NCBI RefSeq assembly: GCF_021272185.1
Contig: NZ_JAJSEC010000001.1
Location: 682,001-746,000 of the forward strand
Origin: Roseivivax sp. GX 12232
GTDB lineage: Bacteria > Pseudomonadota > Alphaproteobacteria > Rhodobacterales > Rhodobacteraceae
Reading direction: 5' to 3'
DNA: 64,000 nt
Shown here: positions 1 to 64,000 of the stretch, piece by piece
Position numbering within the stretch: position 1 is the first letter of the stretch
Layout: every line of letters starts with the position of its first letter
Notes under the pieces: model-generated
Databases searched by the model: none
Told to the model about the DNA's origin: nothing
The model's input: the letters and a program-made list of their open reading frames with translations, nothing else
Program-made: the position numbers and the translations under genes

Positions 1-1
1 T

Positions 2-634
2 TACAAGTCCCGCGTCGTCAAACCCTTCTTCCGCGACCACTTCGCCCGGATCGACCGGCAGGTGGTGCTGGTCGATGCCCTGGGCGCGGTGCACAAGGGG
101 CCCGAGGCGCTCGAGGATCTGACCCGCACCATGGCGGAGATCCTGACCGCCTTCCGCCCCGGCCCCAATGCCTTCCTGAGCCAGCTTCTGCGCGGGCGGC
201 GGGTGGAGCGCATCCTCTTCGCCGCGACCAAGGCCGACCACCTGCACCACAGCCAGCACGACCGGCTGGCGCGGCTGATGCAGGCGATGACGCGGGCGGC
301 CTCGGACCGGGCGGAGTTCGCCGGTGCCAAGACCCGCGCCATGGCACTCGCGAGCCTGCGCGCCACCGTCGAGGAGAGCCGCGAGGTCAAGGGCGAACGG
401 CTCGACTGCGTGCGCGGGCGGCTCCTGGAGACCGGCCGCGAGGCGGCGCTCTGGCCGGGCGAGCTGCCCGAGGATCCGCGCGCGCTCCTGAACGGCGGCG
501 CGGGCGACTGGCTGGCGGGCGACTACGGCGGCATGGGCTTCGCGCCCGCACCCCTGTCGCTGCGCCCCGGCGACGGGCCGCCGCACATCCGGCTCGACCG
601 CGCCGCCGAATTCCTGATCGGAGACCGCCTGTGA
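2..634 (+). CDS. YcjX-like P-loop protein (DUF463), 5' end cut by window
   Basis: The reading frame is open from base 2, so the gene starts before the window and only the C-terminal 210 residues are visible. The segment begins YKSRVVKPFFRDHFARIDRQ followed by VVLVDAL, typical of the YcjX/DUF463 family of predicted nucleoside-triphosphate-binding proteins. The Walker A part is outside the window. YcjX is usually encoded beside YcjF and linked to envelope stress; its biochemical role is unsettled. The stop overlaps the GTG start of the next gene (GTGA), so the pair is probably translationally coupled. Confidence 0.85.
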   Translation, partial: YKSRVVKPFFRDHFARIDRQVVLVDALGAVHKGPEALEDLTRTMAEILTAFRPGPNAFLSQLLRGRRVERILFAATKADHLHHSQHDRLARLMQAMTRAASDRAEFAGAKTRAMALASLRATVEESREVKGERLDCVRGRLLETGREAALWPGELPEDPRALLNGGAGDWLAGDYGGMGFAPAPLSLRPGDGPPHIRLDRAAEFLIGDRL

Positions 635-1653
635 GCGAGCGCAAACGCCCCGTCCTGATCGAGCTCGACGAGAGCAGCCCCGCCGCCCCCGGCCCCGCCG
701 AGGCGCCGCCGGTGCCCGAGACCGGCCCGGGCGGCGCCCCGCCCGAAGGCGCGGCCATGGCCGCCGCCGCGGCGCTGGCGGGGCGCCGCACCTCGCGGCT
801 GGCGCGCTGGTTCTGGGGGCTTGCAGGCGCGATCCTGGTCTCGGTCCTCTCGGTCGCGGCCTGGGGCTTCGTCACCGGGCTGATCGCCGCCAACCCGATC
901 CTCGGCTGGCTGATGACCGGGCTTTTCGGGCTGTTCCTGCTGGTCTGCCTGATGATCGCGGTGAAGGAGATGTCGGCCTTTGCCCGGCTGGCGCGGCTCG
1001 ACCGGCTGCAGCGCAAGGCCGAGACGGCGCGCTCGGGGCAGAACCTCGACAGCGCGCGCGAGGTGATCTCGGGGCTGATGACGCTTTATGCGGGCCGCGA
1101 GGATGCCCGCTGGGGCCGCGAGCGGCTGGCCGAACGCCAGGCCGAGGTGCTCGACGCCGAGGCGCTGCTGGCGCTGGGGGAACGCGAGCTGCTCGCCCCG
1201 CTCGACGCCCGCGCCGAGGCCGAGGTCAAGGCGGCCGCCCGGCAGGTCGCGGCGGTCACCGCGCTGGTGCCCCTGGCCTTCGCCGATGTGGCCGCGGCGC
1301 TCTCGGCGAACCTGCGGATGATCCGGCGCATCGCCGAGATCTACGGCGGCCGCTCGGGCACGCTCGGGGCCTGGCGGCTGACGCGGGCGGTCTTCTCGCA
1401 TCTCGTAGCCACCGGCGCGGTGGCGGTGGGCGACGACATGATCGAGCCGATCCTCGGCGGCGGGCTTTTGGCGCGGGTGTCGCGGCGCTTCGGCGAGGGG
1501 CTGGTGAACGGCGCGCTGACCGCCCGGGTGGGCGTCGCCGCCATGGAGGTCTGCCGCCCCCTGCCCTTCACGCCCGAGCGCCGCCCCTCGGTGCGGCGCA
1601 TCGTGACGACCAGCCTGACGGGGCTGTTCGAGAAGAAGTCCGGCGGGGCCTGA
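631..1653 (+). CDS. YcjF/TIGR01620-family membrane protein (DUF697)
   Basis: A 340-residue protein starting with GTG inside the stop region of the ycjX-like gene. The N-terminal 45 residues are Pro/Ala/Glu-rich. Two hydrophobic segments follow at about residues 66-88 and 90-113 (FWGLAGAILVSVLSVAAWGF and ILGWLMTGLFGLFLLVCLMI). The C-terminal half is a soluble Ala/Arg/Glu-rich domain ending in the DUF697-like region (VGVAAMEVCRPLPF). Length and order agree with the YcjF family, inner-membrane proteins of uncertain function that co-occur with YcjX. No terminator is evident before the convergent downstream gene other than the hairpin near 1796-1822. Confidence 0.82.
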   Translation: MSERKRPVLIELDESSPAAPGPAEAPPVPETGPGGAPPEGAAMAAAAALAGRRTSRLARWFWGLAGAILVSVLSVAAWGFVTGLIAANPILGWLMTGLFGLFLLVCLMIAVKEMSAFARLARLDRLQRKAETARSGQNLDSAREVISGLMTLYAGREDARWGRERLAERQAEVLDAEALLALGERELLAPLDARAEAEVKAAARQVAAVTALVPLAFADVAAALSANLRMIRRIAEIYGGRSGTLGAWRLTRAVFSHLVATGAVAVGDDMIEPILGGGLLARVSRRFGEGLVNGALTARVGVAAMEVCRPLPFTPERRPSVRRIVTTSLTGLFEKKSGGA

Positions 1654-1795
1654 GGCGGGTTCGGCGGCGGCCTTTTGGCGGTCGCTTGGCCGAAGCGGTG
1701 CGCCGATGGCGGGGCGTTCGGCGCGAAGGGCTACCCGTAGACAGGCCCGGCCTCCCGCCCCACGCGCAGCCGCCCGCTATCCGACCCGAACAAAC

Positions 1796-1822
1796 AGGCC
1801 CGCCCCACTCCGGGACGGGCCT
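1796..1822 (-). terminator. Rho-independent-type terminator after the small membrane gene
   Basis: On the minus strand an 11-bp stem (AGGCCCGTCCC with GGGGCGGGCCT, one G-U pair) with a 5-nt loop is followed by GTTTGTT. It lies 27 bp past the stop of the 1849-2151 gene. On the plus strand the stem carries an A-C mismatch, so it fits the minus-strand gene better. Confidence 0.6.
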
Positions 1823-1848
1823 TCGCGTGGCTCAGGCCGCCGAGGCGC

Positions 1849-2151
1849 TTACTGCGCGGCGTCACCGGCCGGGGCGGCGCCTTCCTCGGCCGCGGGGGCG
1901 GTCGGGGCCGCCTCGCCCTGAGCCGGGGCCGCGCCATCCGCCGGTGCGGCGCTGTCGTCCGCCGGGGTGGTCTCGACCGGACCGGTGCCGCCGCCGATCA
2001 CGCTGAAGCCGAAGATCAGCGCGACGATCAGCCCGAGCACCACGAAGATGCCCGAAAGCGCGCTCCGGCCCGAGCGCGGCGCGGCGATCGGGTCCTTCAC
2101 CTGCCCGGTGTAGGGGTTCATGTCGTGGCGCGTGTGGTCGCTATAGGCCAT
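1849..2151 (-). CDS. Small single-pass membrane protein with Ala/Pro-rich tail, unknown function
   Basis: A 100-residue protein. The ATG at 2151 is chosen over longer frames because AAAGGAAC lies just upstream and the protein then starts MAYSDHTRHDMNPYTGQVKD. One transmembrane helix is predicted around residues 34-52 (GIFVVLGLIVALIFGFSVIG), followed by a low-complexity tail rich in Ala, Pro, Glu and Gly that is probably periplasmic. Similar short proteins occur in Rhodobacterales upstream of ileS, but I know of no function. It is divergent from ileS, separated by 467 bp. The compositional bias means similarity searches will be noisy. Confidence 0.65.
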   Translation of the reverse strand: MAYSDHTRHDMNPYTGQVKDPIAAPRSGRSALSGIFVVLGLIVALIFGFSVIGGGTGPVETTPADDSAAPADGAAPAQGEAAPTAPAAEEGAAPAGDAAQ

Positions 2152-2618
2152 GTCTGGTTCCTTTCGCTGGCTGCGCCCCCGGTGGGCCCTTGTCTGGGCC
2201 TTGCGCGCCGCAGCGGGGATGCGGCGGCGGGGGCACCGGGGACAGTCTGGACCACAAACGCGCCACGCCGAGCGCCGGGTTCGCGCCCTGCCCCGGCTGG
2301 GCCAGCGCCCGCCGAAAGCCGCCCCGCGCCCCGGCCGGTTCCCGCCGCGCCGCACCGCGGCAGGGCCCGGCCCCCTGCCCGCGGGCGGATTTCCGCCCGT
2401 CCGCGCGCCGGTTTCCGCCGGAACACCCCCATCCCCACGCCCTCTGGACCATCGCCCCGCCCGCGCCTATAACCCCGGCCAAGATGACCCTGATCCCGAT
2501 CATCCAGCGAATTATCTGCCCGGCGCCGTGCTGATACGGTCCGCCGGGACAAAGGCGTCTGCCCCGCCGCGCCGCCCCTCATCGTGACACCCCAATTCCG
2601 TTTCCGAGGACGCCCGAA
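2152..2618. other. 467-bp divergent intergenic region
   Basis: Very GC-rich spacer between the small membrane gene (minus) and ileS (plus). It must hold promoters for both. I see no convincing -35/-10 pair, no T-box-like leader and no plausible ORF; several short GC inverted repeats are expected at this composition. A GAGGA ribosome-binding sequence precedes the ileS ATG. Confidence 0.5.
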
Positions 2619-5600
2619 ATGTGCGCCGACACCGTGACCGACACGCCTGACTACAAGGACACGCTGAGCCTTCCCAAGACCGATTTCCCGATGCGCGCGG
2701 GCCTGCCCAAGCGCGAACCCGACTGGCTCGCCCGCTGGGAGGAGATCGGCGTCTACGACCGCCTGCGCGACAAGGCCGAGGACCGCCCGGCCTTCACGCT
2801 GCACGACGGCCCGCCCTATGCCAACGGCCACCTGCACATCGGCCACGCGCTGAACAAGGTGCTGAAGGACATGGTGGTGCGCTCGCAGCAGATGATGGGC
2901 CGCGACGCGCGCTACATCCCCGGCTGGGACTGCCACGGCCTGCCGATCGAATGGAAGATCGAGGAGCAGTACCGCGCCAAGGGCATGGACAAGGACGCCG
3001 TCGACATCGTCGACTTCCGGCAGGAGTGCCGCAAGTTTGCCGAGGGCTGGATCGACGTGCAGCGCGACGAGTTCAAGCGGCTCGGCGTCACCGGCGCCTG
3101 GGACCGGCCCTATCTGACCATGGACTACCGCGCCGAGCGCATCATCGCCGGCGAGTTCCAGAAGTTCTTGATGAACGGCACGCTCTACCAGGGCTCCAAG
3201 CCGGTCATGTGGTCGCCGATCGAGAAGACCGCCCTGGCCGAGGCCGAGGTCGAATACCACGACAAGGAAAGCTTCACGATCTGGGTGAAATTCCCGGTGG
3301 TGGACTTCTCCCTGCCCGAGGCCGACGTCTCGGACGAAGAGGCCAGCGACGCCGAACGCGAGGCCGTGGTGCAGGCCCGCGCCGAGGCGCGCGAGACCTT
3401 CGTCGGCGCCAATGTGGTGATCTGGACCACCACGCCCTGGACCATCCCCTCGAACAAGGCCGTGGTCTTCGGCGAGGACTTCTCCTACGGGCTCTACGAG
3501 GTCACCGGCACGCCCGAGGAATGCTGGGCCTCGGTGGGCGAGCGGTTCATCCTGGCCGACAAGCTGGCCGAGCAGACCTTCACCCGTGCCCGCCTCGAGG
3601 AAGGCCAGTGGCGCCGCCTCCGCGACGTGACGCCCGCGCAGCTTGCGGCGCTGAAGCTCGCCCACCCGCTGGCCGGGGCCGAGGGCGGCGAGGGCGAATG
3701 GGACGGGCTGCGCGACTTCCGCGCCGCCGATTTCGTCACCGACGAGGAAGGCACCGGCTTCGTGCATTGCGCGCCCTCGCACGGGATGGAGGAATACGAC
3801 CTCTACCGCGGGCTGGGGATGCTCGACCAGGTGATCACCTACAACGTGATGGACGACGGCTCCTTCCGCGAGGACCTGCCGTTCTTCGGCGGCACCCGGA
3901 TCCTCAAGGAGAACGGCAAGGAGGGGAACGCCAACAAGGCGGTGATCGACAAGCTCGTCGAGGTCGGCGGCCTCTTGGCGCGCGGCAAGATCAAGCACTC
4001 CTACCCGCATTCCTGGCGCTCCAAGGCGCCGGTGATCTACCGCAACACGCCGCAATGGTTCGCCGCCATCGACCGCGACGTGGGCGACGGGCAGGACGCG
4101 CTCGGCACCACGATCCGAAAGCGCGCGCTGACCGCCATCGACCAGGTGACCTGGACGCCGCGTTCGGGCCGCAACCGCCTGCACGCGATGATGGAGGCGC
4201 GGCCCGACTGGGTGCTCTCGCGCCAGCGCGCCTGGGGCGTGCCGCTGACCTGCTTCACCAAGAAGGGCGCGCGGCCGACCGACCCGGGGTTCCTCCTGCG
4301 CGACGAGACCGTGAACGCCCGCATCCTCGAGGCCTTCGAGACCGAGGGCGCGGACGCCTGGTACAAGGAAGGCGCCAAGGAGCGTTTCCTCGGCAACGAC
4401 TACGACCCGAACGACTGGGAGCAGGTCTTCGACATCCTCGACGTCTGGTTCGACAGCGGCTCGACCCATGCCTTCGTGCTGGACGACCGCGAGGACGGCG
4501 CCGCGGACGGGATCGCGGACCTCTACCTCGAGGGCACCGACCAGCACCGCGGCTGGTTCCACTCCTCGCTCCTGCAAAGCTGCGGCACCCGCGGCCGGGC
4601 CCCCTATCGCGGCGTGCTGACCCATGGTTTCACGCTCGACGAGAAGGGCAACAAGATGTCCAAGTCGCTGGGCAACACCATCGTCCCCGAGGAGGTGGTG
4701 AAGCAATACGGCGCCGACATCCTGCGGCTCTGGGTCAGCCAGTCGGACTACACCGCCGACCAACGCATCGGGCCGGAGATCCTGAAGGGCGTGGCCGACA
4801 GCTACCGCCGGCTGCGCAACACGCTGCGGTTCCTCTTGGGCAATGTCGCGCATTACGACCCCGCCCAGGCGGTGGCCCCCGCCGATATGCCCGAGCTGGA
4901 GCGGCTGATCCTGCACAAGCTCGCGGTGCTCGACGGCGTGGTGCGCGAGGGCTACGACGCCTATGACTTCCAGAAGGTCTTCCAGGCGATCTTCAACTTC
5001 GCCACCATCGACCTGTCATCCTTCTACTTCGACATCCGCAAGGACGCGCTTTACTGCGATCCCGAGGACAGCCTGGTGCGGCGCTCGGCGCTGACGGTCC
5101 TGGACCTGCTCTTCGAGCGGCTGACCACCTGGCTCGCGCCGGTCCTGGTCTTCACCATGGAGGAGGTCTGGCTCGAACGCTTCCCCGGGGCGGGCAGCTC
5201 GGTGCACCTGCAGGACATGCCCGAGACCCCGGCCGACTGGCGCGACGACGCGCTGGCCGAACGCTCCGAGGTGGTGCGCGCGGTGCGCCGCGTGGTCACC
5301 GGCGCGCTCGAGGAGAAGCGCCGCGACAAGGTGATCGGCGCCTCGCTCGAGGCCGCGCCTGTGGTGCATCTGACCGAGGAGGCCGCGGCGGTCGTGACCA
5401 ACCCCGAGACCTTCGCGACGCTCTGCATCACCTCGGACATCACGCTGACCACCGATCCCGCCCCCGAGGGCGCCTATCGCCTGGCGGAGGTGCCGGGCAT
5501 CGCGGTGGTCTTCGCCGAGGCCGAGGGCCAGAAGTGCCAGCGCTGCTGGAAGATCCTGCCGGACGTGGGCCAGCACGCCCATACCGATGTCTGCGCGCGT

Positions 5601-5621
5601 TGCGACGCCGCGCTCGACTGA
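2619..5621 (+). CDS. ileS: Isoleucine--tRNA ligase
   Basis: Cytosolic class I aminoacyl-tRNA synthetase that charges tRNA-Ile. The 1000-residue length is normal for the bacterial type. The HIGH signature is HLHIGH at residues 71-76, in the context PPYANGHLHIGHALNK. The KMSKS loop is at 679-683. The editing (CP1) domain occupies the middle, with WTTTPWTIP near residue 270. Four cysteines at 973, 976, 992 and 995 (CxxC-x15-CxxC) form the C-terminal zinc site. GAGGA precedes the ATG. The stop is followed at once by two large hairpins before dnaX. Confidence 0.98.
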   Translation: MCADTVTDTPDYKDTLSLPKTDFPMRAGLPKREPDWLARWEEIGVYDRLRDKAEDRPAFTLHDGPPYANGHLHIGHALNKVLKDMVVRSQQMMGRDARYIPGWDCHGLPIEWKIEEQYRAKGMDKDAVDIVDFRQECRKFAEGWIDVQRDEFKRLGVTGAWDRPYLTMDYRAERIIAGEFQKFLMNGTLYQGSKPVMWSPIEKTALAEAEVEYHDKESFTIWVKFPVVDFSLPEADVSDEEASDAEREAVVQARAEARETFVGANVVIWTTTPWTIPSNKAVVFGEDFSYGLYEVTGTPEECWASVGERFILADKLAEQTFTRARLEEGQWRRLRDVTPAQLAALKLAHPLAGAEGGEGEWDGLRDFRAADFVTDEEGTGFVHCAPSHGMEEYDLYRGLGMLDQVITYNVMDDGSFREDLPFFGGTRILKENGKEGNANKAVIDKLVEVGGLLARGKIKHSYPHSWRSKAPVIYRNTPQWFAAIDRDVGDGQDALGTTIRKRALTAIDQVTWTPRSGRNRLHAMMEARPDWVLSRQRAWGVPLTCFTKKGARPTDPGFLLRDETVNARILEAFETEGADAWYKEGAKERFLGNDYDPNDWEQVFDILDVWFDSGSTHAFVLDDREDGAADGIADLYLEGTDQHRGWFHSSLLQSCGTRGRAPYRGVLTHGFTLDEKGNKMSKSLGNTIVPEEVVKQYGADILRLWVSQSDYTADQRIGPEILKGVADSYRRLRNTLRFLLGNVAHYDPAQAVAPADMPELERLILHKLAVLDGVVREGYDAYDFQKVFQAIFNFATIDLSSFYFDIRKDALYCDPEDSLVRRSALTVLDLLFERLTTWLAPVLVFTMEEVWLERFPGAGSSVHLQDMPETPADWRDDALAERSEVVRAVRRVVTGALEEKRRDKVIGASLEAAPVVHLTEEAAAVVTNPETFATLCITSDITLTTDPAPEGAYRLAEVPGIAVVFAEAEGQKCQRCWKILPDVGQHAHTDVCARCDAALD

Positions 5622-5627
5622 GCCTGC

Positions 5628-5688
5628 GGCGCCCCACAAAGTTAAATAACTTTGTGGGGCGCCAAAATCTTATCTAAGATTCTGGCGC
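5628..5688 (+). other. Two tandem palindromes sharing a GGCGCC junction, between ileS and dnaX
   Basis: Hairpin 1 (5628-5663) is a perfect 17-bp inverted repeat, GGCGCCCCACAAAGTTA, around AA. Hairpin 2 (5659-5688) is a 14-bp repeat, GCGCC-AAAATCTTA, around TC with one A-C mismatch. The right arm of the first overlaps the left arm of the second by five bases (GCGCC at 5659-5663), so full pairing of both cannot coexist. The cores are AT-rich in very GC-rich DNA. No U-run follows, so a classical terminator is not obvious; they may attenuate, process or end the ileS transcript. They lie 7 bp after the ileS stop. Confidence 0.7.
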
Positions 5689-5742
5689 GGCCCGCGCCCC
5701 GAGCACTGGACAAGTCCGCAGAGAGACAGGACCATCCCGCGC

Positions 5743-7521
5743 ATGAGCGACACGCCCACAGCCCAAGCCTACCAGGTCCTCGCTCGGAAATACCGGCCCG
5801 AGACCTTTGCCGATCTGGTCGGCCAGGACGCCATGGTGCGGACCCTGAAGAACGCCTTCGCCGCCGACCGCATCGCCCAGGCCTTCATCATGACCGGCAT
5901 CCGCGGCACCGGGAAGACCACCACCGCGCGGATCATCGCCAAGGGCATGAACTGCATCGGCAGCGACGGCTCCGGCGGGCCCACGACCGACCCCTGCGGC
6001 CAGTGCGAGCATTGCCAGGCGATCATGGAAGGCCGCCATGTCGACGTCCTCGAGATGGACGCGGCCTCGAACACCGGCGTCGGCGACGTCCGCGAGATCA
6101 TCGACAGCGTGCACTACCGGGCGGCCTCGGCGCGCTACAAGATCTACATCATCGACGAGGTTCACATGCTCTCCACGAGCGCGTTCAACGCGCTCCTGAA
6201 GACGCTGGAGGAACCCCCCGCCCATGTGAAGTTCATCTTTGCCACCACCGAGATCCGCAAGGTGCCGGTCACGGTGCTCTCGCGCTGCCAGCGCTTCGAC
6301 CTGCGCCGGATCGAGCCCGAGGTGATGATCGGGCTGTTGCGCCGCATCGCCGACCGCGAGGAGGCGCAGATCGCCGAGGACGCGCTGGCGCTGATCACGC
6401 GGGCGGCCGAGGGCTCGGCGCGGGATGCGACCTCGCTTCTCGACCAGGCGATCAGCCATGGCGCCGGCGAGACCACCGCCGAGCAGGTCCGCGCGATGCT
6501 GGGGCTGGCCGACCGGGCCCGCGTGCTCGACCTCTTCGAGACCATCATGCGCGGCGATGCGGCGGGCGCCCTGGCGGAACTCTCGGCGCAATACGCCGAT
6601 GGCGCCGATCCCATGGCGATCCTGCGCGACCTCGCCGAGATCACCCATTGGATTTCCGTGGTGAAGATCACCCCCGAGGCGGTCGAGGATCCGACCATCT
6701 CGCCCGAGGAGCGCACCCGCGGCCAGAGCCTGGCGCAGTCGCTCGGCATGCGGCCCCTGACGCGCATGTGGCAGATGCTGTTGAAGGCGCTCGAGGAGGT
6801 GGCCGCCGCGCCCAACGCCATGATGGGCGCCGAGATGGCGGTGATCCGGCTGACCCATGTGGCCGAGCTGCCCTCGCCCGAGGAGCTGCTGCGCAAGCTC
6901 CAGTCCGAGAGCCCGCCTCCCGGCCCGCCGGGCGGCGGTGGCGGCGGTGCCGGGCTGGGCGCCCGGGGCGGTGCCTCGGCGCAGCAGGGTGCCCAGGGCG
7001 CGCCCGCCCCCACCCATGCCGGGCCTTCGGGCCCCTCGGCGCAGTCGGGCTCGGCCGTCCGCGCGCTGGCCGCCGAGGAGGCCTTGGCGCGCTATCCGAC
7101 CTTCGAGCATGTGATCGAGCTCATCCGCGCCCATCGCGACGGGGTGCTGCAGGTCGAGGTCGCGAAATACATCCGCCTTGCCGCCTATCAGCCCGGCCGG
7201 ATCGAGTTCACCCCGACCGAGGATGCGCCCCAGGACCTGGCGCAGCGGCTCGGCGCGGCGCTCACCCGTTGGACCGGCAACCGCTGGGCGGTCACCCTGG
7301 TCAACGGCTGCGAGGCGCCGACGATCTACGAGACCGAACACGCCGCGGAGCTGGCGCTTGAACAGGAGGCCGCTGGCCACGACATGGTGAAGGCGGTCCT
7401 CGAGGCCTTTCCCAAGGCGCGCATCCTCAAGGTGCGCACTCCCGAGGAAGAGGCCCAGGAGGCCGAGGCCGAGGCGCTGCCCGAGGTCGAGGACGAATGG
7501 GACCCCTTCGAGGACGACTGA
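5743..7521 (+). CDS. dnaX: DNA polymerase III subunit gamma/tau
   Basis: Clamp-loader ATPase of the replisome, 592 residues. Walker A is GIRGTGKTT at 52-60. The zinc-binding cysteines are C71, C85, C88 and C91. The Walker B region reads IYIIDEVHML and the sensor region reads KFIFATTE. A Gly/Pro/Ala-rich linker at about 388-430 separates the AAA+ core from a C-terminal tau-like domain and an acidic end (EDEWDPFEDD). I see no poly-A slippery heptamer for programmed frameshifting. It starts the conserved dnaX-ybaB-recR group. Confidence 0.96.
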   Translation: MSDTPTAQAYQVLARKYRPETFADLVGQDAMVRTLKNAFAADRIAQAFIMTGIRGTGKTTTARIIAKGMNCIGSDGSGGPTTDPCGQCEHCQAIMEGRHVDVLEMDAASNTGVGDVREIIDSVHYRAASARYKIYIIDEVHMLSTSAFNALLKTLEEPPAHVKFIFATTEIRKVPVTVLSRCQRFDLRRIEPEVMIGLLRRIADREEAQIAEDALALITRAAEGSARDATSLLDQAISHGAGETTAEQVRAMLGLADRARVLDLFETIMRGDAAGALAELSAQYADGADPMAILRDLAEITHWISVVKITPEAVEDPTISPEERTRGQSLAQSLGMRPLTRMWQMLLKALEEVAAAPNAMMGAEMAVIRLTHVAELPSPEELLRKLQSESPPPGPPGGGGGGAGLGARGGASAQQGAQGAPAPTHAGPSGPSAQSGSAVRALAAEEALARYPTFEHVIELIRAHRDGVLQVEVAKYIRLAAYQPGRIEFTPTEDAPQDLAQRLGAALTRWTGNRWAVTLVNGCEAPTIYETEHAAELALEQEAAGHDMVKAVLEAFPKARILKVRTPEEEAQEAEAEALPEVEDEWDPFEDD

Positions 7522-7576
7522 CGGAACCGACGCGCGGGGCCCCGGAGGCCTCGGCGAGATTCAAAGGAGAGACGAG

Positions 7577-7921
7577 ATGTTCAAGGGACTTGGCGGCCTG
7601 GGCGACATGGGCAAGATGATGAAGGCGGCCCAGGAGATGCAGGGCAAGATGGCCGAGCTGCAGGAAGAGATGCACAACATCGTGGTCGAGGGCGAGGCCG
7701 GTGCCGGCCTGGTGAAGGCGCGCTGCAGCGCCAAGGGCGACCTGAAGTCGCTCGACATCGACCCCTCGATCTTCAACGGCGACGACAAGGAAGTGGTCGA
7801 GGACCTGATCCTGGCGGCGATCAAGGACGCCCAGGCGCGCGCCCAGGAGCGCCAGCAGGAAGAGATGTCCAAGCTGACCGAGAGCCTGGGCCTGCCCAAG
7901 GACATGAACCTGCCGTTCTGA
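7577..7921 (+). CDS. YbaB/EbfC family nucleoid-associated protein
   Basis: A 114-residue dimeric DNA-binding protein of the YbaB/EbfC family. It starts [20 protein letters not shown], with the usual Met/Gln/Glu-rich first helix and the conserved stretch [27 protein letters not shown] precedes the ATG. It sits between dnaX and recR, the standard arrangement; the family binds DNA as dimers and its link to recombination is by gene neighbourhood. Confidence 0.94.
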
Positions 7922-7932
7922 GGCCCGGGGAT

Positions 7933-8529
7933 TTGGCCGAACGCTCCGAGATCGACGCCCTGATCGAGATGATGGCGAAGCTGCCGGGGCTCGGGCCGCG
8001 CTCGGCCCGGCGCGCCGTGTTGCATCTGATCCGCAAGCGCGCGGTGCTGCTGCAGCCCCTGGCCGAGCAGATGCAGGTGGTGGCACGGAGCGCCCGGGAA
8101 TGCCTGAGCTGCGGCAATATCGGCACCACCGAGGTCTGCGGCATCTGCGCCGATCCGCGCCGCGCGAGCGGTATCCTCTGCGTGGTCGAGGATGTGGCCG
8201 ACCTCTGGGCGATGGAGCGCTCGGGCGTCTTCAAGGGGCGCTACCACGTGCTGGGCGGCACGCTCTCGGCCCTGGACGCGGTGGGGCCCGAGGAGCTGCG
8301 CATCCCGAAGCTCGTGGAGCGGGTCTCCGAGGAGGGTGTCGAGGAGGTGGTCCTGGCGCTCAACGCCACCGTCGACGGGCAGACCACGGCGCATTACATC
8401 GCCGACCAGCTCGAGGGCTCGGGCGTGGCGCTGTCCTCGCTCGCGCAAGGCGTGCCGATCGGCGGGGAGCTCGACTACCTCGACGACGGCACGATCACCG
8501 CGGCGCTGAACGCGCGGAAGCGGATTTAG
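7933..8529 (+). CDS. recR: Recombination mediator RecR
   Basis: A 198-residue member of the RecFOR pathway for loading RecA at gaps. It has an N-terminal helix-hairpin-helix ([17 protein letters not shown]), a C4 zinc finger (C57, C60, C69, C72), and a Toprim domain with [13 protein letters not shown] and [18 protein letters not shown]. The start is TTG at 7933, 11 bp after the ybaB stop, because no ATG gives the correct N-terminus. The stop at 8529 is followed by a long intergenic region. Confidence 0.95.
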
Positions 8530-9162
8530 GGTTGCGGGCTGTTGGGCTTGGGCCGGTGGGCTTGGGCTGCGTCGGTTGGTGATGAGCTGGCAGGCCGGGT
8601 TGGTCTAGCGAGGGTGCCGAGGGTTGGTCCCTTGCGAGGCAGCGCGCTTTCTAGACACACACTTCTCAAAGTGACATTGCACGGATCTGGGATTTTCGCT
8701 CTCGGCCCCAAGGGCAAGGCCCCGTTGAGTCACGCAACCCGCGTTCGGCGGCTTGTTGCCCCCTGAACCCGCGCAGCAATCACCTCCCCAACACAAAGCG
8801 CGACCGCTCGCCCCCTCCCAAAACGCTCCCACGTCGCCCCCTCTCCCAACAGAGGGCGCGCGCCGGACCGGGGGCCGGCGCTGCCGACCTGTGAGCTCCA
8901 GCGCTTTATCCCGGCAAGGTCAGGACTAGAGAAAGGCTAAGCGCACCACCCACAAGAGCGCCGGCCCAAGGGGCCGGTCCGGCGCGCGCCCGGCACCTTC
9001 GGTGCTGTTCGGGCGCAAGGGGGGTGCGGGTGGTGAGTGGCGTGCGATGTGTCGGCGGGGCGGTGCGGCGCAAGGCCCCGTTGGTGGACACCAACTCCCC
9101 CCCCAAACAAAAAAGGCCCGCGCCAGCGGCACGGGCCCTTCCGAACGCTTCGAACCCCGGCC
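8530..9162. other. 633-bp convergent intergenic region holding repeat copy A
   Basis: Lies between recR (plus) and the trcR-like gene (minus). The second half holds dispersed repeat copy A (8849-9023). The stretch 8640-8760 is somewhat less GC-rich than its surroundings, but no ORF or RNA was recognised in it. Confidence 0.6.
8849..9023. repeat. Dispersed inverted-repeat element, copy A
   Basis: About 175 bp, matched in the same orientation by 41136-41309. The left arm (8851-8882) and right arm (8957-8991) form a 16-bp perfect outer stem (GGGCGCGCGCCGGACC) and an 11-bp perfect inner stem (GGGCCGGCGCT), separated by an asymmetric bulge. The loop is 74 nt. A small hairpin (GCACC-TTC-GGTGC) and TTCGGTGCTGTTCGGGCGCA follow the right arm. 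The left arm is identical in both copies for over 30 bp while the loops differ at many positions. It resembles a palindromic intergenic element or non-autonomous MITE; no transposase is present and no target duplication is clear. Confidence 0.8.
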
Positions 9163-9936
9163 TCAGCCGCGCTCGTTCTCGTCCTCGTCTTCCTCGTCGT
9201 CGCTGCTCTCCGGCAGGTTGAAGAAGGACTCCGCGTCGGCGTAGTTCTCGTTGCCGCCCGAGGTGCCCTCGTCCTCGTCCTCGCCGCGCGGGTCGGAGAG
9301 CGAGAAGCTCTCCAGCCCCTCGATCGAGGAGGGCAGCCGCGGCTCGGTGTCCATGCCCAGCGACTGCTCGGTCGAGACGAGCTTGCGGCGCTCGTCGTCG
9401 TTCATCACCTGCTCCTTGCCCTTGGAGGCCTTGGCCACCGCGGCATCCAGCTCGGACTGGCGGCAGAGCCCCAGCGCCACCGGGTCGATGGGCTGCAGGT
9501 TGGAGATGTTCCAATGCGTGCGCTCGCGGATCGACTGGATCGTCGGCTTGGTGGTGCCGACGAGCTTGGAGATCTGGCCGTCCGACAGCTCGGGGTGGAA
9601 CTTCACCAGCCAGAGGATCGCCGCCGGGCGGTCCTGCCGCTTGGAGAGCGGCGTGTAGCGCGGGCCGCGCCGCTTGTCCTCGTCGACCGCGGCGGGGTTG
9701 TGCTTCAGCTTCAGCTTGTGCAGCGGATCGGTCTCGGCCTTGTCGATGTCGTCCTGGGTCAGCTGGTTGTTGGCGACCGGGTCGAAGCCCTTCACGCCCC
9801 CGGCCACGTCGCCATCCGCGATGCCCTGGATCTCGAGCTCGTGCATGCCGGTGAAATCGGCGATCTGCTTGAAGGTCAGGGTCGTGTTGTCGACGAGCCA
9901 GACCGCGGTGGCCTTGGGATGCAACAGCTTGGCCAT
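9163..9936 (-). CDS. trcR: DUF1013 family cell-cycle transcriptional regulator (TrcR-like)
   Basis: A 257-residue alphaproteobacterial protein. The first ~175 residues match the DUF1013/TrcR pattern: MAKLLHPKATAVWLVDNTTL at the start, then TFKQIADFTGMHELEIQGIA, a helix-turn-helix-like stretch. A second putative HTH is SDGQISKLVGTTKPTIQSIR. The C-terminal 80 residues are acidic and variable, ending DDEEDEDENERG. The family is annotated as transcriptional regulators of the cell cycle in alphaproteobacteria. GGAGAG lies upstream of the ATG. It is divergent from the RNase T2 gene. Confidence 0.85.
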   Translation of the reverse strand: MAKLLHPKATAVWLVDNTTLTFKQIADFTGMHELEIQGIADGDVAGGVKGFDPVANNQLTQDDIDKAETDPLHKLKLKHNPAAVDEDKRRGPRYTPLSKRQDRPAAILWLVKFHPELSDGQISKLVGTTKPTIQSIRERTHWNISNLQPIDPVALGLCRQSELDAAVAKASKGKEQVMNDDERRKLVSTEQSLGMDTEPRLPSSIEGLESFSLSDPRGEDEDEGTSGGNENYADAESFFNLPESSDDEEDEDENERG

Positions 9937-10015
9937 GATCTCTCCTTCAATAGTCTTTCTGCGCCCCCCAGGCTTCGGGCCCAGGGAGGTCCCGGGCGGT
10001 CCGGGACGGTTTCCG

Positions 10016-10043
10016 TTGTCGGGGAACTTGCGCGCTATATAGT
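10016..10043 (+). promoter_or_regulatory. Putative sigma-70 promoter of the RNase T2 gene
   Basis: TTGTCG at 10016-10021 and TATAGT at 10038-10043, with a 16-bp spacer. The expected transcription start, six to seven bases after the -10 box, coincides with the ATG at 10050, so the message may be leaderless. Prediction only. Confidence 0.5.
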
Positions 10044-10049
10044 CCGGCC

Positions 10050-10724
10050 ATGCGTCGGATGAAAGAGCAAATCACCGCCCTGGCCTTGGGCCTCGCCCTG
10101 GCCCTGGGGGTCGTCCCGCCGGGCGCCGGCCCGGCCCGCGCCGAGGGCGAGCCCGCGGGCGTCTTCGACTACTACGTGCTGGCGCTTTCCTGGTCGCCGA
10201 CCTGGTGTGCGCTCGAGGGCGACGCCCGCGGCTCGCCGCAATGCGCGCCCGAGCGCGACGCGGGCTGGATCCTGCACGGGCTCTGGCCGCAGTTCGAGGA
10301 GGGCTGGCCGGCCTATTGCCCGACCACGGAACGCCCGCCCTCGCGGGCCATGACCGGCGACATGGCGCGGATCATGGGCACCTCGGGGCTCGCCTGGCAC
10401 CAGTGGAAGAAACACGGCACATGCTCGGGGCTGAGCGCGGCGGAGTATTACGCCAAGGCCGAGGCGGCCTTCGACAGCCTCACCCGCCCCGGGGTCTTCG
10501 CGCGGCTGGAACAGCCGGTGCGCCTGCCCGCGTCGCTCGTCGAGGAGGCCTTCCTGAAGGAAAACCCCGGGCTCGCGCCGGACATGCTGACGGTGACCTG
10601 CCGGTCAGGGCGGATCCAGGAGGCGCGGCTCTGCCTGACCCGCGACCTCGCGCCGCGCGACTGCGGGGCGGACGTGGTGCGGGACTGCCGGCTGGATGAC
10701 GCGCTGATGGCGCCGATCCCCTGA
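10050..10724 (+). CDS. Secreted ribonuclease T2 family protein
   Basis: A 224-residue endoribonuclease-type protein with an N-terminal signal peptide (hydrophobic residues 8-25, cleavage near ARA-EG at about 32), so probably periplasmic. The CAS I motif WILHGLWPQ carries His76. The CAS II segment HQWKKHGTC carries His122. The usual catalytic Glu of CAS II (HEWxKHG) is Gln118 here, which may alter activity. Cysteine pairs fit secretion. ATG at 10050 or an in-frame ATG at 10059 could be the start. It stands alone between trcR and the helicase. Confidence 0.88.
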   Translation: MRRMKEQITALALGLALALGVVPPGAGPARAEGEPAGVFDYYVLALSWSPTWCALEGDARGSPQCAPERDAGWILHGLWPQFEEGWPAYCPTTERPPSRAMTGDMARIMGTSGLAWHQWKKHGTCSGLSAAEYYAKAEAAFDSLTRPGVFARLEQPVRLPASLVEEAFLKENPGLAPDMLTVTCRSGRIQEARLCLTRDLAPRDCGADVVRDCRLDDALMAPIP

Positions 10725-11091
10725 GCGGGGCTCGCCGCGCGGGGGCTGGGCGCTGGGTGGCCCATCGGTCCGGTGGAGCGGTCGGGGAGCTGAGACCTGC
10801 TCTGGCGCTATGACCCCCGGCGGGCCTTGGCGGATGCGTGCGGGCGGCGGCACCACACACCGGCCCATCCAACCACCACGCGCCCCGCCCACACCAGCAA
10901 CTCTCCGCCCCCAAGCCCAAGCCACATTCCGCCCAGCCTGCCCTCCAGCCCCCCCTGCGACAAAGGCAGCGCGAGATCGCATCTATACAGAGCCCGTCAA
11001 AGGCGCTAATGGGACGCCTTCGGGCCTCCGACCACGGCGGCCGCGGCGCGGCTCTTCCGCGCCGGCACTTTACTGAGAACGGTTCCCCCTC
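10725..11091 (+). other. 367-bp intergenic region upstream of the helicase
   Basis: Leader region of the DEAD-box gene. It includes a locally AT-richer stretch near 10975-11015 (GCATCTATACAGAG and surroundings) that may hold the promoter, which would leave a 5' leader of about 80 nt. No ORF, tRNA or clear terminator was recognised. Confidence 0.4.
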
Positions 11092-13194
11092 ATGCTCCAG
11101 CCCCTATCCGATGCGCTCGCCGAGCGCGGTTACGACACGTTGACGCCGGTGCAGGAGGCGGTGACCGACCCCGCGCTGGCCGAGGCCGACCTCCTGGTCT
11201 CCGCGCAGACCGGCTCGGGCAAGACGGTGGGCTTCGGGCTGGCCATCGGGCCGACGCTGCTGGGCGACGCCGAGACCCTCGACCGGCCGGGCATCCCGCT
11301 GGCGCTGATCGTCGCGCCGACCCGCGAGTTGGCCTTCCAGGTCACCCGCGAGCTCGACTGGCTTTATGCCCGCACCGGCGCGCGGGTCACCGCCTGCGTC
11401 GGCGGCATGGACATGCGCGCCGAGCGCCGCGCGCTCGAGGCCGGGGCGCATATCGTCGTCGGCACGCCGGGGCGGCTTGTCGATCACATCCGGCGCGGGG
11501 CGCTGGACCTCTCGGGCCTGCGCGCGGTGGTGCTGGACGAGGCCGACGAGATGCTCGACCTGGGCTTCCGCGAGGACCTGGAGTTCATGCTGGGCGAGGC
11601 GCCCGAGACGCGCCGGACGCTTCTCTTCTCGGCCACCGTGCCGCCGGCCATCGTGACGCTGGCGCAGCACTACCAGCGCGAGGCGGTACGGGTGACCACC
11701 CTGTCGGAGCGCGGCCAGCACGCCGATATCGCCTACCAGGCGCTGCAGGTCGCCCCGCAGGACGCCGAGACCGCGATCATCAACGTGCTGCGCTTCCACG
11801 AAGCGCAGAACGCCATCGTCTTCGCCAATACCCGCGCCACGGTGAACCGGCTGACCGCGCGCTTTGCCAACCGCGGCTTCCAGGTGGTCTGCCTGTCGGG
11901 CGAGCTGAGCCAGGCCGAGCGCAGCCATGCGCTGCAGGCCATGCGCGACGGCCGCGCCCGGGTCTGCGTCGCCACCGACGTGGCGGCGCGCGGCATCGAC
12001 CTGCCGAACCTCGAGCTGGTGATCCACGCCGAACTGCCGACCAACGCCGAGGGCCTGCTGCACCGCTCCGGCCGGACCGGCCGCGCGGGCCGCAAGGGTC
12101 TCTCGGCGCTGATCGTGCCGCCGAAGCTGACCAAGCGCGCCGAGCGGCTCCTGAAGAGCGCCCGGGTCAGCGCCGAATGGACCCAGGCGCCCGGCGCCGA
12201 GGAGATCCTGCGCCGCGACGAGGAGCGGCTCCTGGCCGATCCGACCTGGCAGGAGGCGATCTCCGAGGAGGAGGCCGGGTTTGCCACCCGCCTGCTCGAG
12301 AACCAGAGCCCCGAGGCCGTGGCCGCCGCCTACCTGCGGCTCTACCGCCAGAGCCATTCCGCCCCCGAGGAGCTGTCGGACCCCGAGGCGCGCCCCGCGC
12401 CCAAGGCCCGCGCGCCCTTCGGCCCGAGCGCCTGGGTGGCGCTCTCGGTCGGCCGCGACCAGCGCGCCGAGCCGCGCTGGATCCTGCCGCTTCTGTTGCG
12501 GGCCGGCGGGCTCGACAAGGCGGCGATCGGCGCGATCCGCGTGCAGCCGCGCGAGACCTTCGTGGAGATCGCCGAACCGGCGCTGCCGCTCCTGATGGAG
12601 AAGCTCGGCGCCGAGGGCGAGATCGAGGAGGGCCTGCGCCTGCGTCTGCTGGACGGGGCCCCCGACCTCGACCGCCCCGCCCCCGCCCCGCGCGACCGCA
12701 AACCGCGCCCCGAGCGTGGGGATCGGTTCGAGAAGGGTGATCGGCCTGCGAGGGGTGAGCGGTTCGAGAAGTCCGACCGCCCGGCACGGGGTGAGCGCTT
12801 CGAGAAGAGCGACCGACCCGCACGGAGCGACCGTTTCGAGAAATCCGACCGCCCGGCGCGTGGTGATCGGTTCGAGAAAGGCGACCGCCCCGCACGGGGC
12901 GATCGCTTCGAGAAGTCCGACCGCCCGGCGCGGAAGGACCGCTTCGACGCCTCCGAGCGGCCGCAGCGCAAGCCGCGTCCGGCGCAGGGCGAGGGCGAGG
13001 CGCGCAGTGCGGGCCCCCGCAAGGGCAAGCCCACGGACAAGGGCGAGGGGCGCGGCGCGCCCTGGGGCCCGAAGCCCCGCGGCAAGGGCCCTCAGCGGCC
13101 CATGGGCGCCAAGCCGAAGCCCGGGGCCAAGCGCCCCGAGCAAGGCGAGGCCGGACCTCGGCGCGGCAAGCCCAAGGCGCGCTTCGACCGCTGA
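11092..13194 (+). CDS. DEAD-box RNA helicase with DbpA-type domain and 12-residue C-terminal repeats
   Basis: A 700-residue DeaD/CsdA-like helicase for ribosome assembly and mRNA remodelling. It has a Q-motif region (LTPVQEA), Walker A AQTGSGKT at 38-45, PTREL at 76-80, DEAD at 149-152, SAT in LLFSATVPPA, and HRSGRTGRAG. A DbpA/CsdA-like RNA-binding domain lies around residues 440-520. Residues 543-626 are seven copies of a 12-residue unit of the type GDRFEKSDRPAR, and the rest is basic Gly/Arg/Lys/Pro-rich, probably an RNA-binding disordered tail. A strong terminator follows. Tail length may differ between strains because the DNA repeats are direct 36-bp units. Confidence 0.95.
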   Translation: MLQPLSDALAERGYDTLTPVQEAVTDPALAEADLLVSAQTGSGKTVGFGLAIGPTLLGDAETLDRPGIPLALIVAPTRELAFQVTRELDWLYARTGARVTACVGGMDMRAERRALEAGAHIVVGTPGRLVDHIRRGALDLSGLRAVVLDEADEMLDLGFREDLEFMLGEAPETRRTLLFSATVPPAIVTLAQHYQREAVRVTTLSERGQHADIAYQALQVAPQDAETAIINVLRFHEAQNAIVFANTRATVNRLTARFANRGFQVVCLSGELSQAERSHALQAMRDGRARVCVATDVAARGIDLPNLELVIHAELPTNAEGLLHRSGRTGRAGRKGLSALIVPPKLTKRAERLLKSARVSAEWTQAPGAEEILRRDEERLLADPTWQEAISEEEAGFATRLLENQSPEAVAAAYLRLYRQSHSAPEELSDPEARPAPKARAPFGPSAWVALSVGRDQRAEPRWILPLLLRAGGLDKAAIGAIRVQPRETFVEIAEPALPLLMEKLGAEGEIEEGLRLRLLDGAPDLDRPAPAPRDRKPRPERGDRFEKGDRPARGERFEKSDRPARGERFEKSDRPARSDRFEKSDRPARGDRFEKGDRPARGDRFEKSDRPARKDRFDASERPQRKPRPAQGEGEARSAGPRKGKPTDKGEGRGAPWGPKPRGKGPQRPMGAKPKPGAKRPEQGEAGPRRGKPKARFDR
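12718..12969 (+). repeat. Seven 36-bp in-frame tandem repeats in the helicase tail
   Basis: Seven consecutive 36-bp units encode GDRFEKGDRPAR-like peptides (first position G, S or K; D/E and G/S alternations; the last unit KDRFDASERPQR is degenerate). Third-base differences between units show that the array is not newly amplified. Confidence 0.9.
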
Positions 13195-13222
13195 GCGGGT
13201 TGCGCTCGATTTGAACTAGGAA

Positions 13223-13258
13223 AGGCGTCGACCTCAGCGGGTCGGCGCCTTTTTCTTT
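13223..13258 (+). terminator. Rho-independent terminator of the helicase gene
   Basis: An 11-bp stem (AGGCGTCGACC with GGTCGGCGCCT, one G-U pair) with a 6-nt loop is followed by TTTTCTTT. It begins 28 bp after the stop codon and is one of the clearest intrinsic terminators in the window. Confidence 0.88.
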
Positions 13259-13293
13259 GGGTGGTTTGATGTGGGCTTGGGGCGTGAGGCACG

Positions 13294-13333
13294 GGCCTTG
13301 GCCTTGGCCTTGGCCTTGGCCTTGGCCTTGGCC
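13294..13333. repeat. Hexanucleotide tandem array (GGCCTT)6.7
   Basis: Six perfect GGCCTT units plus GGCC, 40 bp. It is in the convergent space between the helicase terminator and the 3' end of the VCBS gene and lies in no supported gene. Confidence 0.95.
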
Positions 13334-13433
13334 AGCGATGATGCACGCGGTTAGGTCCGTCGAGTGCGCCAGCGCCTCAGCTGAACCTCGGCAACTTCAA
13401 ACGCTGCCAGCCTCAGCCGCTCCAAGCGCCCCC

Positions 13434-14147
13434 TCACCCACCACACCCCGTCGCCGTCTCCGGCCCGGCGTAGGGCCGCAGCACCGAGGTGCTGAGCGCC
13501 CGCCCGTCGAAGCGCACCGCCAGGACCTCGCGCCAGGCGCCGTCGGCTAGGACCAGCGCGGGGCCCTCGGGGCAGGCGCGCAGGCCGCCGAAGATCCGGG
13601 GCTCGCCGATCCGGTGATTGCTGACGCCGGTGAGCCGCGCCACCTCGCGCAGGCCGTCCCCCTCGATGTGGAACAGGCGCAGCACGCGCGCCAGATGCGG
13701 GCGGTCGACATAGGCGATCTCGATCACCCCGTCGCCGTCGAGATCCCCCGCGCCCGCGGGCGCCAGCCAGCGGTGGGTCTGGCCGATGAAGGCGCCGCGC
13801 GCGAGCGGCACCAGCCCCGCGCCGTCGAACCGCCAGATGGCCAGCCGGGCGCCCTTTTCGGCATGGGTCTCGACGGTGATCACTTCCGGCGCGCCGTCGC
13901 CGGTCACATCGGCGAGCCGCGGCGCGGTGTCCTCGAAGACCATGGGCGCGTCCCAGTGCACCCGGTGGCGGCTGCCGTCGGTCAGCGTGACCACGAGGTC
14001 CTCGTATTCCACCGCGTCGCCCAGGACCCCGTGGGCGTAGCGCGTGGTCGGCCCGTCATAGCGGGCCGCGGCGATCTCCTGCGCCGCGATCGGCGCGGCA
14101 AGGCCCGAGAGCGCCAAGAGCGCCAGGAGCCCCGCCGCCAGCCGCAT
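13434..14147 (-). CDS. Secreted VCBS/FG-GAP repeat protein
   Basis: A 237-residue protein with a signal peptide (MRLAAGLLALLALSGLAAPI, cleavage likely after IAA-Q). It contains beta-propeller-type FG-GAP/VCBS units such as LADVTGDGAPEVITVETH and GDLDGDGVIEIAYVDRPH, the latter with a calcium-binding-like DxDGDG sequence. Probably periplasmic; the target is unknown. The start codon is immediately downstream (2 bp) of the ferredoxin stop, so the two form an operon. It ends convergent with the helicase. Confidence 0.82.
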   Translation of the reverse strand: MRLAAGLLALLALSGLAAPIAAQEIAAARYDGPTTRYAHGVLGDAVEYEDLVVTLTDGSRHRVHWDAPMVFEDTAPRLADVTGDGAPEVITVETHAEKGARLAIWRFDGAGLVPLARGAFIGQTHRWLAPAGAGDLDGDGVIEIAYVDRPHLARVLRLFHIEGDGLREVARLTGVSNHRIGEPRIFGGLRACPEGPALVLADGAWREVLAVRFDGRALSTSVLRPYAGPETATGCGG

Positions 14148-14148
14148 C

Positions 14149-14583
<435 letters not shown>

Positions 14584-14585
14584 TC

Positions 14586-15002
14586 ATGCAGATCCGTCCC
14601 TCCCGCCCCGCAGCCGCCGTCCGGGCCCGCGCCGACGGCAGCGACTGGCCGCGCCCGCCCGCCTGCCTGACGGCCGCCGAGCTCGACCTGCCGCCCGAGG
14701 GCGCGCGGGTGGCGGTGGCAGGGCTGGTGATCCTGCGCCAGCGGCCGGGCACCGCCAAGGGGGTGATCTTCATCACCCTCGAGGACGAGACCGGCGTGGT
14801 GAACGTGATCGTCTGGCGCAAGCTCTACGAACGCTTCCGCCGGGCGGTGATCTCGGGGCGGATGCTGCGGGTCACCGGGCGGCTCCAGCGCGAATCGGGC
14901 GTGACCCATGTCATCGCCGAGGAGGTCGAGGACATCTCGCCCCTGCTCGACCGGCTGCTCAGCGCCCCGGAGACGCTTTCCCGCGGGGCGGAAAGCGGCT
15001 AG
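14586..15002 (+). CDS. Stand-alone OB-fold protein derived from the C-terminus of DnaE2
   Basis: A 138-residue protein. Residues 38-125 resemble the C-terminal OB-fold (tRNA_anti) of the error-prone polymerase DnaE2: RVAVAGLVILRQRPGTAKGV, then FITLEDETGVVNVIVW and RVTGRLQRESGVTHVIAEEV. Full DnaE2 is over 1000 residues, with PHP and polymerase domains before this point; none of that is present in the preceding 500 bp. The gene keeps an SOS box and promoter directly at its start. Either it is a remnant left by an internal deletion that joined the SOS promoter to the 3' end, or a domesticated single-stranded-DNA-binding module. The frame is intact and codon use looks normal. Confidence 0.75.
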   Translation: MQIRPSRPAAAVRARADGSDWPRPPACLTAAELDLPPEGARVAVAGLVILRQRPGTAKGVIFITLEDETGVVNVIVWRKLYERFRRAVISGRMLRVTGRLQRESGVTHVIAEEVEDISPLLDRLLSAPETLSRGAESG

Positions 15003-15043
15003 TCTGCGCGCGACGACGCGGCAGAAAATCCAGAGCAGCCAAT

Positions 15044-15592
15044 ATGTTCCCCAAACCGGCCCGGACCGCCTGCCTGGTCACGACGCTTGCCCTGGCGGCC
15101 TGCGCGCCCGCCGGCCCCGGCGAGGAGGCCTCCGCGCGGCCCGGCTTCAACACCATGGGGCTCGGCGACGACGATTCCCGGCCCGCGCCCGAGGGCGGCT
15201 GCTACGCCACCGAGCGGGTGCCCGCGGTCTATGCCCAGGTGCCCGGCCAGGTGCAGGTCGTCCAGGCCGAGCGCGACGCCGAGGGCAATGTCACCGCGCC
15301 GCCGGTCTACCGCAACACGCTGGTGCCGAAGCTGGTCCGCCCGCGCGAGGAGATGCGCTTTCCCGCGCCCTGCCCGCCGGTCTTCACGCCGGAGTTCATC
15401 GCCTCGGTGCAGCGCGCGCTTTCGGCCCGGGGGCTCTACGCGGGCCCGGTGACAAGCCGGATGGACGCCCGGACCCGCGCCGCGATCCGCAGCTTCCAGG
15501 AGGCCCGGGGGCTCGAGAGCGACAAGCTGGCGCTGGAGACCGCGCGCGAGCTGGGCCTCGTCGCGGTGGAGCTGCCCGGGACGGAGGGGTAA
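15044..15592 (+). CDS. Lipoprotein with C-terminal peptidoglycan-binding domain
   Basis: A 182-residue protein starting MFPKPARTACLVTTLALAAC; LALAAC is a lipobox, with acylation expected at Cys20. The middle is Pro/Val-rich. Residues ~123-175 form a peptidoglycan_binding_1-like domain: SVQRALSARGLYAGPVTSRM and DARTRAAIRSFQEARGLES. Likely anchored in a membrane and contacting the cell wall. It starts 41 bp after the OB-fold gene. The ATG at 15044 is chosen for the lipobox position; the frame is open further upstream. Confidence 0.83.
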   Translation: MFPKPARTACLVTTLALAACAPAGPGEEASARPGFNTMGLGDDDSRPAPEGGCYATERVPAVYAQVPGQVQVVQAERDAEGNVTAPPVYRNTLVPKLVRPREEMRFPAPCPPVFTPEFIASVQRALSARGLYAGPVTSRMDARTRAAIRSFQEARGLESDKLALETARELGLVAVELPGTEG

Positions 15593-15780
15593 GGGCGTGG
15601 CTTGGGGGTGGCGGTGACGGAGCATCCTCGCCGCCATTTCTGCCCGGTCGGCCCCCTCTAGATATCTGTAACTATTACAAAAAATGCCGGCGCCGAGCGC
15701 GGCCAGCGCCTGGTTGGCCGCCCTCTGGCCCTGCCCTGCCCGACCGGACTCAATCGCCCCGGGCTCGCGCCAGCACCGAG

Positions 15781-15820
15781 CATCGGCATCGGCATCGGCA
15801 TCGGCATCGGCATCGGCATC
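15781..15820. repeat. Hexanucleotide tandem array (CATCGG)6.7
   Basis: Six perfect CATCGG units plus CATC, 40 bp, in a convergent intergenic region. Same copy number and length as the unrelated GGCCTT array at 13294-13333. Confidence 0.95.
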
Positions 15821-15852
15821 GATGCAATTCCCCGCCCCACCCCGCAACGCAA

Positions 15853-15876
15853 TAGGCCGGGCAAAAGCCCGGCCTA
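15853..15876 (-). terminator. Hairpin at the 3' end of the degP-like gene
   Basis: Perfect 10-bp stem TAGGCCGGGC with a 4-nt loop. On the minus strand it lies 49 bp after the protease stop. No good U-run follows on either strand, so it may be a weak or Rho-assisted, possibly bidirectional terminator. Confidence 0.5.
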
Positions 15877-15924
15877 CCGTCAGATCACAGGGTCGTCTCC
15901 GCGCCGCCTCGCGCGGCGAGCGGC

Positions 15925-17418
15925 TCACTCCTCGCCGAGGCTCAGCGCCACAAAGCGCGGGTCGTCGTTGCGGCGGATCAGCAGCAGGATCGAGGTCCGC
16001 CCGGCGTCGCGCGCCGCGGCGATCCGGTCCTCGAGGTCGGCGATCTCGGCGACCGGCGACTGGCCGGCCTCGGTGATCACGTCGCCCGCGCGCAGGCCCT
16101 TGTCGAAGGCCTCGCTGGCCTCGTCGACCTCGGTCACGACCAGCCCTTCGCTGCCCGGCTCGAAGCCGAACTCCTCGGCCAGCTCCGGGCTCGCGGGCGA
16201 GAGTGTCAGCCCCAGGAGGTCGGTCGAGCTGGGCGCCTCGGGCGCCTCCTCTTCCGGCGTTTCCTCGGAGCCCGAAGCCTCGGCATCCTCGCGGCGGCCC
16301 AGCGTGACCATCAGCGTCTCGGTCTCGCCCTCGCGGTTGACCACCACGCGCACGGTCTTGCCGACTTCGGTGTTGCCGACCTGGCGCACGAGGCTGCGGG
16401 TGTCCTCCACGTCGCGGCCGTCGAAGCGCACGATCACATCGCCCGAGAGCATGCCCGCGTCCTTGGCCGGGCCGTCGGGCACATCGGTCACCAGCGCCCC
16501 CGCGGCGGCGGCGAGGTCCATGGCCTCGGCCACGTCCTCGGTCACGTCCTGAATGCGCACGCCGAGCCAGCCGCGCCGGGTCTCGCCGAACTCGCGCAGC
16601 TGGTCGACCACCCGGGTCACCACGTTCGAGGCCATGGAGAAGCCGATGCCGATCGAGCCGCCGGTGGGCGAGAGGATCGCGGTGTTCACCCCGATGACCT
16701 CGCCCGAGAGGTTGAAGAGCGGCCCGCCCGAGTTGCCGCGATTGATCGCCGCGTCGGTCTGGATGTAGTCGTCATAGGTGCCCGAGAGCGCCCGGTTGCG
16801 CGCCGAGACGATGCCCGCAGAAACCGAGAAGCCCTGGCCCAGCGGGTTGCCCATGGCGATCACCCAGTCGCCCACCCGGGCGCCGTCGCTGTCGCCGAAG
16901 GAGACGAAGGGCAGCGCGGTCTCGGCCTCGACCTTGAGAAGCGCGATGTCGGTGTTGGGGTCGGTGCCGACCACCTCGGCGGGCAGCTCCTCGCCCGAGA
17001 AGAATTCGACCAGGATCTCGTCGGCGCCCTCGATGACGTGGTTGTTGGTGACCACGAAGCCATCCTCGGAGATCACGAAACCCGAACCCAGGGCCGAGGA
17101 GCGGCGCGGCCGCTGGCCGGGGCCGTTGCGGTCCTGGAACTCGCGGAAGAAATCCTCGAAGGGCGAGCCCTCGGGCACGATGCCCTCGGGTCCGGCGCGG
17201 CCTTCGACCATGGTTTCGGTGGTGATATTGACCACCGCCGGGCTGACCCGGTCGGCAAGATCGGCGAAGCTGCGCGGCGCGTTGCCCTGGGCCGCGGCGA
17301 AGACCGCCTGGGCCAGGAGGAACAGCACCGAGAGGCTGGCGATCCAGAAATAGCCAAGCGCGCGGCGCGCCAGGTCGTCGTCGCCGGTGCGGGCGATGGC
17401 AGATGCGTGAGAGGTCAA
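15925..17418 (-). CDS. Do/DegP-family periplasmic serine protease
   Basis: A 497-residue HtrA protein for envelope protein quality control. A hydrophobic segment at residues 22-42 acts as signal or anchor. The catalytic triad is His127 (TNNHVI), Asp157 (NTDIALL) and Ser230 (GNSGGPLF). Two PDZ domains follow at about 280-370 and 410-485. An acidic low-complexity spacer (about residues 382-400) separates them. It is downstream of hflK, hflC and the DUF2065 gene, a common order in alphaproteobacteria, but a 324-bp gap suggests its own promoter. Confidence 0.94.
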   Translation of the reverse strand: MTSHASAIARTGDDDLARRALGYFWIASLSVLFLLAQAVFAAAQGNAPRSFADLADRVSPAVVNITTETMVEGRAGPEGIVPEGSPFEDFFREFQDRNGPGQRPRRSSALGSGFVISEDGFVVTNNHVIEGADEILVEFFSGEELPAEVVGTDPNTDIALLKVEAETALPFVSFGDSDGARVGDWVIAMGNPLGQGFSVSAGIVSARNRALSGTYDDYIQTDAAINRGNSGGPLFNLSGEVIGVNTAILSPTGGSIGIGFSMASNVVTRVVDQLREFGETRRGWLGVRIQDVTEDVAEAMDLAAAAGALVTDVPDGPAKDAGMLSGDVIVRFDGRDVEDTRSLVRQVGNTEVGKTVRVVVNREGETETLMVTLGRREDAEASGSEETPEEEAPEAPSSTDLLGLTLSPASPELAEEFGFEPGSEGLVVTEVDEASEAFDKGLRAGDVITEAGQSPVAEIADLEDRIAAARDAGRTSILLLIRRNDDPRFVALSLGEE

Positions 17419-17742
17419 TTCCGGCTCCCTTTACCTCGAAATCCCTGCGGCGGCCCGGCCTGACGGCGGGGCACCTGAGGAAAAGATAGGCGCTTTCCCG
17501 CAGCTCTCAAAGCGCGAAGCGTCGGGTCAAGAGCTTGTGAGACATGGAAAGCGCGGGGCGGCGCGGGAGGGGCCGTCCTGGGGGATCGGGTTGTGCGGGA
17601 GGTGGCGGCGCTTGGGGTGTGCGCGGCGTAGTCACCGGAGGCTCGGGCTCTGTCGGAGAGAACGGTGCGCGTCGCCGGGCGGCTTGGCCCGGAGCGGCGG
17701 CACCAATAGCGTGACGCGCGGCCCGCTGGCCCCGCGCGCCTC
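17419..17742 (-). other. 324-bp gap upstream of the degP-like gene
   Basis: Separates the DUF2065 gene from the protease gene in an otherwise tight operon. It probably holds a protease promoter. I see no clear heat-shock or extracytoplasmic sigma-factor site and no ORF with family features. Confidence 0.45.
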
Positions 17743-17931
17743 TCAATGCGCGAACCAGAGCACCACGATGCCGCTGGCCAGCGTCACTAGGCCCAGGAGC
17801 CGCCGGGTCTCGAGCGGCATGGCCGAGAGCGCCTCGAGCAGGCGTTCGACAAGCGAAGGGGCCAGCGCATAGGCCAGCCCCTCCACGATCAGTGCTCCGG
17901 CGAGCATGACAAGGACGATCTCGCCCGTCAT
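17743..17931 (-). CDS. DUF2065 family small membrane protein
   Basis: A 62-residue protein with two hydrophobic helices (residues 3-25 and 43-60) joined by a short amphipathic stretch ending PLETRRLLG. Matches the DUF2065 (YjeT-like) family, almost always found next to hflC/hflK. Role unknown. Its start is 5 bp after the hflC stop, so it is co-transcribed. Confidence 0.88.
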   Translation of the reverse strand: MTGEIVLVMLAGALIVEGLAYALAPSLVERLLEALSAMPLETRRLLGLVTLASGIVVLWFAH

Positions 17932-17936
17932 CGCGC

Positions 17937-19076
17937 TCAGTTCGTCGGCTGGGCGCTGTCCTCGCCGTCCGAGGAGCCCTCGCCTTCGGTGTCACCCTCG
18001 GTGTCGGCTTCGGCCTCGCCGCCGCCTTCCACCTCTTCGGGCTCGGGCGCCGGGCCGTCGCCGACCGGGCCCATGCCGTCGCCTTCGGGGTCGATCTGGT
18101 CCCGCGCGCTTTCCGGCAGGTCGGGCGAGATCTCGGTCTCGGGCGCCAGCTCGCGCAGCCGCTCGATGTCGGTGTCCGAGATCTTCACCGCCGAGAGGCC
18201 CTCGGCCCGGATCGCGTCGAAGAGCGGGCCGACGAACTCGCTCTTGGGCGAGATCACCAGCGTCGAGTTGTCCCGCTGCAGCGAGCGTTCGAGCGCCGAG
18301 AGCGACCGGTAGAAGGAGAAGAACTCCGGGTTGTCGCCGAAGGCCTCGGCGTAGACGCGGTTCCGCTCGGCGTCGGCCTCACCACGGATGATGTCGGCCT
18401 CCCGCGTCGCGTTCGAGGTGGTCTCGACCACGGTCCGGTCGGCCGCCGCACGGACCCGCTGGGCCGCCTCGTTACCGCGGGCGATCTCGTCGGCGGCCTC
18501 GCGTTCACGCTCGGCGCGCATCCGCGCGAAGGTCGCCTCGAGGTTCTGCTGCGGCAGGTTGGTCTGCTTCAACCGCACGTCGACGATCTGCAGGCCGAGG
18601 CTCGAGGCCTCGCTGCGCGCCTGTTCGCGGATCCGCAGGGCCAGGCCGCGGCGTTCTTCGGACAGGATGGTGTCCGAGGTCACCTGATCGGCACCCAGCA
18701 CCTCGCGGATCTGGGCGTTCAGGATCGAGGACAGCCGGTCCTCGGCGGCGCGGATGCCGCCGACGCCCACCGCCTGGCGGAACTGCACCACGTCGGAGAT
18801 GCGGTAGCGCGCGAAGGCGTCGACCACCAGGCGGCGGTCATCCGAGGGCGTGACCTCGATGGTCTCGGTGTCGAGCGACAGGATGCGGTCGTCGTATTTC
18901 ACCACGTCCTGGATGAAGGGCACCTTGAAGCCCAGACCGGGCTCCTCGCGGACCTGCTTGATCTGGCCGAACTGGAGCACCAGCGCCTTCTCGCGCTCGT
19001 CGACGATGAAGATCGCCGAGAGGAAGACGAAGATCGCCGGCACCAGGACCAGCAGAAGGAGATTGAGCTTTTTCAT
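17937..19076 (-). CDS. hflC: HflC, SPFH-domain modulator of FtsH
   Basis: A 379-residue membrane protein that with HflK forms a large periplasmic assembly around the FtsH protease. An N-terminal transmembrane helix (residues 4-25) is followed by an SPFH/Band 7 domain (EKALVLQFGQIKQVREEPGL) and long coiled-coil helices rich in Arg, Glu and Ala. The last ~70 residues are acidic and Gly/Glu/Asp-rich (GEGSSDGEDSAQPTN), longer than the E. coli protein. Its ATG overlaps the hflK stop (ATGA). Confidence 0.95.
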   Translation of the reverse strand: MKKLNLLLLVLVPAIFVFLSAIFIVDEREKALVLQFGQIKQVREEPGLGFKVPFIQDVVKYDDRILSLDTETIEVTPSDDRRLVVDAFARYRISDVVQFRQAVGVGGIRAAEDRLSSILNAQIREVLGADQVTSDTILSEERRGLALRIREQARSEASSLGLQIVDVRLKQTNLPQQNLEATFARMRAEREREAADEIARGNEAAQRVRAAADRTVVETTSNATREADIIRGEADAERNRVYAEAFGDNPEFFSFYRSLSALERSLQRDNSTLVISPKSEFVGPLFDAIRAEGLSAVKISDTDIERLRELAPETEISPDLPESARDQIDPEGDGMGPVGDGPAPEPEEVEGGGEAEADTEGDTEGEGSSDGEDSAQPTN

Positions 19077-20239
19077 CAGTTCGACCCTCCCGACTGCTGG
19101 GACTGGTTGCCGCGCCGGTTCAGCTCGTTGAGCGGCAGATAGGGCAGCACGCCCTGGCCGTTGCCGCCCGCGGCCTCGTCGAGCACGATCTTGTCGATGT
19201 CGCCGAGCGTGCGCTCGATGGTCTCGAGGTAGAGACGGCGCTGAGTCACTTCCGGGGCCTCGTTGAATTCCTGCGCGACCGAGATGAAGCGGGACGCCTC
19301 ACCGATGGCCTCGTTGACGACGCGGGCGCGGTAGGCCTCGGCCTGTTCCAGCGTCTGCGCCGCTTCACCGCGGGCCTCGGCGAGGACGCGGTTGGCATAG
19401 GCGTCGGCCTGGCGCTGCAGGCGGTCGCGTTCCTGTTCGGCGGCCTGCACCTCGCGGAAGGCGTCGATCACCTCGTTCGGCGGGTCCGCCTGGTCGAGGT
19501 TCACACGCACCACGTTGATGCCGCTGTCGTATTCATCCAGCGTCTCCTGGATGTTCTGCAGCGCCGTATCGGCGATCAGACCACGGTCGCGGTTGAGGAT
19601 CGGGGCCAGGTTCGAGGCCGCGATGATCTCGCGCATGACCGATTCCGACACCGCCTGCACGGTGAGCTGCGGGTCGCGGATGTTGAACAGGAGCTTGGCG
19701 GGATCCTTGATGTTCCAGACCACCTGGAACTCGATGTCCACGATGTTCGCATCGGTGGTCAGCATCAGCCCGTCGCCGTTCTGGCCGCGGCGCACGCCGA
19801 TGTTCTCGGTCCGCTCGGAGGTGACGTTGACCACCTCGTAGCTCATCACCGGCCAGGGCGCGAAGTTCAGGCCCGGATCGCCGGTCGAGGAGTATTCACC
19901 CAGGAACAGCTCCACAGATTGTTCTTCGGGACGCACGGTGTAGAGGCTCGAGAAGAGCCAGACGCCCAGCACCACGGCACCGCCGAGGATCAGCGTGCCG
20001 CGCGAGAAGCCGCCCGGCCCGCCGGAGCCGCCGCTGCCGCCCTGGCCGCCGTCGCCCTTGCCGCCCATGAGGACGCGCAGACGCTCCTGGCCCTTGCGCA
20101 CCAGCTCGTCGATTTCCGGCATCTGGTTGTTGTCCGGGCGCCGGCCACCGCCGCCGCCTCCCTGCGGGCGCTGGGGGCCGTTGTCCCTGCCGCCCGAGCC
20201 GCCGCCGCCGCCCCAGGGGCCGCCGCTATTTCCAGCCAT
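19076..20239 (-). CDS. hflK: HflK, SPFH-domain modulator of FtsH
   Basis: A 387-residue partner of HflC. The cytoplasmic N-terminus (residues 1-75) is Gly/Asn/Arg-rich with runs of glycine, as usual for HflK. One transmembrane helix lies at about 83-103. The SPFH domain starts near YTVRPEEQSVELFLGEY, followed by coiled-coil Ala/Glu/Arg helices. The ribosome-binding site is AAGGGAAGGA. First gene of the hflK-hflC-DUF2065 operon; gor lies upstream in the same direction after 64 bp. Confidence 0.96.
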   Translation of the reverse strand: MAGNSGGPWGGGGGSGGRDNGPQRPQGGGGGGRRPDNNQMPEIDELVRKGQERLRVLMGGKGDGGQGGSGGSGGPGGFSRGTLILGGAVVLGVWLFSSLYTVRPEEQSVELFLGEYSSTGDPGLNFAPWPVMSYEVVNVTSERTENIGVRRGQNGDGLMLTTDANIVDIEFQVVWNIKDPAKLLFNIRDPQLTVQAVSESVMREIIAASNLAPILNRDRGLIADTALQNIQETLDEYDSGINVVRVNLDQADPPNEVIDAFREVQAAEQERDRLQRQADAYANRVLAEARGEAAQTLEQAEAYRARVVNEAIGEASRFISVAQEFNEAPEVTQRRLYLETIERTLGDIDKIVLDEAAGGNGQGVLPYLPLNELNRRGNQSQQSGGSN

Positions 20240-20303
20240 CGTAATCCTTCCCTTTGGTCATCGCCGGTTCCTGTCCTTTTAGCTGTGCAGGCCCGGCCTC
20301 ATT

Positions 20304-21788
20304 TCAAGCTGTGCGCACCGGCTGGCGCATGGTCACGATCTCTTCGGACATCGTCGGATGCACCGCGCAGGTGCGGTCGAAGTCCTCTTTTGTGGCGCCC
20401 ATCTTCACCGCGACGCCCGCGAGCTGGATCATCTCGCCCGCGCCGGGCGCGACGATATGACAGCCCAGGACCGTGCGGTTTTCCTTCGAGACCACCAGTT
20501 TCATCAGCACTCTATCGGGTTTTCCGATGAAGGCCGAATGCATCGGGCGGAAGGAGGTGCAATAGACCTCGACCTCTTCCTGTTCGGCGGCCTTCTCCTC
20601 GGTCAGCCCGACCGAGCCCAGTTCCGGCTGGGTGAAGACCGCCGAGGGGATCAGCGCGTGATCGACCGGCGTCGGGTTGCCCTTGAAGACGGTCTCGACG
20701 AAGGCCATGCCCTCGCGGATCGCCACCGGCGTCAGGTTCACCCGGTCGGTCACATCGCCGATGGCATAGACCGAGGGCACCGAGGTCTGACTGTAGTCGT
20801 CGACCTCGACCTTGCCGCCGCGGCCGAGGCGCACGCCGGCGTCCTCGAGGCCCATGCCCGAGGAATTGGGCGCCCGCCCGGTGGCGAAGAGCACCGCGTC
20901 GAAGACCTTCTCGCGGCCCGAGGTGGCCTTGACCCAGACCGGGCCGGTCTTGCCTTCGGCCGACCGGCCCTGGCCGGTGCCCTTCATGCTGCTGTCGCCG
21001 ACCATGGCGCCGGTCTCGCCGACGCCGGCGCCCATGTGGGCGGCATCGGCGTCACGCGCCTCGGCCTCGTCGGCGGGGCACATCTCGACGATGTTGGTGC
21101 CGGTGTGCAGGTCGATGCCGCGGGTCTCCATGGCGTCGGCGATGAGCCCGCGGGCCTCGTCGTCGAAGCCGTTCAGGATCTGCGCGCCGCGGATGTATTG
21201 CGAGACCTCGACGCCGAGCCCGTGCAGGATGCAGGCCATCTCGCAGGCGATATAGCCGCCGCCGACGATCAGGACCGACTTCGGCAGCTCGTCCATCAGG
21301 AAGATGTCGTCAGAGACCATGCCGAGATCGGCATTGGGGATGTCGGGCCGGACCGGGTGGCCGCCGGTGGCGACGAGGATGTGCTTGGCGGTCTTGGTGG
21401 TGCCGTCGGAAAGCTCGACCGTATGGGCGTCGCGCAGGGTCGCGCGGGTGTCGAACCGCTCCACGTTGGCCTTGTCGAGAAGGCTCTTGTAGACCCCCTC
21501 GAGCCGGTCGAGCTCGGTGCGGAGCTGCTTGGAGAAGACCGTCCAGTCGAAGCCGTCGGCCTGCATCGACCAGCCGTAGCCGCGGGCCTCTTCGGGGACG
21601 TGGCAGAACTCGGAGGCGAAGACCATGAGCTTCTTCGGCACGCATCCCCGGATCACGCAGGTGCCGCCGTAGCGGCTTTCCTCGGCCAGGGCGACGCGGG
21701 CGCCGGCCTCGCTGGCCGCGATCCGGGCCGCGCGCACGCCGCCGGAGCCGCCGCCGATCACGAAGAGATCGTAGTCGAAATCGCTCAT
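20304..21788 (-). CDS. gor: Glutathione-disulfide reductase with an internal insertion
   Basis: A 494-residue FAD/NADPH enzyme that reduces oxidised glutathione. The FAD motif is GGGSGG at 12-17. The redox disulfide is C44/C49 in GGTCVIRGCVPKK. The NADPH motif GGGYIA is at 176-181. C-terminal HPT (VHPTMSEE) carries the active-site base. Residues ~238-283 form an Ala/Gly/Glu-rich insertion within the NADPH domain, between GTNIVEM and VWVKATSG, which makes the protein about 40 residues longer than relatives of about 450. It is between rpiA and hflK. Confidence 0.94.
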   Translation of the reverse strand: MSDFDYDLFVIGGGSGGVRAARIAASEAGARVALAEESRYGGTCVIRGCVPKKLMVFASEFCHVPEEARGYGWSMQADGFDWTVFSKQLRTELDRLEGVYKSLLDKANVERFDTRATLRDAHTVELSDGTTKTAKHILVATGGHPVRPDIPNADLGMVSDDIFLMDELPKSVLIVGGGYIACEMACILHGLGVEVSQYIRGAQILNGFDDEARGLIADAMETRGIDLHTGTNIVEMCPADEAEARDADAAHMGAGVGETGAMVGDSSMKGTGQGRSAEGKTGPVWVKATSGREKVFDAVLFATGRAPNSSGMGLEDAGVRLGRGGKVEVDDYSQTSVPSVYAIGDVTDRVNLTPVAIREGMAFVETVFKGNPTPVDHALIPSAVFTQPELGSVGLTEEKAAEQEEVEVYCTSFRPMHSAFIGKPDRVLMKLVVSKENRTVLGCHIVAPGAGEMIQLAGVAVKMGATKEDFDRTCAVHPTMSEEIVTMRQPVRTA

Positions 21789-21935
21789 GCCTCACCCTAT
21801 CAGCCGTTTGCGGGCATGGTAGACCACAGGGCCGCGGTGAAGGCCAGCCGCCAATGGGTCAAAGCCCCGTGCGCGAGGGGTGACGTTAGGCGCGGAAATC
21901 GGCCGCTGGGCGCCGCCCCCGGCCCCTAGGCCGGC

Positions 21936-22724
21936 TCAGTCCGAGAGGTCGCGGAAGAGGTTGTCGTCCTCGACGAAATCGAGCCGGTTCTCGGTCACCG
22001 TGCCCTCGTTGATGTCGCGCGTCTCGACCCGGCCGTCGCCGTAGCCCACGATCACCTTGTCGCAGATGTCGATGAACAGCCCGTTCTCGACCACCCCGGG
22101 CATCTGGTTCAGCACCAGCGCCATCTGCCGGGCATTGCCGATCCGGCCCAGGTGCAGGTCGACGATGTAATTGCCCTCGTCAGTGATGAAGGGCCGGTCG
22201 CCCGTCATCCGCAGCGAGCTTTTGCGCCCCATGACGTCCATGGAGATCAGCGTCTCCTCGATCAGCGCCTGGGTGGTCTGCCAGCCGAAGGGCACGACCT
22301 CGACGGGCAGCGGGAAATGCCCCAGTGCCGAGACCTCCTTGGCGGCATCGGCGATCACCACCATCTGGTCCGAGGCGGTGGCCACGATCTTCTCCTGCAG
22401 AAGCGCGCCGCCGCCGCCCTTGATCAGGTTCAGGTCGCCGTCGAACTCGTCGGCGCCGTCGATAGTCAGGTCGAGCCAGCGCGCCTCGTCGAGCGAGATC
22501 ACCTCGATCCCGACCTCGCGGGCCAGTTCGGCGGTGCGCGTCGAGGTCGGCACGCCGCGGATCTCGAGCCCGTCCTCGCGGACCATCTCGCCCAGGCAGC
22601 GCACCAGCCAGGCGGCGGTCGAGCCGGTCCCGAGGCCGACACGCATGCCGTCCTGCACCAGTTCGGCAGCGGTCTTGGCGGCCACGAACTTGGCCTTGTC
22701 AATGGGCGAGAGCTCTGTGGACAT
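21936..22724 (-). CDS. rpiA: Ribose-5-phosphate isomerase A
   Basis: A 262-residue cytosolic enzyme interconverting ribose-5-phosphate and ribulose-5-phosphate. Family motifs: GLGTGSTAAW (phosphate binding), DGADEFD with catalytic Asp, and LIKGGGGALLQEKIVA with the conserved Lys/Glu. The C-terminus is ~30 residues longer than the E. coli protein (219 residues in total there). It is divergent from sdaA with 247 bp between the starts. Confidence 0.97.
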   Translation of the reverse strand: MSTELSPIDKAKFVAAKTAAELVQDGMRVGLGTGSTAAWLVRCLGEMVREDGLEIRGVPTSTRTAELAREVGIEVISLDEARWLDLTIDGADEFDGDLNLIKGGGGALLQEKIVATASDQMVVIADAAKEVSALGHFPLPVEVVPFGWQTTQALIEETLISMDVMGRKSSLRMTGDRPFITDEGNYIVDLHLGRIGNARQMALVLNQMPGVVENGLFIDICDKVIVGYGDGRVETRDINEGTVTENRLDFVEDDNLFRDLSD

Positions 22725-22971
22725 GCGATCCCCCGGATGTAAGCAGCGCCGCCCTTATAGGACGCAAGCCCGGCAGGTGCGAGGGGTCATTCGGGCAGGG
22801 AGGCGCGAAAATGGCGCCCCGGGGCGGCAATCGGGGGCCAAGGGGCGCCCGGCCCGCTGCACTGGCCAGCCCGCCCGGGATGTGGGAAACCCGGCGGAAA
22901 GTGCCGCTTTCGGACCATGGCGCGCGCGCCGCGCCGCTATGGTGGCGGCGGATCTGCAAGGGAGAACCGCG

Positions 22972-24345
22972 ATGTTCCTGTCGGTCTTCGAGATGTTCAA
23001 GGTCGGGATCGGCCCGTCCTCCTCGCACACCATGGGCCCGATGGTCGCCGCGGCGCGCTTTCTCGCCGCGATGCGGGCCTCGGACTACAGCTTCCGCGGG
23101 CTGCGCGCCTCGCTGCATGGCTCGCTGGCCTTCACCGGGCACGGCCATGCCACCGACCGCGCGGTGATCCTGGGGCTCGCGGGCTTTGCCCCCGACAGCT
23201 ACGACGCCGAGAAGGCCGAGGCCGCGCTCGCGCGCATCGCCGAGACCAAGCGGGTGACGCCCGAGGGGCTGCCCGAGCTGACCTTCGACCCCAAGACCGA
23301 CCTGGTCTTCGACTATGACGAGAGCCTGCCCGGCCATGCCAACGGCATGCGGCTCGCCGCGACCGACGCCCAGGGCGACGTGCTTTTCCAGGAGGTCTAT
23401 TACTCCGTCGGCGGCGGCTTCGTCCTGACCGAGGCGGAACTGGCCGAGGGCCGCGACACCGACCAGGGCCCGCCGGTGCCCTACCCCTTCAAGACCGGCG
23501 AGGAGATGCTGGGCATGGCCCGCGCCTCGGGGCTCTCGGTGGCGCAGATGAAACGCGCCAACGAGCTGTCGCGCGGCCCGCGCGCCAAGCTCGACCAGGG
23601 GCTGACCCGGATCTGGGAGGTCATGGAGGGCTGCATCGACCGCGGGCTCGCGGGCGACGGGCGGCTGCCGGGCGGGCTCGAGGTGCGCCGCCGGGCCGGC
23701 GCGATCCGCGAGGCGCTCGAGGCCGAGCGCGGCATGAACCTCACCGCGCCGCATACGATCAACGACTGGATTTCGACCTATGCCATGGCGGTCAACGAGG
23801 AGAACGCCGCCGGCGGCCAGGTGGTCACCGCGCCGACCAACGGCGCGGCGGGCGTGGTGCCCGCGACCATCCGCTACTGGCTCGACCATGTGCCCGGCGC
23901 CTCGCGCGAGCGGCTGCCGGACTTCCTGCTGACCGCCGCGGCGATCGGCGGGCTGGTGAAATACAACGCCTCGATCTCGGGCGCCGAGGCCGGCTGCCAG
24001 GCCGAGGTCGGCGCCGCGGCGGCCATGGCGGCGGCGGGGCTCTGCGCGGTCCTGGGCGGCACCCCCGAGCAGGTGGAGAACGCCGCCGAGATCGCGCTCG
24101 AACATCACCTCGGCATGACCTGCGACCCGGTGAAGGGCCTCGTGCAGGTGCCCTGCATCGAGCGCAACGGCCTTGGCGCGATCAAGGCCGTCTCGGCGGC
24201 CTCGCTGTCGCTGAGGGGCGACGGGCAGCACCTCGTGCCGCTCGATGCCTGCATCGAGACCATGCGCCAGGTCGGTGCCGACATGTCCGAGAAATACAAG
24301 GAAACCTCGCTCGGCGGGCTGGCGGTCAACGTGCCCAATTGCTGA
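22972..24345 (+). CDS. sdaA: L-serine ammonia-lyase (single-chain, iron-sulfur type)
   Basis: A 457-residue enzyme converting L-serine to pyruvate and ammonia. The ATG at 22972 is chosen because AAGGGAGAA precedes it and the protein then begins [20 protein letters not shown], the family start; the frame stays open much further upstream. The N-terminal beta domain (SSSHTMGP) is followed by the alpha domain with [13 protein letters not shown] and the [4Fe-4S] cysteines in [15 protein letters not shown] and VPCIERNG. It precedes the pyruvate dehydrogenase-like operon by 59 bp with no visible terminator, so it may be co-transcribed with it. Confidence 0.96.
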
Positions 24346-24404
24346 TTGCCGCGCGGCACCCCCGGGCCTAGTGTCTTCGGTCTAGACGGATCAACGGGCG
24401 GATC

Positions 24405-25370
24405 ATGGTGGCGGACGGCAGTTCAGACAGGGAAGACGCGCTGACCGACTACCGGCGGATGCTCCTGATCCGCCGCTTCGAGGAAAAGGCCGGCCAGCTT
24501 TTCGGCATGGGCCTGATCGAGGGCTACTGCCATCTCTGCATCGGCCAGGAGGCGGTGGTCGCGGGGCTCGAACGGGCGCTGCGCCCGGGCGACCGGCGCG
24601 TCGCCTCCTACCGCGCGCATGGACACATGCTGGCCGCCGGAATGGAGCCGGGCCGGATCATGGCCGAGCTTCTGGGCCGCGCGGCGGGCTATTCGCGGGG
24701 CCATGGCGGCTCGATGCATATGTTCAGCCCGGACGACGGCTTCTACGGCGGCCACGGGATGCTGGCCGCCCAGGTGCCGATCGGCGCCGGGCTGGCCTTC
24801 GCCGAGCGTTACAGGCGGTCGAACAACATCACCGTGGCGAGCTACGGCGATGTGGCCGCGAACCTCGGGCCGGTGGCCGAGACCTATCACCTGGCCGCGC
24901 TCTGGGCGCTGCCGCTCCTCTTCGTGATCGAGAACAACCAGGACGGCGCGGCGCGCAGGGGCCCGGGCCTCAGCGACCGCGCGGCGGCCCATGGCATTCC
25001 CGTGGCCCGGGTCGACGGCATGGATGTGACCCGCGTCGCCGAGGCCGCCGAGACCGCGGCGCTGCACGTCCGCGCCGGCAAGGGCCCCTATCTGATCGAG
25101 GCGCAGACCTACCGCTACCGGGGCCATTCCATGGCCGATCCGGCGAAATACCGCACCCTCGACGAGATGCAGAAGGTCCGCGCCGAACGCGACCCGATCG
25201 CCCGCGAACGCGCCCGGCTGGTCACCGAGGGGCTGTCGGAGAAGACCCTCAAGGAGGTCGACGCCGAGGTGAAAGAGGTTGTGACCGCGGCGGCGGAGTT
25301 CGCCCGCGCCAGCGCCCCCGCCCGCCCCGAGGGCATCGCCCCGGCGCTTTCCGCCGAGGTGCCGCGATGA
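24405..25370 (+). CDS. Pyruvate dehydrogenase E1-alpha-like protein with altered TPP motif
   Basis: A 321-residue homologue of PdhA. The fold is well kept: MLLIRRFEEKAGQLFGMGLI, QVPIGAGLAFAERY, and the C-terminal loop YRYRGHSMADPAKYRT. The thiamine-diphosphate motif GDG-x-NN reads GDV (Gly148-Asp149-Val150), and the next consensus AANQGQ is AANLGP. After ENN (176-178) the usual QYAMGT is QDGAAR, and a few residues of the following loop are missing, removing the Tyr that contributes to Mg/TPP binding. HLYIGQEA is HLCIGQEA. Catalysis as in E1 is therefore doubtful. The stop overlaps the next start (ATGA). Alternative: an E1 of changed substrate or cofactor use. Confidence 0.85.
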   Translation: MVADGSSDREDALTDYRRMLLIRRFEEKAGQLFGMGLIEGYCHLCIGQEAVVAGLERALRPGDRRVASYRAHGHMLAAGMEPGRIMAELLGRAAGYSRGHGGSMHMFSPDDGFYGGHGMLAAQVPIGAGLAFAERYRRSNNITVASYGDVAANLGPVAETYHLAALWALPLLFVIENNQDGAARRGPGLSDRAAAHGIPVARVDGMDVTRVAEAAETAALHVRAGKGPYLIEAQTYRYRGHSMADPAKYRTLDEMQKVRAERDPIARERARLVTEGLSEKTLKEVDAEVKEVVTAAAEFARASAPARPEGIAPALSAEVPR

Positions 25371-26662
25371 GCCGCGAGATCACCATGCCCGCGCTCTCGC
25401 CCGCCATGGAGGAGGGCCGCCTGGCGCGCTGGCTCGTCGCCGAGGGCGACTTCGTCGAGGAAGGCGACGTGATCGCCGAGATCGAGACCGACAAGGCGGT
25501 GATGGAGTTCGAGGCCCCGGCCTCGGGCGTGATCGACGCCTTCCTGGTCACCGAGGGCGGCGCGATGATCGCCGTCGAGACCCCAATCGCCCGGCTGCGC
25601 GACGGGGGCGCTGCGACGCCGCCCCCGGCGGAGGCACCCGCGCCGACGCCCCCGGCCAAGACCCGCCCGCGCCGCGCCCGCGCCGAGGCCCCGCAGGAGA
25701 CCGTCCGCGAGGCGCTCCGCCAGGCGCTCATCGCCGAGATGCGCGAAGACGAAAGCGTCTTTCTCATCGGCGAGGAGGTCGGCGCGGCCCATGGCGCCTA
25801 CAAGGTCAGCCAGGGGCTGATCGAACGCTTCGGCGCGGCCCGGGTGATCGACGCGCCACCCTTGCATTCGGCGATCATGGGGCTGGCCACGGGGGCTGCC
25901 TTCGCCGGGCTGCGCCCGGTGGTCGAGGTGCTGAACCTCTCCTACGCGCTGCAGGCGCTTGATCCCTTGATCAACTCCGCCGCGATGACCGGCAGCATGT
26001 CGGGCGGCACGCTCGACTGCCCCCTGGTCCTGCGCGGCCCGCATGGCGCGGGCGAGCGCATGGGCGCCCAGCACAGCCATGATTTTGCGGCCCTTCTGGC
26101 GCGGGTGCCGGGACTGAAACTGGCCGCCCCCTATGCCGCCGAGGATGCGGGGGCGCTCTTGCGCGCGGCGATCCGCGACCCCGGGCCGGTGGTGCTTCTG
26201 GAAAGCGACCGGCTATACGGCCAGGCCTTCGAGGTGCCCGAGGCCCCCGCCCTGCCCTGGGGCCAGGCGCGGATCTGGCGCGCGGGCGAGGATGTGACGC
26301 TGGTGGCCTATGGGCCCGCGGTGGGGCTGGCCCGGACGGCCGCCGAGCGGCTCGAGGACGAGGGCGTCTCGGCCGAGGTCATCGACCTGCGCTGCCTGCG
26401 CCCCTGGGACCGCGAGACGCTTTTGGAGAGCCTGAAGAAGACCCACCGCTGCGTGGTGATCGAGGAAGGCTGGCCGGTTGCAAGCTTCGGCAAGGAGATC
26501 GCGACAACGCTCGTGCAGGAGGGCTTCGACTGGCTCGACGCGCCCATCGCCACGCTCGGGGCGGCAGACCTCGCCCTGCCCGCGGCGGGGCCGCTCGAGG
26601 ATGCCGCCCTGCCCGGGGTCGAGGCCGTCCTGCGCGCCGCGCGGGCGGTGCTTTACCGATGA
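25367..26662 (+). CDS. Lipoyl domain fused to E1-beta-like protein lacking the catalytic Glu
   Basis: A 431-residue PdhB-like protein. Residues 1-80 are a lipoyl domain with the lipoylation motif DKA at Lys43 (IETDKAVMEF). An Ala/Pro/Arg linker (85-107) leads to the transketolase-like pyrimidine domain (108-290) and C-terminal domain (300-430). The lipoyl fusion is normal in alphaproteobacterial PdhB. The segment that reads TPITEHGF in PdhB is APPLHSAI here, putting His167 at the position of the conserved Glu that activates the TPP aminopyrimidine. GAQHS with His236 is kept. The protein probably pairs with the E1-alpha-like subunit but may be inactive. ATGA overlaps join it to both neighbours. 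Confidence 0.85.
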   Translation: MSREITMPALSPAMEEGRLARWLVAEGDFVEEGDVIAEIETDKAVMEFEAPASGVIDAFLVTEGGAMIAVETPIARLRDGGAATPPPAEAPAPTPPAKTRPRRARAEAPQETVREALRQALIAEMREDESVFLIGEEVGAAHGAYKVSQGLIERFGAARVIDAPPLHSAIMGLATGAAFAGLRPVVEVLNLSYALQALDPLINSAAMTGSMSGGTLDCPLVLRGPHGAGERMGAQHSHDFAALLARVPGLKLAAPYAAEDAGALLRAAIRDPGPVVLLESDRLYGQAFEVPEAPALPWGQARIWRAGEDVTLVAYGPAVGLARTAAERLEDEGVSAEVIDLRCLRPWDRETLLESLKKTHRCVVIEEGWPVASFGKEIATTLVQEGFDWLDAPIATLGAADLALPAAGPLEDAALPGVEAVLRAARAVLYR

Positions 26663-26910
26663 GCACGGTCGAGGTCCTGGGCCGCGACGCCGCGCGCGAG
26701 GCTTACCGGGTCCGCACCGAGGCGGGCACGGCGCTGGTGCCCGAGGTCTTGATGCAGGACCTGCGCCCCGGCGAGCGGCCGAGCCACCAGGAGGCCTACG
26801 AATGGATCGCCCGCCACCGCCGCGAGATCGCGCGGGCGGTCGCGGCGCTGGCCTCGGGCGCGGAGCCGCGCGCGCCTTTCGAGATCGTGACCCTGGAGCG
26901 CGGCGCATGA
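26659..26910 (+). CDS. 83-residue protein within the PDH-like operon, unknown function
   Basis: Small soluble acidic/basic protein, MSTVEVLGRDAAREAYRVRT at the start, then a predicted helix around residues 44-68 (SHQEAYEWIARHRREIARAV). I do not recognise it with confidence. The strand-strand-helix layout and the central RxxIxxAV helix recall small DUF1488-type proteins, but this is only a weak impression. It overlaps the gene before (ATGA) and the gene after (ATGA at 26907-26910), so it is made together with the E1-like and E2-like proteins and may be part of the same assembly. Confidence 0.7.
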   Translation: MSTVEVLGRDAAREAYRVRTEAGTALVPEVLMQDLRPGERPSHQEAYEWIARHRREIARAVAALASGAEPRAPFEIVTLERGA

Positions 26911-27434
26911 GCCGGGTCTTCGCCTCGCCCTATGCGCGCCACCTCGCCAAGGCGCGGGGGATCGACCTTGCGGGCCTGCGCGGGTCGGGCCCCGGCGGGC
27001 GGATCGTGGCGGCGGACTTGGAGAAAGCGGCGGAGGTGGCAGCGGCGGCGCAGTCGGAGCAAGCGCAAGCGCGGGTCGAGCCAGCGCAGGCGCCGAGCCC
27101 CACGCCGGGCGACCTGCCCCCGGCCCCCGCCGCCATCCTAAGACGCAGCGTCGAGACCGCCGGACCTTTGAGCGCCGCCGAGCGCGCGGCGCGGATCGCC
27201 GCGGTGGCGGAGGCCACAGGCGCGGGCGCGCTGCCGCTGGTCGACCTGGCCGATCTCGGCGTCGAAAGCCTCGATCCCGCCCTGCCGGAGGGAGCCTCTC
27301 TCGCGCTGGGTGTCGGAGAAATGGCAGGCCGCCTTACGCTGGCCCTGGCGCTGGCGCCGCGGGGCCCCGCGGCCGAGGCCGCCGCGCGGCTCCTCGACCG
27401 CATCGCCCGGGCGCTTGCGGCACCCGGGGAATAA
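26907..27434 (+). CDS. Truncated E2-like protein: intact subunit-binding domain, degenerate acyltransferase end
   Basis: A 175-residue protein. Residues 4-40 are a textbook peripheral subunit-binding domain (SPYARHLAKARGIDLAGLRG then SGPGGRIVAADLEKA), which in E2 proteins holds E1 or E3. A Gln/Ala/Pro linker follows to about residue 90. Residues ~108-173 keep the outline of the last part of the E2 catalytic domain: LVDLADLGVESLDPALPEGA (compare SNLGMFGI...INPPQ) and LALGVGEMAG (compare ILGVG). The DHRxxDG active-site motif is APRGPAA at 150-156, so the catalytic His and Asp are absent. No lipoyl domain. Most of the ~230-residue acyltransferase core is missing, so trimer formation is doubtful. 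Confidence 0.8.
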   Translation: MSRVFASPYARHLAKARGIDLAGLRGSGPGGRIVAADLEKAAEVAAAAQSEQAQARVEPAQAPSPTPGDLPPAPAAILRRSVETAGPLSAAERAARIAAVAEATGAGALPLVDLADLGVESLDPALPEGASLALGVGEMAGRLTLALALAPRGPAAEAAARLLDRIARALAAPGE

Positions 27435-27444
27435 GGCCCGGGCC

Positions 27445-28254
27445 TTAGCCCTTGCCGGCGAACAGGTGATCCATGCTGACCGAGGGCTGGTCGCAGCCCG
27501 CTTCGCCCACGATGCGCGCGGGCACGCCCGCCACGGTCTTGCAGGGCGGCACCTCGTCCAACACCACCGAGCCCGCCGCGATCCGCGAGCAATTGCCGAC
27601 CCGGATGTTGCCCAGCACCTTGGCGCCCGCGCCGATCAAGACGCCGTCGCCGATCTTGGGGTGGCGGTCTTCCTCTTCCTTGCCGGTGCCGCCCAGGGTC
27701 ACCGAATGCAGCATCGAGACGTTGTCGCCCACGCGCGCGGTCTCGCCGATGACGATGGAATGGGCGTGGTCGATCATGATGCCCCGGCCGATCTTGGCGG
27801 CGGGGTGGATGTCGACGCCGAAGACCTCGGAGCAGCGCATCTGGAAAAGCGCCGCCAGGTCGCGCCGTCCCTCGCGGTAGAGCCAGTTCGCCACGCGGTA
27901 GGATTGCAGCGCCTGGAAGCCCTTGAAAAACAACAGCGGCTGCACGAAGCGGTGGCAGGCCGGGTCGCGCTCGTAGACCGCGACGATATCGGCCCGCGCG
28001 GCCAGCGCCAGGTCGGGGTCCGAGCCGTAAGCCTCGTCGCAGATCTCGCGCAGGATCTGCTCGGAAATCTCGCCCGAGGTCAGCTTCACCGCGATGCGGT
28101 AGCTCAGGGCCCGCTCGATGGTCTGATGGTGCAGCACCGAGTAATGCACCATCCCGCCGAGCAGCGGTTCGTCAGAGACGATTTCCTCGGCTTCTTCCAT
28201 GATCCGGGTCCAGACCGGATCGATTTCTTTGAGGTTCGTCCTGGTTTCCGCCAT
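27445..28254 (-). CDS. cysE: Serine O-acetyltransferase
   Basis: A 269-residue enzyme making O-acetylserine from serine and acetyl-CoA, the first step of cysteine synthesis. The N-terminal helical domain (SATase_N, residues 10-140) is followed by left-handed beta-helix hexapeptide repeats with DIHPAAKIGRGIMIDHAHSI, VSMLHSVTLGGTG and KVLGNIRVGNCSRIAAGSVV. His in DHAHS and the nearby Asp are catalytic-site residues of the family. The stop lies 10 bp from the stop of the E2-like gene (convergent). GGAGAG precedes the ATG. Confidence 0.96.
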   Translation of the reverse strand: MAETRTNLKEIDPVWTRIMEEAEEIVSDEPLLGGMVHYSVLHHQTIERALSYRIAVKLTSGEISEQILREICDEAYGSDPDLALAARADIVAVYERDPACHRFVQPLLFFKGFQALQSYRVANWLYREGRRDLAALFQMRCSEVFGVDIHPAAKIGRGIMIDHAHSIVIGETARVGDNVSMLHSVTLGGTGKEEEDRHPKIGDGVLIGAGAKVLGNIRVGNCSRIAAGSVVLDEVPPCKTVAGVPARIVGEAGCDQPSVSMDHLFAGKG

Positions 28255-28316
28255 GGCGTCTCTCCTTTGCCGCCGGGACCTTATCAGATAGGGTCGGGGA
28301 AGCGAAACGCCAAGCT

Positions 28317-28673
28317 GTGAGACAAGGGATCACAACCTTGAATGACCAGGATCTCGCGCGCTTCCGCCACCTGATCGAAGAGCGGCTGGCCGCGCTGGAC
28401 GAAGAGGACCGGCTGGGCCGGGGCGGGCAGTCGACGGTGGAGCTCGATCAGCAGGCCGTGGGGCGGCTGTCGCGGCAGGACGCGCTGCAGAGCCAGGCCA
28501 TGGCCAAGGCCACCCAGGCCCGGCGCGACGGGATGCGCCACGGGCTGGGGCTGGCGCTCGAGCGCATCGCCGAGGGCGAGTTCGGCTATTGCGAGGACTG
28601 CGGCGAGGAGATCGCCGAGAAACGCCTGGCGCTCGATCCGACGGCGCGGCGCTGCATCTCCTGCGCCAGTTGA
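28317..28673 (+). CDS. TraR/DksA C4-type zinc finger protein
   Basis: A 118-residue DksA-like protein expected to bind RNA polymerase. The coiled-coil region (residues 10-85) precedes the zinc finger C92-x2-C95-x17-C113-x2-C116 (CEDCGEEIAEKRLALDPTAR then RCISC). All four cysteines are present. The start may be GTG at 28317, as given, or TTG at 28338, which has a better ribosome-binding site (AAGGGA about 9 nt before). It is shorter than E. coli DksA (151 residues). Convergent with the GTA cluster, 10 bp between the stops. Confidence 0.88.
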   Translation: MRQGITTLNDQDLARFRHLIEERLAALDEEDRLGRGGQSTVELDQQAVGRLSRQDALQSQAMAKATQARRDGMRHGLGLALERIAEGEFGYCEDCGEEIAEKRLALDPTARRCISCAS

Positions 28674-28683
28674 GCCGCCTGCC

Positions 28684-31600
28684 TCAGGCGGTGATCACCA
28701 GTTCCGCCGCGGGCCCCGGGCCGAAGCGCGCCGAGAGCTGCGCCACCGAAAGCGTCACCGGCCCGCCCGCCAGGTCCGCAGCGCGGTCGGGCCCGGGGTA
28801 GGTCCAGGCCGGCGTCACGACCTCGGCCTCGCGCAGAAGCACGCCGGCGCGGCTGATCCGCACCAAGTAGGCCTCGCGCTCCTCGCCCAGCGGCACCTCG
28901 GGCCGGTCCCAGTCGTCGCCGTCGATCCGGGTCCGGCGGATCCAGCCGATCGCCAGGTCGCCGCCCGATCCCTGGGCGCTCAGGTGCACCGGCGCATAGG
29001 GCCGCAGGCCGATCCCCTCGAAGGCATGCACGACATGGGCATAGGTCGGATCGTCGATGGGGCGCGAGGCCGGGCCGTAGCGGTAATGCCGGGGCTGGCG
29101 CCGCTCGCTCGCGGCGAGGTCGATCTGCTCCAGCGCTCCGCCCAACCGCACGATGCGCGAGCCGGCGGGCCAGACCTCGGGCATCAGCGCGTCGCTGCCC
29201 GCCTGCCCGCGCAGCCGGGCCGAGAGAAGCCAGCGCCCGCCGCCCAGCGCCTGGACGTCGCGGGCCTGGAAGACCTCCCAGTTGCCGGGGCTGCCGTCGC
29301 CCAGCGCGAAGGCATTGCCGCCGCCGAAGAGCGCCGCCTCCGAGATCGACTGCAGCGCCCCCGGCCCCAGCGCCACTTCGAGCGCCGGGCCCATGTCGTA
29401 GCGCCCGGCGGGCGCGCGCAGCAGCGGGCTTTGCGTCTCGCCCATGAGCGCCCGGCGGGGCAGCAGCCGGTTGAGCCGGTAGTCCGCATCCTCGAGCGCC
29501 GAGAAGAGCGCCACCGGCCCCGGCCCGGGCCAGGGCTCGGCGCTGGCGGCGACATGCGGGGCATGGGGCAGCTCGTCCCCGGTCAGGAGCGGCAGGTCGA
29601 GGAAGACCGCCGTGACCGGGGTCGCGGCCAAATAGGGGGTCAGCCGCGCCGGACTCTCGGCCATGGCGGCGGGAGTATAGGCGGCGGGGTCGATGCGCAC
29701 CGCCTCGATGAGTTGCCGGTCGGTGACCTCGACCCGGTCGACGCGGGCGGTGACGGGGCCGCCCGGGCCGGGCAGCGCCAGCACGTCGCCCGCGCGCAGG
29801 CCCAGCCCCGAGGGCGGCAGGGCCAGGCTCAGCCTGTCGCGCGCCAGCCGCGCCTCGGCGAGCCAGCGCTCCACCACCTGCCGCCCCTCGGCGCGGGTCA
29901 GCGCCAGGGTGACCTCGCTTTCCGCCACCGCATGGGTGCGGTCCTGCGGCAGGACGGCCTCTTCGGCGACGGTGTCGTGATCGCCCTCGGCCTCGTAGAA
30001 ATGCAGCCGCACCCGCCCCGACAGCGCCGCCTCCCCGGCGCGGGTCTGGACCAGCGGCTGGTCGAGGTCGGGGTGCTCGGCGAGCCGCTCGGGGTCGAGC
30101 GCCTGTGCCTTGCGCCCCTCGCGCATGAGGAAGACCAGGCAGCCCTCGCGCTCCACCGCGTCGAAGCCATAGACCAGCATCAGGGGCTGCAGCGCCTGGC
30201 GGGCGTCCGAGACCTCGGGGATCACATAGCCGCGCACCATGCCCACGAGGTCGCTGGTGTCATAGGCGGTCAGCCCCGCGCCCGCGCAGATCTCGGCCAC
30301 GACATCCGCCAGCCGCCGCGAGGAGAGCCGCCCGGTGATCCAATGCCCGCGCCGGTAGTTGACCCCGTCGCTCCAGCGTTCGGTGAGGCTCGGGAACCAG
30401 GGGAAGGGCCGCGCGTCCCAGGCCCAGACGAAGGCGCGGGACATCTCGACCATGGGCCCGCCGTAGAGCGGCGAGACCGGGTTGTTGGCGGGATCGCCCC
30501 AATGCAGGTGCATGGCGCGCAGATACTGGCGCTGGATGTCCTCGTCCGGGAGCCCGTTCGAGCCGCGCGGCAGGGCGCTTTCCGAGGACTTCGGGTCAAG
30601 GAAGACATTCGGCTGGTTGGTGCCCTTGTCGACGGCGGGGCAGCCAAGCTCGGTGAACCAGATGGGTTTCGAGCCCGCGACCCAGGCGGTCGGCGCGGCC
30701 TGGCGGATGCCGCCGATGCGGTCGTGGTGCGAATGGCTCCACCAGCCCTGCAGGTCCTTGGTGCGGAACACCCAGTCCTCGCCATGGGCGCTGTCGCGGA
30801 TCGGGCTGCGGCGTTGGGCGGCCTCGGCCTCGGGGCTCGAGTAATACCAGTCGAAGCCCTCGCCGCCCTCGATATTGGCGTCGAGATAGGACAGCTCGTG
30901 CACCCGGTGCCAGCCGGCCTCCGCGTCGAGGTGGTCCGCGCCCTCGCGCCAGTCGGAGAGCGGCATGTAGTTGTCGATGCCGATGAAATCCAAGTCCGGG
31001 TGTGCCCAGAGCGGGTCGAGGTGGAAATAGAGATCCCCCGAGCCGTCCTCGGGCCGGTGGTTGGCGTATTCGGACCAGTCGGCGGCATAGGTCAGCTTGA
31101 CCTCGGGGCCGAGGAGCGCGCGCACCTCGACCAGCAGATCGGTGAGGCCCGTGACAAAGGGAAAGCCCTCGTGGTCGCGGATCGCGGTCAGCCCGCGCAG
31201 CTCGGAGCCGATGCAGAAGGCCTCGACCCCGCCCGCCGCCCGGGCCAGCGCGGCCTGGTGCAGGATGAAGCGCGAAAAGCTCCATTCGGCGGGGCCGGAA
31301 TAGGTGATCTTGCGCCCGCTGACGGTGAAATCCGCCGCCCGCGCGGTGCCGAGGAAAGCCGCCACCTCGGCCCGGGCCAGCGCGGTGCCCTCGGTCGAGC
31401 CCGCCTGCCCCGGCGCGCGGGCCAGGGTGATCCGCCCACGCCAAGGGAGCGGCGGCTGTTCGGCGCGGCCATAGGGGTCGGTCTTGCCGTTGCCCGCGAG
31501 CTGGTCCATCAGGATGAAGGGGTAGAACATCACCGCCTTGCCGCGCGCCTTCAGCGTCTCGATCGCCTCGATCACCGCGCCGTCGGCGGGGGTGCCGCCG

Positions 31601-32598
31601 TAGACCGGCTTGTCGTCCAGATGCGGCACCTGGAAGGCGCTGGTACGGGTCAGCCCCGCGACCGACCAAGGCATGCCGCCGGCCTCGTCGGTGCGCTGCT
31701 CGACCTTGGGGCGCAGCTCGCAGAGCCCGCAGCGCAGGTCATCGCCGAACCAGCTGACCACCAGCGACACCGCCTCGCAGCCCGGCGCCTGGTCGCCCAG
31801 CGCATCGAGCGCGCGGGTCAGATCGGCGACCTCGGCGGCGGTGGTGACATTGATGGCGCCCGAAGGATCGCTGCCGCCGCCGTAGTAGAGCTTCGATGTG
31901 GCCAGCGTGTATTCGCCGCTGCCCGGCAGAAGCGCCACACCTTTCAGGAGCGCGGGCATGTCGTCCTCGGCGGTGGCGGGTTTGACCACCTCGAAGGAGA
32001 GCTGCGGCACCCGGTTGCCGAAATCCTCGAGCTTCAGATCCTCGATCACCACGTAGGCGGTGCCGCGATAGGCGGGCACCTGGCCCGCGCCCTCGACCGC
32101 CTCCATCTTGGGGTCGGGCATCTGGTCCGCATCGCCGGTGTAGACCCGGATCATCAGGTCCTCGAGCGAGATCTCCACCCCATCCGCCCAGGCCCGGGTG
32201 ACCCCGGCGATGGGCCCTTCGCAGAGCGCCAGCGCCAGGCTGACCGAGTAGTGGTAGGTGGTGATCTCGGGCGTCGCGGGCGCGCCCTTGCCGCCGTCGC
32301 CGCCCTCGGTGCGGGTGGTCTCGGTGAAGCCGGTGGTCCAGATCACCTGCCCGCCGACCCGCGCCCGGCCCCAGAGCCGCGGGATCGCGCGGCCCTCGCC
32401 GGAATTGGCCAGGTGGAAGCGTTCGACCCGGCCGGTCTCGACCCTCTCGCTGCCCTGGCCGAGCAGCGACTGGTCGATCGCCCGGCCCAGCGCCGCCCCC
32501 GCGAAGCGCCCCCAGGCCACCATGGAGAGCCCCAGGAAGGAGCCGCCGAGCGAGCCGCCGAAGGCCGCGCCCGCGGCGGAGAGAAGGATGGTTGCCAT
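28684..32598 (-). CDS. GTA gp15: large baseplate/host-specificity protein (megatron type)
   Basis: A 1304-residue tail-tip protein, the last and largest gene of the gene transfer agent cluster. The N-terminus has a Gly/Ala-rich hydrophobic segment (MATILLSAAGAAFGGSLGGS). The middle (about 400-780) resembles a glycoside-hydrolase (TIM-barrel) domain, e.g. DLDFIGIDNYMPLSDWREG and WVAGSKPIWFTELGCPAVDK. The C-terminal half is a tail-hub/baseplate region. In RcGTA this protein acts in host contact and cell-wall penetration. The ATG overlaps the gp14 stop (ATGA). Confidence 0.93.
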   Translation of the reverse strand: MATILLSAAGAAFGGSLGGSFLGLSMVAWGRFAGAALGRAIDQSLLGQGSERVETGRVERFHLANSGEGRAIPRLWGRARVGGQVIWTTGFTETTRTEGGDGGKGAPATPEITTYHYSVSLALALCEGPIAGVTRAWADGVEISLEDLMIRVYTGDADQMPDPKMEAVEGAGQVPAYRGTAYVVIEDLKLEDFGNRVPQLSFEVVKPATAEDDMPALLKGVALLPGSGEYTLATSKLYYGGGSDPSGAINVTTAAEVADLTRALDALGDQAPGCEAVSLVVSWFGDDLRCGLCELRPKVEQRTDEAGGMPWSVAGLTRTSAFQVPHLDDKPVYGGTPADGAVIEAIETLKARGKAVMFYPFILMDQLAGNGKTDPYGRAEQPPLPWRGRITLARAPGQAGSTEGTALARAEVAAFLGTARAADFTVSGRKITYSGPAEWSFSRFILHQAALARAAGGVEAFCIGSELRGLTAIRDHEGFPFVTGLTDLLVEVRALLGPEVKLTYAADWSEYANHRPEDGSGDLYFHLDPLWAHPDLDFIGIDNYMPLSDWREGADHLDAEAGWHRVHELSYLDANIEGGEGFDWYYSSPEAEAAQRRSPIRDSAHGEDWVFRTKDLQGWWSHSHHDRIGGIRQAAPTAWVAGSKPIWFTELGCPAVDKGTNQPNVFLDPKSSESALPRGSNGLPDEDIQRQYLRAMHLHWGDPANNPVSPLYGGPMVEMSRAFVWAWDARPFPWFPSLTERWSDGVNYRRGHWITGRLSSRRLADVVAEICAGAGLTAYDTSDLVGMVRGYVIPEVSDARQALQPLMLVYGFDAVEREGCLVFLMREGRKAQALDPERLAEHPDLDQPLVQTRAGEAALSGRVRLHFYEAEGDHDTVAEEAVLPQDRTHAVAESEVTLALTRAEGRQVVERWLAEARLARDRLSLALPPSGLGLRAGDVLALPGPGGPVTARVDRVEVTDRQLIEAVRIDPAAYTPAAMAESPARLTPYLAATPVTAVFLDLPLLTGDELPHAPHVAASAEPWPGPGPVALFSALEDADYRLNRLLPRRALMGETQSPLLRAPAGRYDMGPALEVALGPGALQSISEAALFGGGNAFALGDGSPGNWEVFQARDVQALGGGRWLLSARLRGQAGSDALMPEVWPAGSRIVRLGGALEQIDLAASERRQPRHYRYGPASRPIDDPTYAHVVHAFEGIGLRPYAPVHLSAQGSGGDLAIGWIRRTRIDGDDWDRPEVPLGEEREAYLVRISRAGVLLREAEVVTPAWTYPGPDRAADLAGGPVTLSVAQLSARFGPGPAAELVITA

Positions 32599-33050
32599 CA
32601 GTCGGGACCTTTCGCGGGGTCGGGGAAGGAGAAGCGCGCCACCACGCGGCGGGCCCAGGGCGCGGTGAGCGCCGATTCGACGACGCCATGGCCGGAATAG
32701 GCATGGATGAAGCGCGGCGCTTGGCCCGCCTCGGACAAGAGCCCCAGGTGCTTGGCGACCGCGCCCGCGCGCATGCGGAAAAGCAGGATCTGCCCGGGCT
32801 GCCAGGGGGCCTCGGGGGCCACGGGGGTCAGGTGCCGCAGCGCCGCCTGCCAGAGCGCCTCTTCGCCCCGCGGCTCGGCCCAGTCGCGGCTGTAGGCGGG
32901 CACTTCCTCGGGCTCGGCGCCGTGCCGCTCGCGCCAGAGCCCCCGGATCAGCCCGAGGCAGTCGCAGCCCGCGCCCCGGACCGAGGCCTGGTGCAGGTAG
33001 GGCGTGCCGATCCAGCCGCGCGCTTCGGCCACGATGCGCGCCCCGCTCAT
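32598..33050 (-). CDS. GTA gp14: NlpC/P60 cell-wall peptidase
   Basis: A 150-residue peptidase that, in RcGTA, is part of the tail tip and cuts peptidoglycan peptides during entry. Catalytic Cys31 is in CDCLGLIRG and the His is in GAVAKHLGLL, matching the NlpC/P60 arrangement. It overlaps gp15 and gp13 by 4 bp each. Confidence 0.93.
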   Translation of the reverse strand: MSGARIVAEARGWIGTPYLHQASVRGAGCDCLGLIRGLWRERHGAEPEEVPAYSRDWAEPRGEEALWQAALRHLTPVAPEAPWQPGQILLFRMRAGAVAKHLGLLSEAGQAPRFIHAYSGHGVVESALTAPWARRVVARFSFPDPAKGPD

Positions 33051-33940
33051 CGCCGGCTCCCGCCCGAGGTCTCGCCGGTATTGGCGGGATGCACGACCAG
33101 CCAGTCGTCCCCGGGAATGTCGGGAAAGCCCTGGTAGTTCAGGAGGTTGTCGAACTTCTCGCGGCAGGTCTCGAACCGCTTGTCGCAGCCCGCCACAAGC
33201 CGCAGCCCGTCGCCGGAGGCCAGCGGCGCGCGCAGGGGCTCCCAGAGGGTCAGCCTCCGGGTCATGCCCTCAAGGCGGTCCTCCTTGATCCAGCCGGACA
33301 GCCCCGCAGCCGCCCCCGAGGTCACCTCGAGCCGCCCGCGCGCGAACCAGCCGTCGGCGAAGCCGCCCGCGTCCTCCAGCATGATCGCCCCCTCGGCATC
33401 CTCAGCCCCGAGCGGCCCCTCCCAGGCATAGCCCGGCGCCCCGGTGTCGACGCGGCAGCTGGCATCGCCCAGGACCGCCGTGCAGGGGCGCTGGAAGATC
33501 CGCCCCATGGGCCGGTTGAGCCGGTCCGAGAGGCCGCGCAGCTCGGCCTGGAAGGTGCCGCCCGCGCGGCGGATCTCGCCGATGGTGCCGCGAAACAGCA
33601 CCTGCCGCGCGGTGATGTCCTGCCAGTTCACCAGCCAGGCCAGCACCTCGGCGCCGTCGTAGCGCCCGGCCTCGATGTCGGCCTCGGAGATCGCCGCATC
33701 CGACAGCGCGCCCAGCGCCTCGGAATTGTCGACCGACAGGCCGCTGCCCTGTTCCAGCGCCCGGGCGGTCAGCCCGGTGTCGGCGCGGAAGGTCAGCCCG
33801 CCGAAGGCGAGGTCGCGGTCGTGATCGGTGAAGCCCAGCCGCAGCCCGTCGGGGCGCGTCACCTCCCAGCAGCGCACCACATGGGTGACCCCGCCGCCCA
33901 AGTGATCGAGCAGCGCCGCGCCCTCGCCCTGCCCGCTCAT
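33047..33940 (-). CDS. GTA gp13: DUF2163 tail protein
   Basis: A 297-residue structural protein of the tail-tip hub. N-terminal DUF2163-like sequence: VVRCWEVTRPDGLRLGFTDH. The C-terminal part (GCDKRFETCREKFDNLLNYQ then GFPDIPGDD) corresponds to the phage BR0599-like region with conserved cysteines; in RcGTA related hub proteins bind an iron-sulfur cluster, which I infer but cannot confirm here. Coupled to both neighbours by ATGA overlaps. Confidence 0.92.
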   Translation of the reverse strand: MSGQGEGAALLDHLGGGVTHVVRCWEVTRPDGLRLGFTDHDRDLAFGGLTFRADTGLTARALEQGSGLSVDNSEALGALSDAAISEADIEAGRYDGAEVLAWLVNWQDITARQVLFRGTIGEIRRAGGTFQAELRGLSDRLNRPMGRIFQRPCTAVLGDASCRVDTGAPGYAWEGPLGAEDAEGAIMLEDAGGFADGWFARGRLEVTSGAAAGLSGWIKEDRLEGMTRRLTLWEPLRAPLASGDGLRLVAGCDKRFETCREKFDNLLNYQGFPDIPGDDWLVVHPANTGETSGGSRR

Positions 33941-34566
33941 GCCCGCACCTCCACGACCGGCACGTCGGGCACTTCGCCGGCCTGAAAGGTCGCCGCGCTG
34001 CTGCGGATCGCATCGGTGTCGAAGCGCACCGGCACGTCGAACTCGAAGCCCGCGGTCACCGCCACCCCGGCGATCGGCGGCTCGAAAAACCGCACCAGCC
34101 CGGTGGCGTGGTCGACGGTGAAATCCACCCCGGCGCTGCGTTCGGTGTCGTGCAGGCCCAGGCGCACGCTGCCCGGCACCGGCTTGGTGATCTCGCGCCG
34201 GTAGCTCTGGGCGCCCGAGCGGTAGAGCTTGACCAGCTGGAACTCCGCGGTCTCGCCGTCGCCCTCGGCGATCACCTGGTCCTCGAAATGCACTGCGCGC
34301 GAGGGGGCGCAGGACTTGAAGTCGGCCCAGTCCTTCCAGCGGAAGGCATGCAGCCGCCCCTGCCGGGCCTCGAAGAAGGCCACCACCTCGGCGATGTCGT
34401 CGGGCGCGCTGAGGCCGACGCCCGCGTCGTAGCGGCGACGCGACTGCGCCCAGGGGGTGTTGCGCTCTTCGTGGCCGTTGGCGAGGGTCACCACCTCGGT
34501 GCGGCGCTCGGGCCCGCCCAGCGCGCCGAAGCTCAGCCGCGGGGGAAATCTCACGTCGTGGAACAT
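33937..34566 (-). CDS. GTA gp12: DUF2460/TIGR02217 distal tail protein
   Basis: A 209-residue protein starting MFHDVRFPPRLSFGALGGPE, the standard beginning of the TIGR02217 family. Conserved blocks are RRYDAGVGLSAPDDIAEVVA and GRLHAFRWKDWADFKSC. In RcGTA it is the distal-tail ring. It overlaps gp13 and is 17 bp after gp11. Confidence 0.94.
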   Translation of the reverse strand: MFHDVRFPPRLSFGALGGPERRTEVVTLANGHEERNTPWAQSRRRYDAGVGLSAPDDIAEVVAFFEARQGRLHAFRWKDWADFKSCAPSRAVHFEDQVIAEGDGETAEFQLVKLYRSGAQSYRREITKPVPGSVRLGLHDTERSAGVDFTVDHATGLVRFFEPPIAGVAVTAGFEFDVPVRFDTDAIRSSAATFQAGEVPDVPVVEVRA

Positions 34567-34583
34567 CGCTTGGCCCCTCCGGC

Positions 34584-35240
34584 TTAGCGGTTGCGCCCGC
34601 CCTGGCCGATCATCCGCGCCATGCGGGCGGCGATCTGGCTTTGCGAGCGTTCGAAACTGGCAAGATCGGGGGTGGTGACATGCATCACCACCTGCACCGG
34701 GGCGCCTTGGGCCCCGCCCGCGCGCACGCCGAGCTTGCCGTCGGCACCGCGCGCCAGCGGCAGGATCGCCTCGGGCCCGGCCTCGCCCATGAGCCCCATG
34801 CCGCCGCGCATCGGGAAGCTGACCGGCCCCGAGACCACCCCGCCCGAGGCGAAGGGCATGACCCGCCCCTGGGCGAAGCCCGCGCCCTTGGCGAAGGGCG
34901 AATGCGCGCCGAGGACCGCGTTGACCCCGCTCGAGATAAGCCCGCCCAGGTGATCTGTCACCGGGTCGATGGCGGCGCGATAGGCGGTGTCGACCATGGC
35001 CTGGGCGACCTGGTTCAGCGCCTGGCTGAGGCTCATCCCGTCGAGGATCACCCCGTCGATCGCCGAGGACAGCCCCGAGGACAGCGCCCGTTGCAGCCGC
35101 CGCACCCCGCCGCCGGTGGCCGCGAAGGTCTCGTGGATGCGGCGCATCTCGGCGTTGAAGCCCGCCGCCATGCCGCTGGCCCCGGCCAGGGCGGTGTCGA
35201 GCGCGTCGATCTCGGCTTCGAAGGTCTCTGGGTCGGTCAT
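34584..35240 (-). CDS. GTA gp11: tape-measure protein
   Basis: A 218-residue short tape-measure protein fitting the short GTA tail. It has an Ala-rich helical middle and a C-terminal block with FASGGVVSGPVSFPMRGGMG and MGEAGPEAILPLARGADGKL, typical of lambda-type tail-length proteins. The length agrees with other GTA gp11 proteins. Overlaps gp10.1 by 4 bp. Confidence 0.92.
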   Translation of the reverse strand: MTDPETFEAEIDALDTALAGASGMAAGFNAEMRRIHETFAATGGGVRRLQRALSSGLSSAIDGVILDGMSLSQALNQVAQAMVDTAYRAAIDPVTDHLGGLISSGVNAVLGAHSPFAKGAGFAQGRVMPFASGGVVSGPVSFPMRGGMGLMGEAGPEAILPLARGADGKLGVRAGGAQGAPVQVVMHVTTPDLASFERSQSQIAARMARMIGQGGRNR

Positions 35241-35443
35241 GGGCGGGTCTCCTTGGGCAGGTCGGGAAAGGCGTGCATCAGCGCATCGAGCCGCGCGCGG
35301 CCCATGGGCGGCGGCCCGGCGCGGGCGCCGAGGATCAGCCGCAGCTCGGCGGGGGTCAGGGCCCAGAACCGCTCGGGCGAGAGCCCGCCGGGCGGGGCCA
35401 GCATGGCGCGCATCAGCCCGGGCCAGTCGAAGCGCGCGCTCAT
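35237..35443 (-). CDS. GTA gp10.1: tail assembly chaperone-like small protein
   Basis: A 68-residue protein, MSARFDWPGLMRAMLAPPGG at the start, with the PxELRLILGA block of the small TIGR02216 phage protein family found between gp10 and gp11 in GTA clusters. Coupled by ATGA overlaps on both sides. Likely acts in tail assembly rather than as a large structural part. Confidence 0.88.
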   Translation of the reverse strand: MSARFDWPGLMRAMLAPPGGLSPERFWALTPAELRLILGARAGPPPMGRARLDALMHAFPDLPKETRP

Positions 35444-35769
35444 CCCGCGCCCCCTTCGTCCGGCAGCGCGAAGGCGCGGGCTAGCAGCAACGCGGCGGCG
35501 CGGGCGGCGGCCACCGGCCCGCCGGCGATCTCGGCGGCCATGAGGTCGCGCGGCCCGCCCTGCCAGCCGCCGCCGCGCAGCCCCGCGACGATCAGCGCCA
35601 GCACGTCGCGGCTGGAAAAGCGCCCGGCCTCGAAGCGTTCGGCCAGGGCCACCAGGCTGTCGGTGCCCAGCGCCGCCTCCAGCTCGGCCAGCGCTCCGAG
35701 CGTCAGCCGCATGACATGGGCCCGCCCGTCGATCTCGATCTCCACCTCGCCGCGCCAGGGGTTCGCCAT
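35440..35769 (-). CDS. GTA gp10: tail assembly chaperone (GTA_TAC family)
   Basis: A 109-residue protein. MANPWRGEVEIEIDGRAHVM at the start and LTLGALAELEAALGTDSLVA match the gene transfer agent gp10 family, thought to be the N-terminal part of the tail assembly chaperone pair. It is 4 bp downstream of gp9 and overlaps gp10.1. No frameshift signal linking it to gp10.1 was obvious. Confidence 0.9.
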   Translation of the reverse strand: MANPWRGEVEIEIDGRAHVMRLTLGALAELEAALGTDSLVALAERFEAGRFSSRDVLALIVAGLRGGGWQGGPRDLMAAEIAGGPVAAARAAALLLARAFALPDEGGAG

Positions 35770-35773
35770 GGGC

Positions 35774-36193
35774 TCAGCCCGCGTCCGCGACGAAGTTCAG
35801 CAGCCCCGCCGAGGCGAGCGAGACCTCGAAGGTCGCCTCGCCGTCGTGGGTGCCGGCATATTCCAGCGCGGTGAGCTGGAAGGGTCCGGTGATCGTGCCG
35901 AAATCCGGGATCACCACCTGGAAGTCGGGCGTCTCGGCGGCGAAGAAGATCTGCCGGGCGCGTTCGTCGGTGGCGGCGTCGCGGAACACCCCCGAACCCG
36001 AGAGCGCGGCGCTTTTCACCCCCGCCCCGCCCAGGAGCTCGCGCCAGCCGCCCTGGCTTTCGAGCGAGGTCACATCGACCTGCTCGGCGTTGAAGGCGAT
36101 ACGCGTGGCGCGCAGCCCCGCCATGGTGACGAACTGGCCGTCGCCGGTCTGGTCGACCTTGATCAGAAGGTCCTTGCCGTTCTGGGCGCTCAT
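35774..36193 (-). CDS. GTA gp9: major tail (tube) protein, TP901-1 family
   Basis: A 139-residue tail-tube subunit starting MSAQNGKDLLIKVDQTGDGQ. Family blocks: TRIAFNAEQVDVTSLESQGG and LTALEYAGTHDGEATFEVSL. The ATG at 36193 is chosen because GGAGAGCACC lies upstream and it gives the usual family N-terminus; the frame is open further upstream. 25 bp after gp8. Confidence 0.94.
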   Translation of the reverse strand: MSAQNGKDLLIKVDQTGDGQFVTMAGLRATRIAFNAEQVDVTSLESQGGWRELLGGAGVKSAALSGSGVFRDAATDERARQIFFAAETPDFQVVIPDFGTITGPFQLTALEYAGTHDGEATFEVSLASAGLLNFVADAG

Positions 36194-36218
36194 GGTGCTC
36201 TCCTTTGGGGGATCTGTC

Positions 36219-36626
36219 TCAGGTGGCCTCGACGCGGGCGCGGTAGCGCAGCGCGATGCGGCGGCGCCCGTCGCGGGCGTGGCGAGCCTCGGCCTTGCGG
36301 AAGGTGAGCGCGACAAGCCGGCCCTGGCCAAGGGTCAGCCCCGGGGCCTCGAGCGCCGCGCCGATGGCGGCGGCCGCGCGCTTGGCGTCGCGGAAGCCCG
36401 CGGCGCTGGAGAAGACGTTGACCTCGACCTCGTGCCAGGCGCCCCGGCCGCCCATGTCGGAGGCGTCGCGCACCACCTCGGGGCCGAGAGTCACATAGGT
36501 CTCGGGCAGCGCGCCCTCGGGCAGGGCGTCGTAGACATGGGCACCGACCAGCGCGGTCAGCGCGGGATCGCCGCTCAGCCGGGCGAAGAGTGCCGTTTGC
36601 AGCGCCTCGGAGATCGCGTAGCTCAT
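36219..36626 (-). CDS. GTA gp8: DUF3168 tail terminator-type protein
   Basis: A 135-residue protein, MSYAISEALQTALFARLSGD at the start, with the DUF3168 blocks YVTLGPEVVRDASD and WHEVEVNVFSSAAGFRDAKR. In RcGTA this is the tail terminator linking head and tube. The ATG overlaps the gp7 stop. Confidence 0.92.
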   Translation of the reverse strand: MSYAISEALQTALFARLSGDPALTALVGAHVYDALPEGALPETYVTLGPEVVRDASDMGGRGAWHEVEVNVFSSAAGFRDAKRAAAAIGAALEAPGLTLGQGRLVALTFRKAEARHARDGRRRIALRYRARVEAT

Positions 36627-36961
36627 GCGCCCGCCCTCTCTTCCACGGTCAGGACCAGGTAGCGGGCGGCGGCATCGGCCTCCTGCACCGCGAGGATCTC
36701 GAGCACCCGCCCGCCGAGCCGCAGCCGGTCGGTGACCCGTGGGCGCGAGGCGCTGCCCTCGGGCAGGGCGCGGATGGTGACGCGGTAGCCGGCCCGCGCC
36801 AGCGCCCCGCCCGCGCCGCGGCCCTCGCGGCCCGCGCGCGGCGTCATCTCGGCCCAGAGCGTGCCGAGTGCCTGCCAGCCGCCCGCCTGACCGCCCGCGC
36901 CGTCGGGCGCGGTCAGCCGGCGTTCCAGCGTCACCCGGCGCGAGAGTTTGGGCGCGCTCAT
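36623..36961 (-). CDS. GTA gp7: head-closure (stopper) protein
   Basis: A 112-residue protein of the phage head-closure/DUF head-tail adaptor family: LSRRVTLERRLTAPDGAGGQ, GWQALGTLWAEMTPR and DRLRLGGRVLEILAVQEADA. Overlaps gp6 and gp8 by 4 bp. Confidence 0.92.
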   Translation of the reverse strand: MSAPKLSRRVTLERRLTAPDGAGGQAGGWQALGTLWAEMTPRAGREGRGAGGALARAGYRVTIRALPEGSASRPRVTDRLRLGGRVLEILAVQEADAAARYLVLTVEERAGA

Positions 36962-37551
36962 GCCGAGAACCCCAGCCGCACCGGGCGGTAGCGCGCAAGC
37001 AGGCTCGAGACCCCGAAGGGCATGCAGCCCGCGGGCAGCGCCGTGTCGGTCCGGTGGTCGTAGAAATGCGTCGCCAGCATCAGCACCGCCTGGGCGAGAT
37101 CCGGCGGCAGCGCGTCGAAATCGGCGCCATAGCCCGCGGTGAAGCGCAGCTCGGCGCTGCCGCCCTCGGGCACGGCGGGCAGCTCGGGGCCCAAGGGGCA
37201 GACGCGCGCACCCTGCCCGTCCCGGTCGAGCCGGTAGCGCGTCGCGGGCACGAGTTCTGCCGCACCGGTGCGGTCGATCAGGGTCAGGCTCTCGATCGCC
37301 GTGACCGGGGCCAGGCCCAGCGCCTGCCCCTCGGCCCGGCGCCAGGCCGAGAGCGTCAGCAGGAAGCGCCGGGCGATCAGCGCGCGGGCGGTGCGGCCCT
37401 CGATGGCGGTCAGCGCGGCGCGCAGGAAGGAGGCCAGGACCGCGTCCTGCAGGTCGTCCTCGGCAAAGCCCGAGCCCATCCTGAGGTGCCGCTTCAGCGC
37501 ATCGACCGGCAGCGCGGCCTCGGGCACGGGGGTCTCTTCGGTCAGCATCAT
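36958..37551 (-). CDS. GTA gp6: head-tail connector/adaptor
   Basis: A 197-residue protein with the phage gp6-like connector pattern: LPVDALKRHLRMGSGFAEDD, VLASFLRAALTAIEGRTARA, LRFTAGYGADFDALPPDLAQ and VLMLATHFYDHR. The spacing to the capsid gene is 108 bp, the first gap in the structural block. Overlaps gp7. Confidence 0.93.
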   Translation of the reverse strand: MMLTEETPVPEAALPVDALKRHLRMGSGFAEDDLQDAVLASFLRAALTAIEGRTARALIARRFLLTLSAWRRAEGQALGLAPVTAIESLTLIDRTGAAELVPATRYRLDRDGQGARVCPLGPELPAVPEGGSAELRFTAGYGADFDALPPDLAQAVLMLATHFYDHRTDTALPAGCMPFGVSSLLARYRPVRLGFSA

Positions 37552-37659
37552 GGCGGGGGGTGTCCTCGGATCGGGGCGGGCACGGGTCTTGGATCAGGGT
37601 CTTGGAGGGGGGCGGCGGGCACAGGGCTCCGCCGCCCCCCCGGGGGTCGGGCGCGGGGA

Positions 37660-38844
37660 TCAGCTCGCGGCGATGCGCAGAAGCTTGATTGCGGCGAAGT
37701 CCGACACGTCGCCGCCGACGCGCTTGGTGGCGTAGAACAGCACATGCGGCTTGGCGCTGAAGGGGTCGCGCAGAACCCGCAGGTCGGGCCGTTCGGCGAT
37801 CGTGTAGCCGGCGCGGAAGTCCCCGAAGGCGATGGGCGTGGCCCCGGCGGCGATCTCGGGCATGTCCTCGGCGATCACCACCCGGTAACCCAGGAGCCGC
37901 GCCGGTTCGGCGCTGGCGAAGCCGTCCGACCAGAGGTGTCGGCCATCGGCGTCCTTGAGCTTGCGCAGCGCGCCCGCGGTCTTGGAGTTCATCACGAAGA
38001 CCCCGCCCGCGCGGTATTCGGCCCCGAGCGCATAGACCAGCTCGATCAGCGCGTCGCCGTCGCCCACATCCGCCGTGGCGCCGCTCGGCACGGTGCCGAT
38101 CTGGCCCCAGGCCCAGGCCGCCTCGTCGACCTGCGGATGGGTCAAAAAGCCCGTGGGCTTGTCGATCCCGTCACCCGAGACGAAGGCCGCCGCCTCGGCG
38201 CGGGCGAATTTCTCGGCGATCCGCGCGGCGAGCCAGGCCTCCACGTCGAAGGCCGCGTCGTCGAGCAGCCGCTGCGAGGCCTTGGGCATGGCGTTCAGCT
38301 CGAAGAGCGGCACCGAGATCCGCTCGATCGTGGGCGTGCCGGTCTCGCTGGTGGCGGCGGTCTCGTTGGCCCAGCCCGCGCCGGCGTCGTTGCGGTCGAT
38401 CAGCACGTCGTAGGAGCTGGCCTCGACGTTGACGACATTGGCCACCGCGCGGATCGAGCCGCTGGCCGAGAGCACCGCGGCGATGCTGGCCGAGGTCTCG
38501 GGGTCGACGAGATAGCCGCCGTCGGAATTGACCTGGGTGGTCATCGCCTTACCCTCGAGGGTCAGGCCGCGCAGGGCCTCCTCCTCGCCGCTGCGCAGAT
38601 AGGCGGTGAAGGCTTCCTGGTGCGGCGCCCCGGCGGGCGTGGCCCCGGCCAGCGCCGGGCGGGCCGCGCGGATGGCGGATTTTCGATCAAGCATGGTCAG
38701 TCGCTCTTCCTGTGTGTCGAGTTTCTCGTAGAGGTCGGCCCGCATCGCGGTGATGTCGCCGATCAGCCCGGCCAGCGCCTGGCCGACCTCGGCCATCGCG
38801 CCGCCGTCACCGCCCCGCGGCGCGGTCGCATCCGTGTCGCTCAT
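37660..38844 (-). CDS. GTA gp5: major capsid protein, HK97 fold
   Basis: A 394-residue capsid subunit. The N-terminal ~100 residues include a coiled-coil scaffold-like region (ITAMRADLYEKLDTQEERLT) that the protease would remove; the mature domain starts near KAMTTQVNSDGGYLVDPETS. HK97 features: the E-loop region and FVMNSKTAGALRKLKDADGR, GYRVVIAEDMPEIAAGATPI and FGDFRAGYTIAER. The ATG at 38844 overlaps the protease stop by 4 bp. Confidence 0.95.
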   Translation of the reverse strand: MSDTDATAPRGGDGGAMAEVGQALAGLIGDITAMRADLYEKLDTQEERLTMLDRKSAIRAARPALAGATPAGAPHQEAFTAYLRSGEEEALRGLTLEGKAMTTQVNSDGGYLVDPETSASIAAVLSASGSIRAVANVVNVEASSYDVLIDRNDAGAGWANETAATSETGTPTIERISVPLFELNAMPKASQRLLDDAAFDVEAWLAARIAEKFARAEAAAFVSGDGIDKPTGFLTHPQVDEAAWAWGQIGTVPSGATADVGDGDALIELVYALGAEYRAGGVFVMNSKTAGALRKLKDADGRHLWSDGFASAEPARLLGYRVVIAEDMPEIAAGATPIAFGDFRAGYTIAERPDLRVLRDPFSAKPHVLFYATKRVGGDVSDFAAIKLLRIAAS

Positions 38845-39416
38845 CCCTTGGCTCCCTTCTGCCCCGGCGCGGCGCTGTCGCCCGCCATCTCGCGACGGAG
38901 CCGCCGGAGCGTCTCCGCCAGCTCGCGCCAGGCCGCGGCGCCCGGGCTGTCGCCCTTGCCCGCGACCCGCGCACTGGGAAGCATCGGGAAGGTCACCAGA
39001 GAGACCTCCCAAAGCTCCAGTTCGGTCAGGACCCGCTGGCCCCGGTCGTTCTTGGTGGCGCGGAGCGTGCGGTAGCCGATCGACAGCCCGTCGATGGCGC
39101 CCGCGCGCACCAGTTCGGCGGCCTCCTCGGCGCGGGCCACCCCGCGCAGGAGCCGGCCTTTCACGCGCAGCCCGGTGGCGTCCTCGGCCACTTCGGACCA
39201 GACGCCGATCGGCTGGGCCGGGTCGTGCTGCCAGAGCATCCGCACCGCGCGCCCCTCCTGGGCGAGCCGCTTCAGCGAGGCCGCATAGGCCCCCGGCGCC
39301 ACCACGTCGCCGCCCTGGTCGCAGGCCCCGAAGCGCGAGGCATAGCCCGCGAGCTCGAGCCCCTCGCCGACCGTGACCGGCGCCTCGAAGCGGCATAATT
39401 TATGTTCCAGTTCCAT
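38841..39416 (-). CDS. GTA gp4: HK97-family prohead protease
   Basis: A 191-residue serine protease that matures the capsid. The start at 39416 (MELEHKLCRFE) is preferred over GTG at 39440 because AAAGGG lies 6-10 nt upstream. Family blocks: GYASRFGACDQGGDVVAPGA, VRMLWQHDPAQPIGVW with catalytic His, and GLSIGYRTLRA with catalytic Ser. Pairs with the capsid gene. Confidence 0.93.
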   Translation of the reverse strand: MELEHKLCRFEAPVTVGEGLELAGYASRFGACDQGGDVVAPGAYAASLKRLAQEGRAVRMLWQHDPAQPIGVWSEVAEDATGLRVKGRLLRGVARAEEAAELVRAGAIDGLSIGYRTLRATKNDRGQRVLTELELWEVSLVTFPMLPSARVAGKGDSPGAAAWRELAETLRRLRREMAGDSAAPGQKGAKG

Positions 39417-39436
39417 GACTTGCCCTTTCCCCCGCC

Positions 39437-39664
39437 TCACGGGACCACGCTCAGAAGACCGGCCGCGCCCTGCACCAGGATCGCCGCCACCACGCCGTAG
39501 ACCGCAAGCCAGAGCCGCCGCTCGAGCCGGGCGATCAGCGCCTCGATCCGGTCGAGCCGCTGGCCAAGCGTGGCGAACTGCAGCTCCGAGAGCCGCTCGT
39601 GCGCGGCGAGCTGCAGCCCGGGGGCGCAGTCGAAGCTCTCGGCAGGGCGGCGGGGCGCACTCAT
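39437..39664 (-). CDS. GTA gp3.5: small membrane-anchored protein
   Basis: A 75-residue protein conserved between portal and protease in GTA clusters. It has a helical region (LQFATLGQRLDRIEALIARL) and a C-terminal hydrophobic helix (LAVYGVVAAILVQGAAGLLS). Its ATG overlaps the portal stop. Function unknown. Confidence 0.87.
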   Translation of the reverse strand: MSAPRRPAESFDCAPGLQLAAHERLSELQFATLGQRLDRIEALIARLERRLWLAVYGVVAAILVQGAAGLLSVVP

Positions 39665-40851
39665 GGCTGTGCCTCGCCCTCGCCCTCGGCCAGCGGCGGC
39701 AGCCCCAGGAGACGGCGCTTTTCGCCCGCGCTCAGGAAGTCCGCCCCGGCGATCCGCGCCCATTGCTGGTCGCGCTCGGCGGCGAGCGCCGGCACCTGGT
39801 CGAGGTCGGGCTTGAGGCTCAGATCGGCGCCGAGATGCGCCGAGAGCCAGGCCCCGAGCCGCGCCCCGACGCGGGTCGCCAGCGGCAGCACGGTCAGCCG
39901 GTAGAAGGCGCGATGGGCTTCCTGGTAGTTGGCATAGGTGGCCTCTCCGGGGATCCCGAGGAGCATCGGCGGCACCCCGAAGGCGACCGCGATCTCGCGG
40001 GCGGCGGCCTCCTTGGACTTGTGGAACTCCATGTCCGAAGGCGAGAAGCCCATGGGCTTCCAGTCGAGCCCGCCTTCGAGCAGCATCGGCCGCCCGGCGT
40101 TGCGCGCGCCCATGTGGTAGGCCTCCATCTCGCCCACCAGCCGGTCGTATTGCTCGGGGCTGAGCGTGCCCGGCCCCTCGCCCCCGGTGTAGACGATCGC
40201 CCCCGAGGGTCTGGCGGCATTGTCGAGCAGCCCCTTCGACCAGCGCGAGGCGGCGTTGTGCACGTCGAGCGCCTGGGCCGCGGGCTGCAGGGGCGAGAGC
40301 CCGTAGTGGTCGTCCAGTGGGTGGAAGCATTTCAGGTGGCAGATCGCGCCCGCGGGCGCCTCGGCGGGAAAGCGGTGGGTGCGGCCGCCGACGGTGTAAT
40401 CATAGGCCTCGGGCCAGCCGTCGGGCCCGGGCACCAGCCGCATCCGGTCGGAGCGCAACACGTGCAGCTCGAGCGGCCGGCCGGTGGCGGTCGAGACGAC
40501 CTCGAGGTAGCCGTCACCGGCGAGGAGGAGCTGGCCGTAGAGCGCCTCGAGAAGCTCCGCCTGCCCCTGGCCGGGGTTCGGCCGGGAAAGCAGCGCCAGG
40601 AGCGGGTGGCTCTCGTAGCGCTGGCGGGCATCCTGCAGGACCAGCGGCAGGGCGGCGGCGGCCTCGGCCACCAGCTTCACCGCGCGGAAGCCGATCGGGT
40701 TGCCGGCAAAGCCCGTGCGGGTCAGCGAGGCGCTGTCGCGCGGCGACCAGGCGATGCGCCCGGCGCTGGCCTGGGCCAGGATCGGGCCCGTGGCCGAGGC
40801 CTTGGTGCCCGGCGCGGATGCTGCGGTCTTGCGGAAGAAGTTGACGCCCAT
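39661..40851 (-). CDS. GTA gp3: portal protein
   Basis: A 396-residue HK97/phi-type portal forming the DNA entry vertex. Start at 40851 (MGVNFFRKTAASAPGTKASA); the upstream frame is open but lacks family sequence. Conserved blocks: FAGNPIGFRAVKLVAEAAAA, HPLLALLSRPNPGQGQAELL, GDGYLEVV, CFHPLDDHYGLSPLQPAAQA, and AFGVPPMLLGIPGEATYANY. Upstream lies an unusual 652-bp insertion separating it from the terminase gene. Confidence 0.95.
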   Translation of the reverse strand: MGVNFFRKTAASAPGTKASATGPILAQASAGRIAWSPRDSASLTRTGFAGNPIGFRAVKLVAEAAAALPLVLQDARQRYESHPLLALLSRPNPGQGQAELLEALYGQLLLAGDGYLEVVSTATGRPLELHVLRSDRMRLVPGPDGWPEAYDYTVGGRTHRFPAEAPAGAICHLKCFHPLDDHYGLSPLQPAAQALDVHNAASRWSKGLLDNAARPSGAIVYTGGEGPGTLSPEQYDRLVGEMEAYHMGARNAGRPMLLEGGLDWKPMGFSPSDMEFHKSKEAAAREIAVAFGVPPMLLGIPGEATYANYQEAHRAFYRLTVLPLATRVGARLGAWLSAHLGADLSLKPDLDQVPALAAERDQQWARIAGADFLSAGEKRRLLGLPPLAEGEGEAQP

Positions 40852-41135
40852 CTGGCCCGGCCCTCGCTGCTCGCCGCCGGGCATGTCCCCGCGGCATGAG
40901 AGGCAGGATCGGGGTTGGGCGGTTAACCACGTCTGAGCGGGGCGCGCGGTGGGGGGGTGTGGGGCGCAACGGGGGTGGGGAGTGGAGGGAGTGGGCGCTG
41001 GGGCGGGTGGCACATCCTTGGTCGGCGGGCGCATCCAGAACGCTCGCCGGGACGGAGGCCGCGACAGACAGACAACGATAGCGCTTCCTCCCGGCCAAGG
41101 TCCTCCCAGCGCAGCCCCTCCTCTCAACAAGCGCC

Positions 41136-41309
41136 ACAGAGGGCGCGCGCCGGACCGGGGGCCGGCGCTGCCGACCTCGGGGCTAAGCACTTTATCCCAG
41201 CAAGGTCAGGGCTAGGGGATAGCTATGCGCACCACTCACAAGAGCGCCGGCCCAAGGGGCCGGTCCGGCGCGCGCCCGGCACCTTCGGTGCTATTCGGGC
41301 GCAAGGGGG
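41136..41309. repeat. Dispersed inverted-repeat element, copy B
   Basis: 174 bp, same orientation as copy A. Left arm 41138-41169 and right arm 41243-41277 are identical to those of copy A; the 73-nt loop (41170-41242) differs at many positions but keeps CTTTATCCC and GCAAGGTCAGG. The 3' hairpin and TTCGGTGCT-x-TTCGGGCGCA follow. Confidence 0.82.
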
Positions 41310-41402
41310 CTTTGGCTGGAACTGGGCAGGCGAGGGGCGGACATTGGGCAGAGCGGCGAGGGATTGAACGCGGGCCTTGGCCTCCTCGAACTGCCGCACG
41401 CT

Positions 41403-41425
41403 TTCGGTGCTGTTCGGGCGCAAGG
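41403..41425. repeat. Partial third copy of the element's 3' end
   Basis: 23 bp identical to 8999-9021 of copy A (TTCGGTGCTGTTCGGGCGCA plus AGG), without the stem arms, about 100 bp beyond copy B. Suggests that this short segment repeats independently. Confidence 0.7.
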
Positions 41426-41503
41426 TGGGGCGTGGCGTGTCGGCGATCAGCGGAGGTCCAAGCCTGTTTCGGCGCAAAAGCCAGAGCGCCAGCCCACACC
41501 CCC

Positions 41504-42769
41504 TCACAACCCCCGCACCCCCGGCACACCCCGCTTCCCCGTCCCGAGGCACAGCTCGCTCAGCGCCCAGACCAGCGCGTCGACCCGGTCGGGCGAGCCC
41601 TGCCCCTCGTAACCCGTCGCGGTCATCCGGCACATCTCGTCCTCGAGCGCGCCAAGCCCGCGCAGATGCGCCACCCGGCCCTGTTCGTAGAGCGCCGCCA
41701 CCGGCTCGGCGCGGGCCACCTTGCCGCGGGAGGCGCGGACCTTGCGCAGGGCGACCTCGGGGTCGATGGCGCGCAAGACCGCCTCGACCATGTCGCCACC
41801 CTGGTTGACCTCGGCGACCATGCGCTCGGCCTGCCAGCGGGCCATGGCGCCCAGCGCGGCCTCGGCCCAGCCCTTGGGGCTGACGCCCTGGACGGTGGCA
41901 TCCTCGAGGACCACCGCCCCGCCACCCCGCGCGAGCCCCGCGACCACGATCCCGCAGGCGTCCGAGGTCCGGTGCCCGGTCGCGGGCGGGTCCACCGCCA
42001 CCACGACGCGCGCCAGCTCGGGCACCTCGGAGCACCCCGCCGCCGCCAGCATGTCGCGGGTCCAGAGCGCGCCCGGCACATCCTCCAGAAGCGCGCCCTC
42101 GAGCTCCTGCCGGCCGAGCCGGGTGCCGGCGTAGCGCGCCTCCATCTCCGCCAGGAAGCTCGCCGCGAGATTGGCGCGGTTGGCCGCGGTCGGCGCATGG
42201 CTGACCACCGTCGAGCCCCGCGCCAGAAGCCGCTTCAGCGCAGGGACATTGCGCGGCGTGGTGGTCACGCAGGCCTGCGGCAGCGCGCCGAGCCGCAGCC
42301 CGAACTGCAGCATGTCCCAGACTTCCTCGGCCTTGCGCCACTTGGCCAGCTCGTCGGCCCAGGCGGCGTCGAACTGCGGGCCGCGGAGCGCCTCGGGCTC
42401 CTGCGCCGAAAAGGCCATGGCCTCGGCGCCGTTCGGCCAGACCAGGCAGCGCCGGGTGGCCTGCCAGACCGGCCGCCGGTCGGGCGGGCAGCAGGCCAGG
42501 ATGCCGCTGTCGCCGAAGACCATGACCTCGCGCACCTGGTCGAGCGTCTCGCCCAGAAGCGCCAGGCGACGGCACCGCCCGGGATCGCGCGGGCGCGGCC
42601 CCTCGACCTGGGTCCGCACCCATTCGGACCCGGCCCGGGTCTTGCCCGCGCCGCGCCCGCCCAGGATCACCCAGCTGCGCCAGTCGCCCGGCGGGGCCAG
42701 TTGATGCGGCAGCGCCCAGAGCTCGAAGAGATAGGGCAGCGCGATCTCGGTGCCGGGATCAAGTTCCAT
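41504..42769 (-). CDS. GTA gp2: large terminase subunit
   Basis: A 421-residue DNA-packaging ATPase/nuclease. Walker A is GGRGAGKT at 37-44; the Walker B region is FDAAWADELAKWRKAEEVWD. The nuclease domain shows VVVAVDPPATGHRTSDACGI and a late DRVDALVWALSEL. The start at 42769 (MELDPGTEIALPYLFELWAL) overlaps the end of gp1 by 11 bp; the frame is open to 42898 but runs inside gp1. Confidence 0.95.
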   Translation of the reverse strand: MELDPGTEIALPYLFELWALPHQLAPPGDWRSWVILGGRGAGKTRAGSEWVRTQVEGPRPRDPGRCRRLALLGETLDQVREVMVFGDSGILACCPPDRRPVWQATRRCLVWPNGAEAMAFSAQEPEALRGPQFDAAWADELAKWRKAEEVWDMLQFGLRLGALPQACVTTTPRNVPALKRLLARGSTVVSHAPTAANRANLAASFLAEMEARYAGTRLGRQELEGALLEDVPGALWTRDMLAAAGCSEVPELARVVVAVDPPATGHRTSDACGIVVAGLARGGGAVVLEDATVQGVSPKGWAEAALGAMARWQAERMVAEVNQGGDMVEAVLRAIDPEVALRKVRASRGKVARAEPVAALYEQGRVAHLRGLGALEDEMCRMTATGYEGQGSPDRVDALVWALSELCLGTGKRGVPGVRGL

Positions 42770-43112
42770 CCCCGCCGCCCAGGGCGCAGCCGCAGCGTGG
42801 CAGCCGGGCCAGCCGGCAGCGAAGTTCCTCGCGGGCGGCCTCGAGATCGAGCCCCCAGTCGCCGGCGATCCCGGCCTTCTCGCGTTCGATACGGACAAGT
42901 TCCGCCTCCGTTTCCCTCAGGGCCCTGAGCCAGTAGCGGCTCTCTTCCAGGAGCTTCTTGCCCTGGCTCTTGTCGTCGCGGCCGATCTCGCCCGCGCGGA
43001 TCTTTTCCTTGAGATCCCCAAGCGCCAGCCGCAGCTCGGCCAGGGTTTCGAGGAACGCGAGGCGTTCCTCCTCGAGCGCGCTTTCGCGGCCCATGGGGTC
43101 GATCAGGCTCAT
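42759..43112 (-). CDS. GTA gp1: small terminase-like protein
   Basis: A 117-residue helical protein, first gene of the GTA cluster. The start at 43112 (MSLIDPMGRESALEEERLAF) is supported by GGAGGG about 8 nt upstream. The sequence is Glu/Arg/Leu-rich with coiled-coil character (ELRLALGDLKEKIRAGEIGR), matching GTA gp1, which acts as the small terminase. Confidence 0.88.
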   Translation of the reverse strand: MSLIDPMGRESALEEERLAFLETLAELRLALGDLKEKIRAGEIGRDDKSQGKKLLEESRYWLRALRETEAELVRIEREKAGIAGDWGLDLEAAREELRCRLARLPRCGCALGGGDGT

Positions 43113-43272
43113 TTTAAGGTCCCTCCGCTCTGCCCCTGCTGTCCGGTGTCCGGGGCCCGCCACGGACCGGCCAGAGGCACGACCCGAGGCGCCCCGGACA
43201 GGTCAAGCCTGCGGGCACGCGGGTTCCGGGGCGGTGAGCCCGCCGCGCTTTACCGGATCGAAGGAAAGGTTC
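43113..43272 (-). promoter_or_regulatory. Putative GTA operon promoter region
   Basis: The 160 bp between gp1 and the SLC13 gene stop (same strand) must contain the GTA late promoter unless transcription reads through from upstream. I see no complete CtrA site and no strong sigma-70 boxes; GTA promoters usually depend on the activator GafA, whose binding site I cannot recognise from sequence alone. Confidence 0.4.
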
Positions 43273-45057
43273 TCAGGGCGTCAACGGCCAGATCATCGGG
43301 ATCATCAACGAGGAGACCACCGCGATCAGGATGTTCATCGGCACGCCCACCTTGAGGAAATCGGTGAACTGATAGCCGCCCGGGCCATAGACCAGCGTGT
43401 TGGTCTGGTAGCCGATGGGCGTGGCGAAGGCGCAGGAGGCCGCCACCATGACCGCCACCACCAGCGGCCGGGGGTCGATGCCCAGCGCCTCGGCCAGCGA
43501 AATGGCGATCGGCGTCATCACCACCGCCACCGCGTTGTTCGAGACCATCTCGGTCAGGACGCTGGTCAGCGCGAAGACCGCGAGGATCACGAAGACCCCG
43601 TCGAGCCCCTGCATCCAGGGTGCGATCCAGCCCGCGATCATGCCCACGGCGCCGGTCTCCTCGAGCGCGGCGCCGATGGCGAGCATGGCAAAGATCAGTG
43701 CCAGGAGCTGGCCCTCGACGAATGAAAAGGCCTCGTCGGCGTCGATGCAGCGGGTCAGGAGCACCACCGCGACGGCCACCACGGCCAAGGCCAGGATCGG
43801 GGCGACGCCCAGGGCCGCCAGCACCACGATGCCCGCCAGCGCCAGGACCGCGATCGGCGCATGACCACGCCGGAAGGCCCGGGCCGAGGGCTGGGAGACA
43901 TCGACCAGGGCCATTTCCTCGGCCAGGCGCTTGATGTCGTCGGGCGCGCCTTCAAGCAGCAGCGTGTCACCGACCCGCACCACCAGGTCGTCGAGCTGCC
44001 GCCCGATGTTCTGGTTCCGCCGGTGCACCGCCAGCGGGTAGACGCCGAAGCGCCGCCGCAGCCGCAGCGCGCCGAGCGAGCGGCCGACCATCTTGCAGCC
44101 CGGGGTGATCAGCACCTCGACCGTGGTGGTCTCGACCGAGGAGACCTGGTCGACGCGCTTCAGCGACTTGTTGCGCTGGAGGCTCAGAAGCTCGGTCATC
44201 TGGGTCCGCAGGACCACGCGGTCGCCGACCTCGAGCTCGACCCCCTGCAGGTTGCGGCGCAGCGACTGGTCGCCGCGGATCACGTCGATCAGCCGCACGC
44301 CCTCGCGCTTGAAGAGCTGGACGCTCAGCACCTCGCGGCCGACCAGGTTGGAATCGGGTGGGATCACCGCTTCGGTGAAGAACTTCATCCGGCTGCGGTC
44401 CTGCAGCATCCCCGCCATGGAGGAGCGCTCGGGCAGGACTAGGGGCCCCATGAAATAGAGGTAGGTGACGCCTACCAGCACCAGCACGATGGCCAGCGGC
44501 GTGACCTCGAAGATGGTGAAGGGCTCGAGCCCGCGGCTCCGGGCGACACCGTCGACCAGCAGGTTCGTCGAGGTGCCGATCAGCGTCAGCATGCCCCCGA
44601 GGATCGCCGCGTAACTGAGCGGGATCAACAGCTTGGAGGGTGCGAGCCCCAAGGTCCGCGCAAGCTGCACGAAGATCGGCAGCATGACCACGACCACCGG
44701 GGTGTTGTTCATCACCGCCGAGGCCGCGACCACCACCACCATGATCGTGAAGAGCGCGAGCTTCGGCCGCTTCTGCGCCTTGTCCTGCGCGTAATTGGTG
44801 AAGGCCTCCAGGGCCCCGGTTCGGACCAGAGCCCCCATGACCACGAACATCGCCGCGATGGTCCAGGGCGCGTTGTTCGACAGGACCGAGAGCGCCGCCT
44901 CATAGGGCAGCGCGCCCAGCACCAAGAGCACCGCCACCCCGCCGATCGCCACGACCTCGACCGGGTAGAGCTCGGTCACGAAGAGGATCAGCATGCCCAG
45001 GATGACGGCCATGGTGATATAGGCCGCGGTGTCCTGGCTGAATTGAAAGATATCCAT
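43273..45057 (-). CDS. SLC13-family permease with two RCK_C (TrkA-C) domains
   Basis: A 594-residue inner-membrane transporter of the divalent anion:Na+ symporter superfamily. About 12 hydrophobic segments lie in two halves (residues 10-200 and 410-594). Between them, at about 205-380, are two TrkA-C-type domains (FKREGVRLIDVIRGDQSLRR, ITPGCKMVGRSLGALRLRRR). Conserved transporter motifs: NNTPVVVVMLPIF and SNNAVAVVMTPIAISLAEAL. The substrate (sulfate, dicarboxylate or other) cannot be told. Confidence 0.9.
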   Translation of the reverse strand: MDIFQFSQDTAAYITMAVILGMLILFVTELYPVEVVAIGGVAVLLVLGALPYEAALSVLSNNAPWTIAAMFVVMGALVRTGALEAFTNYAQDKAQKRPKLALFTIMVVVVAASAVMNNTPVVVVMLPIFVQLARTLGLAPSKLLIPLSYAAILGGMLTLIGTSTNLLVDGVARSRGLEPFTIFEVTPLAIVLVLVGVTYLYFMGPLVLPERSSMAGMLQDRSRMKFFTEAVIPPDSNLVGREVLSVQLFKREGVRLIDVIRGDQSLRRNLQGVELEVGDRVVLRTQMTELLSLQRNKSLKRVDQVSSVETTTVEVLITPGCKMVGRSLGALRLRRRFGVYPLAVHRRNQNIGRQLDDLVVRVGDTLLLEGAPDDIKRLAEEMALVDVSQPSARAFRRGHAPIAVLALAGIVVLAALGVAPILALAVVAVAVVLLTRCIDADEAFSFVEGQLLALIFAMLAIGAALEETGAVGMIAGWIAPWMQGLDGVFVILAVFALTSVLTEMVSNNAVAVVMTPIAISLAEALGIDPRPLVVAVMVAASCAFATPIGYQTNTLVYGPGGYQFTDFLKVGVPMNILIAVVSSLMIPMIWPLTP

Positions 45058-45203
45058 CTAGGCTCGCAGCTCTTCCCCGCCTGACGTCGCATATTGCAGA
45101 TGCGGGCAGGCGGCAGCAAGCGTTCGCGGCACCGCAGCGTGCGGGGAGGACGCCAGCGCCCCGGCACTGCTGCCGGACCGAGCGCCGGACAGGGCGCCGG
45201 GTC

Positions 45204-47666
45204 TCAGAACGGCACGTCGTCGGCGGCGCAGACGAAGCGCGAGACGACCTTCTTGGTGCCCGCCTTCTCGAAGTCAACCTCGAGCTTGTCACCCTCGATG
45301 CCGACGATGGCGCCATAGCCGAACTTCTGGTGAAAGACCCTTTCGCCCATCACGTAGGACGAGGTCGCGTCGAGGTCGATCACCTGGTGGCGCGCCTCGC
45401 GGGGCTGGCTCATCGGGCGCTCGCCCGAGCGCGCCTGCAGCCGCTTCCAGCCGGGGCTGTTGTAGACATCGGCGCGGCTCGCGCGGTCGTGCAGGTCGCT
45501 GGCCGAGCGCGCCATGATCTCGGGCGAGGCATGGGCCGCCATACCCGCCGCCCCGTAGCCGCCGCCGTAGAGCCCCGGCGGGGTCAGCACCTCGACATGG
45601 GCCTCGGGCAGCTCGTCGATGAAGCGCGAGGGCATCTGGCTTTGCCATTGCCCGAAGACCCGCCGGTTGCCCGCGAAGGAGATCGTGCAGACCTCCTCGG
45701 CGCGGGTGATTCCGACATAGGCCAGCCGCCGCTCTTCCTCGAGCCCCTTCAGCCCCTGTTCGTCCATCGAGCGCTGCGAAGGAAAGAGCCCGTCCTCCCA
45801 GCCCGGCAGGAAGACCGCCGGGAACTCCAGACCCTTGGCCGCGTGCAGCGTCATGATCGAGACCTTGGCCCCGCCGTCGTCGCTTTCGTTGTCCATGACC
45901 AGGCTGACGTGTTCGAGGAACCCCTGCAGGTTCTCGAAGCCCTCGAGCGCCTTGACCAGCTCCTTGAGGTTCTCGAGCCGGCCCGGCGCCTCGGGCGTCT
46001 TGTCGTTCTGCCACATGCCGGTGTAGCCCGATTCGTCGAGCACGATCTCGGCCAGCTCCATGTGGCTGATCTCGGGCGGGCCGTAGTCGTAGCGCACCGC
46101 CTCGGGCCCGGCCTCGGTGTCGAGCACCGCGTCGGGGTCGGTCTCGACCTGCACCAGCGGGCCGCGCACCATCCGGCCCCAGCGCGCCAGGTCGTCGACC
46201 AGCGCCTTGAGCGCGACGCCGCCCTTGCCCTTGATCGCGCCCTCCTCGGCGGCGATGCGCGCGCCCTCCAGAAGGCTCACCCCGTGCGAACGGGCGGTCT
46301 GCTGGATGGTCTGCTGCGCCTTGTCGCCCAGCCCGCGCTTGGGCACGTTCACGATGCGCTCGAAGGCCAGGTCGTCGCCGGGCGAGACCACCAGCCGGAA
46401 GTAGGCCATGGCGTCGCGGATCTCCATGCGCTCGTAGAAGCGCGGGCCGCCGATCACCCGGTAGGGCAGTCCGATGGTGAGAAAGCGGTCCTCGAAGGCG
46501 CGCATCTGGTGCGAGGCCCGCACCAGGATCGCCATGTCATCCAGCGAATAGGGCCGCATCCCGCGGGTGCCGCCCTGCATGGACTCGATCTCATCGCCGA
46601 CCCAGCGGGCCTCTTCCTCGCCGTCCCAATGGCCGATGAGGCGGACCTTCTCGCCCTCCTGGGCTTCGGTCCAGAGCTCCTTGCCGAGCCGCCCCTCGTT
46701 GCCCGCGATCACGCCGCTGGCGGCGGCCAGGATATGCGGGGTGGAGCGGTAGTTCTGCTCGAGCCGCACCACGTGGGCGCCGGGAAAATCCTTCTCGAAG
46801 CGCAGGATGTTGCCGACCTCGGCGCCGCGCCAGCCGTAGATCGACTGGTCGTCGTCGCCCACGCAACAGACGTTGCGATGCCCCGAGGCCAGGAGCCGCA
46901 GCCAGAGATACTGCGCCACGTTGGTGTCCTGGTATTCGTCCACCAGGATGTAGCGGAACCAGCGCTGGTATTGCGCCAGCACGTCCTCGTGGCGCTGGAA
47001 GATCGTGACCATATGCAGAAGCAGGTCGCCGAAATCCACCGCGTTCAGCTCGCGCAGGCGGGCCTGGTATTCGGCATAAAGCGCCGGGCCCTCGTGGTTG
47101 AAGGCGCTGGCGTCGGCGGCGGGCACTCGGTCGGGGCCGATGGCGCGGTTCTTCCAGCCGTCGATCACCCCGGCGAGCTGCCGTGCCGGCCAGCGCTTCT
47201 CGTCGATGCCGCGCGCCACGATGAGCTGTTTCATCAGCCGCTGCTGGTCGTCGCTGTCGAGAATTGTGAAGTTCGACTTCAGCTCGACCAGCTCGGCGTG
47301 GCGCCGCAAAAGCTTCACGCAGATCGCGTGGAAGGTGCCGAGCCAGGGCATGCCCTCGACCGTGTGGCCCAGCATCTTGCCGACCCGGTTCTTCATCTCG
47401 CGCGCGGCCTTGTTGGTGAAGGTCACGGCGAGGATCTCGTTCGGGCGGGCGCGCTGGGTGTTCAGAAGATGCACGATGCGCGCGGTCAGCGCCTTGGTCT
47501 TGCCGGTGCCGGCCCCGGCCAGCATGAGCACCGGCCCGTCCAGGGTCTCGACCGCCTCGCGCTGCGCGGGGTTCAGCTCGTCCAGATAGGGCGCGCCCCG
47601 CGCCTGCATGGCGCGCGCCGACAGCGAGGCGCCCTCGAAGGCGTCCATTTCGTCGAAACTGCTCAT
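45204..47666 (-). CDS. uvrD: ATP-dependent DNA helicase UvrD/PcrA
   Basis: An 820-residue superfamily 1A 3'-5' helicase acting in nucleotide excision and mismatch repair. Walker A is GAGTGKT at 51-57. Further motifs: TFTNKAAREMK (Ia), VDEYQDTN (II), GDDDQSIYGWRGA (III), LEQNYRST (IV), MTLHAAKGLEFPAVFLPGWE (V) and YVGITRAEE (VI). The C-terminal Tudor-like part (VFHQKFGYGAIVGIEGDKLE) is the RNA-polymerase-binding region of PcrA/UvrD. An SOS box lies 42 bp upstream. Confidence 0.97.
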   Translation of the reverse strand: MSSFDEMDAFEGASLSARAMQARGAPYLDELNPAQREAVETLDGPVLMLAGAGTGKTKALTARIVHLLNTQRARPNEILAVTFTNKAAREMKNRVGKMLGHTVEGMPWLGTFHAICVKLLRRHAELVELKSNFTILDSDDQQRLMKQLIVARGIDEKRWPARQLAGVIDGWKNRAIGPDRVPAADASAFNHEGPALYAEYQARLRELNAVDFGDLLLHMVTIFQRHEDVLAQYQRWFRYILVDEYQDTNVAQYLWLRLLASGHRNVCCVGDDDQSIYGWRGAEVGNILRFEKDFPGAHVVRLEQNYRSTPHILAAASGVIAGNEGRLGKELWTEAQEGEKVRLIGHWDGEEEARWVGDEIESMQGGTRGMRPYSLDDMAILVRASHQMRAFEDRFLTIGLPYRVIGGPRFYERMEIRDAMAYFRLVVSPGDDLAFERIVNVPKRGLGDKAQQTIQQTARSHGVSLLEGARIAAEEGAIKGKGGVALKALVDDLARWGRMVRGPLVQVETDPDAVLDTEAGPEAVRYDYGPPEISHMELAEIVLDESGYTGMWQNDKTPEAPGRLENLKELVKALEGFENLQGFLEHVSLVMDNESDDGGAKVSIMTLHAAKGLEFPAVFLPGWEDGLFPSQRSMDEQGLKGLEEERRLAYVGITRAEEVCTISFAGNRRVFGQWQSQMPSRFIDELPEAHVEVLTPPGLYGGGYGAAGMAAHASPEIMARSASDLHDRASRADVYNSPGWKRLQARSGERPMSQPREARHQVIDLDATSSYVMGERVFHQKFGYGAIVGIEGDKLEVDFEKAGTKKVVSRFVCAADDVPF

Positions 47667-47707
47667 GGCGCGAATGTAACCGCGGCGGGCGGCGAAAGAA
47701 AGACGGG

Positions 47708-47722
47708 GTTCACCAATTGTTC
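47708..47722. promoter_or_regulatory. SOS box upstream of uvrD
   Basis: GTTC-ACCAATT-GTTC matches GTTC-N7-GTTC exactly. It lies in the divergent region, 42 bp from the uvrD start and 105 bp from the diguanylate cyclase start. The closer gene, uvrD, is a classical LexA target in other bacteria. Confidence 0.75.
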
Positions 47723-47827
47723 ACTTCTCGGCGGGTATCACTGTGTCGCGCCGGGCCGGGGCGTGAGGAATGCGCCGGCCCTCCCGCCGCGCGGCCCTTG
47801 CTGAGGCCTCGCGGAGCTTGACGACGG

Positions 47828-49981
47828 ATGTTGCCCATGACCGCTTCCGCCGCGCCATCCGCCGCCACCGCAGGTCCTTCGGGGCCCGCGCCGGGCGGCA
47901 CCGCGCCCCTGACACCCGCCGCATCCGCGGCCGGCCCTGCCGCCGCGCGCCAGGCGCTGCGCCAGCGCGGGGCGCGGCTCCGCCGCCGGCTGACCCGCAT
48001 CGGCCTCTCGCTGGCCTTCGTCGCCGCCGTCGGCAGCGGCATGACCGCGATCACCGTGCTGGCCCCTGCCCCGGTCATCGACTGGAGCCTGCGCGACGCC
48101 ATCGTCTCCGACGCCATGCTCTGGCGCCAGCGCCTGCTCGACCAGCTCGAACGGGGCAGCGACACCTTCGCCCGCGCCGCGGTGACCGAGGCCGACGAGG
48201 GCTACCTGATGGGCATCCCCAAGGCCTCGAATCTCTACCGGCTGAAGCTCTTCGACGCCGAAGGACGGGTGTTCTGGTCGACCCGCCCGGATCTCGTGGG
48301 CGCCACGATCTCCTCGCCCGAACTGCTCGAGGTGCTGGCCGCCGGCGCGGTCTTCTACGAACAGGAGAAGAAGGCCCCCTCCGAGATCGACCAGCACCGC
48401 TTCCACATGCTCACCAGCGAGATGGAGCATGGCGCGCATGATCACGACATCGCCGAGATGTATACCCCGGTGATGGAAAACGGGCGCATGGTCGGCGCGA
48501 TCGAGTTCTACGCCGATCTGACCACCCTGCGCGAGCCGCTGGTCGACAAGGCCCGCGCGGCGCTGGCGCTTCTGACCGTGCTGGTGACCCTGGTCGCCGC
48601 CGGGGCGGTGGTGATCAGCGGGCGGCGCAGCAAGGCGCGCTACCTCGCCATGCGCGACCGCGCCGCCGCCGAGAAGACGGGCCTCGAACGGCAGATGCGG
48701 CTGGCGCGCGACGTCCAGCTCCTGGGCGAGTTGAACGAATGGCTGCAGTCCTCCGCCTCGCTGGATGAGCTCTTCGAGATGGTCGCGCGCTTCATGACCC
48801 ATATGCTCCCCGAGGTGGAAGGCTCGGTCTACGTCTATTCCAACAGCCGCGACGTGCTGGACGGCATGGCCGCCTGGAACGGCGGGCGCGCCGCCGACCA
48901 TATCCGCCCCGACAGCTGCTGGGGCCTGCGCCGCGGCCGCAGCTACGCCTATGGCAGCAGCGAGGTGAACTTCGCCTGCGCCCATGTGCCCGACGTGGAC
49001 GACCGCGCCTATTACTGCTTCCCGATCCTCGCCCATGGCGAAACCGTGGGCCTCATGCATGTCCGCGCCCGCCCCGAGATCACCAACGCGCGCTTCCGCG
49101 AGCTGCGCAAGCTCGCCCAGATGTGCGCCGAACAGATCAGCCTGGCCATCGCCAATGTTCGGATGCGCGACCAGCTGCACGACCAGTCGGTGCGCGACCC
49201 GCTGACCGGCCTTTATAACCGCCGCCACCTGACCGAGGCGCTGCGCCGCGCCATCGACGGCGCCGCCCGCAGCATGGGCGCCGCGGCGCTCCTCTCCTTC
49301 GACGTGGACCACTTCAAGAAGTTCAACGACACCCACGGCCATGACGCCGGCGACATGGTGCTGCGCGCCGTGGGCTCGGCCATGGACGCACTCGCCGACG
49401 GCGACGAGGCCGCCTGCCGCACCGGCGGAGAGGAGTTCATGCTGCTCCTGCCCGAGGCCGACGCCGAGGCCGCCATGGACCGCGCCGAACTGCTGCGCCG
49501 CACCGTCGAGGCGGTGACCGTGCGCTATGGCGAAAAGACCCTGCCGCATATCTCGATTTCGGTGGGCGTGGCGGTCTTCCCCGACCACGGGCGCCTGCCC
49601 CAGGACCTCATGCGCGCCGCCGACGAAGCGCTCTACGAGGCCAAGCACCGGGGCCGGAACCAGGTGGTCCTCGCCGGCAGCGGCGCGGCCCTCGACGCAC
49701 CCGGCACGGCGGAAGCGCAACGCCCTGCGCAACCCGTCGCGACCGACACGGCCTCAGGTCAGCTCGCAGCCCTCCGCTCCGCCCCAAGCACTCCCGACGC
49801 GGCACCGCAGAAAGCCGGTCCGGCGCCCGAAGCCGCGCTCCGCAAGGCGACCGAGACCGGCGCGGCCCCCGGCGCTTCGCCCCGCAAAACCGCCCAGACC
49901 GCCGCCCCGCGCGGCCCCGCAGGCGCCGCCAGGAACGGCCCCGAGGGCCCGCAAAAACCCGCCACACACGGCACTGGTTGA
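47828..49981 (+). CDS. Membrane diguanylate cyclase with GAF-like and GGEEF domains
   Basis: A 717-residue cyclic-di-GMP synthase. Transmembrane helices at about 59-80 and 240-262 flank a periplasmic sensor region with YRLKLFDAEGRVFWSTRPDL. A GAF-like domain lies at about 295-440. The GGDEF domain has DPLTGLYNRRHLTEALRRAI and the active-site loop GGEEF at 533-537. The RxxD inhibitory site is absent (ADGDE at the equivalent place). The last ~95 residues are Ala/Pro/Arg-rich and probably disordered. Start at ATG 47828 or 47837. Monocistronic; pyc follows. Confidence 0.92.
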   Translation: MLPMTASAAPSAATAGPSGPAPGGTAPLTPAASAAGPAAARQALRQRGARLRRRLTRIGLSLAFVAAVGSGMTAITVLAPAPVIDWSLRDAIVSDAMLWRQRLLDQLERGSDTFARAAVTEADEGYLMGIPKASNLYRLKLFDAEGRVFWSTRPDLVGATISSPELLEVLAAGAVFYEQEKKAPSEIDQHRFHMLTSEMEHGAHDHDIAEMYTPVMENGRMVGAIEFYADLTTLREPLVDKARAALALLTVLVTLVAAGAVVISGRRSKARYLAMRDRAAAEKTGLERQMRLARDVQLLGELNEWLQSSASLDELFEMVARFMTHMLPEVEGSVYVYSNSRDVLDGMAAWNGGRAADHIRPDSCWGLRRGRSYAYGSSEVNFACAHVPDVDDRAYYCFPILAHGETVGLMHVRARPEITNARFRELRKLAQMCAEQISLAIANVRMRDQLHDQSVRDPLTGLYNRRHLTEALRRAIDGAARSMGAAALLSFDVDHFKKFNDTHGHDAGDMVLRAVGSAMDALADGDEAACRTGGEEFMLLLPEADAEAAMDRAELLRRTVEAVTVRYGEKTLPHISISVGVAVFPDHGRLPQDLMRAADEALYEAKHRGRNQVVLAGSGAALDAPGTAEAQRPAQPVATDTASGQLAALRSAPSTPDAAPQKAGPAPEAALRKATETGAAPGASPRKTAQTAAPRGPAGAARNGPEGPQKPATHGTG

Positions 49982-50040
49982 GGTCAGAATAGTTCCACCC
50001 TACGATGCTGCGCAGCAGAAAATTGCGGGGTGGACCCAAA

Positions 50041-53000
50041 ATGCCAGACTTCCAAAAAATCCTCATCGCCAACCGCGGCGAGATCGCGATCCGCATCATG
50101 CGCGCCGCCAACGAGATGGGCAAACGCACGGTTGCCGTCTTCGCCGAGGAGGACAAGCTGGGTCTGCACCGCTTCAAGGCCGACGAGGCCTATCGCATCG
50201 GCGAGGGCCTCGGCCCGGTCCAGGCCTACCTCTCGATCGAAGAGATCATCCGCGTCGCCAAGGAAAGCGGCGCCGACGCGATCCACCCGGGCTACGGCCT
50301 CCTCTCCGAGAACCCCGATTTCGTCGACGCCTGCGACGCCGCCGGCATCGTCTTCATCGGCCCCAAGGCCAAGACCATGCGCGCGCTCGGCGACAAGGCC
50401 TCGGCCCGCCGCGTCGCCATCGAGGCCGGCGTCCCGGTGATCCCCGCGACCGAGGTCCTGGGCGACGACATGAAGAAGATCCGCGCCGAGGCCGACGAAA
50501 TCGGCTACCCGCTGATGCTCAAGGCCTCCTGGGGCGGCGGCGGCCGCGGCATGCGCCCGATCCTGTCGGCCGACGAGCTCGAAGACAAGGTCAAGGAAGG
50601 CCGCCGCGAGGCCGAGGCCGCCTTCGGCAACGGCGAGGGCTATCTCGAGAAGATGATCACCCGCGCCCGCCACGTCGAGGTGCAGATCCTCGGCGACAGC
50701 CAGGGCAACATCTACCACCTCTTCGAGCGCGACTGCTCGGTCCAGCGCCGCAACCAGAAGGTCGTCGAACGCGCCCCCGCGCCCTATCTCTCGGACGCCC
50801 AGCGCGAACAGCTCTGCGAGCTCGGCCGCAAGATCTGCGCTCATGTGAACTACGAATGCGCCGGCACTGTCGAATTCCTGATGGATATGGACAGCGGCGA
50901 GTTCTACTTCATCGAGGTCAACCCGCGGGTGCAGGTCGAACACACCGTCACCGAAGAGGTGACCGGCATCGACATCGTCCAGGCGCAGATCATGATCGCC
51001 GAGGGCAAGAGCCTGGCCGAGGCCACCGGCAAGGCCAGCCAATACGACATCGCGCTGAACGGCCATGCGCTGCAGACCCGGATCACCACCGAGGATCCGA
51101 CCAACAACTTCATCCCCGACTACGGCCGCATCTCTGCCTATCGCTCGGCCACCGGCATGGGCATCCGGCTCGACGGCGGCACCGCCTATGCCGGCGGCGT
51201 CATCACCCGCTACTACGATTCGCTCCTGGTGAAGGTCACCGCCTGGGCCGCCACGCCCGAGAAGGCCATCGCCCGGATGGACCGCGCGCTGCGCGAATTC
51301 CGCATCCGCGGCGTCTCGACCAACATCGAGTTCGTCGAGAACCTGTTGCGCCACCCGACCTTCCTGTCGAACCGCTACACCACCAAGTTCATCGACGAGA
51401 CGGCGGACCTGTTCGACTTCAAGCCGCGCAAGGACCGCGGCACCAAGGTGCTGACCTATATCGCCGACATCACGGTGAACGGTCACCCCGAGACCGAGGG
51501 CCGCCGCAAGCCCGCCGCCGACCTGCGCCCGGCGAAACCGCCCAAACCCCTGACCGAGACGCCCGCCAAGGGCACCCGCAACCTCCTCGAGGAGAAGGGC
51601 CCGCAGGCGGTCGCCGACTGGATGGCCGCGCAGAAGCAGCTCCTGATCACCGACACCACCATGCGCGACGGCCACCAGTCGCTCCTGGCCACGCGCATGC
51701 GCTCGATCGACATGATCAAGGTGGCGCCGAGCTATGCCGCCAACCTGCCGCAGCTCTTCTCGGTCGAATGCTGGGGCGGGGCGACCTTCGACGTGGCCTA
51801 CCGCTTCCTGCAGGAATGCCCCTGGCAGCGGCTGCGCGACATCCGCGCCAAGATGCCCAACGTGATGACCCAGATGCTGCTGCGCGCCTCGAACGGCGTG
51901 GGCTACACGAACTACCCCGACAACGTGGTCGAGGGCTTCGTGAAGCAGGCCGCGACCTCGGGCGTCGACGTCTTCCGGGTCTTCGACAGCCTGAACTGGG
52001 TCGAGAACATGCGCGTCGCCATGGACGCCGTGATCGAGAGCGGCAAGCTCTGCGAAGGCACGATCTGCTACACCGGCGACATCAACGACCCCGACCGGGC
52101 GAAATACGACCTCAAGTATTACGTCGCCATGGGCAAGGAGCTGAAAGCCGCCGGCGCCCATGTGCTGGGCCTGAAGGACATGGCGGGGCTGCTGAAACCC
52201 GCCGCCGCCGGCCCGCTGATCCGCGCCCTCAAGGAGGAGGTCGGCCTGCCGATCCACTTCCACACCCATGACACCTCGGGCGCCGCCATCGCCACGGTCA
52301 TGGCCGCCGCCGAGGCCGGCGTCGACGCGGTGGATGCCGCCATGGACGCGCTCTCGGGCAATACCTCGCAGCCGACCCTGGGCTCGATCGTCGAGGCCAC
52401 GCGCTTCACCCCGCGCGAGACCGGGCTCGACATCAAGTCGATCCGCGCGATCTCGGACTACTGGGAGGTGGTGCGCGCGCAATATGCGGCCTTCGAATCG
52501 GCCATGCAGTCGCCCGCCTCCGAGGTCTACCTGCACGAGATGCCGGGCGGCCAGTTCACCAACCTGCGCGCCCAGGCGCGCTCCATGGGGCTCGAGGAAC
52601 GCTGGCCCGAGGTGGCGCGCACCTATGCCGAGGTGAACCAGATGTTCGGCGACATCGTGAAGGTCACGCCGTCGTCGAAGGTGGTGGGCGACATGGCGCT
52701 GATGATGGTCAGCCAGGGCATCACCCGCGAGGAGGTCGAGGACCCCAAGAAGGACATCTCCTTTCCCGATTCGGTCATCGACATGATGAAGGGCAACCTC
52801 GGCCAGCCCCCCGGCGGCTGGCCCAAGGGGCTGCAGAAGAAGGTGCTCAAGGGCGAGAAGCCGCTCAGCGACCGGCCCGGCAAGCACCTCAAGCCCGTCG
52901 ACATCGAGGCCGCACGCGCCGAGCTGGCCGGCAAGTTCGAGGACGTGGAGTTCGACGACGAGGACCTGAACGGCTACCTGATGTATCCCAAGGTCTTCAC

Positions 53001-53484
53001 CGATTACATCACGCGCCACCAGCAGTACGGCCCGGTGCGCACCCTGCCGACCAAGACCTTCTTCTACGGCATGGAACCCGGCGAGGAGATCACCGCCGAG
53101 ATCGACCCGGGCAAGACGCTCGAGATCCGGCTGATCACCGTGGGCGAGACCCAGGAAAACGGCGAGGCCCGCGTCTTCTTCGAGCTGAACGGCCAGCCGC
53201 GCTCGGTCCGGGTGCCGGACCGCAAGGCCACCGGCGGCAAGGCCGCGGCGCTCAAGGCCGAGATGGGCAACGCCGATCATGTCGGCGCGCCGATGCCGGG
53301 CGTCGTGGCCTCGGTCGCGGTGGAGCCGGGCAAATCGGTGAAACAGGGCGATCTTCTGCTCACCATCGAGGCGATGAAGATGGAGACCGGCCTGCACGCC
53401 GAGCGCGACGCCAAGGTGAAGGCGGTGCACGCCAAGCCCGGCGCCCAGATCGACGCCAAGGACCTGCTGGTCGAATACGAATGA
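50041..53484 (+). CDS. pyc: Pyruvate carboxylase
   Basis: A 1147-residue biotin enzyme converting pyruvate to oxaloacetate (anaplerosis). The ATG at 50041 (MPDFQKILIANRGEIAIRIM) is preferred over the in-frame ATG at 50005. Order: biotin carboxylase (1-450, with GGGGRGMRPI and EVNPRVQVEHTVTEEVTG), carboxyltransferase (about 530-800, DTTMRDGHQSLLATRMRS and the ECWGGATFDVAYRFL zinc/substrate region), tetramerisation domain, and biotinyl domain with AMKM, biotin on Lys1113. The stop overlaps the next start (ATGA). Confidence 0.97.
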   Translation: MPDFQKILIANRGEIAIRIMRAANEMGKRTVAVFAEEDKLGLHRFKADEAYRIGEGLGPVQAYLSIEEIIRVAKESGADAIHPGYGLLSENPDFVDACDAAGIVFIGPKAKTMRALGDKASARRVAIEAGVPVIPATEVLGDDMKKIRAEADEIGYPLMLKASWGGGGRGMRPILSADELEDKVKEGRREAEAAFGNGEGYLEKMITRARHVEVQILGDSQGNIYHLFERDCSVQRRNQKVVERAPAPYLSDAQREQLCELGRKICAHVNYECAGTVEFLMDMDSGEFYFIEVNPRVQVEHTVTEEVTGIDIVQAQIMIAEGKSLAEATGKASQYDIALNGHALQTRITTEDPTNNFIPDYGRISAYRSATGMGIRLDGGTAYAGGVITRYYDSLLVKVTAWAATPEKAIARMDRALREFRIRGVSTNIEFVENLLRHPTFLSNRYTTKFIDETADLFDFKPRKDRGTKVLTYIADITVNGHPETEGRRKPAADLRPAKPPKPLTETPAKGTRNLLEEKGPQAVADWMAAQKQLLITDTTMRDGHQSLLATRMRSIDMIKVAPSYAANLPQLFSVECWGGATFDVAYRFLQECPWQRLRDIRAKMPNVMTQMLLRASNGVGYTNYPDNVVEGFVKQAATSGVDVFRVFDSLNWVENMRVAMDAVIESGKLCEGTICYTGDINDPDRAKYDLKYYVAMGKELKAAGAHVLGLKDMAGLLKPAAAGPLIRALKEEVGLPIHFHTHDTSGAAIATVMAAAEAGVDAVDAAMDALSGNTSQPTLGSIVEATRFTPRETGLDIKSIRAISDYWEVVRAQYAAFESAMQSPASEVYLHEMPGGQFTNLRAQARSMGLEERWPEVARTYAEVNQMFGDIVKVTPSSKVVGDMALMMVSQGITREEVEDPKKDISFPDSVIDMMKGNLGQPPGGWPKGLQKKVLKGEKPLSDRPGKHLKPVDIEAARAELAGKFEDVEFDDEDLNGYLMYPKVFTDYITRHQQYGPVRTLPTKTFFYGMEPGEEITAEIDPGKTLEIRLITVGETQENGEARVFFELNGQPRSVRVPDRKATGGKAAALKAEMGNADHVGAPMPGVVASVAVEPGKSVKQGDLLLTIEAMKMETGLHAERDAKVKAVHAKPGAQIDAKDLLVEYE

Positions 53485-53885
53485 GCAGCGGGGCCCCGCG
53501 CCGCCGCCTCGCCCTGGTCTCGGTCCTGGTGCCGGACTACGCGGCGGGGCTGGCGTTCTTCGTCGACACGCTCGGTTTCGAGTGCCGCGAGGACAGCGAC
53601 CTGGGCGGCGGCAAGCGCTGGGTCCGGGTCGCCCCCGAGGGCGCCGAGACCGAGTTCCTCCTGGCCGAGGCCAAGGAAGACCAGCGCGCCGCCATCGGCG
53701 CCCAGGGCGGCGGGCGCGTCTGGCTGTTCCTCGCGACCGACGATTTCGACCGCGATCACGCGCTTTTCACCCGCCGCGGGGTGGTCTTCGAAGAGGCGCC
53801 CCGCCATGCCCCCTACGGCAAGGTCGCGGTCTTCCGCGACCCTTTCGGCAACCGCTGGGATCTGATCGAATACGCCCAGGGTTAG
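53481..53885 (+). CDS. VOC-family (glyoxalase fold) protein
   Basis: A 134-residue protein starting in the pyc stop. Begins RRLALVSVLVPDYAAGLAFF and ends VFRDPFGNRWDLIEYAQG, the typical vicinal-oxygen-chelate pattern with a late Glu metal ligand. The substrate is unknown; the translational link to pyc may only reflect crowding. Confidence 0.87.
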   Translation: MSSGAPRRRLALVSVLVPDYAAGLAFFVDTLGFECREDSDLGGGKRWVRVAPEGAETEFLLAEAKEDQRAAIGAQGGGRVWLFLATDDFDRDHALFTRRGVVFEEAPRHAPYGKVAVFRDPFGNRWDLIEYAQG

Positions 53886-53961
53886 GGCCCGGAACCCCCG
53901 CGGCCCCGACGGCACGCGCCCCAGGGCGCCCGACATCCGCCCCAGCAAGGGAAGGCACCCC

Positions 53962-54369
53962 ATGAGCAAGCTCACACTCTCCGCCGCCGATCTGGTCGCC
54001 GAGGCGCGCAGCCAGATCGCCGAGATCCCCACCGAGGAGGCGCTGTCGCTCGCCGAGGCCGAGGATGTGGTGATCGTCGACATCCGCGACGTGCGCGAAC
54101 GCGCCAAGACCGGCTACATCCCCGGCTCGGTGCATGCCCCGCGCGGCATGCTCGAGTTCTGGGTCGACCCCGACAGCCCCTATTTCCGCGAGGTCTTCGG
54201 CCAGGAGGAGAAGCGCTACGTCTTCCACTGCGCCTCGGGCTGGCGCTCGGCGCTGGCGGTCTTCCAGCTGCAGAAGATGGGCTTCGAGGCCGCGCATCTG
54301 CGCGACGGCTTCAACGACTGGGTGGCCAAGGGCGGCCCGGTGACCGGCCCCGAAGCCCAGAAGGGCTGA
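53962..54369 (+). CDS. Rhodanese-domain protein
   Basis: A 135-residue single-domain sulfurtransferase-like protein. The domain starts VVIVDIRDVRERAKTGYIPG and carries the active-site loop HCASGWRSALA with Cys90. AAGGGAAGG precedes the ATG. The stop directly abuts a hairpin, and tRNA genes follow. Confidence 0.92.
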   Translation: MSKLTLSAADLVAEARSQIAEIPTEEALSLAEAEDVVIVDIRDVRERAKTGYIPGSVHAPRGMLEFWVDPDSPYFREVFGQEEKRYVFHCASGWRSALAVFQLQKMGFEAAHLRDGFNDWVAKGGPVTGPEAQKG

Positions 54370-54405
54370 GGGGGAAATTTCCTGCCGCCGCGCGAAATTT
54401 TCCCC
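54370..54405 (+). terminator. Hairpin at the end of the rhodanese gene
   Basis: An 11-bp stem (GGGGGAAATTT with AAATTTTCCCC, one G-U) with a 14-nt loop, directly after the stop. The AT-rich inner stem and missing U-run make it an atypical terminator; it separates the gene from the tRNA promoter. Confidence 0.5.
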
Positions 54406-54434
54406 TTGCAGCCCGCGCGGCGATTTTTTACATC
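54406..54434 (+). promoter_or_regulatory. Putative promoter of the tRNA-Gly pair
   Basis: TTGCAG at 54406-54411 and TACATC at 54429-54434 with a 17-bp spacer, 20 bp before the first tRNA. Confidence 0.5.
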
Positions 54435-54453
54435 CGCGTCACTCGATTGGTAA

Positions 54454-54528
54454 GCGGGCGTAGCTCAGGGGTAGAGCATTACCTTGCCAAGGTAAGGGTC
54501 GGGCGTTCGAATCGCCTCGCCCGCTCCA
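54454..54528 (+). tRNA. tRNA-Gly (GCC), copy 1
   Basis: 75 nt including encoded CCA. Acceptor stem GCGGGCG with CGCCCGC; anticodon loop TTGCCAA with GCC; T loop TTCGAAT. Cloverleaf folds completely. Confidence 0.97.
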
Positions 54529-54550
54529 AATCGAGCCAGACGATGGATAT

Positions 54551-54625
54551 GCGGGCGTAGCTCAGGGGTAGAGCATTACCTTGCCAAGGTAAGGGTCGGG
54601 CGTTCGAATCGCCTCGCCCGCTCCA
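54551..54625 (+). tRNA. tRNA-Gly (GCC), copy 2
   Basis: Identical to copy 1 over all 75 nt, after a 22-bp spacer; probably transcribed with it. A recent or gene-converted duplication. Confidence 0.97.
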
Positions 54626-54753
54626 TCGGTCTTCTTCTCTTCGGAAAGTTTCAGAATCTGCGCCGAGCGCCGTCGCGCGCCGCCGCGTTGGATCGCAACA
54701 AACTGCGCCCCGCCCGACGACATCAGCCCCGCGACGCCAAGCCCCTGCCCCGC

Positions 54754-54993
54754 TCAGAACGCCTTGAAGGTCAACGTCGTCAGCGACCGCTCGATCCCCG
54801 GGATCACAAGCAGGTTCTCGTTGATGAACTTCCCGATGTCCTGGTCCTCGGGCACATAGAGCTTCAGCAGCAGGTCGTATTCCCCGGAGGTCGAATAGAG
54901 CTCCGAATGCAGCTCGCGCAGGGCGATCTCCTCGGCGACCTCGTAGGTCTTGCCCGGCGTGCAGCGGATCTGGATGAAGACACAGGCGCTCAT
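54754..54993 (-). CDS. Stand-alone AsnC/Lrp-type ligand-binding (RAM) domain protein
   Basis: A 79-residue protein: MSACVFIQIRCTPGKTYEVA, then SGEYDLLLKLYVPEDQDIGK and VIPGIERSLTTLTFKAF. This is the effector-sensing half of Lrp/AsnC regulators without any helix-turn-helix. It could bind an amino acid or form mixed oligomers with full-length Lrp proteins. GGGAGAG precedes the ATG. Divergent from hisB. Confidence 0.9.
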   Translation of the reverse strand: MSACVFIQIRCTPGKTYEVAEEIALRELHSELYSTSGEYDLLLKLYVPEDQDIGKFINENLLVIPGIERSLTTLTFKAF

Positions 54994-55125
54994 GGCACTC
55001 TCCCTTAAGCTCGGGCGCCAAGCTGGCACGGAAGTCACGGGCGCACAATGCCCCCGCGAACCGCCCCTTTTACTTCGCCGGACCGAGACCTATAACCCGC
55101 CCCGAACGCAGGAAGGACGCCCAGG

Positions 55126-55713
55126 ATGCGCAAGGCCGAGATCACCCGAAAGACCGCCGAGACCGAGATCTCGGTCACGCTGGAGCTCGACGGCAGCGGC
55201 ACTTTCGACAACCAGACCGGCGTCGGCTTCTTCGACCACATGCTCGACCAGCTCGCGCGTCATGCGCTTTTCGACATGACGGTGCGCTGCGACGGCGACC
55301 GCCATGTCGACGACCACCACAGCGTCGAGGACACCGGCATCGCCATCGGCCAGGCGCTGGCCAAGGCCATCGGCGACAAGCGCGGCATCCGCCGCTATGG
55401 CTCGTGCCTCTTGCCCATGGACGACGCGCTGGTGCGCGCCGCGCTCGACCTCTCGGGCCGGCCCTACCTGGTCTGGAACGTCGCGCTGCCCTCCGAGAAG
55501 ATCGGCAGTTTCGACACCGAGCTGGTGCGCGAGTTCTTCCAGGCGCTGGCCACCCATGGCGGCATCACCCTGAACGTCGAGGCGCTCTCGGGGCTGAACA
55601 GCCACCACATCACCGAGGCCGCCTTCAAGGCCGTCGCCCGCGCCCTGCGCGAGGCGGTCGAGCCCGACCCCCGCACATCCGACGCCATCCCATCGACGAA
55701 GGGCTCGCTCTGA
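55126..55713 (+). CDS. hisB: Imidazoleglycerol-phosphate dehydratase
   Basis: A 195-residue histidine-pathway enzyme (step 6). Family motifs with metal-binding His: [37 protein letters not shown] and [20 protein letters not shown]. Monofunctional type. AGGAAGGA precedes the ATG. hisH follows 2 bp after its stop. Confidence 0.97.
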
Positions 55714-55715
55714 CC

Positions 55716-56354
55716 ATGCTCACCGCGATCATCGACTACGAAAGCGGCAACCTGCACTCTGCCGACAAGGCTTTCCGCAACATGGCCCGCGAGCATGACG
55801 CCGGCGAGGTCGTGGTGACCTCCGAGGCCGAGATGGTCGCCCGCGCCGACCGCATCGTGCTGCCCGGCGACGGCGCCTTCCCGGCCTGCGCCGCGGCGCT
55901 GCGCGGCAAGGGCGGCGTCTACGAGGCGCTGCTCGAGGCGGTCGAGACCAAGGGCCGGCCCTTCATGGGCATCTGCGTCGGCATGCAGCTCATGGCCCGC
56001 AAGGGCCACGAATACGAAGAGGCCGAGGGCCTGGGCTGGGTCGACGGCGAGGTCCTGAAGATCACCCCCTCGGACCCGGCGCTGAAGGTGCCGCACATGG
56101 GCTGGAACGACCTGGTGATCGACCAGCCGCACCCGGTGCTCGAGGGCGTGCAGACCGGCGATCACGCCTATTTCGTGCATTCCTACCAGATCCGCATGGC
56201 CGATGCGGCGCAGCGGCTTTCCTACGTCGACTACGGCGAGGAGGTCACCGCGGTGGTGGGCTCGGAGAACCGCATCGGGCTGCAGTTCCACCCCGAGAAA
56301 AGCGCCGCCACCGGTCTGCGGATGATCGCGAACTTCCTGAAGTGGGCGCCCTGA
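55716..56354 (+). CDS. hisH: Imidazole glycerol phosphate synthase, glutaminase subunit
   Basis: A 212-residue class I glutamine amidotransferase that feeds ammonia to HisF. The nucleophile is Cys87 in GICVGMQL; the His-Glu pair is in IGLQFHPEKS. A VLPGDGAFP loop and GWND block are typical. Works with hisF at 58480. Confidence 0.97.
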   Translation: MLTAIIDYESGNLHSADKAFRNMAREHDAGEVVVTSEAEMVARADRIVLPGDGAFPACAAALRGKGGVYEALLEAVETKGRPFMGICVGMQLMARKGHEYEEAEGLGWVDGEVLKITPSDPALKVPHMGWNDLVIDQPHPVLEGVQTGDHAYFVHSYQIRMADAAQRLSYVDYGEEVTAVVGSENRIGLQFHPEKSAATGLRMIANFLKWAP

Positions 56355-56540
56355 GCGGGATCTGAGCCGGGCGCGGCGGGCAGGATTGGGCGTGGACCTA
56401 ACGCCCGGCACGCCCACGCCTGACGCCCGGACCTAAAGCGCGACGGCCACCGCTCTGCCACGGTGCAGCGCCCGAGACCTACGGGCCCCAGCGTCCCAGC
56501 CACAGGCGCCTCAGCGCCCCACTCCCACCACTAAACAAAA

Positions 56541-56566
56541 AAAGGCCGGGCACCCGCCCGGCCTTT
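56541..56566 (-). terminator. Terminator between hisH and the DUF2147 gene
   Basis: Perfect 10-bp stem AAAGGCCGGG with a 6-nt loop. On the minus strand it is followed by TTTTGTTTAG, a good U-rich tail for the DUF2147 gene. On the plus strand the tail (CTCGC) is poor. Confidence 0.8.
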
Positions 56567-56607
56567 CTCGCATCACGACGCCGGCCCCGGCGCCCCGGGG
56601 CCCGCGA

Positions 56608-56997
56608 TCAGTTCACCCGGCTCCAGGTCTGGCTCGAGCAGATCAGCCCGCCCGCGACGCAGCCCTGCAGCTTCAGCTTATTGCCGTTGAGCTGCATCTT
56701 GCCGAGGTAGATCTTGTCGTTCGACGGCCGCCAGACGCGGCCCTCGTATTTGCCGCCCCCCTGCGGGACCATGTTGCGCACCAGCGCCTTGCCCTTGTTG
56801 GGCGAGTCGTATTCGCCCTCGGCGTTGAAGGTGCGGTCGATGGTGCCGCAGATCTTGCCGCCGTTGCAGCTCACCAGGCCGATATGGGCATAAGACCCGT
56901 CGTCGACCTCGGTCTTCCAGGTGCCGAGGATCGGATCGGCGAAGGCCGCGGTGGCGCTCAGGGCCAGGCCCGCCAGGGCCATCAGGACAGGCTTCAT
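56608..56997 (-). CDS. Secreted DUF2147 protein
   Basis: A 129-residue protein with a signal peptide (MKPVLMALAGLALSATAAFA, cleavage before DP). The mature part shows the DUF2147 signature: ILGTWKTEVDDGSYAHIGLV and MQLNGNKLKLQGCVAGGLIC. Predicted periplasmic, lipocalin-like; function unknown. It lies on the opposite strand between hisH and hisA. Confidence 0.9.
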   Translation of the reverse strand: MKPVLMALAGLALSATAAFADPILGTWKTEVDDGSYAHIGLVSCNGGKICGTIDRTFNAEGEYDSPNKGKALVRNMVPQGGGKYEGRVWRPSNDKIYLGKMQLNGNKLKLQGCVAGGLICSSQTWSRVN

Positions 56998-57136
56998 GAC
57001 TTTCCTCCCAAAAAGTTCATCGCCCGCAGCCTGACGCGCTTTGCCCGCGCCGATCAAGGTTGACGCAAGGTCGCGTTGCATGTGCCGTCCCGTCATGCCA
57101 TCTGGCCTGCGACCCGAGAGCCTTGGAAGCACCGCC

Positions 57137-57859
57137 ATGATCCTTTTCCCCGCCATCGACCTCAAGGACGGCCAAGCCGTGCGCCTCCTGCGCGGCGACA
57201 TGGAGAAATCCACCGTCTTCAACGACGATCCCGCCGACCAGGCACGGGCCTTCGTCGCGGCGGGCTGCGACTGGCTGCATCTCGTCGACCTGAACGGCGC
57301 CTTCGCGGGCACGCCGGTCAATGCCGCCGCGGTCGAGGCGATCCTCGCCGCCTGCCCGGACACGCCGGCGCAGCTCGGCGGCGGCATCCGCGACATGGCG
57401 ACCATCGAGACCTGGCTCGACAAGGGGCTGGCGCGGGTGATCCTCGGCACCGTGGCGGTCGAACAGCCCGATCTCGTGCGCGAGGCCGCGCGCGCCTTCC
57501 CGGGCCAGGTGGCCGTGGGCATCGACGCCCGCGACGGCCGCGTCGCCACCAAGGGCTGGGCCGAGACCACCGATGTCGACGCCACCGATCTGGCCCGCAG
57601 CTTCGAGGACGCGGGCGTCGCGGCGATCATCTACACCGACATCAACCGCGACGGCGCCATGGGCGGGCCCAACACCGCCGCGACCGAGGCCCTGGCCCGC
57701 GCGGTCTCGATCCCGGTCATCGCCTCGGGCGGGGTCTCCTCGCTCGAGGACCTGACGCGGCTGCGCGACACCGGGGTGATCGCCGGGGCGATCTCGGGCC
57801 GGGCGCTCTACGACGGGGCGCTCGACCTCTCGGCGGCGCTGGCCGCGCTCAAGGCCTGA
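57137..57859 (+). CDS. hisA: HisA isomerase (ProFAR isomerase)
   Basis: A 240-residue (beta/alpha)8 barrel for step 4 of histidine synthesis. The catalytic Asp8 is in AIDLKDG and the second Asp in [14 protein letters not shown]. Phosphate-binding loops LGGGIRD and ASGGVSS are present. Separated from hisH by the DUF2147 gene. Confidence 0.97.
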
Positions 57860-57881
57860 GCCGCGCCCCACCGCGCGCCGC

Positions 57882-58343
57882 TCACTCCGACGTGGCGGCG
57901 CCGGTAAGCTTCTCGAGCGCCCCGGCCATCTGGTCCAGGTAGTCCGCCTCGGGCGCGACCCCGTAGCCCTCGAACATCGCCGCAGGCCTCTCGTAGGCCA
58001 GCTGCACCTGCCCCTCGGCATCCTCGTAGGCCAGGACCTTCAGCGGCAGCTGCAGCCCGGCCAGCGCATCGTCCTGCATGGCGGGCGTGCCGATCTCGGG
58101 GTTGCCGAAGATCAGAAGCTCGCTTTCCGCCAGCTCCATCTCGACGCTCTCGGCCCCGCCGGCGTGATCGACCCGGGCGAAGATCGTCGCGCCGGCGTTC
58201 TTCACCGCGGTCTCGAGCTTGTCGATGGTCACCGCCACCGAATGCGGGCTTTCCTTCTGCACCACATGATTGTCGGCCAGGGCCGGGGCGGCGCCCAGAA
58301 GCAGGCAGGACAGGGCGGCGACGGGGCGGGCAAAGCGGGTCAT
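57882..58343 (-). CDS. Secreted DUF302 protein
   Basis: A 153-residue protein; the start at 58343 (MTRFARPVAALSCLLLGAAP) is preceded by GAGGAG, so it is preferred over 58361. Signal peptide, cleavage near ALA-DN. DUF302 features: SVAVTIDKLETAVKNAGATI, ARVDHAGGAESVEMELAESE and LIFGNPEIGTPAM. Likely periplasmic; function unknown. On the minus strand between hisA and hisF. Confidence 0.9.
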   Translation of the reverse strand: MTRFARPVAALSCLLLGAAPALADNHVVQKESPHSVAVTIDKLETAVKNAGATIFARVDHAGGAESVEMELAESELLIFGNPEIGTPAMQDDALAGLQLPLKVLAYEDAEGQVQLAYERPAAMFEGYGVAPEADYLDQMAGALEKLTGAATSE

Positions 58344-58479
58344 CTGTGTCTCCTCGATCAATTCTCACGCCCAACGCGCGCCCGCGCCCCGCCGTTTCCC
58401 CGCCCCGGCCCGACTGGCCGACTTGTGATCGGCGCCGCGCTTCGGCATATCCGGGTGCAAGCGAAAGGACGGATGTTTC

Positions 58480-59238
58480 ATGCTGAAGACACGTATCATC
58501 CCCTGTCTCGACGTGGCCGATGGCCGCGTGGTCAAGGGCGTCAACTTCGTCGACCTGCGCGATGCGGGCGATCCGGTGGATGCCGCGCGCGCTTATGACG
58601 CCGCCGGCGCCGACGAGATCTGTTTCCTCGACATCACCGCCAGCCACGAGGACCGCGACACCATGCTCGACGTGGTGACCCGGACCGCCGAGCAGTGCTT
58701 CATCCCGCTCACCGTCGGCGGCGGCGTCCGCTCGGTCGAGGATGTGCGCAAGCTCCTGCTGGCGGGCGCCGACAAGGTCAGCTTCAACTCCGCCGCGGTG
58801 GCCGATCCCGACGTGGTGACCCGCGCCGCCGACCAGTTCGGCAGCCAGTGCATCGTGGTGGCGATCGACGCCAAGACCGTCGAGGACGGCCGCTGGGAGA
58901 TCTTCACCCATGGCGGCCGCCGCGCCACCGGCATCGACGCGGTGGACTTCGCGCTGACCATGCAGGCCAAGGGCGCGGGCGAGATCCTCCTGACCTCGAT
59001 GGACAAGGACGGCACTCGCTCGGGCTTCAACATCCCGCTGACCCGCGCCATCTCCGAGGCGGTGACGATCCCGGTGATCGCCTCGGGCGGCGTCGGCACG
59101 CTCGACCACCTGGTCGAAGGCGTGACCGAGGGCGGCGCCTCGGCGGTGCTGGCCGCCTCGATCTTCCACTTCGGCGATTACACCATCGCCGAGGCGAAGG
59201 AGCACCTGGCCCAGCACGGCATCCCGGTGCGGCGATGA
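58480..59238 (+). CDS. hisF: Imidazole glycerol phosphate synthase, cyclase subunit
   Basis: A 252-residue (beta/alpha)8 barrel that partners HisH. Catalytic Asp11 is in [12 protein letters not shown] and the second in [12 protein letters not shown]. Phosphate sites VGGGVRS and ASGGVG. The stop overlaps the hisE start (ATGA-type, 59235-59238). Confidence 0.97.
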
Positions 59239-59546
59239 CCCTCGAGGAACTGGCAGAGATCGTCGCGGCCCGCGCCGCGGCCGACCCCGAGGAGAGCTGG
59301 ACCGCGAAGCTCCTGGCCAAGGGCCCGGAGAAATGCGCCGAGAAATTCGGCGAAGAGGCCGTCGAGGCGATCATCGAGGCCGCCAAGGGCGACCGCGCGC
59401 GGCTCACCTCCGAGGCCGCCGACGTGCTCTTTCACCTGCTGGTGATGCTGCGCGCCCGCGACGTGGAGCTTTCCGACGTCATGGAAGAGCTTGCCGCGCG
59501 CCAGGCGCGCTCGGGCCTCGCCGAAAAGGCCGCCCGCGGGAGCTGA
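59235..59546 (+). CDS. hisE: Phosphoribosyl-ATP pyrophosphatase
   Basis: A 103-residue MazG-like enzyme for step 2 of histidine synthesis. Signature: [20 protein letters not shown] and [20 protein letters not shown], with the metal-binding Glu/Asp pattern. Monofunctional. Last gene of the local his group. Confidence 0.96.
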
Positions 59547-59590
59547 GCGCCCCGCCCCACCCTTCATCTTGGTCAAAATACCTCGGGAGC

Positions 59591-59632
59591 GCGAGGGCAG
59601 CGCCCTCGCCCGGGCCCCTAGGCGGGGCCCGG
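59591..59632. terminator. Tandem hairpins between hisE and the aminotransferase gene
   Basis: Hairpin GCGAGGGC-AGC-GCCCTCGC (59591-59609), then a 9-bp stem CCGGGCCCC with a 5-nt loop (59610-59632). The preceding ATCTTGGTCAAAATACCTCG is a stretch I recognise as a frequent intergenic motif of Rhodobacterales. Probably a bidirectional transcription barrier between convergent genes. Confidence 0.6.
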
Positions 59633-59642
59633 CCGTCACGTC

Positions 59643-60899
59643 TCAGGTCATCCGCGCCAGCGCCGAGAGCAGCGCGGCCACTTCCGCGCGGGTGTTGTAG
59701 TGGCAGAAGGAGACCCGCACCGCCGAACCCAGCCCCAGCGGATCGAGCACGTTGCCCGAATAGTGGTCCGCCTTGCGGGTATGGGTGCGGATGCCCTCGG
59801 CGTTCAGCCGCTCGACGATCTCGGTGGCCTCGAGCCGGGCATGGGCGAAGGTCACCAGCCCCTCGCGGCGGGCGTTCTCGGCCCCGCCCAGCACCGTGAC
59901 CTCGGGCATCTCGGCCAGGCCGCGCAGGTTGTCGGTGCCGAAGAGCGCCGCGTCGCAGAGCATCTTCTCCTGCGCCGCGATGGCCCCCGCGGCGGCCTCG
60001 AGCCGCGCGCGCGGCGCCTCGGCGCCCGAGACCGCGCCGCCGAGCCAGTCGAAATAGGCCACCACGTCCGAGAAGGTCGCATAGGCCCCGGTGTCGCGGG
60101 TGCCGAGCTCCCAGCTGCCGGGGCCGCCGGCGAGCGTGTCATGCGGCAGATCCGCCAGCCGGTCCGAGGCCCAGGCCACCCCGTAGCCGTGCCGCGAGAA
60201 GACCTTGTAGGGCGAGATCACGTAGCCATCGACATCCGCGCCGTCGATGTCGATGCCGCCGTGACAGGCGTGCTGGATGCCGTCGACGATGACCAGCGCC
60301 TCGGGCGCCACGGCGCGGATCGCCGCGGTGATGCCCGCGATGTCGTTGCCGATGCCGGTCACCGGCGAGGTGTGCAGGATCGTGGCGACCCGGGTCTCGG
60401 GCGTCACCAGCCGGGCGTAATCCTCGGGCGCGACGCCGCCCGTCGCGCTGTCATGCGGCACCTCGACGTAGGGCCGGCTGGATTCGGCTGCCCAGCGCCG
60501 CGCCGCCGAGCGCGAGGCGGGATGTTCCACCGAGGAGCCCAGCACATGGCCGCCCTCGGGCGCGCCGAGGCAGGCCTCGCGGATCAGCCGGAACAGCAGC
60601 TCGGTGCCGCTTTCGCCCAGGATCACCTGGCCGCCCTCGGCGTTGAAGAAGCGCCGCGCATCGGCGCGGGCCCGGTCGATCGCGGCGTTGAGCGCGGCGC
60701 TCGCGGCATTGGCCCGGCCCTGGTTGTCGGGCACCGCGGCGTAGCGCGCGGTGGTCTCGACCACGGATTTCAGCGTCAGCGCGCCGCCGGCGTTCTCGAA
60801 GAAGACGCGCGGGCCGGTGAAGGGGCAGCTCTCGACATGGGCGAAGCGGTCGCGGACTTCCGCGATCAACCCGTCATGGGCCTCGATGGGTGTAGTCAA
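59643..60899 (-). CDS. Class V aminotransferase, cysteine desulfurase-like
   Basis: A 418-residue PLP enzyme. The start is TTG at 60899, overlapping the yacG stop (TTGA), with GGGGAG 7 nt upstream. Motifs: FFENAGGALTLKSVVETTAR, HPASRSAARRW, VDGIQHACHGGIDID and the PLP lysine in VISPYKVFSRHGYGVAW. It resembles the TIGR01976 cysteine-desulfurase-like group, but no SUF/ISC genes are near and the substrate is uncertain. Last gene of the infA-proximal minus-strand run. Confidence 0.85.
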   Translation of the reverse strand: MTTPIEAHDGLIAEVRDRFAHVESCPFTGPRVFFENAGGALTLKSVVETTARYAAVPDNQGRANAASAALNAAIDRARADARRFFNAEGGQVILGESGTELLFRLIREACLGAPEGGHVLGSSVEHPASRSAARRWAAESSRPYVEVPHDSATGGVAPEDYARLVTPETRVATILHTSPVTGIGNDIAGITAAIRAVAPEALVIVDGIQHACHGGIDIDGADVDGYVISPYKVFSRHGYGVAWASDRLADLPHDTLAGGPGSWELGTRDTGAYATFSDVVAYFDWLGGAVSGAEAPRARLEAAAGAIAAQEKMLCDAALFGTDNLRGLAEMPEVTVLGGAENARREGLVTFAHARLEATEIVERLNAEGIRTHTRKADHYSGNVLDPLGLGSAVRVSFCHYNTRAEVAALLSALARMT

Positions 60900-61099
60900 T
60901 GCGTGCTCTCCCCGGTGGTGTCGCTTTTGGCCCGTGCCCGCATCGCCTGGTCGAGCGCCTCCTCGACGTCCTCGGGGTTCTCCGAAGGCACGGCATAGCC
61001 GCCCGAGAACCACTTCGACAGGTCCAGGTCGGCGCAGCGGCGCGAGCAGAAGGGCCGGTAGTCGGCCTTGGTGTCCGCGTTGCAGATCGGGCAGCTCAT
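60896..61099 (-). CDS. yacG: DNA gyrase inhibitor YacG-type zinc protein
   Basis: A 67-residue protein with a C4 zinc site C3, C6, C18 and C22 ([20 protein letters not shown]) followed by DLDLSKWFSGGYAVP. The family binds GyrB and limits gyrase in E. coli. Overlaps the RNase E/G stop and the aminotransferase start. Confidence 0.93.
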   Translation of the reverse strand: MSCPICNADTKADYRPFCSRRCADLDLSKWFSGGYAVPSENPEDVEEALDQAMRARAKSDTTGESTH

Positions 61100-62118
61100 T
61101 GGATCAGATCCCCCAGCGCGACGCGGTCGCGTTTGCGTTGCAGCTCGATGTTGCCCATGGGCGTCCAGCCCACGAAGGTCGTCTCCACGGCATCGGACTT
61201 CAAGGCGGCGCGCAGGACCTGTTCAATCTGCCGGCGCTCCTTCTTGGGGAAGGGCGCGGGGTCGATGACCACCACGCCGCCGAGCCCGCGCAGGCGCAGC
61301 TGGCGCGGCAGGTCGCGCAGCGCGGCGATCGTGGCCTTCAGCCCCGCCGCGGGCGAAGTGTCGCCGCCGGTGTTCACGTCCACCGCGACCAGCGCGCGGG
61401 TCAGCTCCACCGCCATGTGGCCGCCGCCCTTGAGCGGCACCAGCGGGTGCGCCAGCGCCTCGATGGCCTCGGCGACGCCGCTCTCCTCGAAGGCCTCGGG
61501 GCCGCGCAGGACCTCGGCGGGCATGTCCCATTCGCGCCAGGCGCGGGCATGGGGGCTGTCGCCCGCCACCAGCACCTCGGGCGCGCGGCCCTGGTCGGCC
61601 AGCACGCTGTCACAAAGCGCGCGCATCTCGCGGATGTCCTCGGCGATGGCCTCGCCGTCGGCGCCCGCGCAGGAGGACCGCAAGATCAGCCCGTGCTCGG
61701 CGCCTGCCATTTCCGCATGGGCGATCTCCAGAAGCGCGTCGCGCATCTCCTCGTCGCGGATGCGGCGCGAGATGTTCAGCCCCGGCGCCTCGGGGGTGAC
61801 GATGGCGTAGCGGCTCTTGAACAGGAGCTTCGCGGTGACCGGCACCGCCTTGCCCGGCTCGGCATGGCCGGTGACCTGGCACAGGAGCGGCTCGCCCGGC
61901 GAGATGCCCTTGATCTGGCGCAGGTAGACCTTGCCCTCGGGGGTCTCGAGGAAGATGCCCCCCTGCCCTTTCATCGGCCGGCCCGCGACGCCGCGGTAGA
62001 TGGTGCCCGGCACCGGGCCGTCGCCCTCGAGGAAGAGGTCCTCGAGCTGCCCGTCGATCATCAGCGCCGCCGCCTCGCGGCCGCGGTGCTCCCCCAGGAC
62101 AACCTGTGCGCCCTTCAT
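61096..62118 (-). CDS. Compact ribonuclease E/G family protein
   Basis: A 340-residue protein, shorter than RNase G (about 490). The N-terminal ~90 residues look like an S1-type RNA-binding region. Catalytic-domain blocks: [40 protein letters not shown] with the first metal Asp, and [20 protein letters not shown] with the second. The zinc-link and small domain of RNase E are missing. ATGA overlap with maf, 4-bp overlap with yacG. Confidence 0.9.
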
Positions 62119-62696
62119 GCCGTCTCTCCGTTCCAGACCTGAATGCCCGCCGCGCCCAGAAGCTGCGCCGTCTCGGCGAGCGGCAGGCCCACGACGGCGG
62201 TGAAGGAGCCCGAGATCCAGGGGATCAGCGCCCCCGCGGGCCCCTGGATGCCGTAGCCGCCCGCCTTGCCCTGCCAGTCGCCGGTGGCGAGATAGCCGCG
62301 GATCTCGTCTTCCGAGAGGCGCTTCATCTTGACCTGGCTGACCACCTCGCGCTCCCAGAGCGCGTCGCCCCGGCGCACCGCGACGGCGGTGATGACCCGA
62401 TGACGGCGCCCCGAGAGGCCGCGCAGGAAGGCCTCGGCCTCGCCCGCGTCGGCGGGTTTGCCGAGGATGCGTCGGCCGAGCGCCACGGTGGTATCCGCCG
62501 AGAGCACCACGTCGCCCTCTCCGGCGCGGACGGCCAATGCCTTTTCCCGCGCCATGCGGATGCAATAGGGCCGCGGCAGCTCACGCGGGCGCGGCGTCTC
62601 GTCGATATCGGGCGGGCGCACGTCATCGGCCACGAGCCCCAGCTCGGCCAGAAGGTCGCGCCTGCGCGGGCTTCCCGATCCCAGAATCAGCGCCAT
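62115..62696 (-). CDS. maf: Maf-like nucleotide pyrophosphatase
   Basis: A 193-residue enzyme hydrolysing non-canonical or excess nucleoside triphosphates. The signature [11 protein letters not shown] is at the N-terminus; [20 protein letters not shown] and [20 protein letters not shown] follow. The start at 62696 gives the family N-terminus; ATG at 62714 lies close to the infA terminator and is less likely. Confidence 0.95.
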
Positions 62697-62715
62697 GTGG
62701 CACACCCCCGACATG

Positions 62716-62740
62716 AAAGAGGGGCCCGAAGGCCCCCGTT
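62716..62740 (-). terminator. Hairpin after infA
   Basis: Stem GGGGCC-CGAA-GGCCCC (62721-62736); read on the minus strand it carries a TTCG loop and is followed by TCTTTC. 25 bp after the infA stop and just before maf; may be a partial terminator. Confidence 0.6.
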
Positions 62741-62760
62741 TCGCACCGCGCGGACGCGGT

Positions 62761-62979
62761 TCACTTGAAGCGGTAGTTGATGCGGCCCTTGGTCAGATCA
62801 TAGGGCGTCATCTCAACCTGCACCTTGTCGCCAGCCAGAACCCGGATGCGGTTCTTCCGCATCTTGCCTGCCGTATGCGCGATGATCTCATGGCCGTTTT
62901 CAAGCTCGACCCGGAACGTCGCGTTCGGCAGGAGTTCCTTCACGACACCGGGAAATTCGAGCGTATCTTCCTTGGCCAT
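62761..62979 (-). CDS. infA: Translation initiation factor IF-1
   Basis: A 72-residue S1/OB-fold protein: [20 protein letters not shown] at the start, with [20 protein letters not shown] and the C-terminal [10 protein letters not shown]. Exact family length. GGAGAG precedes the ATG. Confidence 0.99.
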
Positions 62980-63037
62980 GGTCTCTCCTGCATTGCGTTC
63001 ACCCACCGAGAAGCCGTGCCTCTCCGTGCGATGCTGT

Positions 63038-63066
63038 TAAATGGTCCGGTTTTCCCGGCATTTCAA
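63038..63066 (-). promoter_or_regulatory. Putative infA promoter
   Basis: Minus-strand TTGAAA (63061-63066) and CATTTA (63038-63043) with a 17-bp spacer, giving a leader of about 50 nt. The -35 is 3 bp after the stop of the upstream gene. Confidence 0.5.
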
Positions 63067-63069
63067 GGG

Positions 63070-63963
63070 TCAATCTGGCTTCAGCCGCACTTCGACCGGC
63101 GGACCGTCGCGGCCGGACTGCTCTTCCCAGTGGGTGCGGTTCAGAACCACGCCGTCGCGGCGGACCCGGCCGACGCGGTCGAGGTCGACCGAGGCATAGG
63201 CCCAGCCGGGCTGGTCGAGCCGCCCCTCGGCCAGGATGCCGTTCGGCGGGAAGCCGGTGTCGGGCGGGCCGAAGACGCCACCCATGCCGCAGTTGAAGTC
63301 CACCGCCTCGTTCCAGGCAGCCGCCCCCACGGTCGAGGCCATGACCGCGACGCATTGGTTCTCGAGCGCGCGGGCCATGGCGCCGATGCGGACGCGGGAA
63401 TAGCCCGCCCGCGCCTCGGTGCAGGAGGGCACCAGCAGGAGCTCCGAGTCCTTCAGCGCGCGGCCGAAAAGCGGATATTCCGCGTCGTAGCAGATCAGGA
63501 TGCCGATCCGGCCCAGCGCGGTGTCGAAAATGTGCAGCGGCCCGCCCGAGGCGATGCCCCAATCCTCGCGCTCGAAGCGGGTCATGATCTGCTTGTCCTG
63601 GTGGCCCGCCTGCCCGTCCGGCGAGAACAGCCGGGCGCGGTTCACCGGGCGCGGCCCGAGCCCGGGGTCGAAGACCGGCCCCGAGGCGGCGAGGATATGC
63701 ACCCCGTGTTCGGCGGCCAGCCTTGCGTGCAGCGCGTCGGCCTCGGGCACCCGGTCCGAGACCGCCCGAAGCGAGGCTTCGAGGTCGCCCGCCACCCGCA
63801 GGCCGCCCAGGGTCGCCAGCTCCATCGCGCCGTATTCGGGGAAGACCAGCAGATCGGCGCCCGCGCCCGCGGCATCGGCCACCCAGTAGGACAGCTTGGT
63901 CTCGTAGGCGCCCCAGTCGGGCAGGATATCCATCGGGTAGGCCGCGGCGGCCACGGTAATCAT
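63070..63963 (-). CDS. Carbon-nitrogen hydrolase (nitrilase superfamily)
   Basis: A 297-residue amidase-type hydrolase. Catalytic triad: Glu43 (FPEYG), Lys124 (HQDKQ) and Cys158 (ILICYDAEYP). The start at 63963 (MITVAAAAYP) forms an ATGA overlap with a minus-strand frame that enters from the window edge and could be the end of an upstream gene; in-frame ATGs at 63975 and 63996 are alternatives. Substrate unknown. Confidence 0.9.
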   Translation of the reverse strand: MITVAAAAYPMDILPDWGAYETKLSYWVADAAGAGADLLVFPEYGAMELATLGGLRVAGDLEASLRAVSDRVPEADALHARLAAEHGVHILAASGPVFDPGLGPRPVNRARLFSPDGQAGHQDKQIMTRFEREDWGIASGGPLHIFDTALGRIGILICYDAEYPLFGRALKDSELLLVPSCTEARAGYSRVRIGAMARALENQCVAVMASTVGAAAWNEAVDFNCGMGGVFGPPDTGFPPNGILAEGRLDQPGWAYASVDLDRVGRVRRDGVVLNRTHWEEQSGRDGPPVEVRLKPD

Positions 63964-64000
63964 TCGTCCGGCCATGTTCTCATACCTGGAAGACATCGGC

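Follow-up and report, generated by a model that had tools for sequence, protein, structure and literature searches.

Pseudoenzymes are mostly single proteins. The alphaproteobacterial alpha2-beta2 pyruvate dehydrogenase (PDH), PdhA-PdhB-PdhC, resembles the locus analyzed here in gene order, in the lipoyl-E1-beta fusion, in the subunit-binding domain and in its place near cysE, whereas in Roseivivax the acyltransferase is reduced, the E2 lipoyl domain is lost, and the E1-beta Glu and the E1-alpha Gly and Tyr are replaced. The AceE-AceF-Lpd PDH encoded in the same genome serves the same pathway step as the ancestral PDH of the operon, but its E1 is of the homodimeric type, comes from another family and has intact motifs. 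The fungal E3-binding protein (E3BP) is described as an inactive, E2-derived protein bearing a subunit-binding domain (PSBD), with a reduced core fold (PMC10156792). This protein X of fungi and mammals is comparable to the Roseivivax E2-like chain in its E2 origin, its retained subunit-binding domain and, probably, its inactive acyltransferase-homologous region, which is reduced in fungi (PMC10156792), but in Roseivivax the lipoyl domain is located on E1-beta and not on the E2-like chain. Finally, the PDH E1-alpha of Bacillus subtilis has been proposed to couple the pyruvate level to cell division (PMC8270655), which would be a non-metabolic role of an E1 subunit; that subunit, however, is part of a catalytic complex and belongs to another lineage. 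Among the titles and abstract openings of the open-access matches listed, no description of a PDH pseudo-complex or of a bacterial E3BP was found; the single paper mentioning both Roseivivax and pyruvate dehydrogenase, PMC12583986, deals with hopanoids.

The window, i.e., the whole stretch of 64,000 nucleotides of Roseivivax sp. GX 12232 that was analyzed, carries four open frames at 24405-27434 on the + strand, linked by three ATGA overlaps as originally predicted, in the order E1-alpha-like, lipoyl-E1-beta-like, 83-aa protein and E2-like (Table 1).

Table 1 Features of the operon and its neighbors (window coordinates; the names sdaA and cysE are presumptive)
Feature	Coordinates	Strand	Evidence
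PDH E1-alpha-like pseudo-subunit (putative), 321 aa	24405..25370	+	E1_dh PF00676 2.5e-77; TIGR03182 378.6 bits; residue table
Lipoyl domain + PDH E1-beta-like pseudo-subunit fusion (putative), 431 aa	25367..26662	+	NF008854 532.6 bits; Biotin_lipoyl, Transket_pyr, Transketolase_C
83-aa protein, undescribed family	26659..26910	+	also seen in related genera, flanked by pdhB and pdhC
E2-like adaptor (putative), 175 aa	26907..27434	+	E3_binding 8.2e-16; alignment; predicted model
Neighbor, serine dehydratase-like gene (sdaA), rate control	22972..24345	+	
Neighbor, serine acetyltransferase-like gene (cysE), positional-orthology marker vs normal pdh operons	27445..28254	-	

The E1 residues were compared with a canonical set of 44 rows from outside the genus; L085 and L086, which lie at contig ends, L114, whose E1-alpha is partial, and L102, in which no E2 was found, were omitted, and the partly altered non-genus loci L073 and L119 were treated separately. 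The window E1-alpha-like protein retains R70, D149, N177, N178 and H241. At the same time, the GDG...NN motif with the following Tyr, which we take to be the TPP/Mg motif of E1-alpha, reads GDV...ENNQD: the Gly at position 150, present in 44/44 canonical rows, is Val, Tyr180 is Asp, and the remainder of the YAMGT loop is gone. The score against TIGR03182, the family of catalytic PDH E1-alpha, lies under its curated cut-off of 393.85 bits. In the E1-beta-like protein, Glu167 of TPITE, presumably the TPP-activating residue and invariant in the canonical rows (44/44), is replaced by His; Gln196 and His236 are retained, and the lipoyl domain (about residues 3-77, with Lys43) is intact (Biotin_lipoyl 1.1e-18). 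The loop noted earlier as phosphorylation-type is indeed there, but it is the ordinary conserved E1-alpha loop, and its canonical second Ser (position 244) is Ala in 9/9 genus rows.

The third predicted change, APRGPAA at the position of DHRxxDG, was confirmed by alignment, but far more than a motif swap has taken place in the E2-like protein, which has lost its lipoyl domain and the greater part of its acyltransferase domain. The chain starts directly at the subunit-binding domain (residues 4-39), which is followed by a linker and what looks like a reduced acyltransferase remnant (about 75-175). At E ≤ 1, E3_binding (PF02817) was the only Pfam domain recognized in it; neither the lipoyl nor the acyltransferase domain was detected by Pfam in the window protein or in its 8/8 genus relatives, whereas the acyltransferase domain (2-oxoacid_dh) was recognized at about 1e-63 in both non-genus controls, L073 and L119. 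The DHR motif is present in 49/49 E2s outside the genus and in 0/9 within it, while the subunit-binding domain is kept in all nine. The remnant, to which Pfam is blind, was seen in the alignment and in a predicted model of moderate confidence (pLDDT 78.7, pTM 0.52); a Foldseek search with this model matched PSBDs, among them 4qoy_E (E 7.3e-3, TMt 0.92), and, weakly, E2 cores.

The original prediction of three altered active sites applies to the window species and, with other letters, to its nearest relatives. In the genus as a whole, all nine species show the E2 loss, and the loss of the E1-beta Glu is confined to 4/9. A fixed set of altered residues was too simple a picture, as the states differ among species. 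R70, the Mg-ligand Asp/Asn residues (D149, N177, N178) and His241 of E1-alpha, together with lipoyl Lys43 and Gln196 of E1-beta, are conserved in all nine rows. Gly150 is Val or Ala in six species, and the following loop varies in length and letters; the E1-alpha Tyr persists in three species, all of which also have the E1-beta Glu. This Glu is retained in five species; of the four others, one pair has His at this position and the other pair Trp. His236 is kept in seven and is Leu in two. Among the loci L228-L256, the YAMGT loop is intact in 27/29 and altered in G005 and in G266, the sister lineage, where the change is restricted to the E1-alpha loop. The four Glu-less species form one clade in the cysE+sdaA+AceE tree (support 100/98). 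A tree of AceE only (27 of 28 AceE rows; G354 left out) puts G005/G008 at the genus base, contrary to the single-loss reading; two independent losses of the Glu, as this tree suggests, are supported neither by the three-gene tree nor by the E1 tree, in which, according to a program warning, long branches meet.

In related genera, a normal pdhA-pdhB-(83 aa)-pdhC operon lies beside cysE in the same chromosomal place. The fetched stretches of 8/8 other genus loci contain the cysE-like gene, as do those of 16 of 21 non-genus loci (out of 50 fetched) whose gene neighbors were compared, L073 being among the 16; since this neighbor is common to both groups, the Roseivivax operon occupies the ancestral position. 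The sdaA-like gene was found in seven of the eight other genus loci (83-90% identity) but not in the stretch fetched for L063. The ancestral position rules out a paralogue beside a normal operon, and the identity to other relatives in the same genome, at most 40% for E1-alpha and 43% for E1-beta, also argues against one. An assembly error or contamination was ruled out by the recurrence of the operon in 9/9 genus genomes; the 83-aa gene is missing from two of these.

The core of the original prediction, a pseudo-enzyme complex that is maintained alongside a true PDH, is supported: an aceE-aceF-lpd gene set for a second PDH, the lack of which had been named as evidence against it, lies elsewhere in the genome. 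On contig C36 of G000, the genes for AceE (PDH_E1_M 6.7e-107), AceF (lipoyl, E3_binding, 2-oxoacid_dh 8.7e-80) and a lipoyl-bearing lipoamide dehydrogenase adjoin each other, and the AceE motifs GDGE and NGEGLQHEDG are intact. AceE exceeded the cut-off in 28/59 genomes tested, including all nine of the genus. Between the window species and its nearest relative, AceE is 95% identical and the operon E1 subunits about 72%. From these sequences, AceE-AceF-Lpd is likely the working PDH of the genome; since the operon has no working E2, only AceF could form a PDH core.

The preferred reading, to which we assign a probability of roughly 60%, is that an ancestral alphaproteobacterial PDH operon would have been turned, in its original place, into a non-catalytic assembly in Roseivivax. 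Its narrower part, that the operon is maintained but lacks PDH activity, is very probable. To judge from the sequences, the operon fits a pseudoenzyme in the general sense, i.e., an enzyme homologue with lost catalytic residues that is maintained by selection.

The operon might instead be a pseudogene in the making, with frames still unbroken after AceEF had made it redundant. The dN values of E1-alpha, E1-beta and E2-like are several-fold above those of sdaA, rpiA and cysE in the same genomes, the genus E2-like chains vary widely in length (155-324 aa, dependent on the chosen starts), and AceE is present in all 11 genomes with altered sites (nine of the genus, G266 and G381), all of which fits slow decay. 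However, in 17 further genomes with AceE over the cut-off, the operon shows normal letters at the positions examined, and 9/9 Roseivivax species have open frames, without the stop codons that had originally been named as contrary evidence. When 929 codons of L068 were evolved neutrally in a crude simulation, stops averaged 10 at 0.5 substitutions per site (minimum of 200 runs, 1) and 13 at 1.0 (minimum, 4). The sister-species dN/dS (omega) was about 0.04-0.16 where estimable, many dS values being saturated, including that of E1-beta between the window species and its nearest relative. For the pair L068-L069, omega was 0.049 for E1-alpha, 0.083 for E1-beta, 0.105 for the 83-aa protein and 0.164 for E2-like, and omega = 1 was rejected (2dlnL 32-235); the sdaA-like control gave 0.029-0.055 in the six pairs compared. 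The lipoyl domain, the subunit-binding domain, three parts of E1-alpha and two of E1-beta had omega values of no more than 0.12 across three sister pairs; the smallest of these values depend on saturated dS. The acyltransferase remnant is weakly constrained (omega 0.13-0.36, 2dlnL 7.6-18.9), which is also compatible with slow relaxation. Since omega is well under 1 in pairs whose divergence postdates the Glu loss in the three-gene tree, purifying selection acts after the losses, and slow decay of the operon as a whole is unlikely. Genes for which the PDH reaction appears impossible are maintained by selection.

An altered enzyme is also conceivable, in which E1 would bind Mg-TPP and perform another reaction (non-oxidative decarboxylation, carboligation, or an oxidation that stops with the lipoyl arm) without passing an acyl group to CoA. 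The Mg-ligand Asp/Asn residues and the E1-alpha His persist throughout the genus, the E1-beta His in most species, and glyoxylate carboligase is active without the usual Glu. Because five of the nine species retain the Glu, and three of them the Tyr too, the E1 of some species could still decarboxylate. No single new active site is common to the genus, however, as Glu gives way to His or Trp, Gly150 to Val or Ala and His236 to Leu around a variable loop, so that this explanation seems quite unlikely.

A further alternative is that selection keeps a non-catalytic job already shared with the normal complex, for instance a coupling of pyruvate level to cell division such as that proposed for B. 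subtilis (PMC8270655). The 83-aa partner of normal operons is kept in 7/9 genus genomes, as would suit such a job, but its gene has been lost by the other two species, and we regard this alternative as improbable. Relatives of the 83-aa protein were found at E ≤ 0.001 in 52/394 genomes of the family. The protein had no convincing Pfam or NCBIfam family score and no match at E ≤ 0.001 in a fold search of the PDB; DUF1488, considered as a candidate family, was unsupported. Its AlphaFold2 model has a mean pLDDT of 90.3.

The conversion of the ancestral operon into a non-catalytic assembly may be pictured as follows. An AceEF-type second PDH is present in each genus genome tested, the E2 acyltransferase has been cut down in all nine, and the E1-beta Glu has also been lost in one four-species clade. 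The E1-type alpha2-beta2 body would still fold, possibly holding Mg-TPP loosely, and the lipoyl arm on E1-beta would still be lipoylated. The E2-like chain could act as an adaptor, its subunit-binding domain gripping lipoamide dehydrogenase (E3) or E1, with the reduced acyltransferase remnant as a docking or oligomerization module, as in the reduced fungal E3-binding protein. As for the function, the best candidate, proposed tentatively and by analogy, is a regulator or scaffold acting around the working AceEF complex, either by competing for E3 and lipoate or by delivering them. It is rather doubtful that the whole complex, rather than a single subunit, is a pseudo-enzyme, with a lipoyl-bearing E1 shell and an E3BP-like adaptor arisen independently in bacteria via E2 reduction, that senses pyruvate/TPP or rations E3/lipoate and thereby controls the replacement AceEF.

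In the window species, each of the three catalytic components of this central metabolic complex looks disabled, yet selection preserves the genes across nine related species, and the retention of such broken-looking genes suggests a new, non-catalytic role. The E2-like chain may be a bacterial counterpart to the fungal E3-binding protein. Additionally, the graded series from the normal operon of other genera through the altered E1-alpha loop of G266 to full loss can serve as a natural experiment on non-catalytic functions of 2-oxo acid dehydrogenase complexes. Automatic annotation pipelines would call these genes PDH, and the window E1-beta-like protein, at 532.6 bits, passes the curated cut-off of 454 of NF008854, the NCBIfam family of catalytic PDH E1-beta.

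The four open frames and three ATGA overlaps proposed for the pyruvate dehydrogenase (PDH)-like operon of Roseivivax sp. GX 12232 (genome of 38 contigs totalling 4.12 Mb, completeness 99.69%) were borne out when the window was read again. Pfam assigned E1_dh to the first frame and Biotin_lipoyl, Transket_pyr and Transketolase_C to the second, gave no match for the third (83 aa), and recognized E3_binding as the sole domain of the fourth. The E1-beta-like protein passed the NCBIfam PDH cut-off (532.6 bits vs 454), and the E1-alpha-like protein fell slightly below its own (378.6 vs 393.85). The model of the E2-like protein (pLDDT 78.7, pTM 0.52) comprised the subunit-binding domain and a small strand-helix-strand-strand-strand-helix domain, whose counterpart in the alignment is the C-terminal portion of the E2 catalytic domain. 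Two Foldseek hits to this model had E ≤ 0.001, and each was an integrative model containing E2 chains; subunit-binding domains came next (4qoy_E, E 7.3e-3, TMt 0.92), and E2 cores were matched weakly.

Relatives of the operon query protein P0001 occurred in all nine Roseivivax genomes (58–100% identity), and the lipoyl-E1-beta profile was matched at full length in 347 of 394 family genomes. Fifty-eight operon regions were fetched and read together with the window; the key residues of such complexes are the Mg/TPP ligands, the TPP-activating Glu, the catalytic His and the lipoyl Lys. The question whether the altered residues are conserved among relatives was answered yes for the loss of DHR, which was present in 49/49 E2s read outside the genus (50 loci, L102 being without a visible E2) vs 0/9 within it, and no for the loss of the E1-beta Glu (4/9) and for Val150 (2/9). 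The acyltransferase domain was absent, by Pfam, from the E2-like protein of the window and its eight genus relatives, with E3_binding retained in all nine. The E1-beta Glu, present in all 44 canonical rows, was kept in five Roseivivax species and replaced by His, His, Trp and Trp in the other four; E1-alpha position 150 was Ala in four species and Gly in three, and Tyr180 was retained in three. Lipoyl Lys43, Arg70, Asp149, Asn177, Asn178, His241 and Gln196 were kept throughout the genus, and E1-beta His236 in 7/9. Among columns invariant across the canonical rows, the window altered 36/166 in E1-alpha and 57/201 in E1-beta. Two loci outside the genus with partly altered E1-alpha loops, L073 (genome G266) and L119 (G381), altered 14 and 16, and 7 and 14, respectively, and kept the E1-beta Glu and an acyltransferase domain at about 1e-63. 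The altered operon is real, conserved and unusual, reflecting neither a chance pattern nor an annotation error.

A likely working PDH elsewhere in the genome, as the original prediction supposed, was found on contig C36, where the genes for AceE (PDH_E1_M, 6.7e-107; GDGE and NGEGLQHEDG retained), AceF (lipoyl, E3_binding and 2-oxoacid_dh domains) and lipoamide dehydrogenase are adjacent. AceE exceeded the cut-off in 28 of 59 genomes surveyed (nine Roseivivax plus 50 further genomes carrying the 83-aa marker), including all nine of the genus, G266 and G381. Since the remaining 17 carriers were normal at those positions of E1-alpha, E1-beta and E2 that were read, AceE permits the loss and does not compel it. 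Contigs C35, C38 and C12 carry three more E1 relatives of two-subunit or fused type (40%, 36% and 30% identity to the E1-alpha-like protein), one of them within a 730-aa frame that also contains the E1-beta-like part; they are probably other 2-oxo acid dehydrogenases.

Pairwise codon models, in which many dS values were saturated, pointed to purifying constraint, with omega = 1 rejected for every pair and gene compared (2dlnL 30 or more). For L068–L069, both without the Glu, omega was 0.049 (E1-alpha), 0.083 (E1-beta), 0.105 (83 aa) and 0.164 (E2-like), against 0.005–0.040 for sdaA, rpiA and cysE; for L065–L067, with the Glu kept, it was 0.082, 0.043 and 0.089 for E1-alpha, E1-beta and E2-like, the 83-aa gene being not estimable. 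E1-beta of the window and its nearest relative, L062, had saturated dS and no estimable omega. By part, the lipoyl, subunit-binding and E1 regions gave 0.001–0.12, the lowest values resting on saturated dS, and the acyltransferase remnant 0.13–0.36. In sister pairs dN of the operon E1 genes was about threefold or more that of the neighbours, except for sdaA in L065–L067 (1.4–1.9-fold). The high dN together with low omega therefore means that the complex changed fast yet remains constrained, including its lipoyl arm and E3/E1-gripping domain.

The operon is the ancestral copy in its original place and not a later copy, because its neighbourhood is shared: cysE lay within the fetched stretch in 8/8 other genus loci and 16/21 non-genus loci compared (50 fetched), followed in several by dksA and a large phage-like gene, presumably a GTA gene. 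In the window, a 1304-aa frame resembles a protein of a phage tail or gene transfer agent. As the operon of L066 is inverted, it must use another promoter region. In a 19-taxon cysE+sdaA+AceE tree the genus formed one clade (100/99), as did the four Glu-less species (100/98), with G266 sister to the genus (98/97); this genome may show the first step of the change. The AceE-only tree (27/28 rows) again placed G266 as sister and put G005 and G008 at the base of the genus, so that two losses of the Glu would be implied. The E1 tree joined the four Glu-less species, with much longer genus branches and a program warning of long branches meeting.

Features and their coordinates
Feature	Location	Coordinates	Strand	Observation
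83-aa protein	window	26659-26910		
Phage-tail-like frame, 1304 aa	window	28684-32598	-	tblastn matches also in the stretches fetched from several relatives, within and outside the genus
Lipoamide dehydrogenase	L208 (G000:C36:1-9500)	3-1748	-	own N-terminal lipoyl domain; frame runs to contig end
PDH operon	L073 (G266)	1841-5613		otherwise normal-looking; QYDTTP for QYAMGT
PDH operon	L119 (G381)	1728-5694		otherwise normal-looking; QHDLGM for QYAMGT
Operon	L066 (G006)	2904-6252		orientation reversed at the same site, between sdaA and cysE, vs other genus loci
E1-beta match	G176:C21	27235-28596		TAA counted within match
83-aa match	G385:C2	799522-799770		TAA counted within match

Because the acyltransferase domain is missing, acetyl transfer to CoA by the operon products is very unlikely, and, judged from the residues, TPP activation in the Glu-less clade is doubtful. 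What is predicted to remain is a body resembling E1, together with a lipoyl arm and an adaptor that would bind E3/E1. The nearest known analogue of the adaptor is the eukaryotic E3-binding protein; in fungi it descends from E2, is inactive and has a reduced core fold (PMC10156792). From these surviving parts and this analogy we favour a role in which the products would regulate or scaffold around E3, lipoate and the AceEF complex. Another possibility is that a moonlighting function has been retained; B. subtilis PDH E1-alpha offers a proposed precedent (PMC8270655). While the regulatory or scaffolding role is what we infer, the operon itself is maintained in a non-canonical state. Pseudoenzymes are a known kind, and here a whole complex is affected; among the papers listed in searches of an open-access library, no description of a PDH pseudo-complex appeared.

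The 83-aa protein belongs to an undescribed family of roughly 80–90 aa, encoded, in many family genera, by a gene that separates pdhB from pdhC where the PDH operon is normal. Relatives (query P0003; loci L062–L119) were found in 52 of the 394 family genomes, a sample of about one genome per genus, and in 7/9 Roseivivax genomes, L064 and L066 being the loci in which none was found. Its predicted structure (pLDDT 90.3) had no PDB neighbour at E ≤ 0.001. The TAA in the G385 match is perhaps only the terminal stop, since the frame read in L100 is open.
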